Source: Planctomycetota bacterium
GTDB lineage: Bacteria > Planctomycetota > UBA1135 > GCA-002686595
NCBI GenBank assembly: GCA_016220035.1
Contig: JACRIO010000093.1
Coordinates: forward strand, 1-38,557
Length of the DNA: 38,557 bases
Direction: 5' to 3'
Shown here: positions 1-38,557 of the stretch, one piece after another
Numbering within the stretch: position 1 is the first letter of the stretch
Layout of the letters: every line of letters begins with the position of its first letter
Position numbers and translations under genes: made by a program
Notes under the pieces: model-generated
What the model was told of the DNA's origin: nothing
Database searches by the model: none
What the model saw: the letters and a program-made list of their open reading frames with translations, nothing else

Positions 1-2
1 AC

Positions 3-743
3 GCGGCGGGACGCGCGCGCCTCACGACGACCGACGGGCTCTGCCTCTGGGACGAGGCCGGCGCTCCGCTGCGCGCCGCGACCTCGACGTGGAAGGACGC
101 CGTGCGCGACGAGCTGCGCCACGGAGCGTTGGTGGCGCTCGCGACGCAGCCCGGCGCGTTGCGCGTCGAGGCCCGCTTCCGCGCGCCGACGGCGGACGAG
201 ATCGCGCACTGGAGCGCCGCTTCGGGCTTGAGAACGTGCTCCGCCGCGCCCGCGCCGGTGGAGTTCGGCGCCGCGCGCGGCGCGGGCGGACTCTACGCCG
301 CTTCGGGCACGTCGAACGAACACGAGGAGCTGCGCCTCGCGATGATCGACGTGGAGAACCCCGGGAAGGTGCCGCTCTTCGTGAGCGTGCTCTCGGTCAC
401 CGAGGCGCGCAGCTGCGACGCCGTCTGGCCCGGCGAGGGCGTGCGCGACCAGGCGCTCGGACCGGGCGAGCGCGTCAGCGTGCCCGTGAACGTGACGCTG
501 CCGGCGCGCTGGCCCGCGGAGCGCCCGATGCGCGACCGCTACCTCTTCGTCGCGACGCGCACGGCGGTCGACCTGTCGCCGCTCGCGACGGGCGCGAAGC
601 TGCGCTCGGGGAGCGCGCTGCCGGGCGTGCTCGAGGCCGCCGTGAGCGCGGTGCGGACGCGCGGCGCCCGCACGGTGCACGTCGACGGCGGCGACTGGGG
701 CGTCTCGACGCTGGACCTCCTCGTGTCGCCCGCGCCGCGCTGA
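3..743 (+). CDS. C-terminal part of a probable caspase-like (peptidase C14) protein, 5' end outside window
   Basis: The frame is open from the first bases of the window and ends in TGA at 741-743, so only the C-terminal 246 or so residues are visible. No catalytic His/Cys is seen. The segment looks like the beta-rich domain that follows caspase-like peptidase domains in planctomycetal and cyanobacterial proteins: a stretch on interactions with ordinary values (RLAMIDVENPGKVPLFVSVL), an acidic WPGEGV segment, a 'LGPGERVSVPVNVTLP' turn, and 'RDRYLFVATRTAVDLSPL' followed by a terminal Trp-containing strand (GGDWGVSTLDLLVSP). The peptidase domain would lie upstream of base 1. The family call is inferred from this pattern only. 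It could also be the end of another large signalling or adaptor protein. An in-frame ATG at 102 is not a convincing start because coding-like sequence continues upstream of it. Confidence 0.5.
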   Translation, partial: AAGRARLTTTDGLCLWDEAGAPLRAATSTWKDAVRDELRHGALVALATQPGALRVEARFRAPTADEIAHWSAASGLRTCSAAPAPVEFGAARGAGGLYAASGTSNEHEELRLAMIDVENPGKVPLFVSVLSVTEARSCDAVWPGEGVRDQALGPGERVSVPVNVTLPARWPAERPMRDRYLFVATRTAVDLSPLATGAKLRSGSALPGVLEAAVSAVRTRGARTVHVDGGDWGVSTLDLLVSPAPR

Positions 744-936
744 TCGGGCGCGCGCGCGCGGCGCAGGTCGCGGAGCAGCAGGTGCTCGGGGTCGAGCGCG
801 AGGCGCACGAGCAGATCGACGAGGAGCGCGACGAGCGCGCATGCCGCGCCGCGGAGGTGATCGAGCGGGCGAGCGGGAGCGAGCGGCATGCTCCATGGAA
901 CCCGCACCGCGCGCCGTGGTTCCGGGAAAGCGTTTC

Positions 937-2271
937 CTACGGCCGCGCGCGCGCTTCGCGCAGCAGGGCCTCGGCCGCCGCGCGCACCGTGGGATCGGGC
1001 TCGAGCGCGCGCACGCGCGCGAGCCACGGCTCGGCGAAACGGCCCCACGCCGCGATCGCCTCCGCGGCCTTCGCGTCGCCGTCCGCGCGCTGCTTCACGG
1101 TGTCGCGCAGGACGCGCTCCTTCGACGGCGTCAGGACCTCGGTGCGCGCGACGAAGACGCGCACGATCGACTCGGGCGGCGCTTCGTCCCAGGCGTTCGC
1201 GCCGGCGGCTTGGTGCACGCCGTGCGACACCGTGAGCGGCAACTCGCGCTCGACCAGGCTCGACGGGAGCACGTAGAGCACGCGCAGGCCTTCGTCGCCA
1301 AACCACGCGTGCTCCCACGTCCGCGCCATCGCGCGCGCTTCGTCGGCGAAAAGGCCCGCGTGCTCGAGCTCCGCGGCGACCGCCTGCGCGAGCTCCGCCG
1401 TCGCGTCCGCCTTCGGACGCAGAGCGAGCTCCAAGTCCTCCGCGCGCGAAGCCGCGAGGTCGCCCAGGCGCGCGAAGCAGGCCAAGTCGCCCTCGACGTC
1501 GATCACGAAGAGGCCGCGCAGCGCCGCGGAATCCCGTGCGAGCGTCAAGTCGAGTCCCAGGCGGCGCACGGCGCCTGCGCGCTCGTCGACGCGCCGTTCC
1601 TCCGTGCGCACGCGCACCGCGAGCGGCAGCGCGAAGTCGCCGAGCCCGCGGTAGAAGAGCAGGCGCTCGTGTTCGAGTTCGTAGCGCGTGGGTTTTCCTT
1701 CCTCCTCGACCGCACGCGCGACGCGCAGCGGGTTCGACGCCACCGCGCGCGCGAAGCCCCACGGGTCGTCGGCGGCGACCGGAGCGAGCTCGACCTCGGC
1801 GTCGGGCGGCAGGATCACGAGGTCGTCGTGGCGGCCCCAGGACACGAAGCCGTCCTTCAAGTTCGCGACGCGCGCGCAGTGCTCCGCGAGCACCTCGGCG
1901 CCGCGCGCGCACGGCTCGTTCACGCGCTGCGCGGTCGGCCACCACTGCGTCACCAGGCCGTGCGGGAAGCGCACGTCGAGATCGAGCCGCCACGTGCCCG
2001 GCGCGTAGAAGTAGACGACCGGCGTCTCCATCTTGAGCTGCAGCGCGAGGATCCCGCCGCGCTTCGCGAGGTCGTGCACGAAGGGCGGGAGGTCGCGGTC
2101 GTGGTGGCGCAACCCGTCGAGGGCGATGCCGTCGGAGCCCTGCACCGAGACGAAGGTCCCCCACTCGTGGAGCGTGCGCGTGCGGCCGTCCCAGGCGCGG
2201 CCGTCCGCGGCGGGACCGGGGGTGGACGCATGCACGAGGAAGGGAAGGAGCGCGGCAGCGGCGAAAAACAT
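937..2271 (-). CDS. Secreted protein of unknown function with TLHEWGTF motif
   Basis: A 444-aa protein with a short N-terminal signal peptide (residues 1-16, MFFAAAALLPFLVHAS), so it is probably exported to the periplasm or cell surface. Just after the signal it carries TLHEWGTFVSVQGSDG (about residues 33-48), a motif I associate with a family of uncharacterised secreted proteins in Planctomycetes and some Proteobacteria. Further recognisable points are LKMETPVVYFYAP and WYP-like tryptophans (QWWPTAQR) in the first third, and a helical C-terminal third. No enzyme motif is recognised. The ATG at 2271 fits the signal peptide and has a possible GAGGTC ribosome-binding site just upstream on the minus strand. 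It is divergent from the small His/Cys-rich protein gene at 2391. Function unknown. Confidence 0.75.
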   Translation of the reverse strand: MFFAAAALLPFLVHASTPGPAADGRAWDGRTRTLHEWGTFVSVQGSDGIALDGLRHHDRDLPPFVHDLAKRGGILALQLKMETPVVYFYAPGTWRLDLDVRFPHGLVTQWWPTAQRVNEPCARGAEVLAEHCARVANLKDGFVSWGRHDDLVILPPDAEVELAPVAADDPWGFARAVASNPLRVARAVEEEGKPTRYELEHERLLFYRGLGDFALPLAVRVRTEERRVDERAGAVRRLGLDLTLARDSAALRGLFVIDVEGDLACFARLGDLAASRAEDLELALRPKADATAELAQAVAAELEHAGLFADEARAMARTWEHAWFGDEGLRVLYVLPSSLVERELPLTVSHGVHQAAGANAWDEAPPESIVRVFVARTEVLTPSKERVLRDTVKQRADGDAKAAEAIAAWGRFAEPWLARVRALEPDPTVRAAAEALLREARARP

Positions 2272-2320
2272 CGGGACCTCCTGTGGTCGCCCACCTCGAC
2301 GCGCGGGGACGCCCGCTGTT

Positions 2321-2354
2321 ATCCGCGGATGTACGGGGCCGGTCGATCCCGACC
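2321..2354. promoter_or_regulatory. Inverted repeats in the divergent region before the metal-uptake block
   Basis: The 119-nt divergent gap between 2271 and 2391 contains a 10-bp perfect palindrome ATCCGCGGAT at 2321-2330 and a second inverted repeat GGTCG-N4-CGACC at 2341-2354. A site for a metal-responsive repressor (Zur/Fur type) would be expected in such a place upstream of a zinc-uptake cluster. Neither repeat matches the known Zur consensus, so this is only a candidate regulatory region. Short palindromes are common in DNA this GC-rich. Confidence 0.2.
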
Positions 2355-2390
2355 TTGCCGCGCTGGACGCAGAGGGCTACCGTCGAGCGC

Positions 2391-2669
2391 ATGTCGCCCG
2401 TGGTCCGCCGCCTCCTGCTGGCCCTCCTCTGGGTGCTGCTCGTCGGCGGGCTGCTCCTCGCGGGCGGCGGTCACGCGGGCCTTCACGGGGACCACGACGG
2501 CGCCGGATGCGACGCGTGCACGCTCGTGATCACGCCGGCGCCGGCCGCGATGGAGCTGTGCGGCCTCGCGCGCATCGAGCGCCTGCTGGAGGTGCCCCGA
2601 GCGCGCACGGTGGAGCGCGTCGAACCGCGGCTCGAGCATTCGCCCCGCGGACCGCCGAGCGCGGCCTGA
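2391..2669 (+). CDS. Small His/Cys-rich single-pass membrane or exported protein
   Basis: A 92-aa protein. It has a strongly hydrophobic N-terminal segment (about residues 6-24, RLLLALLWVLLVGGLLLAGG), then a metal-ligand-like patch HAGLHGDHDGAGCDACTLVI with three His, two Asp and a CxxC pair, then a polar Arg/Glu-rich tail. This layout resembles small metal-related proteins of the DUF2946 kind, but I cannot assign a family. Its position directly before the outer-membrane protein and zinc ABC genes suggests a role in zinc handling, for example a periplasmic metal relay or sensor; that is inference. The start at 2391 is chosen because the frame upstream lacks hydrophobic character and an upstream ATG at 2283 would hide the signal segment. 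Confidence 0.55.
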   Translation: MSPVVRRLLLALLWVLLVGGLLLAGGGHAGLHGDHDGAGCDACTLVITPAPAAMELCGLARIERLLEVPRARTVERVEPRLEHSPRGPPSAA

Positions 2670-2824
2670 TCCCTCGCACGCCGCGCGCCGGCGTCGCTCG
2701 CACGAGCCTCCGCGCGCGCTCCTGCTCGCTCGCCGCCTTCATCGCGCGAGCGCATGTTCCGGCCCCGTGCCGGACCGGATCCGAGTTCCACGCTCCTTTT
2801 CGCGCGCTCTGCGCGCTGTCTCCC

Positions 2825-4081
2825 ATGTTCCAGACCCTTCTCGCGGCGTCGTTCGCCGCCTTCCCGTGCGCCCAGGATCCGTCCGCGGCGCCCCGCCCGA
2901 CAGCGGACGGTCCTGCGCGCCTCGAACAGCTCGAAAAACGGCTCGCCGACCTCGAACGCCAGCACTCGACGGAGGTCGAGGAGCTGCGCGCCGAGCTCGA
3001 ACGGCTCGAGCAGGAGGCGGCGCGCGCGCGCAGCAAGCCGCCGCCCCAATCGGCGTCGGTTTTCAACCCCGGCATCACCGTCTTCGGCAACTTCCTCGCG
3101 CGCACGGACGACCGGCCCGTTTTCGTCGACGACGACCCGAGCGCGGAACGCGTCGACGATCGCTTCCTCTTGCGCGAATTCGAGCTCGACTTCCGCGCGG
3201 CCATCGACCCCTGGGCGGACGGTGTGCTCATCGCCGCGTTCGGCGCGGAGACGCCCGGTGATTTTTCCGCCGAGGTCGAGGAGGGCTACGTGCTCTTGAA
3301 GAAGCTCCCGCTGCTCGACACGGCGCCGGCGGGGCTGAAATTGAAGGTCGGACGTTTCCGGCCCGCGCTCGGACGCCTCAACACGATCCACCTGCACGAC
3401 CTGCCGCAACCTTCCTACCCGCGCGCGGTGCAGACGATGCTCGGCGCCGAGGGTTTCGTCGCCGACGGAGTCGCCGGGCAGTTCTTCCTCCCGTCGCCGG
3501 GCGCGGACGACGTCCTGGAGGCGCACCTCGCGCTGCTCGACGGCGGGAATCTGCCCATCGCGGGCGGACAGAGCGCGTCGCAGCTCGGGAAGCTCGCGCG
3601 CGTGCAGTGGTTCCGCGACCTCGCGCCGGGCAAGGACCTCGCGGTGGGCGTCTCCGCGTGGACGAGCGACACGGACCATGCGCTCTACGGCCTCGACGCG
3701 ACGTACCGATGGAAACCCGCGGTCGCGGGCGAATGGCGCTCGTTCCTCGTGGGCCTCGAGGCCTTCCAGGCGGAGCTCGATGATCCCGCGCTCGCGTCGA
3801 GCCCCGCCGCGTTCGACGTATGGTCGCAGGTCCAGCTGGAGCGGAACCTCTACCTCGGCGGGCGCTTCGACCGCGCCGAGGACCTCGCGGACGAACGCCT
3901 CGTCACGCACACGCTCGGGCTCTACCTCACCTACTACACGACCGAGTTCCTCCGCTTCCGCGTGGGCTACGAGCACACGGAGAGCGACCTCGACCACCTC
4001 GACGGGCTCGACACCGGGCTCTTCGAACTCAACTTCGTCTACGGATCCCACCCCACCGAGCCCTACTGGGTCAACCGCTGA
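2825..4081 (+). CDS. Outer-membrane porin-like protein with N-terminal coiled coil, in metal-uptake cluster
   Basis: A 418-aa protein with a short signal peptide (MFQTLLAASFAAFPCAQ) followed by a coiled coil (about residues 35-70, heptad-like LEQLEKRLADLERQHSTEVEELRAELERLEQEA). The rest is built of alternating amphipathic beta strands (for example LREFELDFRAAI, GLKLKVGRFRPALGRLNTIH, LGLYLTYYTTEFLRFRVGYEH, FELNFVYG) and ends near an aromatic residue, as outer-membrane barrels do. The coiled coil plus barrel resembles the porin/OprO-type organisation in which the helix trimerises beneath the barrel. It lies 10 nt before the periplasmic metal-binding protein gene, so it probably supplies the outer-membrane step of zinc or manganese uptake. 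The substrate is inferred from context only. The ATG at 2825 fits the signal peptide; the longer open frame upstream is Arg-rich shadow. Confidence 0.75.
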   Translation: MFQTLLAASFAAFPCAQDPSAAPRPTADGPARLEQLEKRLADLERQHSTEVEELRAELERLEQEAARARSKPPPQSASVFNPGITVFGNFLARTDDRPVFVDDDPSAERVDDRFLLREFELDFRAAIDPWADGVLIAAFGAETPGDFSAEVEEGYVLLKKLPLLDTAPAGLKLKVGRFRPALGRLNTIHLHDLPQPSYPRAVQTMLGAEGFVADGVAGQFFLPSPGADDVLEAHLALLDGGNLPIAGGQSASQLGKLARVQWFRDLAPGKDLAVGVSAWTSDTDHALYGLDATYRWKPAVAGEWRSFLVGLEAFQAELDDPALASSPAAFDVWSQVQLERNLYLGGRFDRAEDLADERLVTHTLGLYLTYYTTEFLRFRVGYEHTESDLDHLDGLDTGLFELNFVYGSHPTEPYWVNR

Positions 4082-4091
4082 GGAGTGCCTC

Positions 4092-5147
4092 ATGCAGCGC
4101 ATCCATCGCGTCGTTCTCATCGCCCTCCTGATCGCGATCGGCTCCGAGCGGGCGCTCGCTCGCCCGCTGACGCCCGCGGAGAACAAGCTGAAGGTCGTCA
4201 CCACGCTCGGGGTGCTCGCTGATTTCGCGCGCGCCGTCGGCGGCGACCGGGTCGAGGTCGAAGCGCTCGCGGACCCGCGCGAGGACCCGCACTTCGTTCA
4301 GCCGCGCCCGACCTTGATGAAGCGCGCGCGCGAGGCGGACTTGTTCGTCGAACTCGGCATGGGGCTCGAACTCTGGGCGCAGAAGGTCGTCGAAGGCTCG
4401 GGCAACCCGCGCATCCAGCCCGGAGAACCCGCGCGCGTGGTCGCGTCGACGGGCGTCACCGCGCTCGAATTGCCGAGGGAGCTCTCGCGCGAGTGGGGCG
4501 ACGTGCACCCCTACGGGAACCCACACGTGTGGCTCGATCCGCTGAACGCGAAGGACCTCGCCGCGAACATCGCGCGCGGGCTCGAAGCGGTGGACGCCCC
4601 GCACGCGGTCGAGTACGAGGCCAACCTGAAGCGCTTCCAGGAGCAGCTCGACGATGCGCTCTTCGGCGCGGACCTCGTGAAGGAGGTGGGCGGGAAGATG
4701 CTCACGCGCGTCGCGCGACAGGGGCGCCTTTCTGCTTGGCTCGCGGAGAAGGGGCTCACCGGAAAGCTCGGCGGCTGGCTCGCGCGCGCGGCGCCACTCG
4801 CAGGAAGGCCCGTGGTCACCTTCCACAAGAGCTGGGTCTACTTCGCCGAGCGTTTCGGCCTCACGATCCCGATCGAGATCGAAGAGAAGCCCGGGATCCC
4901 GCCCTCCGCGCGCCGCCGCGACAGCGTGGTCGAGTTGATGCAGGCGCGGAAGCTCCGCACGGTGCTCCACGAGGTCTTCTACGCGACCGACGCCGCGGAG
5001 TACCTCGCGAAGGAGACGGGCGCGCACGCGGTGGTCGTGCCCATCGACGTCGGCGGGGAGGGCGGGCCGAAGGACTACTTCCAGCTCGTCGAGCTCTGGC
5101 TCGCGAAGTTGCTCGAGTCGGAGAGCGCGGCCCCGCCCGCGAAATGA
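4092..5147 (+). CDS. Periplasmic zinc/manganese-binding protein of ABC transporter (ZnuA/TroA family, cluster A-I)
   Basis: A 351-aa substrate-binding protein with a signal peptide (residues 1-23, ending in ALA). It delivers Zn(II) or Mn(II) to the ABC-3 permease encoded 13 nt downstream. Expected metal ligands are visible: His67 in EDPHF, His145 in GNPHVWLDP, His245 in TFHKSW and Asp319 in VPIDVGG. The charged His-rich loop of classical ZnuA is absent. An insertion at about residues 200-237 (KMLTRVARQGRLSAWLAEKG...) separates the two lobes. The start is supported by a GAGGAGTG ribosome-binding site at 4080-4087 that overlaps the upstream stop, so the gene is in an operon with the porin-like gene. 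Zinc versus manganese cannot be decided from sequence. Confidence 0.9.
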   Translation: MQRIHRVVLIALLIAIGSERALARPLTPAENKLKVVTTLGVLADFARAVGGDRVEVEALADPREDPHFVQPRPTLMKRAREADLFVELGMGLELWAQKVVEGSGNPRIQPGEPARVVASTGVTALELPRELSREWGDVHPYGNPHVWLDPLNAKDLAANIARGLEAVDAPHAVEYEANLKRFQEQLDDALFGADLVKEVGGKMLTRVARQGRLSAWLAEKGLTGKLGGWLARAAPLAGRPVVTFHKSWVYFAERFGLTIPIEIEEKPGIPPSARRRDSVVELMQARKLRTVLHEVFYATDAAEYLAKETGAHAVVVPIDVGGEGGPKDYFQLVELWLAKLLESESAAPPAK

Positions 5148-5160
5148 ACGCCGACGGACG

Positions 5161-6672
5161 ATGAACGCCTTCTTCCAATCGATGGAGCGGCCCTTCGTGG
5201 ACTGCCTCCTCCTCGCGGGGATCCTCGTGTACCTCGGGATCCACGTGCTCGCGCGCAAGGTCATCTTCGTCGACTTGGCGCTGGCGCAGATCGCCGCGCT
5301 GGGCTCGGTGTGGGGCGCACTGCTCGGTTGGGACATCCACTCCGATCCCTGGCAGATCAAGGCCTTCTCGCTCGCATTCACGCTGCTCGGCGCCTTCGTG
5401 TTCACCGTGACGCGCATGCGCGACGAACGCGTGCCGCACGAGGCCTTGATCGGCATCGCCTACGCCGTGGCGCTCGGCGCGACGATGCTCGCCTCGGCGC
5501 ACCTCGCGCACGGCGCGGAAGAGGTGAGCGAGCTCCTCGCCGGCAGCATCCTGTGGGTGCAGTGGGACGCGATCGCGTTCGCCGCGGCCTTGTTCGCGGC
5601 GGTCGGCGTGTTCCACTGGACGTGCCGGCGGCGGTTCTTCCTGATCTCGATGCACCACGGCGAGGCGGACGCGAAGGGCGTGTCGTTGCAGCTCTGGGAC
5701 TTCCTCTTCTACGCGTCGCTGGGCTTCGTGGTCACGAGCGCCGTCTCGATCGCGGGAGTGCTGCTCGTGTTCAGCTACCTCGTCATCCCGGCCGTCGTCG
5801 CGATGCTCTTCGCCGACCGCATCGGCCCGCGGCTCGCGATCGGGTGGAGCGTCGGCACGCTCGTGAGCGCGATCGGCTGCTCGCTCTCCTACTTCGAGGA
5901 CCTCCCTTCGGGGCCGACGATCGTCGCGTGCTTCGGCGGATTCCTCGTGCTCGCGGGGCTCGTCCACTACGTCGCGCGGTCGGGCGCGGCGCGCGGAGCG
6001 GCGCTCCTGCGCGTCGGCGGCGGCGCGCTTGCGTTCACGGCGCTCGCCGCGGGCTCCTTCCTCCTGAAGAAGGACGAAGGCCACGACGTGCTGCATGTGT
6101 TGGAGACCGGCAACAAGGCGGAGCGCATGCTGGCGCTCGCCGAGATCCGCGCGGACCCCGAGCTCTGGACGCGCGCGCGCCCCCTCGTGCCCGCGCTGCT
6201 CGCGAAGGGCGAGATCGAGGTGCGTGTCGCCCTGCTCGATCTGATCGACGCGAGGAAGGACGTGACCCTGCTCGGCGCGGTTCACCCCCTGCTCGCGGAC
6301 GCGGACGACTCCGTGCGCGACAAGGCGTTGCGCTGCGTGCGCGATCTCGCCTCGAAGGACAGCGTGCCCGTGCTCCTCGCGGTCGCGGCGAAGGAGGAGG
6401 ACGAGTACCTGAAGGTCGAGTTCGCCGAGACGCTGCTCGAGCTCGGCGACGCGCGCGGTCTCCCGGTCCTCCTCGACGTGATGGAGACGGGCGAGGCCGC
6501 GCAGGCGCGCCGCGATGCGTGGGAGCATCTCCACGCGCACTGGACGTTCGAGCTCCCCTACCGACCCGAGGCCGGGAGCGAGGAGAATCGCGCAGCGCTA
6601 GCCGCATTGCGCCGAGCATGGAACGAGCGCGGTGCCGCGCTGCGCTCGGGTCCGGACGGAGTCTTCCGCTGA
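5161..6672 (+). CDS. ABC-3 family metal permease fused to a C-terminal HEAT-repeat domain
   Basis: A 503-aa protein. Residues about 10-302 form a normal ABC-3 (ZnuB/TroC-type) permease with about eight membrane segments and the cytoplasmic coupling motif FVDLALAQIAALGS (residues 36-49). Two further typical stretches are HEALIGIAYAVALGATML and SIAGVLLVFSYLVIPAVVAMLFADRIG. Usual members stop near residue 270-300. Here a soluble tail follows (about 305-500) with HEAT-like helical repeats: NKAERMLALAEIRAD, EVRVALLDLIDARKD, DSVRDKALRCVRDLAS, EYLKVEFAETLLELGD and the final RRDAWEHL block. The tail should face the cytoplasm, where the ATPase docks. No ATPase gene adjoins. It follows the binding-protein gene by 13 nt in the same operon and converges on the boxR-type gene with a 22-nt gap. 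Confidence 0.88.
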   Translation: MNAFFQSMERPFVDCLLLAGILVYLGIHVLARKVIFVDLALAQIAALGSVWGALLGWDIHSDPWQIKAFSLAFTLLGAFVFTVTRMRDERVPHEALIGIAYAVALGATMLASAHLAHGAEEVSELLAGSILWVQWDAIAFAAALFAAVGVFHWTCRRRFFLISMHHGEADAKGVSLQLWDFLFYASLGFVVTSAVSIAGVLLVFSYLVIPAVVAMLFADRIGPRLAIGWSVGTLVSAIGCSLSYFEDLPSGPTIVACFGGFLVLAGLVHYVARSGAARGAALLRVGGGALAFTALAAGSFLLKKDEGHDVLHVLETGNKAERMLALAEIRADPELWTRARPLVPALLAKGEIEVRVALLDLIDARKDVTLLGAVHPLLADADDSVRDKALRCVRDLASKDSVPVLLAVAAKEEDEYLKVEFAETLLELGDARGLPVLLDVMETGEAAQARRDAWEHLHAHWTFELPYRPEAGSEENRAALAALRRAWNERGAALRSGPDGVFR

Positions 6673-6694
6673 CGCCGCGAGACCGGATGCACGG

Positions 6695-7441
6695 TCAGCG
6701 GCCCGGCTGCAGGCGCTGCAGGATCTCCTCGACGATCGCGGACTCGGCGCGGCCCGACGTGTCGACGACGAGGTCGCAGCGCGCGTACGCGGGTTCGCGC
6801 TCGGCGAGCAGGCGCGCGAGCTCCTCCATCGCGCGCGGCCGACCGCGCATCGGACGCGCGTCGCCTTGCGCGACGACGCGCTGGAAGTGGTCCTCGGGTC
6901 GCGCGGCGAGCCACACGGTGCGGCACGCGGAGCGCAGACGCTCGAACGTGCGCGGCGCGGTGACGATCGAGCCGCCCGTCGCGATCACGACGCGCTCGCC
7001 TTCCGCGAGGACGCGCTCGAGCGCTTCCGCTTCGAAGCGTCGATAACCCTCGACGCCGTGCAGGTCGACGACCGCGTTGAGCGGCAGACCGGCGAGCTCC
7101 TCGACGCGCTGATCGAGCTCGACGAACGGTGTCTCGAGGCGCAGCGCGAGCGCGCGCCCGATCGTCGACTTGCCGGCTCCGCGCAAGCCCACGAGCGCCA
7201 CGCGTTCGCCACCGTGCGTGTCGAGCGGATGGTCGACGAGCCCCGCGAGCGGGATGCGCAGCGCGCGCGCGAGCTCGGCGAGCTTCAGGACGGAGACGTT
7301 CGCGCGTCCGGCCTCGGCCTCGGTCACGTAGCGGCGCGAAAGCCCCGCGGCGTCCGCGAGGGAGGTGACCGAGAGCCCGGCGCGCTCGCGGGCCTGCCGC
7401 AGACGGCGACCGAGCTCCTGGAGAAAGGTCTGGCGCTTCAT
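6695..7441 (-). CDS. boxR: BoxR/BzdR-type transcriptional regulator (XRE HTH fused to shikimate-kinase-like domain)
   Basis: A 248-aa protein. Residues 8-68 form an XRE-type helix-turn-helix (LGRRLRQARERAGLSVTSLADAAGLSRRYVTEAEAG). Residues about 78-248 are shikimate-kinase-like, with a P-loop GLRGAGKST (85-93) and the ATGGS segment. This two-domain architecture is characteristic of BzdR/BoxR, repressors of anaerobic and aerobic benzoate degradation that bind benzoyl-CoA through the kinase-like domain and then release the promoter. The gene is divergent from boxC with a 72-nt gap that holds a perfect 16-bp palindrome, as expected for autoregulation and control of the box genes. The ATG at 7441 is chosen because it opens directly into the HTH domain. 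Confidence 0.88.
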   Translation of the reverse strand: MKRQTFLQELGRRLRQARERAGLSVTSLADAAGLSRRYVTEAEAGRANVSVLKLAELARALRIPLAGLVDHPLDTHGGERVALVGLRGAGKSTIGRALALRLETPFVELDQRVEELAGLPLNAVVDLHGVEGYRRFEAEALERVLAEGERVVIATGGSIVTAPRTFERLRSACRTVWLAARPEDHFQRVVAQGDARPMRGRPRAMEELARLLAEREPAYARCDLVVDTSGRAESAIVEEILQRLQPGR

Positions 7442-7454
7442 GGGGTGGGAGCTA

Positions 7455-7489
7455 GAATGCGCACGCATTCGCCGAGTGAGAAGAATACT
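7455..7489. promoter_or_regulatory. Candidate BoxR operator and boxC promoter
   Basis: GAATGCG-CA-CGCATTC at 7455-7470 is a perfect inverted repeat (7-bp arms, 2-bp centre) midway between the divergent boxR and boxC starts. About 13 bp downstream, AATACT at 7484-7489 matches a sigma70 -10 hexamer at four of six positions. If that -10 is real, the palindrome would cover the -35 region, a position fitting repression. BzdR operators are known to contain TGCA-type elements; this palindrome has TGCG/CGCA half sites. The assignment is inference from position and symmetry. Confidence 0.5.
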
Positions 7490-7513
7490 TCCCACACACC
7501 CCCACCGCAAGCC

Positions 7514-9193
7514 ATGGCCGCGACCCTGACCGCCCAAGCCCCGATCCGGTTCCAGACCCACCCCAGCCAGTACCGGCACTGGAAGCTCTGCTTCGATGGA
7601 CAGGGGGGGGACGTGGCGCGCCTCTCGATGGCGGTCGCGCTCGACGGCGGCTTGCGCGACGACTACGAGCTCAAGCTCAACAGCTACGACCTCGGCGTCG
7701 ACGTCGAGCTCGCCGACGCGATCACGCGCATCCGCTTCGAGCACCCCGAGGTGCGCTGCGTCGTCCTCGACGGCGCGCTCGACCGCGTGTTCTGCGCGGG
7801 TGCCAACATCGTGATGCTCCGCACGAGCACGCACGCGTTCAAGGTCAACTTCTGCAAGTTCACGAACGAGACGCGGCTCTCGATCGAGGACGCGAGCGCA
7901 AGGAGCGGCGTGAAGTTCCTCGCCGCGTTGAACGGCACCGCGTCGGGCGGCGGGTACGAGCTCGCGCTCGCGTGCGACGAGATCCTGCTCGTCGACGACC
8001 GGAACAGCGCGGTGAGCTTCCCCGAGGTGCCGCTGCTCGGCGTGCTCCCCGGCACGGGCGGCCTCACGCGCATCACGGACAAGCGCAAGCTCCGCCGCGA
8101 CCGCTGCGACGTGTTCTCGACCGTCGCCGAGGGCATCAAGGGGAAACGCGCCGTCGAGTGGAACCTCGTCGATGCGATCGCGCCGCTCTCGCGTTGGAAG
8201 GAGTGCGTGACAGAGCGCGCGCGGAAGCTCGCCGCGTCGCAGCCGAAGAAGGAGGGCCCGGGCGTCGCGCTCGAAGCGATCGAGCCCGAGGCAACGCCGC
8301 TCGCGCACGGCACGCAGCTCACCTACCGCCACGTGACGCTGCGCATCGACTCGAAGGAGCGCACGGCGGAGCTCGTGATCACGGCCCCCGCGACGACGCC
8401 GAAGACGGCCGCCGACGCGCGCAAGGAAGGCGCTGCGTGGTGGGTGCTGCGCGCGTTCCGCGAGCTCGACGACGCGGTGTGCCGGCTGCGCCTGAACCAC
8501 TCCGAGGTGGCGCTCGTGCTCCTGCGCGCGAAAGGACCCGCCGCGACCGTGCGCGCCACGGACGAATTGCTCGCCGCACACGCGACGCAGGGCGACTGGT
8601 TCGTGCGCGAGGTCGCGAACCTCGTGCGGCGCGTGCTCGAGCGCGTCGACCTCACCGCGAAGAGCCTCTATGCGATCGCCGACGAGGACACGCAGTGGTG
8701 CGGGACGTTCCTCGAGCTCCTGCTCGCGTGCGACCGTTCGTACGTGAAGCACGATCCCGGCACGCGCGCCGTGTTCGGCGTCACCGCGGCGAACGCGGGA
8801 CTCTTCCCGATGCCGAACGACCTCACGCGCCTCGCCACGCGCTTCCTCGGCACGCCCGGCCAGGTCGCGACCGTGCTCGCGACGAACGGCGACTTCGACG
8901 CGGCCACCGCGGACGAGCTCGGCCTCGCGACCTTCGCGCCCGACGCGATCGACTGGGACGACGAGGTGCGCCTCGCGCTCGAGGAGCGCGTCGCCTTCTC
9001 GCCCGACGCGCTCACCGGCATGGAGGCGAACCTGCGCTTCGCCGGCCCCGAGACGATGAAAACCAAGATCTTCGGGCGCCTCTCCGCGTGGCAGAACTGG
9101 ATCTTCCAGCGCCCCAACGCCGTCGGCGAGAAGGGCGCGCTCACGTGCTACGGCACGCCGACGAAGCCCGTCTTCAACGTCGAGCGCACCTGA
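7514..9193 (+). CDS. boxC: 2,3-epoxybenzoyl-CoA dihydrolase (BoxC)
   Basis: A 559-aa crotonase-superfamily protein of the length usual for BoxC. The enzyme hydrolyses the 2,3-epoxide of benzoyl-CoA to 3,4-dehydroadipyl-CoA semialdehyde plus formate, opening the ring in the aerobic CoA-dependent benzoate pathway in the cytoplasm. The first crotonase half carries AGANIVML, GTASGGGYELALACDE and FPEVPLLGVLPGTGGLTRI (oxyanion-hole Gly residues and CoA-binding segment). A divergent second half has WCGTFLELLLACDRSY and FGVTAANAGLFPMPNDL. The ATG at 7514 is chosen because the conserved N-terminus (FQTHPSQYRHWKL) follows within 12 residues. It is followed after 54 nt by boxB and is presumably controlled by the divergent boxR. 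Confidence 0.93.
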   Translation: MAATLTAQAPIRFQTHPSQYRHWKLCFDGQGGDVARLSMAVALDGGLRDDYELKLNSYDLGVDVELADAITRIRFEHPEVRCVVLDGALDRVFCAGANIVMLRTSTHAFKVNFCKFTNETRLSIEDASARSGVKFLAALNGTASGGGYELALACDEILLVDDRNSAVSFPEVPLLGVLPGTGGLTRITDKRKLRRDRCDVFSTVAEGIKGKRAVEWNLVDAIAPLSRWKECVTERARKLAASQPKKEGPGVALEAIEPEATPLAHGTQLTYRHVTLRIDSKERTAELVITAPATTPKTAADARKEGAAWWVLRAFRELDDAVCRLRLNHSEVALVLLRAKGPAATVRATDELLAAHATQGDWFVREVANLVRRVLERVDLTAKSLYAIADEDTQWCGTFLELLLACDRSYVKHDPGTRAVFGVTAANAGLFPMPNDLTRLATRFLGTPGQVATVLATNGDFDAATADELGLATFAPDAIDWDDEVRLALEERVAFSPDALTGMEANLRFAGPETMKTKIFGRLSAWQNWIFQRPNAVGEKGALTCYGTPTKPVFNVERT

Positions 9194-9247
9194 CGCGCTC
9201 CGCCACCACCGCACACCGCTCGAAACCCGCGAACGAACCGAGACCCC

Positions 9248-10660
9248 ATGCCTGGAATCGACTACAGCCAGAAGATCCCGAACAACGTCGACCTCTCCTC
9301 CGACAAGCGCCTCCAGCGCGCGCTCGAGGAGTGGCAGCCCAACTACATCGAGTGGTGGAAGTCCGTCGGGCCGACCGACTTCAACACGAACGACGTCTAC
9401 CTGCGCACCGCGATCAGCGTCGACAAGGACGGCTGGGCGCACTTCGGCTACGTGAAGATGCCCGAGTACCGCTGGGGCATCTTCCTGGCCGAGGCGGTCA
9501 AGGACCGCACCATCGGCTTCGGCGATCTGTACGGGCAGCCCGTCTGGCGCGAGGTCCCCGGCGAGCACCGCAACAACCTGCGCCGGCTCATCGTCACGCA
9601 GGCCGACACCGAGCCCGCGTCCGTCGAACAACAGCGATTGCTCGGCCACACGGCACCGTCGCTCTACGACCTGCGCAACCTGTTCCAGGTGAACGTCGAA
9701 GAAGGCCGGCACCTGTGGGCGATGGTCTACCTGCTGCAGACCTACTTCGGCCGCGACGGGCGCGAGGAAGCGGAGGAGCTGCTTCAGCGCCGCTCGGGCA
9801 ACCCCGACCACCCGCGCATCCTCGGCACGTTCAACGAGCCGTGCGAGGAGTGGCTCTCCTTCTTCTGCTTCACGATGTTCACGGACCGCGACGGCACGTT
9901 CCAGTTGCTGGCGCTCGCCGAGTCGGGCTTCGATCCGCTCGCGCGCACGTGCCGCTTCATGCTCACCGAGGAAGCGCACCACATGTTCGTCGGTCAGACG
10001 GGCGTCGGCCGCGTCATCGAGCGCACGTGCGAGGTGATGAAGCAGCACCCGGGCAAGGACCCGAAGGCGTACGGCGCGATCCCGCTCGAGATCGTCCAGA
10101 AGTGGATCTACTTCTGGAACAGCTCGTCGAACGACCTCTACGGCGCCGAGGTGTCGAGCAACTCCGCGAACTTCTTCGGCGCGGGCCTGAAGGGCCGCGC
10201 GTACGAGGACCGCTACACCGAGCACAAGGCCCTCGATCAGAGCTACTCCGTCGACCGCTTCGTCGAAGGCAAGGTGAAGCGCGAGGAAGTGGCGCTGCGC
10301 AACGCGATGAACGAGGTGCTGCGCGACGAATACGTGAAGGACAACGAGAAGGGCATCGAGTACTGGAATCGCATCACGGAGAAGCAGGGCATCGACTTCC
10401 GCTTCCGCCTCCCCCACCGCCGCTTCCACCGCAAGATCGGCGAGTGGGCCGCGGGCCGTTTCGACATCGACGGCAACCCGCTCGACGAGGCGACGTGGCA
10501 GAAGCGCGTGGGTGAATGGCTCCCGACCGACGCCGATCGCGCGTTCGTGAAGTCGCTGATGAAGCCCGTGCGCGAGGCCGGCAAGTTCGCGAGTTGGATC
10601 GCGCCGCCCGCGAAGGGCGTCGACAACCGGCCCGCCGACTTCGAGTACGTGAAGCTCTGA
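9248..10660 (+). CDS. boxB: Benzoyl-CoA 2,3-epoxidase, oxygenase component (BoxB)
   Basis: A 470-aa di-iron oxygenase, full length for the family. With the reductase BoxA and NADPH, BoxB epoxidises benzoyl-CoA to 2,3-epoxybenzoyl-CoA, the substrate of BoxC encoded just upstream. The ferritin-like four-helix core is visible through two E-x-x-H iron-ligand motifs: E152/H155 in NVEEGRHLW and E241/H244 (or E242/H245) in TEEAHHMFVG. Conserved segments such as IEWWKSVGP, MPEYRWGIFLAEAVKDR and FFGAGLKGRAYEDRY are typical BoxB. The nearby sequence contains no boxA, CoA ligase or semialdehyde dehydrogenase of the BoxD type, so these must be encoded elsewhere or be replaced. A strong hairpin terminator follows the stop. 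Confidence 0.94.
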   Translation: MPGIDYSQKIPNNVDLSSDKRLQRALEEWQPNYIEWWKSVGPTDFNTNDVYLRTAISVDKDGWAHFGYVKMPEYRWGIFLAEAVKDRTIGFGDLYGQPVWREVPGEHRNNLRRLIVTQADTEPASVEQQRLLGHTAPSLYDLRNLFQVNVEEGRHLWAMVYLLQTYFGRDGREEAEELLQRRSGNPDHPRILGTFNEPCEEWLSFFCFTMFTDRDGTFQLLALAESGFDPLARTCRFMLTEEAHHMFVGQTGVGRVIERTCEVMKQHPGKDPKAYGAIPLEIVQKWIYFWNSSSNDLYGAEVSSNSANFFGAGLKGRAYEDRYTEHKALDQSYSVDRFVEGKVKREEVALRNAMNEVLRDEYVKDNEKGIEYWNRITEKQGIDFRFRLPHRRFHRKIGEWAAGRFDIDGNPLDEATWQKRVGEWLPTDADRAFVKSLMKPVREAGKFASWIAPPAKGVDNRPADFEYVKL

Positions 10661-10676
10661 ACGGACGTTCACGCAT

Positions 10677-10716
10677 CCGGCCGGTGCACGCTCCGCGTGG
10701 ACCGGCCGGTTTCTTT
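10677..10716 (+). terminator. Rho-independent terminator after boxB
   Basis: CCGGCCGGT (10677-10685) pairs perfectly with ACCGGCCGG (10701-10709). Inside, CACGC (10687-10691) pairs with GCGTG (10695-10699) around a TCC loop, with a single G-G mismatch between the two stems. A TTTCTTT run follows at 10710-10716. It lies 17 nt past the boxB stop and would end the boxCB transcript. Confidence 0.8.
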
Positions 10717-10940
10717 CGCGCGCGTGATGCGGGCCGCGCAGCGCGCGCTCCGTGCGCTGCGTGCAGCGAGCTCGACTTCGGAGGCACTTCGGATGTGTCT
10801 TTCGAGCCGGCGATGGAGCGAGCTTTCCCGCACTTTGCCGCCCCGTGTTCCGCTCGCGTCCGGTACGACAGGAGCGCTCGTCGGCAGGGTGCGCGACCGT
10901 GGGGTTCGGCGCGGACCCCTTCGGGCATCGAGGAGACGGC
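10717..10940. other. Leader/intergenic region before the first 825-aa exported protein
   Basis: About 220 nt between the boxB terminator and the ATG at 10941. Apart from the ribosome-binding site GAGGAGA (10929-10936) next to that ATG, I see no gene or clear promoter. The open frame that extends upstream of 10941 lacks protein-like character. Confidence 0.5.
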
Positions 10941-13418
10941 ATGTCGAGGGGAGACCATCGCGCTCATCGCGCCGTGGCGGAACGGTTGCGTCCGACGCGC
11001 GCGCGCGCGAACGCCCTGTTCCGCATCACAGTCGCGCTTTCGTGCAGCGCCACGCTCGCGAGCGCTCGACAAGGCGTCCAAGTCGCCACGTTCCGCCTCG
11101 CGGCGCCCGCCGCGGGCGAATTCGTCCTGCGCGCGACGCTGCCCGTGCCCCCGGGCACCTTCCTCCCCGAGAACGGCGGCAGCGCGTTCCACGTGCGCAA
11201 CCCCGACGGTGCGATGGTGCCGGCGCAGACCGAGGTGGTGAGCCGCTACCCGCAGTCGACCGACGGCGCGGACGTGGTCGAGGTCCTCGCGCGCGTGCGC
11301 CGCCCCGCGGGTGCTCAACCGGGGGACGCGCTCACGTACCCCGTGCTCCTCGAACCGCACCGGCTCGAACAGACGGCACCGGGCGCGCAGGTCGCCCTCC
11401 TGCTCGCGACCACGCGCGCGGTGTACGCACGCGCGACGGACGCGTTCGGCCACGAGTACGTGGCGGACCTCTACGAGGACGTCCGCATCCCAGGCGGCGA
11501 TCGCTACCGCGTCCTGCGCGCGGGTCTCGCCGCGCGCACCGAAGCGACGCACCAATCCCTGCGCGCCGTGGATCCGGAAACGGGTCCGCTCGGCACGCTG
11601 CCGCACCTCATGGGCGTGCACGCCTACTTCACGCAGTGGAGCGGCGAGGACTTCCTGTCGCTCGACCTGCGCGTGCACAATGCCGCGAGCGGCCAAGATC
11701 CCGCCACGCCGCTCGACGACGCGCTCCAAAAGCTCTACTTCGGGACCTTCGAGCTGCGGCTGCCGCACGACTGGGTCGTGCTCGACGCCTTCCCGAATCC
11801 CTACTTCGGCGCGCCGCTCACCGAGGGGAGCTTCCGGGTCTGGCCGATCGTGGCGCCGCTCGCGAACGGCAAGCTGCACGTCCTCCCCCAGATGGCGCAG
11901 TTCCAGCGCCGCCTCGTGATCGCGCACGACGACCCCGAGACGATCGCGCGCGCGCTCGTCGTGCTGCGCGAGGAGAACCTCGGGTACTGCGCGCCCGGCG
12001 CTCCGAGCAAGACCCGGCCCCTGTGGTCGTGGTGGAACGCGGGGACCGCGCGCTACTTCCCGCAGCGCCGGCGCATGCCCGACCTCGGCATGCTCGACAC
12101 GGCGCAGCAGATCGCGAGCGATCAGGGGGCGCTCGCCGTGCGCCAGACACAGCTGGCGACCGGCTCGACCGGGCCGTGGCCCGCGCAGTCGGCGGGACTT
12201 GGATGGGCGCATCCGTGGGGCGTCACCGACGGCGGGATGGTCAGCGGCGACGAGATCTGGCTCTACGACGGCCTCACGACCGCGTGGTGCGCGTCGAACT
12301 CAGGCTACCGGTTCGCGGAGTTGCGGCACCGGATGTACGTCGATCGCCAGCGCAACGTGCTGTTCAACGCCCCGGGCAATCCGACGGCCGTGCACCAGTG
12401 GGTCGTGCACGATGCCGTGCACGGCGACTACCTGCCGGTGTGGTGGTTCAACGGCCCGATGCTGTGGGCGGCCGATCCGTTCGGCTTGAGCACCGCGCCG
12501 ACGTTCCAGAACGACTGGGTCGCCGCGAACGGCAAGGCGCCCGCCTACGACGCCGAGCTCGGCGCCTACCAGTCGATCGACGAAGCGCACCTCGGGCGCT
12601 TCACGCACGACGCGAAGGTGCTCGTGTGGCTCGGCAACGACGCGCTCGCGAAGGACGACCTCCGCGGCCAGGCGGAGTCGTTCCACTTCGGCTATTCCGA
12701 GCTTCCGCAGGACATCTGGAACGGGACGATCGTCAGCGGGCTGCGCGCCTCGGAGACCTACGTCGCCGGTCATCCGGGGAACGGGTTTTCGTTCGGTCGC
12801 CGCGAGGGCTGGTGCCTCGACGCCGTGTGCGCCGCCTACTCCACGTCCGACGAGCTCTGGAGAGCGCGCAACCGCCCTTGGCTCGCGCGCGTCGTGAACG
12901 TGATCGAAGCGGGCCAGTCGACCTGCACGGGGACGATCCAAGCGACGCTGCTCTACAACGTGTTCAACGCGCAGTATCGCTGTCGGCAGTCGATCGAGGC
13001 CGCGATCGGCGAGCACGCGCTCGTCGCGCTGCGCGAGAGCGTCTTCGGCCGCGGCGACCCGGCCGCGTCGCAGTCCTTGAACCGCGTCCTCGCGAACTCG
13101 ACGCGCGCGATGATCGCGCCGCTCTACTGGAGCTCCGCCGGCCATGCGCCGTGGTCCCTGATCGCCGTGGGACCGGGCGATTCGGCGCAGCCGCTCTATT
13201 GCAACTCCATCCCCGCGGACGGAAACGGCGGCAACGTCGACGCCTACCAGTGCTGGTCGTCGTTCGCTTACGGCTACGAGCTCGGCGGCGATGCGCAGTT
13301 CCTGCTCAAGGCGCAGGAGATGCTCGGCCAGAACCTTCGCTCGGGGCTCGAAGACCACGTGCTCGAGAACCTGAACAACCGCGCGGCGATCCTGGAGCTC
13401 GTGCAGCGCCTGCAGTGA
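10941..13418 (+). CDS. Large exported protein of unknown function, tandem paralogue A
   Basis: An 825-aa protein with an Arg-rich N-terminus and a hydrophobic export signal (about residues 24-43, ALFRITVALSCSATLASA). The start at 10941 has a good ribosome-binding site (GAGGAGA). Residues about 45-150 look like a beta-sandwich (FVLRATLPVPPGTFLPENGG, QTEVVSRYP, DVVEVLARVRRP). The remainder is rich in Trp, Tyr and His, with motifs shared with the next gene: LPHLMGVHAY, LWSWWNAGTARYFPQRR, GLGWAHPWGV, YLPVWWFNGPMLWAADPFG, CTGTIQATLLYNVFNAQYRCRQSIEAA and a helical C-terminal region. The plan of beta-sandwich plus helical barrel is reminiscent of polysaccharide lyases or glycosidases such as exo-rhamnogalacturonan-lyase-like proteins. 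That comparison is weak and no catalytic residues are assigned. Confidence 0.72.
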   Translation: MSRGDHRAHRAVAERLRPTRARANALFRITVALSCSATLASARQGVQVATFRLAAPAAGEFVLRATLPVPPGTFLPENGGSAFHVRNPDGAMVPAQTEVVSRYPQSTDGADVVEVLARVRRPAGAQPGDALTYPVLLEPHRLEQTAPGAQVALLLATTRAVYARATDAFGHEYVADLYEDVRIPGGDRYRVLRAGLAARTEATHQSLRAVDPETGPLGTLPHLMGVHAYFTQWSGEDFLSLDLRVHNAASGQDPATPLDDALQKLYFGTFELRLPHDWVVLDAFPNPYFGAPLTEGSFRVWPIVAPLANGKLHVLPQMAQFQRRLVIAHDDPETIARALVVLREENLGYCAPGAPSKTRPLWSWWNAGTARYFPQRRRMPDLGMLDTAQQIASDQGALAVRQTQLATGSTGPWPAQSAGLGWAHPWGVTDGGMVSGDEIWLYDGLTTAWCASNSGYRFAELRHRMYVDRQRNVLFNAPGNPTAVHQWVVHDAVHGDYLPVWWFNGPMLWAADPFGLSTAPTFQNDWVAANGKAPAYDAELGAYQSIDEAHLGRFTHDAKVLVWLGNDALAKDDLRGQAESFHFGYSELPQDIWNGTIVSGLRASETYVAGHPGNGFSFGRREGWCLDAVCAAYSTSDELWRARNRPWLARVVNVIEAGQSTCTGTIQATLLYNVFNAQYRCRQSIEAAIGEHALVALRESVFGRGDPAASQSLNRVLANSTRAMIAPLYWSSAGHAPWSLIAVGPGDSAQPLYCNSIPADGNGGNVDAYQCWSSFAYGYELGGDAQFLLKAQEMLGQNLRSGLEDHVLENLNNRAAILELVQRLQ

Positions 13419-13562
13419 GCGCGGCGCGGACCGCGCGCCTGCGCCGCTCGGAAGAAACGGCCGCCGAACGGGGATTCCCGGAGCCGCTCAAGATCGCGCT
13501 CCGCGCCCACCGATCCTGGCCCGAGACCAGAGCCTGGCAGGGCTCCGGCCGAAGGGACTCGC

Positions 13563-16079
13563 ATGGCAGGCAGGGAAGCAGGCCGCGCACGCGCGCGAAC
13601 ATTGGATCGTCGTCGGCTCGCGGGCGCGAGCCTCGCGCTCGGACTCGCCGCGTGCGGCGGCGGAGGCAGCAGCGCCGGCGGCGGGCTGGGCGAGCACAGC
13701 TTCGCGCTCGAGGATCCGCCCGCGCTCGTGTTCGCGGAAGGCGACACGGTCGGCGCGCTCGAGGTGGCGCTCCCCGAGGCGGACAGCTTCGTCCTGCGCG
13801 CGACGCTGCCGCTCCCGAAAGGCGTGTACCCGCGCATCGACGGCGCGCAGCCGTTCTCGATCTTCCACCGCAACGCGGGCAGTTTCGCGGCGCAGGCGGA
13901 GATCGTCACCCGCTACCCACGCGCCGAGGACGGCGCCGACGTGGTCGAGGTCCTCGCGCGCGTGACGCGCCCCTCCGGATCGGCCGCGGGCGACCGCGTC
14001 CATTACTCCGTGCTCTACCAACCCGCGCCGGCGATCGCGTTCGCGCCCGACGCGGACGTCGCGGCGCTGCTCGCGGCGCCGGGCGCCCTGATCGCGCGCT
14101 CCCACGACTGCTTCGGCAACCTGTACCAGAGCGACGTGTGGACCGACGCGCGCGCCGCCTCGGGCACGCTGCGCGTCCTGCAGAGCGGCGTCGCGGCGGA
14201 CCAGCGCGCGACGCACTCCGTGCTGCAACCCGAGCCCGCGGTCGAGGGCGCGACCGCGACGCTCCCGCACTTCTTCGGCGTGCACGCCTACCTGCGGCAG
14301 TGGCAGGGAGAGCCGTTCGTGTCGCTCGACCTGCGCGTGCACAACGCGCTCAGCGGCAAGGACGTCGAGACGCCCCTCGACGATCCGTTGCGCGAGCTCT
14401 ACTTCGCCGACTTCGAGCTCTCCCTGCCGCAGGGCTGGGTCGTCTTGAACGCGTTCACGGACCCGTACTTCGGCGCCCCCTACGACGAGGGCGACCGCCG
14501 CGTGTGGCCGATCGTCGCTCCGATGGAGGACGGGACGCTGCACGTGATCCACCAGCAGGGCCAGTTCGAGCGCCGGCTCGCGCTCTGCAAGGTGGGCGAG
14601 GAGGCGAAGGCGCTCGCCTACCTGCGCGAGGAGCACCTCGCGTTCTGCCGCGACGGCGAGAACGCGGGCGGGATGCAGCTCTTCTCGTGGTGGAACGAGT
14701 CGACCGCGCGCTACTTCCCGCAGCGCCAGGCGCTGCCGTGGCTCGACGCCGCCGGCCTCGAGAACCTGCGCGCCGCCGACACGGGCGAGCTCGCCGCGCG
14801 CATGGGTCAAGTCGCGACGGGTTCGACCGGCGAGTGGCCCACGCAGTCGACGGGCATGGGTTGGGCGCATCCGTGGGGCGTCAGCGAAGCGGGCATGGTC
14901 AGCGGGCAGGAGATCTACCTGTACGAGGGCGTCGCGTGCGCCGCGGCCGCGTCGAACGCCGGCTACCGGATGATGCAGCTGCGCCACCGCATGTACACCG
15001 ATCGCCAGCACAACGTGCTCTTCGATCTGGAGGGCGCGCCGACGCGCTGGGAGACCTGGGCCGTGCACGCGCCGGAAGGGAGCTACCTCCCGGTGTGGTG
15101 GTACAACGCCCCGATGCTGTGGGCGTCGGACCCGTTCGGGTTCGGCGCGGAGAACAACGCCGCGCAGAACGCGTGGGTCGCCGACAACGGCAAGGCACCC
15201 GCGTACCGAGACGCGCTGCTCGGCTACGACTCGATCGACCAGGCGCACCTGGTCCGCTACATGCACACGCCGAAGGCGCTGATCTGGATCGGCAACGACG
15301 TGCTCGCGAAGGAGGACGCGTGGGCGCAGGCGGAGGGCATCCTCTTCGCGTACACCGACCTCCCGCAGGACCTGTGGGGCGCCATCATGCCGACGAGCCT
15401 GCTCGCGGCGCAGAACTTCGTCGCGGCGCACCCGCACAACGGCGTCTTCTACGGCCGCGGCGAAGCGTGGGGCCTGGACACGGTGTGCACCGCCTATTCG
15501 ACGGAGACGCCCGAGTGGCGCGCGCGCGTCCGCCCGTGGTTCGGCAAGGTGATCGCGCTGCTCGAGCGCGGACAGTCGAGCTGCTCGGGCACGATCCAGA
15601 ACACGCCGCTCGGGAACGTCTTCGGGGGACAGTACGCCTGCCGCCAGTCGATCGAGGCCGCGATCACCGAGAACGCGCTCGTCGGCATGCGCGAGAGCGT
15701 GTATCGCGGCGACGACGCGACGCACGCGGCACAGGTGAACGGCGTCGTCGGACGCTCGATCTACGGCATGATCGGCCCGCTCGTGTGGACCAACACGTAC
15801 CACGGCCCGTGGGCGCTCATCGGCGTGGGACCGGCGGACATCACGCGGCCGCAGTTCTGCGACTGGATCCCGGAGGACGGCAACTACGGGTTCGCCGACC
15901 ACTACCAGATCTGGTCGTCGTTCGCCTACGCGTACCGGATGACGCAGGACGCGCGCTTCCTCGACAAAGCGAAGGAGGCCCTGGGCGTCGCCGACCTCCA
16001 CGCCCTCGAACTCGACCCGCTCGAAAACCTCCACAACAAGTGCGCGCTGCTCGCGCTCAGCCAGAGGATGGCCCCGTGA
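13563..16079 (+). CDS. Large lipoprotein of unknown function, tandem paralogue B
   Basis: An 838-aa paralogue of the preceding gene, alignable over nearly its whole length. It differs at the N-terminus: RRRLAGASLALGLAAC gives an Arg-rich signal with a lipobox (LAAC, lipidated Cys31), then a Gly/Ser linker, so it is probably membrane-anchored rather than free. Shared landmarks are FVLRATLPLPKGVYP, DGADVVEVLARVTRP, LPHFFGVHAY, LFSWWNESTARYFPQRQ, GMGWAHPWGV, YLPVWWYNAPMLWASDPFG and CSGTIQNTPLGNVFGGQYACRQSIEAA. Paired Cys residues in the last block could form a disulfide outside the cytoplasm. The gap between the two genes is 144 nt and has no obvious terminator. No enzyme motif is recognised; carbohydrate processing at the cell surface is a guess. 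Confidence 0.73.
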   Translation: MAGREAGRARARTLDRRRLAGASLALGLAACGGGGSSAGGGLGEHSFALEDPPALVFAEGDTVGALEVALPEADSFVLRATLPLPKGVYPRIDGAQPFSIFHRNAGSFAAQAEIVTRYPRAEDGADVVEVLARVTRPSGSAAGDRVHYSVLYQPAPAIAFAPDADVAALLAAPGALIARSHDCFGNLYQSDVWTDARAASGTLRVLQSGVAADQRATHSVLQPEPAVEGATATLPHFFGVHAYLRQWQGEPFVSLDLRVHNALSGKDVETPLDDPLRELYFADFELSLPQGWVVLNAFTDPYFGAPYDEGDRRVWPIVAPMEDGTLHVIHQQGQFERRLALCKVGEEAKALAYLREEHLAFCRDGENAGGMQLFSWWNESTARYFPQRQALPWLDAAGLENLRAADTGELAARMGQVATGSTGEWPTQSTGMGWAHPWGVSEAGMVSGQEIYLYEGVACAAAASNAGYRMMQLRHRMYTDRQHNVLFDLEGAPTRWETWAVHAPEGSYLPVWWYNAPMLWASDPFGFGAENNAAQNAWVADNGKAPAYRDALLGYDSIDQAHLVRYMHTPKALIWIGNDVLAKEDAWAQAEGILFAYTDLPQDLWGAIMPTSLLAAQNFVAAHPHNGVFYGRGEAWGLDTVCTAYSTETPEWRARVRPWFGKVIALLERGQSSCSGTIQNTPLGNVFGGQYACRQSIEAAITENALVGMRESVYRGDDATHAAQVNGVVGRSIYGMIGPLVWTNTYHGPWALIGVGPADITRPQFCDWIPEDGNYGFADHYQIWSSFAYAYRMTQDARFLDKAKEALGVADLHALELDPLENLHNKCALLALSQRMAP

Positions 16080-16087
16080 AGTCCTTC

Positions 16088-17176
16088 TCACCGTCGGAAA
16101 CGCCGCGCGAAGCGTTCCTCGAGCTCCTCGGCGATCTCCTCGCCCATGGCCGCCTTGGCGGCGCCGTCGTAATGGCCGTCGTCGGGGATCACGGAGAGGC
16201 GCCCCTCCGCGCGGCGCAGCGCGCGCAACGCGGGCAGGAGGTCGAGCACGGCGATCGAGCGTGCGTCGCAGGCCGCGCGCACGCGCGGCGTCGTTGAATC
16301 GACCGCGGCGTCGCGCGCCACGAGCGTCGCGAGCGGCAGGACGGCGATCAGCACTTCGAAGTCGTGGGCGCGGGAGAGCTCCACGAGACGGCCGAGCGCT
16401 CCGTCGAGACGCGTCCACGCCGCCTCCAGGTCCGCCGGCTTCGTCGCGGGCCACGTGCGGTCGATCCACGCGTCGTGGAGCTTCATCACGAGCGCGCTCC
16501 TGCGCGCGAGCTGGCGCATGCGCCAGTCGCGCCGCAGGTCGGCGCTCGCGGGTGCGTTCCAATCGAACACGATCGGACCGCTCGCCGCGAGCCGCCGCGC
16601 GAGTGCGTCCGTGTCGACGCGGTCGAGGTCGTTCGCGTACCAGCCGAGCACGACGACGTTCGGGCGGACGCGCGGGAGGAGCTCCTCGAGCAGCGCGAGC
16701 TCCTGCTCCGTGTTGTAGGAGCGGACGCCGCCGTTCCACACGCACGCGCGACGAGCGTCCGGTCCCGCGCGGCGCGCGAGCGCGCGCTCGAGCGCGCGCG
16801 GGAGCGTGTCCTCCTCCCCCACGCCCTGGCCGTACACGAGGCTGTCGCCGAGGACGAGCACGCGCGCGTCGTCCTCTCCCGCGTCGGCGTGCTCCGGCCC
16901 GCGCAGGCCGAGCGCGTTCACGGACACCTCCTGCAGGTAGGTGTAGTGCGCCGTGCCGGGCAGCATCTCGAACCCGCGCCGCGCGTTGGCGCGCACCTCC
17001 ATCAGCGGCTCGCGCTCCGGAACGGGCGCCCCCCACACGATTCGGCACACGAGTTCACCCGCGAGCAGCGCGCCCGACGCACCGAGGGTGAGCGCGAGCC
17101 CTCTGCGCTTCCATCGGCGGCGGCCGGAAGAAGAAGCGTCCGTGTGGTTCCCGACGGTCGCGGACATGCGTGGCAT
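16088..17176 (-). CDS. Membrane-anchored SGNH/GDSL hydrolase-like protein
   Basis: A 362-aa protein (start at 17176) with one N-terminal membrane segment (about residues 27-48, LALTLGASGALLAGELVCRIVW). It then has SGNH blocks: LVLGDSLVYGQG with the nucleophile Ser112 in GDS, the Gly/Asn block VVVLGWYANDL, and a C-terminal DDGHYDG with likely catalytic Asp/His (about residues 333 and 335). Such proteins act on ester bonds, often O-acetyl groups of surface polysaccharides. Substrate unknown. An in-frame ATG at 17194 and another at 17167 are alternatives; 17176 is preferred because a GAGG motif lies 4-5 nt upstream. It converges on the 838-aa lipoprotein gene (8-nt gap) and diverges from the glycosyltransferase, which makes a role in glycan modification plausible. 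Confidence 0.8.
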   Translation of the reverse strand: MPRMSATVGNHTDASSSGRRRWKRRGLALTLGASGALLAGELVCRIVWGAPVPEREPLMEVRANARRGFEMLPGTAHYTYLQEVSVNALGLRGPEHADAGEDDARVLVLGDSLVYGQGVGEEDTLPRALERALARRAGPDARRACVWNGGVRSYNTEQELALLEELLPRVRPNVVVLGWYANDLDRVDTDALARRLAASGPIVFDWNAPASADLRRDWRMRQLARRSALVMKLHDAWIDRTWPATKPADLEAAWTRLDGALGRLVELSRAHDFEVLIAVLPLATLVARDAAVDSTTPRVRAACDARSIAVLDLLPALRALRRAEGRLSVIPDDGHYDGAAKAAMGEEIAEELEERFARRFRR

Positions 17177-17283
17177 TGTCCTCGACGAAGGCACTCGGTC
17201 CAGCGGTCCACCGAGATCGCCGCGCGGCGGCGCGCAGGCCGCTGCCCGTGGAACGGTCGTGCGCCATCTGCCATCCTCCGCGC

Positions 17284-18504
17284 ATGAGCGCCGCGCGTGT
17301 CCTGGTCGTCAGCGAGAAGGTCCCGTGGCCCGTCGACGACGGCGGACAGGCGCGCACGTACAACGTCCTGAAGCGGCTCGCGAGCGCGCTCCCCGTGACG
17401 CTGCTCGGGCGCGCTCCGTCCGACCCCGCGCACACGACGCCCATCGAGGCTCTCGGCGTCGAGGTCGCGTGCTCCGGCCGCCGCGTCCCCGCCTGGCGCA
17501 CGCCCGCGTGGGCCGCGCTGTCCACGGTCACGCGCGCGCCGCACCCGATGGGCAAGAACCGGTCGGGAACGATGCTGCGCGAGCTCCGCGCCCGCATCGA
17601 GCGGGGCGGCGTGACGGCCGTGCACTTCAACCACCTCGACACGGCGCAGTACGTCGAAGCGCTCGGGCCGCTCCGCGCGCGCGTGCTCTGCGTGTTCGAC
17701 ACGCACAACGTGCTGACGACGATGTACGAGCGCTTCCACGCGACGGCGCGGAACCCGCTGGCGAAGGGTTTTCTCCACCTGCAGTGGATGAAGATGAACC
17801 GCTACGAGCGCGCGATCATGAAGCAGATGGACCTCGTCTGCGTCTGCTCCGACCTCGAGCGCGCGCTCCTGCGCACGTGGGGCGTCGACCGGGTGCTGGT
17901 CGTGCCCAACGGCGTGGACACGGACTTCTTCGCACCGGAGAGCGACTCGATCACCGCGCGCGCGACGCCGCCGCTCGTCGTGTTCACGGGCGCGATGGGC
18001 TACGCGCCCAACGCGGACGGCGTGCGGTGGTTCCTCGACCGCGTGCTGCCCAAAGTGCGGGAGCGCGTCCCCGGCGTACGGTTCCGCGTCGTCGGCAAGG
18101 ATCCGCCCGCCGACCTCACGGTGCGCGCGGTCGCGGGTTCCGTGGAGTTCACGGGCTACGTCGACGACGTGCGGCCGCACATGCGCGGCGCGTCGGTCTT
18201 CGTGTGTCCCCTGCGCATCGGGGGCGGGACGCGGCTCAAGATCCTCGACGCGATGGCGCTCGGACTGCCGGTCGTGTCGACGACGGTCGGTGCGGAGGGG
18301 CTTCAAGTGACGAACCACCACGACGTCGAGCTCGCGGACGACGCCGATGCCTTCGCCGACAACATCGCCGAGGTGGTGGCGAACGAACGGCGCGCGCGCC
18401 TCCTCGCGCAGCATGGTCGCGAGCTCGTCGTCGCGCGCTACGGCTGGGCCGGCGTCACCGCGCCGCTCGTCGAACGGCTCCGGGCGCCGGCCTCAGGGGG
18501 CTGA
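17284..18504 (+). CDS. Glycosyltransferase family 4 (GT-B fold)
   Basis: A 406-aa retaining glycosyltransferase of the GT-B fold. The N-terminal lobe opens with VLVVSEKVPWPVDDGGQARTY, a start typical of GT4 enzymes that bind the acceptor (GG motif). The C-terminal nucleotide-sugar lobe has VPNGVDTDFFAP, LVVFTGAMGYAPNADGVRWF and LRIGGGTRLKILDAMALGLPVVSTTVGAEGL; the usual Glu of the EA motif reads Asp-Ala here (ILDAMA). It probably adds a sugar to a lipid-linked or surface glycan in the cytoplasm. The N-terminal signature resembles sugar transferases found with PEP-CTERM/exopolysaccharide systems (TIGR03087-like), but no such locus is seen. Its stop overlaps by 12 nt the convergent end of the AAA+ fusion gene. 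Confidence 0.88.
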   Translation: MSAARVLVVSEKVPWPVDDGGQARTYNVLKRLASALPVTLLGRAPSDPAHTTPIEALGVEVACSGRRVPAWRTPAWAALSTVTRAPHPMGKNRSGTMLRELRARIERGGVTAVHFNHLDTAQYVEALGPLRARVLCVFDTHNVLTTMYERFHATARNPLAKGFLHLQWMKMNRYERAIMKQMDLVCVCSDLERALLRTWGVDRVLVVPNGVDTDFFAPESDSITARATPPLVVFTGAMGYAPNADGVRWFLDRVLPKVRERVPGVRFRVVGKDPPADLTVRAVAGSVEFTGYVDDVRPHMRGASVFVCPLRIGGGTRLKILDAMALGLPVVSTTVGAEGLQVTNHHDVELADDADAFADNIAEVVANERRARLLAQHGRELVVARYGWAGVTAPLVERLRAPASGG

Positions 18505-21500
18505 CGCCCACGCGAAGAACTCGTCGAGCGCGCCGGCGAGGACGCGCGCGACCTTCGCGCTCGTCCGCCCCGTGCGCCGGTCGCGCACGTGCGGATCGCG
18601 TCCGGTCGCGTAGCGCCGAACGAGGCGCGCGCTCGTCGGCGCGGGACGCGCGAGCCGCGCGGCGAAGAGCGGATGCAGCCGCTCCTCTGCCGCCTCGCGC
18701 GGCGCGGGACACCACGCGAGCACCGAGGCGCGCGTCTTCCGGTGCACGAGGCGCGCCTCGCACAGAAGGGCGCCGGTGAGGCGGTCGCGCGCGTCGCGCA
18801 AGGGCCGCGTCTCGCACGCGATCTCGGCCGACGCCGGCCACGTGTTCTCGCGCGGGATGCGCAGGACCTCGACCGCGACGACCTCGCGCTCCTCCTTGCG
18901 CCGACCGCGCGCATGCGCGCCCGCCCGCGCGGCTTCGCCCGCGCGCACGAACGAATGCAGGCCCGCTTCCGCCGCGAGCAGCGCGTGGGCCCCCGCCCCC
19001 GCGATCGAGAGCGCGAGCACGTCTTCGTTCGCGTCCGGGCCGTGCCGGTCGTCCAGCACGAGCACCTCGAAGCCCGTCCGCTCCTCCCACGCCGCGTAGG
19101 CGCGCGCGAGCTGCTCCACCGCGCCGAGCGCCGACGCGCGCGGCTTCACGAGGCGCACGACGAGCACCGCGTCGCCGAGCCCGTCGGCGGTGTCCTGCGC
19201 GAGGAGGTGCGCGAGCCGCGCGCGCTCGAGTTCGAGCTCGTCGCAGCGCGCGGAGAGCCGCGTCGCGTCCCGCTTGTCCTGCGTGCGCAGCGCGTGCTCC
19301 GCGAAGCCGCGCGCGTGCTGCTCGAGGACGTTCACCGCGGGGAGCACGGCGTCGATCCGGTGCAACTCGTCGAGCGCGAGGAGCGCTGCTGCGCGGTCGC
19401 CCCAGAACGTGGAGGACTGCGTGCGGACCACGAGTTCACCGCGCCGCGCGCTCCACTTCGCGGAGCGCGCGAGGAGCTCCTCCGAGGCCGCCGCGAGCCG
19501 CGTCGCGCGCGCGCGCACGCTTTCGAGGCTGGCCGCGACGGCGAGCACGGGCGTGTGCGCTCCCGCCGTCTCGCCCTCGACGATCTCCGCGACGACGCGG
19601 CCGTCTTTCGCGCGCAGCGCGACGAGCGCGTTCGGGCCGAGCTCGCCGCGCGCGAGAAGGCGCGCGAGCGGGAGCAAGACCAGCCGCTCGATCGTGCGCT
19701 TGAGCGGCCGCGCGCCGAGTGCCGGCGAGTAGCCCTCGGCGAGCAGGAGCTCGACCAGCCCCGGATCGACGTCGACCGCGAGGTTGCGCCGCGCGATGCC
19801 GCCTCGGTCGAGGACGTTCGTTAGCTCGCGCCGCACGATGCGCTCCGCGGTCTCCAAGGCGAGAGGCTGGAAGTTCACGACGCGGTCGATGCGGCCGAGG
19901 AACTCGGGCCGGAACGAGCGACGGAGCTCGCGTAAGACCGCTTCCTTGTCCGGCGGCGGCGGCGGCGCCCCGCCGAAGCCGAGGCGCGCTTCCGTCGGCA
20001 CCGCGGAGCCGACGTTCGACGTGAGGATCACGATCGTGCCGCGGAAGCTCGTCGTGCGCCCCGTGCCGTCGGTGAGCCTTCCCGCGTCGAAGACCTGGAG
20101 GCACAGGTCGAACACGTTGAGATGGGATTTCTCGATCTCGTCGAGCAGCACGACGGAGAACGGGTGCTCGCGCACGGCACCGGTGAGCAGGCCGACCTTG
20201 CTCGTGCCGCCCGTCAGGCGCTCGAAGGCCTCGGGCGTCGCGTACTCGCTCATGTCGAAGCGCAGGAGGCGGCCCGCGTCGCCGAACAGGTGCTCGGCGA
20301 GCGCGCGCGCGAGCTCCGTCTTGCCGACGCCCGTGGGTCCGACGAACAGGAGCACGCCCATCGGCTTGTGCGGGTCCTGCAGCCCCGCCTTGATCAAGGT
20401 GAGCAGGTCGAGGACGACGTCGACGGCCTCCTTCTGCCCCATGACGCGCGACTCGAGGAACGCGCGCGTGCGTTCGAGGTCGAGCGGCACCGCGTCGTCG
20501 AGGAAGTCGACCGGGATCCCGGTGACCTTCGAGACGGTGTCGAGGACGTCGCGCTGCGTGAAGCCCGCCGTTCCGGTGCGCTCGAGCACGGAGCGGAGCA
20601 GCGTGGCGCTGCGCCCCGGCTGCGCGACGCTCTGGAAGTAGGTCTCGGCCGATTCGTGCAGCGCGGCGAGCGCCTCGGCGTTGGGGAGGACGCCGTGCTC
20701 GAGCGCGATCGCCTCGAGGACGCCGAGCGTCTCCTTCCGGTCCGCCGCGCGCACCATCACGGTCGCGAACACGCGCGCGAGCGCGGCACTCTTGCCGAGG
20801 CTGCCGCGAAAGCCCTCGGGCGTGCTCTCGCCGAGGAGCGCGATCGAGCCCGACTCGAGCTCGGGCGCCAGCATCGACGCCATGTTGAGCTCGGAGTCCT
20901 CCGCGCGGCCGCCCATGGCGAGCTCGTGCGCGTTGGGCACGTAGAGCACGACCTTGCGGGGCGCGCGTGCCTGCGCCACGAGGTCGCGCACGCGCGTCTG
21001 CCACTCGCCGAGGTACTTCGTGCCCGCGAGCAGGTCCGACGGCGCGACGCGCACGACGATCCAGCCTGCGTGGAGCGCATCCAAGCGGTGCGCGAGCTCG
21101 TGCACGAGCGCCGTCTTGCCGACGCCGCTCTCGCCGAGGAGCACGGCGGTGCGCGCGCCCTTGCCCGTGAGCCTCTCGACCAGCGTGTCCACCGCGCGGT
21201 CGACGCCGTGCGCGCGCGGAAGGCGACCCGCGCGCGCCTCCGCGCAGAGGTCGAGGCCGAACGCGCGCAACTTCTCGGGATCGGCCGCGTCGACGACGGC
21301 GTCCTTCGCCGCCGTGGGCTCGCCTGCGCGCTGCTCGAGGAAGGTCTCGAGCACGGGGAAATCCTCGGGCCCCCGCTCGCGGATCCGCTCGCGGGCGCGC
21401 GCGCACGTCTCGACCGAAGGCTCCGCGAGGCCGGACGGCCAACCGCCGCCGAGCCGCTTCTCGAGCAACGCGGCGAGGCGCTGCGCGACGCGCCAGCTCG

Positions 21501-22032
21501 TCATCGGGTGTGCGAGCTCGCCGAGGAGCGCGTCGAAGTCGACCTTCGCGTGGACCGAAGCGAGCGCGTCCTGTGCCGCGATCTGCACGTCCCAGTCCGA
21601 GTCGTGCTTCATGCGGTCGAGCGCGAACGCGACGCACGCCGGCCGGCTCGCCGCCGCGCGCACCGCCGCCTCGCGCACGCGCCACGCGCGATCGAGCACG
21701 AGCGCGCGCACGAGCTCGTCCGCGCCGAGCGAGGGATCCTTCGACAGCGCCCACGCGAGCGTCCAGCGCACGTACTCGGACCTGTCGGACGCCATCCCGA
21801 GCGCGCGCTCGACGAGCCCGCCGTCGCGCCGCAACACGCACGCGCGCAACGCCGCGCCGCGCACGGAGGGATACGGATGCTCGAGTAGCGCGAGCACGTC
21901 CTCCACCCCCGCATCCGACGACGCCAACGCCGCCGCGAGCTGGTGCAGCGCCGTCCCGTGGTCGTTCTCGCGCGACGGCTCGACGCCGGCGGCGATCAAG
22001 TCGCGGACGAGTCCTTCGATGCGGGGGGGCAT
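18493..22032 (-). CDS. HEAT repeats - double AAA+ (ClpA/ClpC-like) - pseudo release factor fusion protein
   Basis: An 1179-aa single reading frame. Residues about 45-190 are HEAT-like repeats (HPYPSVRGAALRACVLRR, SEYVRWTLAWAL, AWRVREAAVRAA, DWDVQIAAQDALA). AAA+ 1 (about 275-480) has Walker A GESGVGKT (300-307) and the pore-loop-like KYLGEW (339-344), but its Walker B reads VVLYVPNAHEL (361-371), lacking the Asp-Glu pair. AAA+ 2 (about 515-820) has Walker A GPTGVGKT (565-572), Walker B VVLLDEIEKSH (627-637), sensor-1 TSN, Arg finger in FLGRID and sensor-2 GARPLKR, but no GYVG pore loop. No ClpB-type coiled-coil middle domain is present. Residues about 870-1179 match class-I release factors: FWGDR (876-880), a PCRF-like helical block, LSIAGAGAHALLAAEAGLHS and a terminal GRDPHVRDRRTGR...VLAGALDEFF. 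GGQ and the SPF/PxT codon-reading motif are missing. An LGF tripeptide (684-686) lies where ClpC has its ClpP-docking loop. ATG start at 22032. Confidence 0.85.
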   Translation of the reverse strand: MPPRIEGLVRDLIAAGVEPSRENDHGTALHQLAAALASSDAGVEDVLALLEHPYPSVRGAALRACVLRRDGGLVERALGMASDRSEYVRWTLAWALSKDPSLGADELVRALVLDRAWRVREAAVRAAASRPACVAFALDRMKHDSDWDVQIAAQDALASVHAKVDFDALLGELAHPMTSWRVAQRLAALLEKRLGGGWPSGLAEPSVETCARARERIRERGPEDFPVLETFLEQRAGEPTAAKDAVVDAADPEKLRAFGLDLCAEARAGRLPRAHGVDRAVDTLVERLTGKGARTAVLLGESGVGKTALVHELAHRLDALHAGWIVVRVAPSDLLAGTKYLGEWQTRVRDLVAQARAPRKVVLYVPNAHELAMGGRAEDSELNMASMLAPELESGSIALLGESTPEGFRGSLGKSAALARVFATVMVRAADRKETLGVLEAIALEHGVLPNAEALAALHESAETYFQSVAQPGRSATLLRSVLERTGTAGFTQRDVLDTVSKVTGIPVDFLDDAVPLDLERTRAFLESRVMGQKEAVDVVLDLLTLIKAGLQDPHKPMGVLLFVGPTGVGKTELARALAEHLFGDAGRLLRFDMSEYATPEAFERLTGGTSKVGLLTGAVREHPFSVVLLDEIEKSHLNVFDLCLQVFDAGRLTDGTGRTTSFRGTIVILTSNVGSAVPTEARLGFGGAPPPPPDKEAVLRELRRSFRPEFLGRIDRVVNFQPLALETAERIVRRELTNVLDRGGIARRNLAVDVDPGLVELLLAEGYSPALGARPLKRTIERLVLLPLARLLARGELGPNALVALRAKDGRVVAEIVEGETAGAHTPVLAVAASLESVRARATRLAAASEELLARSAKWSARRGELVVRTQSSTFWGDRAAALLALDELHRIDAVLPAVNVLEQHARGFAEHALRTQDKRDATRLSARCDELELERARLAHLLAQDTADGLGDAVLVVRLVKPRASALGAVEQLARAYAAWEERTGFEVLVLDDRHGPDANEDVLALSIAGAGAHALLAAEAGLHSFVRAGEAARAGAHARGRRKEEREVVAVEVLRIPRENTWPASAEIACETRPLRDARDRLTGALLCEARLVHRKTRASVLAWCPAPREAAEERLHPLFAARLARPAPTSARLVRRYATGRDPHVRDRRTGRTSAKVARVLAGALDEFFAWASAP

Positions 22033-22551
22033 CGCAACACGTTACCCGCGCTCCTCGGCGGAGAAAACGCGGGGCGCACAGCCTCGGGTTCGGGCGCAGC
22101 CCCGAGCCCGCGGTCCCAACTTCGATTGGGCGCACAACTCGCTTCGACCTCGAAGCGTGCCGGCACGAACTGGACCCGTCCTGGCCCGAAGCCGAATCCA
22201 CGTGCGTCCTCCGAGTCCGGCGAGTCGGGTTGCGGGCGCCCGCCCACGCAGGCGAGGACGAGGGCCGAGGAGCGAGCCGGTCGGCCGGGATCCACGACGC
22301 GAAGGGGGATCGCGACAGCGTCGCGCACGCGCGCAGCGGCGCGGTCGTGGCCCGTGAACGAAACCTGGCAAGGCAACCGAGGCCACCGCGGTCCGAGCCC
22401 GCGGCCTGCGCTTCGCGCCAGGCGTGTCACGCCTCCGGCCGGAAGCGCGCACCAGCCTGCGGAAGGACGCGTCCCTCGAGGAGCAGCTCCACGGCGGATT
22501 CCCATACGATGCTGTCGGGCGACCACGAGCTCCGTGCGATCGCTCTCGAAC
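22033..22551. other. Gene-poor stretch with several inverted repeats
   Basis: No convincing gene in 519 nt between the AAA+ fusion start and the transposase 3' end. Inverted repeats seen: CTCGGG (22082-22087) with CCCGAG (22100-22105); CCCAA (22114-22118) with TTGGG (22125-22129); a perfect 15-nt palindrome AGGCGTG-T-CACGCCT (22420-22434) directly followed by TCCGGCCGGA (22434-22443). The last pair lies about 110 nt from the REP-type transposase gene and could be a REP-like element. Upstream control signals for the AAA+ fusion may also lie here, but I see no clear promoter. Confidence 0.45.
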
Positions 22552-23226
22552 CTACCCCGTGCCGGCCGTCGGCGTGCCGCGCGGCAGATCGCGGATCGAA
22601 AGCAGCCCGCGCCGCCGCCACCCCGTGGTGAGCAGCCACGTGCGCGCCCTCGCGAGCCACGTCTCGCCGCCGCGGATCTCCTTCCAGCCGTCGAACCAGG
22701 CGGCCGACGTGCAGGGATCGAGGAGCTCGCTCACCATCGCGCCGTGCCTGCGCGCGTTGCCGAACACGTAGGCGAGCACGTGGCGCACGTCGCGCGGCGC
22801 CCGGAGCTCGCGCGCGTGGTAGCGGTCGGCGAACAGCGCGCCCGAACGCCCGAGGAATCGATTCACCGCGTGCGCGAGCCGTACGGCGAGCCCCTTCATG
22901 CCGCGCGCGAGCGCAATCTCGCTCTCCGCCTCGCACACGAGGTGCACGTGGTTCGACGCCGCGCCGTAGTGCACGACGCGCAGGCCGAAGCGTTCCGCTC
23001 CGTCGCGCAAGCAGACGCGGAGGACCGCGTGCACGCCGCGCGAGCGCAGGCTCTGCACGCCGTCGACGACGCGCAGCGTGACGTGCAGCGGATGCCGCCC
23101 CGACAACTTCGGCCGCAGTCGGTGCGGAACGAGCGGCCGCGGCGCGACGCGCTTGCGTCCCGCGCCGGGGCGCACGCCGCCGCGTTGCTTGAACTCGAGG
23201 GTCGACTGTTGGATCACGCGCTTCAT
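22552..23226 (-). CDS. REP-associated tyrosine transposase (Y1_Tnp / IS200-like, RAYT)
   Basis: A 224-aa HUH-superfamily single-strand nuclease. The N-terminus has the typical QSTLEFKQRGGVRPGAGRKR stretch. The catalytic His pair is in SNHVHLVCEAE, preceded by the strand FGLRVVHYGA, and the nucleophilic Tyr probably lies in LAYVFGNARRHG. RAYT proteins cut single-stranded DNA at REP palindromes and are usually domesticated single-copy genes rather than active insertion sequences. No flanking target repeats or partner genes mark a full IS. The ATG at 23226 is chosen; an in-frame GTG at 23238 would add four residues. It lies between two gene-poor stretches, consistent with an accessory patch. Confidence 0.85.
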   Translation of the reverse strand: MKRVIQQSTLEFKQRGGVRPGAGRKRVAPRPLVPHRLRPKLSGRHPLHVTLRVVDGVQSLRSRGVHAVLRVCLRDGAERFGLRVVHYGAASNHVHLVCEAESEIALARGMKGLAVRLAHAVNRFLGRSGALFADRYHARELRAPRDVRHVLAYVFGNARRHGAMVSELLDPCTSAAWFDGWKEIRGGETWLARARTWLLTTGWRRRGLLSIRDLPRGTPTAGTG

Positions 23227-23790
23227 CTCTCTATTCACTCGACGTCTCTACCCACGAACGGTGACCGAGTTTCTCGGAGAAGTTCGCGCGTGCGACAACC
23301 CGAACACTCGCGCGTCGAATGACATGCCTCCGATGGATCGGACACTCCGTCGCGCATCACGGCAGTTCGTCGTGATCGCGCGCGACCTGCGCCACGCACC
23401 TGCGCTCGAGCGATGCGAGCTTCGCGACGTCGCACACGCGCCCCTCGGTGCAGCGGCTCGGATGCGGTGCCGCGCGGGAACGGACTCGAGTGATTGGGCA
23501 GACACCTCGAGGTCCACCCGGACGTCGGAAGGACGACTCGACGACGAGCTGCGCTCCGGCTGGACCCCCGGGAACCTTCGCCAGAAGCCCCGGCGTTCGT
23601 GCACCCTGCCGACACACCGTGCCGACACCGCGCCGGCACACCGCGAGGCGGCTCGCGACCGTGGATCCATGGGAGCGTCGGAAGAGAGGGACACCAAGGT
23701 CGACGGGGGCGCAGAGACAGACGACCTTCAGTGCCTCCGAGTCCGCGTCGAGTGGCTGGTGGCGGGCGAGCGAGCTACGCTCCGTCGCGC
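23227..23790. other. Gene-poor stretch between transposase and lipoprotein gene
   Basis: About 560 nt in which all six frames have open stretches without protein-like composition or a recognisable domain. Base composition is less extreme than in the flanking genes. I see no tRNA, repeat array or clear terminator. It may be remnant sequence beside the transposase. Confidence 0.5.
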
Positions 23791-24261
23791 ATGGCGATCC
23801 TCCCCCGCCGAACAGCTTCGCTGCGCGCATGGGCCATCGTGACCGCGAGCATCGCGACGGCGACGCAACTCACCGGCTGCTTGGACGGATGTAGCCACCT
23901 CGCGCGTCCGGAGCGGACGAAGCAGACCATCCTTCCGAAGCACGTGATCGGGACTTGGAGCTACGGGTACGACGAAGCGCGCGTCGAGATCCACGAGGAT
24001 GGGACGTTTCACCAGCGAACTCGAACGAAGGACCGCAAGTCGATCCACGAGCACGACGGCCGCTGGACGTTGGACGGCGCCTGGATCGAGTTCCGACCCT
24101 TCTACTTCGACGCATGGTCGGGGCCCGACGAGCCCGACGACGCGGGCTCCTTCTAGATGACGGACTGGCGCGGGCCGGAGCTCGACATCTTCGGCGGTGG
24201 CGTCAACGACCAGGACTGCTGGAACCTCTGGACGCGTGTCGAAGCACTCAACCCGAAGTGA
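23791..24261 (+). pseudogene. Small lipoprotein gene interrupted by an in-frame TAG
   Basis: The first part (23791-24156, 121 aa) starts with a lipoprotein signal (AIVTASIATATQLTGC, lipobox LTGC) and then reads as a small beta-rich domain: GTWSYGYDEARVEIHEDGTFHQRT, HDGRWTLDGAWIEFRPFYFD. It ends in TAG at 24154-24156. The same frame continues at once for 34 more codons (MTDWRGPELDIFGGGVNDQDCWNLWTRVEALNPK) to TGA at 24259-24261. This tail fits the expected last strands of such domains, so the TAG probably arose by one base change from TTG (Leu), or is read through. The next ATG directly follows the TAG, so reinitiation is also possible. Function unknown. The last 14 nt overlap the convergent hicB-like gene. 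Confidence 0.6.
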
Positions 24262-24505
24262 TCTCGAGGAACAGCGCGTCCGCGCTGGGCACGGGGAACG
24301 GGAGTCCATCTTCCTGGAGGCCTTCGAGGTGCAGCGCGAGCGCTGCACCCATCCTGCGCAGGACCAACGCTCGCGTCTTCCCCGTCGCGACGCACCCGGG
24401 GACGTCAGGTGAATGCGCGCGGTAGCCCGACCGCGCGCGCTCGAGCACGACGAGGTAGCGCAGGGACTTCGCCTTCGGACGCGCGCGACGCTTCGAAGGG
24501 CTCAT
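24248..24505 (-). CDS. Solo HicB-like antitoxin-family protein
   Basis: An 85-aa protein with the HicB partial RNase H-like fold: RYLVVLERARSGYRAHSPDVPGCVATGKT, then the helix ALVLRRMGAALALHLEGLQEDGLPFPVPSA. It has a basic N-terminus (SPSKRRARPKAKS) but no C-terminal DNA-binding domain. HicB normally neutralises the mRNA-cleaving toxin HicA, encoded next to it. No HicA-like gene (short protein with a GSH motif) is found on either side: upstream is the aldehyde dehydrogenase gene and downstream the lipoprotein gene. Its ATG overlaps the dehydrogenase TGA as ATGA (24502-24505), which suggests translational coupling. It is probably an orphan HicB-fold protein rather than a working toxin-antitoxin module. 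Confidence 0.8.
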   Translation of the reverse strand: MSPSKRRARPKAKSLRYLVVLERARSGYRAHSPDVPGCVATGKTRALVLRRMGAALALHLEGLQEDGLPFPVPSADALFLEITSG

Positions 24506-26049
24506 CCGAACTGGATCCCCTGCGCCAGCGGCAGCTCGCGCGTGCCGTTGATCGTGTTCGTCTGGCGGCGCATGTAGGCCTTCCATGCGTCGCTGCCGGA
24601 TTCGCGGCCGCCGCCCGTGTCCTTCTCGCCGCCGAACGCGCCGCCGATCTCGGCGCCGCTCGTGCCGATGTTCACGTTCGCGATGCCGCAGTCGGAGCCC
24701 GTCGTCGAGAGGAAGCGCTCGGCGTTGAGCACGTCGCGCGAGAAGATCGCCGACGCCAGGCCCTGCGGCACGCCGTTGTGTTTCGCGATCGCCTCGTCGA
24801 GGCCTTTCACACGGACGAGGTAGAGGATCGGCGCGAAGGTCTCCTTCTGCACGCACGCGTACTCGTTCTCGGCGCGCACGATCGCGGGCCGCACGAAGTG
24901 GCCCTTCTTGAGCTTGCCGGGGAGCGCGAGCACCTCGCCGCCGTAAACGACCTTGCCGCCCGCCTTCTTCGCGAGCGCGAGCGCCGCCTGCATGTTGTCG
25001 ACGGCGACTTGGTCGATCAGCGGGCCGCACAACGTCCCCTTCTTCATCGGGTCGCCGATCGGGATGCCGGCGTAGGCCTTCACGAGCCGCTGCTCGAGCT
25101 CGCTCGCGACCTTCTCGTGCACGAGGACGCGCCGCGTCGTCGTGCAGCGCTGGCCGGCCGTCCCCACCGAGCCGAAGACGATCGAGCGCAGCGCCATGTC
25201 GAGGTCCGCGTCGTCCATCACCACGATCGCGTTGTTGCCGCCGCACTCGAGGATCGCTTTCGCGAAGCGCGCGCCGAGGCGCGACGCGACGTGTTTCCCG
25301 ACCTCGGACGAGCCCGTGAACGACACGAGCGGGAGGCGCGGGTCGTCGACCAGGCGCTGCGCGACGTCCTGGTTGGTCCCGATGCAGAGCGTCGCGAGCG
25401 CGCCGAAGCCCTCCTCTTCGAGCACGCCGCGGCACACGTTGGTCATCGCGATCGCGGTCAGCGGCGCCTTGGGCGACGGCTTCCACACGCACGCGTCGCC
25501 GCACACGAACGCGAGCATCGCGTTCCACGCCCAGACCGCCGCGGGGAAGTTGAACGCCGTCACGACGCCGACCACGCCGAGCGGATGCCACTGCTCGCGC
25601 ATCGCGTGCCCGGGGCGTTCGCTCGGCATCGTGAGGCCGTAGAGCATGCGCGACTGCCCCACCGCGAAGTCCGCGATGTCGATCGCCTCCTGCACCTCGC
25701 CGAGGCCTTCCTGGAGGATTTTCCCGACCTCGAGCGTCACGAGCTTCCCGAGCGCGTCCTTCTTCACGCGCAGCTCGTTCCCAATGCGCCGCACGAGCTC
25801 GCCGCGCTTGGGCGCGGGGACGGTGCGCCAGCGCTCGAAGGCTTCCACCGCGGCGGCGACGCACGCCTCGTACTCCTTCGCGGTGGCCTGCCTCACGGTT
25901 CCGAGCAACTCGCCGGTCGCGGGGTTGCGGCTCTCGAGCTCGGGGCCCGAGGTCTTCAGCCAGCGGCCGGCGTAAGCGCCGGAGTGCGGCCCGTCGATGC
26001 CGAGTTCACGGAGGACGTCGTTCGTGGAGGCGTTCGCGGTGGTCGTCAT
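24502..26049 (-). CDS. ALDH7-type aldehyde dehydrogenase (alpha-aminoadipic semialdehyde dehydrogenase-like)
   Basis: A 515-aa NAD(P)-dependent aldehyde dehydrogenase. The catalytic Cys302 lies in GTAGQRCTTTRR and the general base Glu268 in ILECGGNNAI; FTGSSEVG marks the cofactor site. The segments VVTAFNFPAAVWAWN and NIGTSGAEIGGAFGGEKDTGGGRE are typical of the ALDH7 subfamily. Members oxidise alpha-aminoadipic semialdehyde (piperideine-6-carboxylate) in lysine breakdown, or betaine and lipid-derived aldehydes. It is about 14 kb from the box genes and does not look like the BoxD/PaaZ-type dehydrogenase, so I do not link it to benzoate. The ATG at 26049 starts a normal-length N-terminus. The stop overlaps the downstream hicB-like start. 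Confidence 0.92.
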   Translation of the reverse strand: MTTTANASTNDVLRELGIDGPHSGAYAGRWLKTSGPELESRNPATGELLGTVRQATAKEYEACVAAAVEAFERWRTVPAPKRGELVRRIGNELRVKKDALGKLVTLEVGKILQEGLGEVQEAIDIADFAVGQSRMLYGLTMPSERPGHAMREQWHPLGVVGVVTAFNFPAAVWAWNAMLAFVCGDACVWKPSPKAPLTAIAMTNVCRGVLEEEGFGALATLCIGTNQDVAQRLVDDPRLPLVSFTGSSEVGKHVASRLGARFAKAILECGGNNAIVVMDDADLDMALRSIVFGSVGTAGQRCTTTRRVLVHEKVASELEQRLVKAYAGIPIGDPMKKGTLCGPLIDQVAVDNMQAALALAKKAGGKVVYGGEVLALPGKLKKGHFVRPAIVRAENEYACVQKETFAPILYLVRVKGLDEAIAKHNGVPQGLASAIFSRDVLNAERFLSTTGSDCGIANVNIGTSGAEIGGAFGGEKDTGGGRESGSDAWKAYMRRQTNTINGTRELPLAQGIQFG

Positions 26050-26147
26050 GGTGCGCAGGAGGATAGGGAGCACGCCCCGCGCGCGCCACGGCGCCGCTGC
26101 GAGCAGGGCTCTTCCACCCATGCCCGATCCGGTACGCTTCCCCGCGC

Positions 26148-27470
26148 ATGTCCCGCGCCACACCGCGTCCGCCGCGCCGCACGGCCCGGCGCCTCCTGCT
26201 CGTGCTCGCGAGCGTACTCCTCGGCGCCGTGATCGCGGAACTCGGCCTGCGCGTCGTGCTGCGTCTCCGCGGCGAGCCGTGGAGCGTCGAAGCGGCGGAA
26301 GCACGCGTGCGCGGCCTCGCGACGTCGATGCAGGCGAGCCTGCCCGATCCGGAAGCGCGCCCCGCCGCGCCGAGCGCGGAGGAGACGCACATCCTCTCGC
26401 CGTACTACGGCGTCGAGCGCGAAACCGACGCGCTCGAGCTCGAGCGCCAGGCGCAGGCCTTTCGCTCCGGCGCGTACGACGACGCGTTCGTCGTGGTGAC
26501 GCTCGGCGGGTCGGTGTGCGCGCTCACGTTCAACGAGCAGCACGCGCGTGTCCGCGCGGCGATCGCGGCCGATCCGCGCTTCGCGGGCCGGCGGGTGGAG
26601 GTCGTCAACCAGGGCCGCGGCGGCTTCAAGGCGCCGCAGCAGGCGACACTCTTCGTCTATCTGCTCGCGCTCGGCTGGCGACCCGACGCCGTGATCGAGG
26701 TCGACGGCTTCAACGAGGTCGCCGTCGCGAACAGCAACTGGAAGAGCGGCGTGCACCCGGTGCACCCGATGTGGGGCTACTGGAGCGTGCTCGCGACGGG
26801 CACGTCCGACCACGGGCGCGAGCTCCTGCTCGCGGGCGAGTGCGTCGCGCTCTCGAAGGAGGGCGTCGTGTGCGCGGAGGAGTTGCTCGGGAACGGCACG
26901 CTCACGAGCGCGCTCCTCGGGCGCTTCGGGCTGCGGCGGCTCGCGCGCCTCCAGTCGGAATGGGCGGCGGCACAGACGCGGCTCGCCCAGTACTACCTCG
27001 AACAACCCGGCGCGCGCATCGCGCGCGGCCCCGCGTTCGCCGCGGACGAGGAAGGCGCCTTCCGCCAGTTCGTCGCGACGTGGTCGGAGAACTCACGCGC
27101 GCTCGCGGCGCTGTGCGCCGAGCACGGGATCGCGTACCTCCACGTCTTGCAGCCGACGATCCACGACGAGGGCTCGAAGCCGTTGACGCCGGACGAGCTC
27201 GCGAGCGCGGACGGCCCGAAGCCGTGGATGAAGGGCGCGAAGCTGGGCTACCCGATGCTGCGCGAGGCCGGCCGCGCGCTCCTCGAGGACGGCGTCGCGT
27301 TCGAGGACCTCTCGCTGCTCTTCCGCGACTTCCGCGAGCCGACCTACTTCGACATGTGCCACTTCCGCGGGAATGGGCAGGAGCTGTTCGCCGACGCGAT
27401 CGTGAAGGCGTTCCTCGCGCGCCTGCCGAAGGAGCTGCCGCCGCGGCGGACCTGGAAGCGGGCGCGCTGA
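26148..27470 (+). CDS. Membrane-anchored SGNH-hydrolase-like protein with GGS in place of GDS
   Basis: A 440-aa protein with one N-terminal membrane segment (about residues 15-36, RLLLVLASVLLGAVIAELGL) and an extracytoplasmic domain. The expected SGNH block I reads VTLGGSVCA (Ser122, Gly replacing Asp). VVNQGRGGFKAPQQ fits block II (Gly), VIEVDGFNEV fits block III (Asn189), and YFDMCHFRGNGQ gives a C-terminal Asp402/His405 pair. This pattern matches SGNH-like proteins common in Planctomycetes, which may act on surface glycans. Substrate unknown. It is divergent from the ALDH gene (98-nt gap) and converges on the 359-aa membrane protein gene. A second, different SGNH protein is encoded at 16088-17176. 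Confidence 0.8.
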   Translation: MSRATPRPPRRTARRLLLVLASVLLGAVIAELGLRVVLRLRGEPWSVEAAEARVRGLATSMQASLPDPEARPAAPSAEETHILSPYYGVERETDALELERQAQAFRSGAYDDAFVVVTLGGSVCALTFNEQHARVRAAIAADPRFAGRRVEVVNQGRGGFKAPQQATLFVYLLALGWRPDAVIEVDGFNEVAVANSNWKSGVHPVHPMWGYWSVLATGTSDHGRELLLAGECVALSKEGVVCAEELLGNGTLTSALLGRFGLRRLARLQSEWAAAQTRLAQYYLEQPGARIARGPAFAADEEGAFRQFVATWSENSRALAALCAEHGIAYLHVLQPTIHDEGSKPLTPDELASADGPKPWMKGAKLGYPMLREAGRALLEDGVAFEDLSLLFRDFREPTYFDMCHFRGNGQELFADAIVKAFLARLPKELPPRRTWKRAR

Positions 27471-27489
27471 GAGCGCACACGATCGGCAT

Positions 27490-28569
27490 TCAATGCGTGT
27501 CGAGGACGCGCTGCGCGTGCTCCCTCAGCATGCGAAGGAGCTCCGCGCACTGAGGCGCGTCGATCGTGGCCTGCGTCAGCGTCGCCGCCGCCGCTTTCCC
27601 GAACCGCGGATCGTCGAGCACGCGTGCGAGGAGCTCGAACGCGGGACGACAGTCGCCGCCCGGCCACGCGCCGCGATCGAGCGCGAGGAAGCTCGCGCAG
27701 AGACTACCGAGCCGGACGTCCCCGGGGAGCGTCGTCGAGCGGAGGAGCGACTCCATGTACTCGAGCCGCCGCGCGGCGTCCTTCTCGACGACGAGCGCGA
27801 CCGCCGCAGCGCGCTCGATCTGGCGCGCACTCCCACCCAGGCACCCACGACCACCCTCGGCGACGAGGTGCAACGCGACCGGGTCGCCATCTGTGGCGAA
27901 GAGCTCGAGGAGCTGCACCGGACCGTCGCTGCGCTCGGGGTCGAACATCTCGCGCGCCGTCATCGACGCGAGCACGCGCTGCGCCCACGCTGGATCGGCG
28001 AGACGCGCAGCGCGGAACGCATCGAGCAGGATGCACGTTTCCCGCAGGCTCGGGCACGCGGCCTGGAAGCGCGCGATCCAGGGCCAGAACGCGCGCGAGT
28101 CGAGGTGCACGCAGACCGCGCCCAGCGTGCGCCCTTCGAACGTCGGAGTGGCGGCGCCGGTGCAGAGTGCATCCGCGACCGCCTCGGGGTTGGGGACACC
28201 GTCATGCGCGAGCGCACGATCGAGGCACTCGAGGCGCGCGGCGAGCGCGGCGTCACCCTCGAAACACGCGCGCCATGCATCCGGGGGCGGCGCGACGCGA
28301 TCGTGATCCGGAACATCCGCTGTCAGGGGCGCTCGCCGCGCGTCTTCCCGGCCCTGCAGCCCCGCCGTCCTGCGCTCCGCAAGTGGAGCACGCACCGCAG
28401 CATGCTCGCGCGCGTCCGCGGCAGCGTGCTCGCTCGGGTTCGGCGCCTGGAAGGACTCCGGCGCCACGGCGAGCAGCCAGATCCCGATCAAGGCGAGGAT
28501 CAGGACGACGACGACTGCCCACCGACCGATGCGGCGGTGGGACGGCTCGCGTCGGGAGCGCGCGTCCAC
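27490..28569 (-). CDS. Single-pass membrane protein of unknown function
   Basis: A 359-aa protein with a basic cytoplasmic N-terminus (DARSRREPSHRRIGR), one membrane helix (about residues 17-36, RWAVVVVLILALIGIWLLAV) and a Cys-containing, alpha-helical outer part. The outer part includes the spaced Cys residues in AWRACFEGD, ARLECLDRAL, DALCTGA, LGAVCVHL, AACPSLRETC and APQCAELL, which could form disulfides. The helices look like short repeated two-helix units, but I cannot name a family. The start is GTG at 28567-28569, only 4 nt after the stop of the acetylesterase gene upstream, so the two genes are probably one operon. Function unknown. Confidence 0.7.
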   Translation of the reverse strand: MDARSRREPSHRRIGRWAVVVVLILALIGIWLLAVAPESFQAPNPSEHAAADAREHAAVRAPLAERRTAGLQGREDARRAPLTADVPDHDRVAPPPDAWRACFEGDAALAARLECLDRALAHDGVPNPEAVADALCTGAATPTFEGRTLGAVCVHLDSRAFWPWIARFQAACPSLRETCILLDAFRAARLADPAWAQRVLASMTAREMFDPERSDGPVQLLELFATDGDPVALHLVAEGGRGCLGGSARQIERAAAVALVVEKDAARRLEYMESLLRSTTLPGDVRLGSLCASFLALDRGAWPGGDCRPAFELLARVLDDPRFGKAAAATLTQATIDAPQCAELLRMLREHAQRVLDTH

Positions 28570-28573
28570 GGCG

Positions 28574-30562
28574 TCACTCGACCCAGTCGTCGCTCCGGAA
28601 CGACGACGCCGGCAGGCCCGCGGAGTTGAACAGCGCGCCGAGGTCGGACGCGTGGAAGGCGTAGCGCACGGCGATCGGCGTCGGGACCTCGGGTGAGCTC
28701 ACGACGAGCGCCGCGCCGTCGACGCGCGCGTTCGCGGGGTGGAACACGCGGTCCGCGCCGGCGAGTTCGAACAGCGCGTCCTTCGTCGGGCGCAGTTCGA
28801 GCCCTTGTGCGTCGTCGAGGTGGACACGAACGGAAGCGCCCTCGAGCGTGAGCGCGCGAAAGCTCGGTCCGCGGTCGACGATCTCCTCGCGGCCGTACAC
28901 GCGGCGCAGCGCGGTGCGCGCGAGGCGTTCGCCGACGCTCTGCTTGTCGCGCGGATGGATGTCGTCCTTCTCGCCGACGTCCATGGTGACCGCGACGCAA
29001 GTGTTCGCGAGCTTCAACGCGCAGAGCTGCGCCGCGCGCAGGCGCGCCGCCTCGCCGCGGTCGCCGTCGTAACGGAAGGGCGCGATCTGCACGAAGTGGA
29101 ACGGCAGCTCGGGCGAGCGGAACGCGGCGCGCCAGTCCTCGATCAGCGCGGGGAAGAGCGTCTCGTACTGCTGCGCGCGGCCCACGTTGGCCTCGCCCTG
29201 GTACCAGATCACGCCGGCGAAGCTCGCGCGGCGCAGCGGGTCGATCATCCCGTGGAAGAGCGAGCTCGGCATCCACGGAGACAGCGCCTCGGTGCTCGGG
29301 AACGCGCCGAGCGTGCTCATCGGCGTTCCAGCGCGGAGCTCCCACGTCCCGGCGAGTGCCTGACCCTGGCCCGAAACGACGTCGCGCGGGCGCAGCTCGA
29401 AACCGCGCGCGTCGCCGGTCATCCCGCCTGCTCCGCCCGTGTCGACGACGCGGAGCGCGAGTTCCAACTGCGGAAAGCTGCGCTGCGTGAGCGCCGCCGG
29501 CACGACGTAGTGGCGCGCTTCGTTCCAGTGCCCCATCGCGTGCGTGCGGCCGACCACGACGCCGTCGACGAAGGCCGTGTCCATGTCGTCGATCGCGCCG
29601 AGATCGAGCAGGAGCTCCTTCCCTTCCCACTCCTTCGGCAGCGTCACGAAGCGCCGACACCACGCGACGCCGTCGAAACCCGCGAGCGCGCCGCTCCACA
29701 GCCCGGGCACCGCCTGCTCGCGCCAATCCGCGGCCTTCGTCTTCGCGAGGGCGCTCACGGGCTCCTGCGCATCGAGCTTCGTCCACCACGCCGCCTGCGC
29801 GCGCAACGCCGCCGCGGCGCCCTCGCCCGGGTGCTCGCGTTCGCGCCGCACCTTCGCGAGCGCCTCCGCGAAACCGCCGTGCCGCTCGATCGCCTCCTCG
29901 GTCATCCACGCCTCGGCCGGCGTGCCGCCCCAGTCCGCGGTGACGAGCCCGATCGGCACGCCGAGCTCGTCGTGCAGGCGTTTCCCGAAGAAGAACGCCG
30001 TGGCCGAGAAGCGCGCGACCGAGTCGGGCGTCGCGACCTTCCACGCGCCCTCGACGTCCTCCTCGGCGCGCGCGGAGATCGCGTTCCGCACGTCGAAGAG
30101 GCGCATGCGCGGCAAGTCCGCGCGCGCGGCCTCCGCCCTCCAGTCCTTCACGCCGCCGAACCCGCCCGGCACGTCGCCGACCCACATCTCCATGTTCGAC
30201 TGGCCCGAGCCGAGCCACACCTCGCCGACGAGGACGTCCTCGATGCGCTTCGACTCGCCGTTCGAGCGCACGTCGAGCGTGAACGGCCCACCCGCGGCCG
30301 GCGTGCGCACGCTCGCGAGCCAGCGTCCGTCGGCGCGCGTCGACGTGCGCGCGACGCTCGTGCTCCAGCTCGGCGCGACCTCGACCGAAGCGCCCGGCGC
30401 GCTCCAACCCCACACCTGCACGTCGCGTTCGCGCTGCAGGACCATGTGGTCGGCGACGAAGCTCGGCAGGCGCAGCGCGGGCGCGGGCGGCGCGGCTTCG
30501 GGGACCGGCGCGGGGCGCGCGCACGCGGCGAGGAGGAAAAGGAGCACGGTTCGGCGATGCAT
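28574..30562 (-). CDS. Sialate O-acetylesterase-like lipoprotein (SASA family)
   Basis: A 662-aa protein with a lipoprotein signal (LLFLLAAC, lipidated Cys14). Residues about 30-110 form a beta-sandwich domain (PSFVADHMVLQRERDVQVWGW). The SGNH-type catalytic domain then starts with VWLGSGQSNMEM (nucleophile Ser122) and ends with EKDDIHPRDK (Asp533, His536). A jelly-roll insertion lies between (VAWCRRFVTLPKEWEGKELLLDLGAIDDMDTAFVDG). The second half of the catalytic domain has VIWYQGEANVG. These enzymes remove acetyl groups from sialic acids or plant polysaccharides (xylan, pectin) and are frequent in Planctomycetes. The likely location is outer surface or periplasm. ATG at 30562 gives the lipobox. 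Followed after 4 nt by the membrane protein gene. Confidence 0.92.
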   Translation of the reverse strand: MHRRTVLLFLLAACARPAPVPEAAPPAPALRLPSFVADHMVLQRERDVQVWGWSAPGASVEVAPSWSTSVARTSTRADGRWLASVRTPAAGGPFTLDVRSNGESKRIEDVLVGEVWLGSGQSNMEMWVGDVPGGFGGVKDWRAEAARADLPRMRLFDVRNAISARAEEDVEGAWKVATPDSVARFSATAFFFGKRLHDELGVPIGLVTADWGGTPAEAWMTEEAIERHGGFAEALAKVRREREHPGEGAAAALRAQAAWWTKLDAQEPVSALAKTKAADWREQAVPGLWSGALAGFDGVAWCRRFVTLPKEWEGKELLLDLGAIDDMDTAFVDGVVVGRTHAMGHWNEARHYVVPAALTQRSFPQLELALRVVDTGGAGGMTGDARGFELRPRDVVSGQGQALAGTWELRAGTPMSTLGAFPSTEALSPWMPSSLFHGMIDPLRRASFAGVIWYQGEANVGRAQQYETLFPALIEDWRAAFRSPELPFHFVQIAPFRYDGDRGEAARLRAAQLCALKLANTCVAVTMDVGEKDDIHPRDKQSVGERLARTALRRVYGREEIVDRGPSFRALTLEGASVRVHLDDAQGLELRPTKDALFELAGADRVFHPANARVDGAALVVSSPEVPTPIAVRYAFHASDLGALFNSAGLPASSFRSDDWVE

Positions 30563-30600
30563 GCGGGACCTCGTGGGTTCGACGCGGGACGATAGCGCGG

Positions 30601-30783
30601 GAGGGGTTCGAGTTCGCGCTCGATTCCGCGCGCGCAACGAGCGGTGAAGTGCTGTGCGAGCTCGAGGTCATCGGCGCCGACCTCGCGAGCCACGCCTACG
30701 ACGCGCTCCTCGGCCGCGACGTGCTCGGTCGCGCGGTGCTCGTCCACACGGGCGAGCTCGACAGCTTCTCGCACGCATTCTGA
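30601..30783 (+). pseudogene. C-terminal fragment of a retropepsin-like aspartyl protease
   Basis: Frame 1 is open here and ends in TGA at 30781-30783. It reads EFALDSARATSGEVLC, then ELEVIGADLASHAYDALLGRDVLGRAVLVHTGELDSFSHAF, with no plausible start. DALLGRDVLGRAVLVHTG followed by a terminal F-S-x-x-F matches the end of small bacterial retropepsin-like aspartyl proteases, which close with a (L/I)GRD-(V/L)L strand. The first catalytic Asp-(T/S)-Gly region is missing, and the upstream DNA is the start of the divergent acetylesterase gene. It therefore looks like a 5'-truncated remnant. Moderate confidence because it is short. Confidence 0.5.
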
Positions 30784-30866
30784 GCTCGTTTTCGGCTCCG
30801 GATCGCGTACCCCGGGTCCGGACGATCGACGCCCCGCGACCGCGCCGCTATCTTGTTCGCCCTCTC

Positions 30867-32537
<1,671 letters not shown>

Positions 32538-32551
32538 CGCGCTGCCCACCG

Positions 32552-33139
32552 ATGAACGGCCCGCGGCTCTACACGACCGAGGAGCTCGTGTTCGCGCCCG
32601 AGGTGGCGCTCGCGCGCGCGATCCTCGCGAGTTACGTGCCGTGGAACGCTGCACAGCGCGCGGAGAGGGAGCGCATGCTGCGCTTCGTCGACGAGCACCC
32701 GGAGGACGCGCACCAGCGCACGCTCCTCGTCGGCCATCTCACGGCGTCCGCCCTCGTCATCGACTCCACCGGCGAGCGCGCGCTGCTCACCCACCACAAG
32801 AAACTCGGCCGCTGGCTCCAACTCGGCGGCCACTGCGACGGCGACGCGAACCTGCCCGGCGTCGCGCTGCGCGAGTGCATCGAGGAGAGCGGCATCGCGG
32901 GCCTCGCGATCGACCCCGTGCCGCTCGACCTCGACGTGCACGTGATCCCCGCGCGCAAGGACGAGCCCGAGCACCTGCACCTCGACACGCGCTTTCTCGT
33001 GCACGCGCCGACGGACGCGCGCGAGGTCCTCAGCGACGAGTCGATCGCGCTGCGTTGGTTCCGCCCCGAGGAGCTCGCGACGATCCCGACGGACGATTCG
33101 GTCCACCGCCTCTTCGAGCGGGCATTTCGCGCGCACTGA
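32552..33139 (+). CDS. Nudix hydrolase
   Basis: A 195-aa protein whose C-terminal two thirds form a Nudix fold. The Nudix box runs from LGGHCDGDANLPGVALREC into IEESGI, with the helix residues R-E-x-x-E-E-S-G that bind catalytic metal. The first Glu of the canonical G-x5-E is not conserved, as in the GGHxxGD subgroup. It probably hydrolyses a nucleoside diphosphate derivative in the cytoplasm; substrate unknown. Residues 1-60 are an extra helical region. It starts 14 nt after ettA and converges on the membrane protein gene at 33148 with an 8-nt gap. Confidence 0.88.
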   Translation: MNGPRLYTTEELVFAPEVALARAILASYVPWNAAQRAERERMLRFVDEHPEDAHQRTLLVGHLTASALVIDSTGERALLTHHKKLGRWLQLGGHCDGDANLPGVALRECIEESGIAGLAIDPVPLDLDVHVIPARKDEPEHLHLDTRFLVHAPTDAREVLSDESIALRWFRPEELATIPTDDSVHRLFERAFRAH

Positions 33140-33147
33140 CCCGCGCT

Positions 33148-33609
33148 TCACCGCGCGGCGCGCGCCAAGGTCCAGATCGGGAGCGGCACGCAGCGCACGA
33201 AGACGAGCGCGCCCAACGGCGCGTAGGCCGTGACGGGGAGCGCGGACTCGAGCGCTTGGAGGCCGCCGCCGAGCGCCGTGGCGCCGAGCATGCCCGTCGC
33301 GGCGCCGTAGCCGATCGCGAAGACGAAGATCAGCGCGGGCACGAGCCGGCGCGGCCAGAGGCAGAGGAGCGCGGGCACGACGAACAGGAGTCCGCACGCA
33401 GCGCCCATCCCCCACAGCTTCGGGTCGGCGAGGAACCACTCGGTGCGCGCGCCGCGTTCCCAAGGCGCCGGCTCGTAGGCACCGACGGAGCGCCTCGGGA
33501 GCGCCATGAGGAAGAACACCCACAGCCAGCATCCCGTCGAACCTGCGATCGTCGCGAGGACGATTGCGAGGACGCGCGCGAGGCCGGTCGGTTCCTTCAG
33601 CGTCTTCAT
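33148..33609 (-). CDS. Four-helix membrane protein, paralogue 2 of a tandem pair
   Basis: A 153-aa protein with about four membrane helices (residues about 12-36, 67-86, 90-115 and 122-142). It shares a layout and identical short runs with the gene just upstream on the minus strand: the N-terminal LAIVLA...GS-GCW-W, GxxCGxLxxxPAxxCLWxRRLxPAL, FVxxxGYxAAT and VRCVPLPxWT. Its ATG overlaps the upstream stop (ATGA, 33606-33609), so the two are translationally coupled. No family recognised; a heteromeric membrane complex is a reasonable guess. Confidence 0.7.
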   Translation of the reverse strand: MKTLKEPTGLARVLAIVLATIAGSTGCWLWVFFLMALPRRSVGAYEPAPWERGARTEWFLADPKLWGMGAACGLLFVVPALLCLWPRRLVPALIFVFAIGYGAATGMLGATALGGGLQALESALPVTAYAPLGALVFVRCVPLPIWTLARAAR

Positions 33610-34043
33610 CGTGAACTCCTCGTCCACATCGGGAGCGGCACGCAGCGCACGATGAGGAGCGCGCCGAGGGTCGCGATGGCCGTGGCCGCCATCGCGTACA
33701 GGAGGTGGAAGCCGCGGTCCGCATTCACGAGCAGGATCGACGCCGTCGCGGCGGCGTAGCCCACGCACAGCACGAAGGCGAGCGCCGGCGCGAGACGCCG
33801 CGACCAGAGACATGCAACCGCGGGCAACGCGAGGAGGATCCCGCACTCGGCGCCGAACAACCAAACCTCGGGGCGCACGAGCGCCCAGGCGCTCCCCGCT
33901 CCCATCGATTCTCCGCCGAACGACAAGAGCACGGACGCCCAGATCCAGCAGCCGATCGAGCCCATCACGGACGCGAGCACGATCGCGAGGAAGCGCGCGA
34001 GCGGGTTCGCGCTCTGCATCGCCGAGTTCGAGTGCCGCTCCAT
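33606..34043 (-). CDS. Four-helix membrane protein, paralogue 1 of a tandem pair
   Basis: A 145-aa protein with about four membrane helices: ARFLAIVLASVMGSIGCWIW, LFGAECGILLALPAVACLW, LAPALAFVLCVGYAAATASIL and YAMAATAIATLGALLIV. Both members of the pair end in the same VRCVPLPxWT motif. The ATG at 34043 (MERHSNS) is chosen over a TTG at 34052 in the same frame. It follows the YedF-like gene by 25 nt and overlaps the next gene by 4 nt. Function unknown. Confidence 0.7.
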   Translation of the reverse strand: MERHSNSAMQSANPLARFLAIVLASVMGSIGCWIWASVLLSFGGESMGAGSAWALVRPEVWLFGAECGILLALPAVACLWSRRLAPALAFVLCVGYAAATASILLVNADRGFHLLYAMAATAIATLGALLIVRCVPLPMWTRSSR

Positions 34044-34068
34044 GCGATTCAACCTCGCGGCCGGGACG

Positions 34069-34395
34069 TCAGAGCGTGATCACCTTCGCCGCGCGGTCGA
34101 GTTCGCTGAGGATCGTGTCCATGTCGGACACCTTGCCTGCTGCGGGCGTGATACCGAAGTGCGCGAGGCACGTTCCGCACGGGACGAGGTCGACGCCGCG
34201 CTCCCCCGGCATCCGAAGCTCCGCGAGCACGGATGAGTCCTGCGCGACGAGCTTCACGCCCGAGTTGAGCAGCACGATCGCCTCGAACCCGCCGAGCGCG
34301 ATCGACTTTTCGAGGAACGTGCCGAGGAGCTTCTGACCGAGGGCCCGGTCGCCGTGGCGCATCGGGTCCTGGCTCAGGACGACGACGGAGTGCAT
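34069..34395 (-). CDS. DsrE/YedF-like small protein with CxxC
   Basis: A 108-aa cytoplasmic protein of the DsrE/DsrF-like fold. It opens with a strand (HSVVVLSQDPMRHGD), has a helix with ALGQKLLGTFLEKSIALG, the strand EAIVLLNSGVKLVAQ, and the Cys pair VPCGTCLAHFGI (Cys73, Cys76). This matches the C-terminal domain of YedF, tied to selenium or sulfur-carrier chemistry, but without the TusA-like N-terminal domain. Likely role: persulfide or redox chemistry; inferred. It follows the sirtuin gene by 55 nt on the same strand. Confidence 0.8.
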   Translation of the reverse strand: MHSVVVLSQDPMRHGDRALGQKLLGTFLEKSIALGGFEAIVLLNSGVKLVAQDSSVLAELRMPGERGVDLVPCGTCLAHFGITPAAGKVSDMDTILSELDRAAKVITL

Positions 34396-34450
34396 GGCGC
34401 GAGTGTCGCACCGCGCGGAGCCTTCGTCACTACGCTCGCCGGAGCACCGC

Positions 34451-35170
34451 TCACCGCGCGAGGGCTTCCACGAGCTCCGCGCACCACGTTGGGACCACGT
34501 CCACGGCGCGGCCGGCGCGGAACTCGTCGCGTGGGTCGAGGTTCTCGGGCGCCTCGAGGCCCAGCACGAACGTTCGTGCGTGGAGCGCGCGCGCCGTCGC
34601 GAGGTAGCCGGCCGCGGGCCACACATGACCGCTCGTCCCGATCGCGGCGAAGTGCGTGCAGCGCGTGAGCCGCGCGTCGATCGCGTCGAGGTGGTACGGC
34701 AGCTCCTCGAACCACACGACGTCGGGCCGCATCCGTTCGAACCCGCACGCGGCGCACGGCACGAACGCCGCGGGGTCGACGTGCTCGCGATCCTCCACGC
34801 GCGCGCCGCACGCCTCGCAGCGCAGGTGGAACAGCGTTCCGTGCATGTGCAGCGGCTCTGATCCGCCGCGCTCGTGCAGGTCGTCCACGTTCTGCGTCAC
34901 GAGCGTGAACGCGTGGCCGCGGCGGGCGAGCTCGCGCTCGAGCTCCGCGAGCGCGACGTGCGCCGCGTTGGGCGCGACCGTCGCGAGCGCCGCGCGCCGC
35001 AACTGGTAGAAGCGCCACACCGCCTCCGGATCGCGCCGCCACGCGCGCGGCGTCGCGACGTCCTCGATGCGCTTCCCCTCCCACAGCCCGCCCGCGCCGC
35101 GAAACGTGGCGACGCCCGAGTCGGCCGAGATGCCGGCGCCGGTGAGGACGAGGACGGAGCTCCGCTCCAC
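34451..35170 (-). CDS. NAD-dependent protein deacylase, class III sirtuin (CobB/SIRT5-like)
   Basis: A 239-aa Sir2 enzyme. The Rossmann NAD site shows TGAGISADSG and FRGAGGLW; TQNVDDLHERGG and catalytic His110 (LHMHGT) follow. A zinc ribbon is formed by Cys118, Cys121, Cys139 and Cys142. The Tyr55-x-x-Arg58 pair (RFYQLRR) is the signature of class III sirtuins, which remove succinyl and malonyl groups from lysine as well as acetyl groups. GTSGHVWPAAGY is the usual C-terminal motif. The start is GTG at 35168-35170, 6 nt after the upstream stop; no ATG fits so well. It lies in a six-gene minus-strand cluster with two sulfite-oxidase-fold proteins. Confidence 0.93.
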   Translation of the reverse strand: MERSSVLVLTGAGISADSGVATFRGAGGLWEGKRIEDVATPRAWRRDPEAVWRFYQLRRAALATVAPNAAHVALAELERELARRGHAFTLVTQNVDDLHERGGSEPLHMHGTLFHLRCEACGARVEDREHVDPAAFVPCAACGFERMRPDVVWFEELPYHLDAIDARLTRCTHFAAIGTSGHVWPAAGYLATARALHARTFVLGLEAPENLDPRDEFRAGRAVDVVPTWCAELVEALAR

Positions 35171-35176
35171 GCGCGC

Positions 35177-35752
35177 TCAACCGTTCGGCGGCGGCACGAC
35201 GAAGGTGTCCGTGCACCGCGGATCGCGCCACGTCTCCTCGACGTCGAAGGCCTGTTGTCCGATCACGAGCGTCGCGCGGTGCGCGAGCGTCGCGCGGTTG
35301 TCGGGGCCCGGCGAGTTCGCGACCTCGATCCATCCGAGGTCGCGGAGGTCGCCGGCGCCGTCGTGGTAGCCGGGCAGCACGAAGCGGAACGGCCCGCCCT
35401 CCGCGGCGGGGAGCGGTCGCCCTCCGCGCGCGTACACGACGAGGCCCAGCGGCTCGACTTGGTGGCGGAACACCGCGATGCGCACCGCTCCGTCGCGCGT
35501 GCCCGCGTTCACGAACAAGGGATGCGCCTGGGCTCTCGCATGCGCGAGGATTCCCGCGAGACGCACGGCCTCGCCCTGGACGCCCGGCACGAAGCGACTC
35601 GCGTCCTCGATCTGGAACTCGGCGGGGAGTTTGCGCAGGTCGTCGAAGCCGGGCTCGAGCTCGCTCGCGACCTTTCCGCACACGCGGAAGCGCTCCGCGC
35701 TCGAAGGGCGCATCGACGCGACGGAGCGCGGACCGAAGAAGGCGAACGGCAT
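35177..35752 (-). CDS. Sulfite-oxidase-fold (molybdopterin-domain-like) protein without Cys ligand, copy 2
   Basis: A 191-aa protein. Its middle and C-terminal parts resemble the molybdopterin-binding sulfite oxidase/YedY fold: VVYARGGRPLPAAEGGPFRFVLPGYHDGAGDLRDLGWIEVA corresponds to the G-x-P-L...GGP-R-x-V-x-P motif. The domain is short, about half the usual size, and has no Cys at the place that binds molybdenum, so it is unlikely to be a Moco enzyme. It is similar to the 153-aa product of the gene upstream (13-nt gap). There is no signal peptide. It ends 6 nt before the sirtuin start. Function unknown. Confidence 0.7.
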   Translation of the reverse strand: MPFAFFGPRSVASMRPSSAERFRVCGKVASELEPGFDDLRKLPAEFQIEDASRFVPGVQGEAVRLAGILAHARAQAHPLFVNAGTRDGAVRIAVFRHQVEPLGLVVYARGGRPLPAAEGGPFRFVLPGYHDGAGDLRDLGWIEVANSPGPDNRATLAHRATLVIGQQAFDVEETWRDPRCTDTFVVPPPNG

Positions 35753-35765
35753 GGCGTGGGGATCC

Positions 35766-36227
35766 TCAGGACGGCTTCTTGGCGTGCAGCTTCGCGTGCT
35801 CGGCGTCGTCGGCGGGCCGCGTGTCGCGCCCGCGCGCGGCGCCGAGCACGAGGCGCGCGAGCTGCTTCACGTTGACGCACTCGTCCGCGTGGCCGGGGAC
35901 GAGGAAGCGGAACGGACCGCCCTTCCACGGCGACAGCGGCCGCCCGTCGAGCTCGTACACCACGATCGCGTCGCGCACCTCCGCGATCGGCACGCTGACC
36001 GCGAAGGCGGGATCGGACGACTGCACGTCGAGGAACTGGGCCCCGGAACGCTCGCCCGCCAGTGCGCGCAGCGCGGCGAGCTTCACGGCGCGGCCGGAGC
36101 GGCCGGGCACCACTTTGGAGACGTCGGGCACCTGCGCGTCCGCCGGGAGCCGCGCGAGGTCGGCGTAGGCGAGCGCGAGCGGCTTCGCGCAGAGGCCGCC
36201 GAGTTCGAGTTGGGGAGGGTTCGTCAT
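35766..36227 (-). CDS. Sulfite-oxidase-fold (molybdopterin-domain-like) protein without Cys ligand, copy 1
   Basis: A 153-aa protein and first gene of the minus-strand cluster. It begins LELGGLCAKPLALAYADLARLPADAQV, the typical N-terminal strand and helix (L-x-G-V-x-x-P-x-x-L-T-x-x-D-L) of the sulfite oxidase fold. It continues with VVYELDGRPLSPWKGGPFRFLVPG and ends LARLVLGAARG with a polar tail (DAEHAKLHAKKPS). The only Cys residues (in GGLCAK and DECVNV) are not where the molybdenum ligand sits. No export signal, so it is probably cytoplasmic. ATG at 36227. Divergent from the SRPBCC gene with a 69-nt gap. Function unknown; the tight link to the sirtuin gene hints at a shared pathway. Confidence 0.72.
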   Translation of the reverse strand: MTNPPQLELGGLCAKPLALAYADLARLPADAQVPDVSKVVPGRSGRAVKLAALRALAGERSGAQFLDVQSSDPAFAVSVPIAEVRDAIVVYELDGRPLSPWKGGPFRFLVPGHADECVNVKQLARLVLGAARGRDTRPADDAEHAKLHAKKPS

Positions 36228-36296
36228 GGGGTTCGCGCGCGAGCTTCCGCGAGCGCGCCGCTAGGATACCGATTCGTTCGCGGCCCCATCCAGCGC

Positions 36297-36842
36297 ATGA
36301 AAGCGATCCGCCTCCTCCTCTTCGGCTTCCTCCTCTTCCTCGGCGGCGCGACGCTGCTCGCGCAATGCCAGCGCTCCGATTGGAGGAGCGAGCGAGCGCG
36401 CGTCGTCCCCGCGGCGCCCGAGCGCGTGCACGCCTGGCTCGACGACCTCGCGCACTGGCCTGCGCTCCTCGCCGGCGAGAACGCGCAGCCGATGACGCTG
36501 AAACTCGGCGCGCGCTCGAAGGGCGCCGGCGCGGAGCTCGCGATCGACGGCCCGCAGGGCGCGACGACGGTCGCGCTGCTCACGAGCGACGCGCAGACGG
36601 GCCTCGAATACCGCGTGACGCTCCCCGGCGGCTCGAACGCGATCACGGGCCGCATGACGTGGACCGCGGAAGGCGAGGGCGCGCGCGTGACGCTCACGGA
36701 GAGCGGCGCGGTCGGCTGGGGCCCGATCGAGCGCTTCCTGCGCGGCGTGATCGAGGAAGGCCACGCCGAGGAGCTCGCGCGGCGCCTGGAGCGGCTCGAA
36801 CGCGCGCTCGCGGGTGGACCCGGCGCCGCGCAGCCCCGGTGA
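36297..36842 (+). CDS. SRPBCC-family (polyketide-cyclase-like) membrane-anchored protein
   Basis: A 181-aa protein with an N-terminal membrane or signal segment (about residues 4-23, IRLLLFGFLLFLGGATLLAQ) followed by a START/SRPBCC-like domain: RVVPAAPERVHAWLDDLAHWPALL, AELAIDGPQGATTVALL, EYRVTLPGG, MTWTAEGEGARVTLTESGAVGWGPIERF and the long C-terminal helix that covers the pocket. These domains bind hydrophobic ligands. The ligand is unknown. The start at 36297 gives the hydrophobic N-terminus directly. It precedes trigger factor by 279 nt and is not obviously co-transcribed. Confidence 0.82.
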   Translation: MKAIRLLLFGFLLFLGGATLLAQCQRSDWRSERARVVPAAPERVHAWLDDLAHWPALLAGENAQPMTLKLGARSKGAGAELAIDGPQGATTVALLTSDAQTGLEYRVTLPGGSNAITGRMTWTAEGEGARVTLTESGAVGWGPIERFLRGVIEEGHAEELARRLERLERALAGGPGAAQPR

Positions 36843-37121
36843 CCCCGCGCCGACGGGGTGCGGACCGTTTTCCGCGTACCCGCGCCGCCAGCGTGGAAGC
36901 GCTTTCGCGGTGCGGCCGCGACGACGCTTCGCGGTCCGTTCCCAATCAAGCCCGCTCCACGCCGCGTCCGACCTAGGGCAGCAGGTGGACGACCCCTCCG
37001 TCCGGCCGGTAGATTCCTCCCCCCAACTCCCGGCCCGAACGCCCCGCGCGGGTGCTCCGGCCCCTTCCTTTCCTATGAATGCCTCCACCGCCGCGCGCGG
37101 TCGCGGGCCAGCGAGCTCATC

Positions 37122-38408
37122 GTGCAAGTCACCGTCGAGAAAACCGGTCCCTGCCAGGCCAAGGTCCAGTTCACCGTCCCCGGGGACGAGTTCAGCGGCA
37201 AGTTCAAGCTCGCGCTCCAGAACGCCGGCAAGAACGCCAAGCTGAAGGGCTTTCGGCCGGGTCACGTCCCGATCCAGATCATCGAGAAGCACTACGGCGT
37301 CCAGCTCCGCCAGGAGACGGTCCAGTACTACTTCCAGCAGGCGTACGAGCAGGCGATCAAGGACAACCAGCTCAAGGTCGTCGGCTTCCAGCGCGTGAAC
37401 CTCGACGAGGTGCGCGTCCTGGAGGGCGCCGACTTCGTCCACGCCTTCGAGGTCAGCCTGCGCCCCGAGATCGTGCTCGGCAACTACAAGGGCCTCGAGA
37501 TCGAAAGCCAGCTCGAGCCCGTGATGGACGTGGAGATCGACAACGCGGTCGAGAACTTGAAGCTCCAGCAGTCGCAGCCCGAGCCGGCGGGCGACCTCGG
37601 CCTCCCCGCGAACGGGATGGCGCTCGCGAAGGTCGAGTGGGTCCACGAAGGCGTCGTGATCCTCACGCGCGACGGCTTGCGCGTGTCGCCTGCGTCGCCG
37701 ACGCCCGGGACCGACCCCGAGGCGTTCAAGACGGCGCTCACTGGCGCGAAGGACGGCGAAACGCGCGAGGTCCCGATGACCTTTCCGCCCGACTTCGACA
37801 AGGTGGAGCTGCGCGGCAAGCAGGGCGCGACGCGCGTCACGGTCAGCCAGGCCTACAAGCTCAATCCGCCGAGCGACGAGGACCTGCGCAAGCTGCTCGG
37901 CGTCGCCGACGACGCGGCGATGAAGAAGCTCGTGAAGGAGAAGCTCGCCGAGGCGAAGACGACGCAGGAGCACGGGCGCGTCGAGAACGTGATCCTCGAC
38001 ATGCTCCTCGGCACGCACACGTTCGACCTGCCCGCGATGATGGTCGAGGAGCAGACCAACGCGCGCATCGCCCAGTTGAAGCAGCAGATGCAGCAGGGCG
38101 GCGTCGCGGCCGACCAGATCGAGCAGCAGGCCGCCTCGCAGAAGGAGAACGCCGTCAAGGCGGCCGAGCGCGGCATCCGCGCGCTCTTCCTCATGCAGGT
38201 CATCGGCGAGAAGGAGAACCTGCTCGTCACGCGCGAGGACATGCAGGCCGAGGTGCACTCGATCGCCCAGCGCAACAACGCGAAGGTCGAGGAGGTCGTC
38301 GAGTACTACCAGAAGAACAACCTGCTCGATCAGATGGCGATCGAGATCCTCGAGCGCAAGGTGCGCCGCTTCCTGCGCGAGAACGCGAAGATCAAGGAGC
38401 CCGCTTGA
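37122..38408 (+). CDS. tig: Trigger factor (ribosome-associated chaperone and PPIase)
   Basis: A 428-aa protein. The N-terminal ribosome-binding domain has the signature GFRPGHVP (residues 43-50) after KNAKLK. A central FKBP-like PPIase domain and a long helical C-terminal chaperone domain follow (about 240-428, for example DLPAMMVEEQTNARIAQLKQQMQQ). It binds ribosomal protein L23 at the exit tunnel and shields nascent chains. The start is taken as GTG at 37122 because the reading MQVTVEKTG matches the conserved MQVSVE opening; no in-frame ATG lies near and the upstream open frame is Arg/Pro-rich shadow. The stop overlaps the clpP start (TTGA), the classic tig-clpP order. Confidence 0.95.
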   Translation: MQVTVEKTGPCQAKVQFTVPGDEFSGKFKLALQNAGKNAKLKGFRPGHVPIQIIEKHYGVQLRQETVQYYFQQAYEQAIKDNQLKVVGFQRVNLDEVRVLEGADFVHAFEVSLRPEIVLGNYKGLEIESQLEPVMDVEIDNAVENLKLQQSQPEPAGDLGLPANGMALAKVEWVHEGVVILTRDGLRVSPASPTPGTDPEAFKTALTGAKDGETREVPMTFPPDFDKVELRGKQGATRVTVSQAYKLNPPSDEDLRKLLGVADDAAMKKLVKEKLAEAKTTQEHGRVENVILDMLLGTHTFDLPAMMVEEQTNARIAQLKQQMQQGGVAADQIEQQAASQKENAVKAAERGIRALFLMQVIGEKENLLVTREDMQAEVHSIAQRNNAKVEEVVEYYQKNNLLDQMAIEILERKVRRFLRENAKIKEPA

Positions 38409-38557
38409 CGAACCGTCCGACTGAACCGCTCATCGACATCTCCAAGATCACGTGGGGCGGGAAGCCCCGCTCCCCTTCGGAAGGCAACAGCGAGAAGAGC
38501 AGGGCCCACGACGCAATCATCCCCGTCGTCCTCGAGAAGACCGGCCGCGGCGAGCGC
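38405..38557 (+). CDS. clpP: ATP-dependent Clp protease proteolytic subunit ClpP, 5' part only
   Basis: The 51 visible codons read MTNRPTEPLIDISKITWGG, then KPRSPSEGNSEKSRAHDA, then IIPVVLEKTGRGER, and run off the window end. IIPVVLEKTGRGER is the conserved ClpP N-terminus (IPVVIEQTGRGER), whose hairpin gates the chamber. About 36 residues precede it, which is longer than usual and may be a propeptide. The start is TTG at 38405-38407, overlapping the trigger factor TGA as TTGA, so translation is coupled. Alternative: a start further in, outside the overlap. Catalytic Ser and His lie beyond the window. Confidence 0.85.
   Translation, partial: MTNRPTEPLIDISKITWGGKPRSPSEGNSEKSRAHDAIIPVVLEKTGRGER

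What the first reader, a model, noticed from the sequence alone, without database searches (positions are those of the whole stretch)
18493..22032. Single protein fusing HEAT repeats, two Clp-type AAA+ modules and a release-factor fold
The C-terminal 310 residues align by eye with class-I peptide chain release factors: an FWGDR motif like the FWDD/FWDN of RF2, a PCRF-like block and LSIAGAGAHALLAAEAGLHS (RF: LxIxGxxAxGxLxxExGxH). The end (GRDPHVRDRRTGR ... VLAGALDEFF) corresponds to VKDHRTG ... VLDGDLDxFI. In the same unbroken frame lie ClpA/ClpC-like AAA+ domains and HEAT repeats. This links an unfoldase engine with a ribosome-binding module in one polypeptide. A ribosome-rescue, nascent-chain-extraction or stalled-complex disassembly machine is one idea. 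I know of no well-characterised protein of this design.
Basis: partly seen in the sequence, partly recalled or inferred. Interest (0 to 1): 0.92.

Follow-up and report, generated by a model that had tools for sequence, protein, structure and literature searches.

The report
Clp-type unfoldase with release-factor arm
This bacterial gene encodes a ring-type protein-unfolding motor permanently joined to a translation release factor that can no longer read stop codons or cut proteins loose, which suggests a stress machine aimed at ribosomes; the family is real and spread over several phyla, and I found no description of it.

Summary
On the minus strand (22032-18493) one unbroken 1,179-residue frame encodes HEAT repeats, two Clp-type AAA+ modules and a complete release-factor fold. 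The release-factor part passes Pfam's cut-off (PCRF), is modelled with high confidence, and its best structural match is E. coli RF2. It is no assembly artefact: 43 distinct proteins with the same core occur in Planctomycetota, Chloroflexota, Myxococcota, Acidobacteriota and Pseudomonadota, in addition to ordinary RF2. Trees support one origin for each half.

It is not a release enzyme but an RF2-derived arm under purifying selection. The motor is also unusual: ring 1 keeps its pore loop but lost Walker-B catalytic residues; ring 2 keeps full ATPase motifs but lost its GYVG pore loop. A ClpA/ClpC-type GF loop remains. HEAT repeats are optional.

Best explanation: a stress-related Hsp100 ATPase tethered by a catalytically dead release factor to ribosomes or ribosome-bound factors. 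Ribosome binding is inferred, not shown. In one genome the gene follows dnaK-dnaJ and an HspR-like regulator.

The parts
18493..22032 (-). whole coding sequence, 1,179 aa, HEAT + AAA D1 + AAA D2 + release-factor module
   Evidence: orthologues in independent assemblies
21325..22032 (-). residues 1-236, all-helical N-terminal HEAT-repeat region (Pfam HEAT_2 at 45-127); optional part of the family
20593..21255 (-). residues 260-480, first AAA+ module (D1)
21112..21135 (-). D1 Walker A GESGVGKT (300-307), intact in 41 of 42
21001..21018 (-). D1 pore loop KYLGEW (339-344), near-invariant
20926..20946 (-). D1 Walker B position (363-369, LYVPNAH), catalytic DE lost in 42 of 42 members
19882..20367 (-). 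residues 556-717, second AAA+ module (D2); Walker A GPTGVGKTE and Walker B DEIEK intact
20194..20214 (-). place of the D2 pore loop (607-613); canonical GYVG absent in 43 of 43 members
19975..19983 (-). LGF (684-686), matches the ClpP-docking loop of ClpA/ClpC; absent in ClpB controls, kept in the family
19627..19860 (-). residues 725-802, D2 small domain
19528..19578 (-). residues 819-835, low-confidence flexible linker between motor and release-factor module
18496..19521 (-). residues 838-1179, RF2-like module, whole release-factor fold
18895..18954 (-). residues 1027-1046, place of the SPF stop-codon reading loop; motif lost in 42 of 42
18763..18861 (-). residues 1058-1090, place of the GGQ loop; motif lost in 42 of 42
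18514..18621 (-). residues 1138-1173, conserved release-factor end VRRY...VRDRRTG...VLAGALDEFF

Best explanation
A separate class of Hsp100/Clp ATPase in which a whole RF2-derived module has become a fixed C-terminal targeting arm. The arm keeps RF2's overall shape (helical domain 1, superdomain 2/4, a reduced domain 3) but cannot read stop codons or hydrolyse peptidyl-tRNA. Proposed action: the arm docks, without codon specificity, in or near the A site of stalled, stressed or idle ribosomes, or on a factor that normally binds RF2, and brings the hexameric motor next to proteins stuck there. D2 hydrolyses ATP; D1, which keeps aromatic pore loops but has no catalytic Walker B, grips the substrate; the N-terminal repeats of some members add further client binding. 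Outcome: unfolding or removal of a ribosome-associated protein, or remodelling of the complex, as part of general stress proteostasis. Shown by sequence: architecture, single origin, loss of GGQ and SPF, loss of D1 Walker B and D2 GYVG, purifying selection. Inferred: hexamer formation, ribosome docking, substrate, direction of threading.
For: The release-factor fold is complete, and a profile of this module finds genuine RF2 at about 1e-50 over nearly its whole length. The core D1-D2-RF is constant across phyla while the N terminus varies, so the RF arm is the common targeting module. dN/dS in the three closest pairs is 0.07-0.12 in the RF part against 0.04-0.12 in the AAA part, so the arm is not a decaying relic. 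Both halves are one clade each (RF part 100/100; AAA core 92/83). Hosts keep ordinary RF2 with GGQ and SPF, so the fusion does not replace termination. One Blastocatellia genome has dnaK-dnaJ-MerR(HspR-like)-fusion, 18 bp after the regulator, and one Ketobacter MAG has dnaK-dnaJ-dapB-fusion. Precedents: plant PrfB3, an RF2 relative that lost SPF and GGQ yet has a function (PMC5897788); eukaryotic Vms1, a release-factor-type protein that interacts with the AAA+ chaperone Cdc48 (PMC6514570).
Against: No direct evidence of ribosome binding. The lost SPF loop and shortened domain 3 may mean that A-site binding is lost too. The arm hangs from the C-terminal side of D2, which in known Hsp100 proteins is the exit side of the channel (general knowledge), so it is not obvious how a docked ribosome would feed substrate. 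No conserved neighbour links the gene to translation; the dnaK linkage is seen in 2 of about 40 neighbourhoods, and no HspR or HrcA operator was found upstream. The best Foldseek hits are free or pre-accommodated RF2, but a model alone cannot show binding.
Confidence: 0.5

Rival explanations
1. Stress disaggregase or unfoldase in which the RF fold has been exapted as an ordinary client- or adaptor-binding scaffold with no remaining link to the ribosome.
For: GGQ and SPF lost in all members; surface chemistry of the arm varies widely, pI 5.1-9.7; linkage to dnaK-dnaJ in two genomes; RF part diverges somewhat faster than the AAA core.
Against: The whole fold, not a fragment, is kept, including domain-1 and domain-4 signatures; canonical ClpB is present in most hosts checked, so a plain disaggregase would be redundant.
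Confidence: 0.27
2. ClpP-dependent protease: the motor feeds ClpP, and the RF arm selects ribosome-associated or nascent chains for degradation.
For: A [LVI]GF loop at the ClpP-docking position in 42 of 43 members, present in ClpA/ClpC and absent in ClpB controls; ClpP genes in 26 of 26 other fusion genomes.
Against: No ClpP gene found in the window's own assembly, which is only 84% complete; a 340-residue arm sits on the ClpP-facing end; D2 lacks the GYVG pore loop; GF could be a relic.
Confidence: 0.13
3. Factor-specific remodeller: the arm competes with or binds partners of RF2 (RF3, RF2 itself), and the motor strips them from terminating ribosomes.
For: RF domain 1, the RF3-facing part in RF2 (general knowledge), is retained; hosts keep RF1 and RF2.
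Against: No co-occurrence or neighbourhood evidence was found; RF3 presence was not tested.
Confidence: 0.07
4. Chance resemblance or assembly artefact.
For: The window comes from a metagenome-type assembly; the Pfam score of the window protein alone is modest.
Against: 43 distinct fusion proteins from independent assemblies, including a complete chromosome, CP126532; model pLDDT 90.8 and RF2 as best structural match.
Confidence: 0.01

Closest known systems
Bacterial peptide chain release factor RF2 (prfB)
   Same: Whole fold, FW.D in domain 1, E.G.H, R.Y and RD.RTG...VL.G.LD.F signatures; profile matches genuine RF2 at about 1e-50 but RF1 only at about 1e-22 to 1e-32
   Different: No GGQ, no SPF, reduced domain 3, C-terminal arm of a 1,000-residue ATPase; a separate clade outside RF1 and RF2
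ClpA / ClpC (Hsp100 unfoldases that partner ClpP)
   Same: Two AAA+ modules, ClpP-type GF loop, no ClpB-length middle domain; best full-length structural matches are ClpC
   Different: D1 Walker B dead, D2 GYVG missing, no Clp N-domain detected, RF arm added; separate branch in the tree
ClpB disaggregase
   Same: Two AAA+ modules; dnaK linkage in one genome recalls dnaK-hspR-clpB clusters (general knowledge)
   Different: No coiled-coil middle domain (126 against about 258 residues between the modules), GF loop present, score far below the ClpB cut-off
Unnamed RF-less Clp-like clade (Saprospiraceae 756-aa proteins; tandem copies in Schekmanbacteria and a Myxococcales MAG)
   Same: Same AAA+ peculiarities: mostly KYLGEWQ pore loop, dead D1 Walker B, no GYVG, GF-type loop; sister clade in the tree
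   Different: No release-factor module
Plant PrfB3
   Same: RF2 descendant that lost SPF and GGQ and took another role (PMC5897788)
   Different: Stand-alone; protects petB mRNA 3' ends; no ATPase
Eukaryotic Vms1/ANKZF1 with Cdc48
   Same: A release-factor-type protein partnered with a double-ring AAA+ ATPase in ribosome quality control (PMC6514570)
   Different: Unrelated RF fold (aeRF-1 type), two separate proteins, different AAA+ family

Membership tests
Class-I bacterial release factor (RF1/RF2) | PCRF and RF core fold | tested here: met
Class-I bacterial release factor (RF1/RF2) | GGQ peptidyl-tRNA hydrolysis motif | tested here: not met
   0 of 42 members, 18 of 18 ordinary RFs; the one GGQ string, in L038, lies in domain 1 at the wrong place
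Class-I bacterial release factor (RF1/RF2) | SPF or PxT codon-reading motif | tested here: not met
   SPF in 0 of 42; no PxT-type loop at the place by inspection
Class-I bacterial release factor (RF1/RF2) | binds the ribosomal A site | not testable with these tools
   needs biochemistry
Hsp100/Clp class 1 ATPase | two AAA+ modules with Clp-type D2 and D2-small domain | tested here: met
Hsp100/Clp class 1 ATPase | hydrolysis-competent D1 | tested here: not met
   Walker B DE in 0 of 42, present in ClpA/B/C controls
Hsp100/Clp class 1 ATPase | aromatic GYVG pore loop in D2 | tested here: not met
   0 of 43, present in controls
ClpB | coiled-coil middle domain | tested here: not met
ClpA/ClpC | [ILV]G[FL] ClpP loop | tested here: met
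   42 of 43
ClpA/ClpC | functional partnership with ClpP | not testable with these tools
   ClpP genes co-occur in 26 of 26 other hosts, not found in the window's incomplete assembly
ClpA/ClpC/ClpB | groups with one of them in a tree of the AAA core | tested here: not met
   separate branch 97/95

The most novel reading that the evidence does not exclude
A bacterial one-polypeptide counterpart of the eukaryotic RF-like/Cdc48 quality-control pair: a dead release factor that plugs into the A site of failed ribosomes irrespective of codon and recruits a built-in ATP-driven double ring, with work split between rings (D1 grips, D2 burns ATP), to pull apart or clear the stalled complex.
Probability: 0.3. 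Interest if true: 0.93.

Novelty: new variant of a known kind. Interest (0 to 1): 0.8.

Why it matters
It is a distinct Hsp100 class defined by a permanently attached, catalytically dead release factor, shared by at least five phyla and not described in the papers I could search. If the arm docks on ribosomes, it would be a bacterial unfoldase hard-wired to the translation machine and would make testable whether bacteria use a dedicated ATPase to clear stalled ribosomes. The split of pore loop (D1) and ATPase (D2) between rings also makes it a natural test of how Clp motors couple hydrolysis to pulling.

Tried and rejected
Assembly artefact or chance: rejected by independent relatives and the structure model. 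Conserved operon partner: neighbourhood clustering gave none beyond close relatives, apart from dnaK-dnaJ in two genomes. HspR (HAIR) and HrcA (CIRCE) operators upstream: none convincingly better than shuffled sequence, and the scan also found none upstream of the two dnaK genes used as controls, so it is a weak test. Replacement of ClpB: rejected, canonical ClpB is present in most hosts checked (11 of 17 above the curated cut-off, 3 just below), including the Blastocatellia genome with the dnaK cluster. Replacement of RF2: rejected, ordinary RF2 kept. Lack of ClpP in the window's genome: probably incompleteness, since all 26 other hosts have it. Phage or plasmid origin: best viral and plasmid matches stop at about residue 840 and are ordinary Clp-type proteins without the RF arm. 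Defence system: PADLOC hits cover only the generic AAA+ module. Literature: no paper describing the fusion found, but only open-licence PMC papers are searchable.

Full report
1. The observation. The finding is on the minus strand: ATG at 22032, stop at 18495-18493, 1,179 residues, no internal stop. Pfam finds HEAT_2, AAA, AAA_2, ClpB_D2-small and PCRF in that order, PCRF above its curated cut-off. NCBIfam prfB (RF2) hits the C-terminal 312 residues at 7e-14, prfA (RF1) only at 0.014, and RF2 of known structure matches at 5e-11. With an alignment of 25 relatives, AlphaFold2 models residues 838-1179 at pLDDT 90.8 and pTM 0.88, and every listed PDB match is RF1 or RF2, best 1gqe (E. coli RF2, E 2e-18, 368 columns). 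The full-length model (pLDDT 86, pTM 0.52) shows an all-helical N terminus, Clp-like rings with ClpC, ClpB and ClpA as best matches, and a flexible linker at 820-832 before the arm. The architecture is therefore real.

2. It is a family. One scan of 84,980 species genomes (limited to exact peptide patterns) and surveys of whole genomes gave 43 distinct fusion proteins. At least 20 of 294 Planctomycetota sampled carry it, 1 of 149 Acidobacteriota, 1 of 274 Gammaproteobacteria, 3 of 47 in the class of the Ktedonobacterales genome and 7 of 237 in the phylum of the Sandaracinaceae genome. Distribution is sporadic. The RF halves form one clade apart from RF1 and RF2 (100/100); the AAA cores form one clade (92/83). 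One ancient fusion is the simplest reading. The best matches in viral and plasmid collections are ordinary Clp-type proteins.

3. Anatomy. The invariant core is D1, D2, release-factor arm. The N terminus varies: HEAT-like repeats in most Planctomycetota and one deltaproteobacterial member, other helical regions in some, and little or nothing before D1 in Chloroflexota, Gammaproteobacteria and most Myxococcota members. D1 keeps Walker A (41 of 42) and a near-invariant pore loop K-Y-L-G-E-W, but the Walker B DE is gone in 42 of 42. D2 keeps Walker A, Walker B, arginine finger and sensor 2 in 43 of 43 but lacks GYVG in all. A [LVI]GF loop like that of ClpA/ClpC is kept in 42 of 43. ClpA, ClpB and ClpC controls from related genomes show the canonical motifs at the same columns, and the ClpB controls lack GF. 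There is no ClpB-length middle domain.

4. The release-factor arm. It keeps FW in domain 1, E.G.H in domain 2, R.Y and mostly RD near the end, but GGQ and SPF are absent from 42 of 42; 18 of 18 ordinary RF1/RF2 from the same set of genomes keep GGQ, and all 11 RF2 keep SPF. The single GGQ string in the family, in L038, lies in domain 1 at the wrong place. dN/dS in the three closest pairs is 0.07-0.12 for the arm and 0.04-0.12 for the AAA part, so the arm is under purifying selection. It is a functional but catalytically dead, codon-blind RF2 descendant. Hosts keep their own RF2.

5. Context. Neighbourhoods are not conserved beyond close relatives. Two exceptions point to stress proteostasis: a Blastocatellia genome with dnaK, dnaJ, a MerR-type regulator (HspR-like by position) and the fusion 18 bp downstream, followed by a hydrolase; and a Ketobacter MAG with dnaK, dnaJ, dapB, fusion, carA. 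No heat-shock operators were found, though the scan also missed any at the control dnaK genes. ClpB and ClpP coexist with the fusion in most hosts; the window's own genome lacks a ClpP hit but is 84% complete.

6. Mechanism. Shown: architecture, single origin, loss of release activity motifs, non-canonical rings, selection. Inferred: a hexamer, D2 as the motor and D1 as the gripping ring, and an arm that targets ribosomes or their factors. I give ribosome or ribosome-factor targeting about 0.5, exapted scaffold 0.27, ClpP protease 0.13, factor-specific remodeller 0.07. The main difficulty is geometry: the arm is on the exit side of the channel. A flexible linker partly answers this.

7. Known relatives. 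It fails membership of release factors (GGQ, SPF) and of ClpA, ClpB and ClpC (tree, D1 Walker B, D2 pore loop). The nearest AAA+ relatives are an unnamed RF-less clade with the same ring peculiarities. Precedents for the idea are PrfB3, an RF2 relative without SPF and GGQ (PMC5897788), and Vms1 with Cdc48 (PMC6514570). Literature searches in open-licence PMC found no description of the fusion; subscription papers and preprints could not be searched. Because PCRF passes Pfam's cut-off, the architecture probably appears unremarked in domain databases.

8. Verdict. Real, conserved, undescribed as far as could be searched, mechanistically open; a new variant of the Hsp100 kind. Interest 0.8.

Noticed in passing
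L040-L046, L049 (Myxococcales MAG, Saprospiraceae/Lewinella, Schekmanbacteria): A sister clade of Clp-like ATPases without the release-factor arm but with the same dead D1 Walker B and missing D2 GYVG; three tandem copies in L045 and apparently in L040. Apparently an uncharacterised Hsp100 class of its own.
   Followed up: partly
window 36858-38408 (+) and 30654-32537 (+): Trigger factor and an ABC-F type ATPase (two ABC domains plus ABC_tran_Xtn) lie 8-15 kb upstream of the fusion gene; both kinds can act at the ribosome. Probably coincidence.
   Followed up: no
window 5161-6672 (+): ABC-3 metal-transport permease with C-terminal HEAT repeats in one frame, next to a ZnuA-like binding protein at 3678-5147.
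   Followed up: no
window 10752-13418 and 13563-16079 (+): Two adjacent large proteins (888 and 838 aa) that look like tandem paralogues by eye and have no Pfam match below 1e-5.
   Followed up: no
window 22552-23238 (-): 228-aa ORF 519 bp upstream of the fusion that resembles REP-type (Y1) transposases by eye; no Pfam hit below 1e-5.
   Followed up: no
window 17170-18504 (+) / 18493-22032 (-): The fusion gene and a converging ORF (resembles a glycosyltransferase by eye) overlap by 12 bp at their 3' ends.
   Followed up: no
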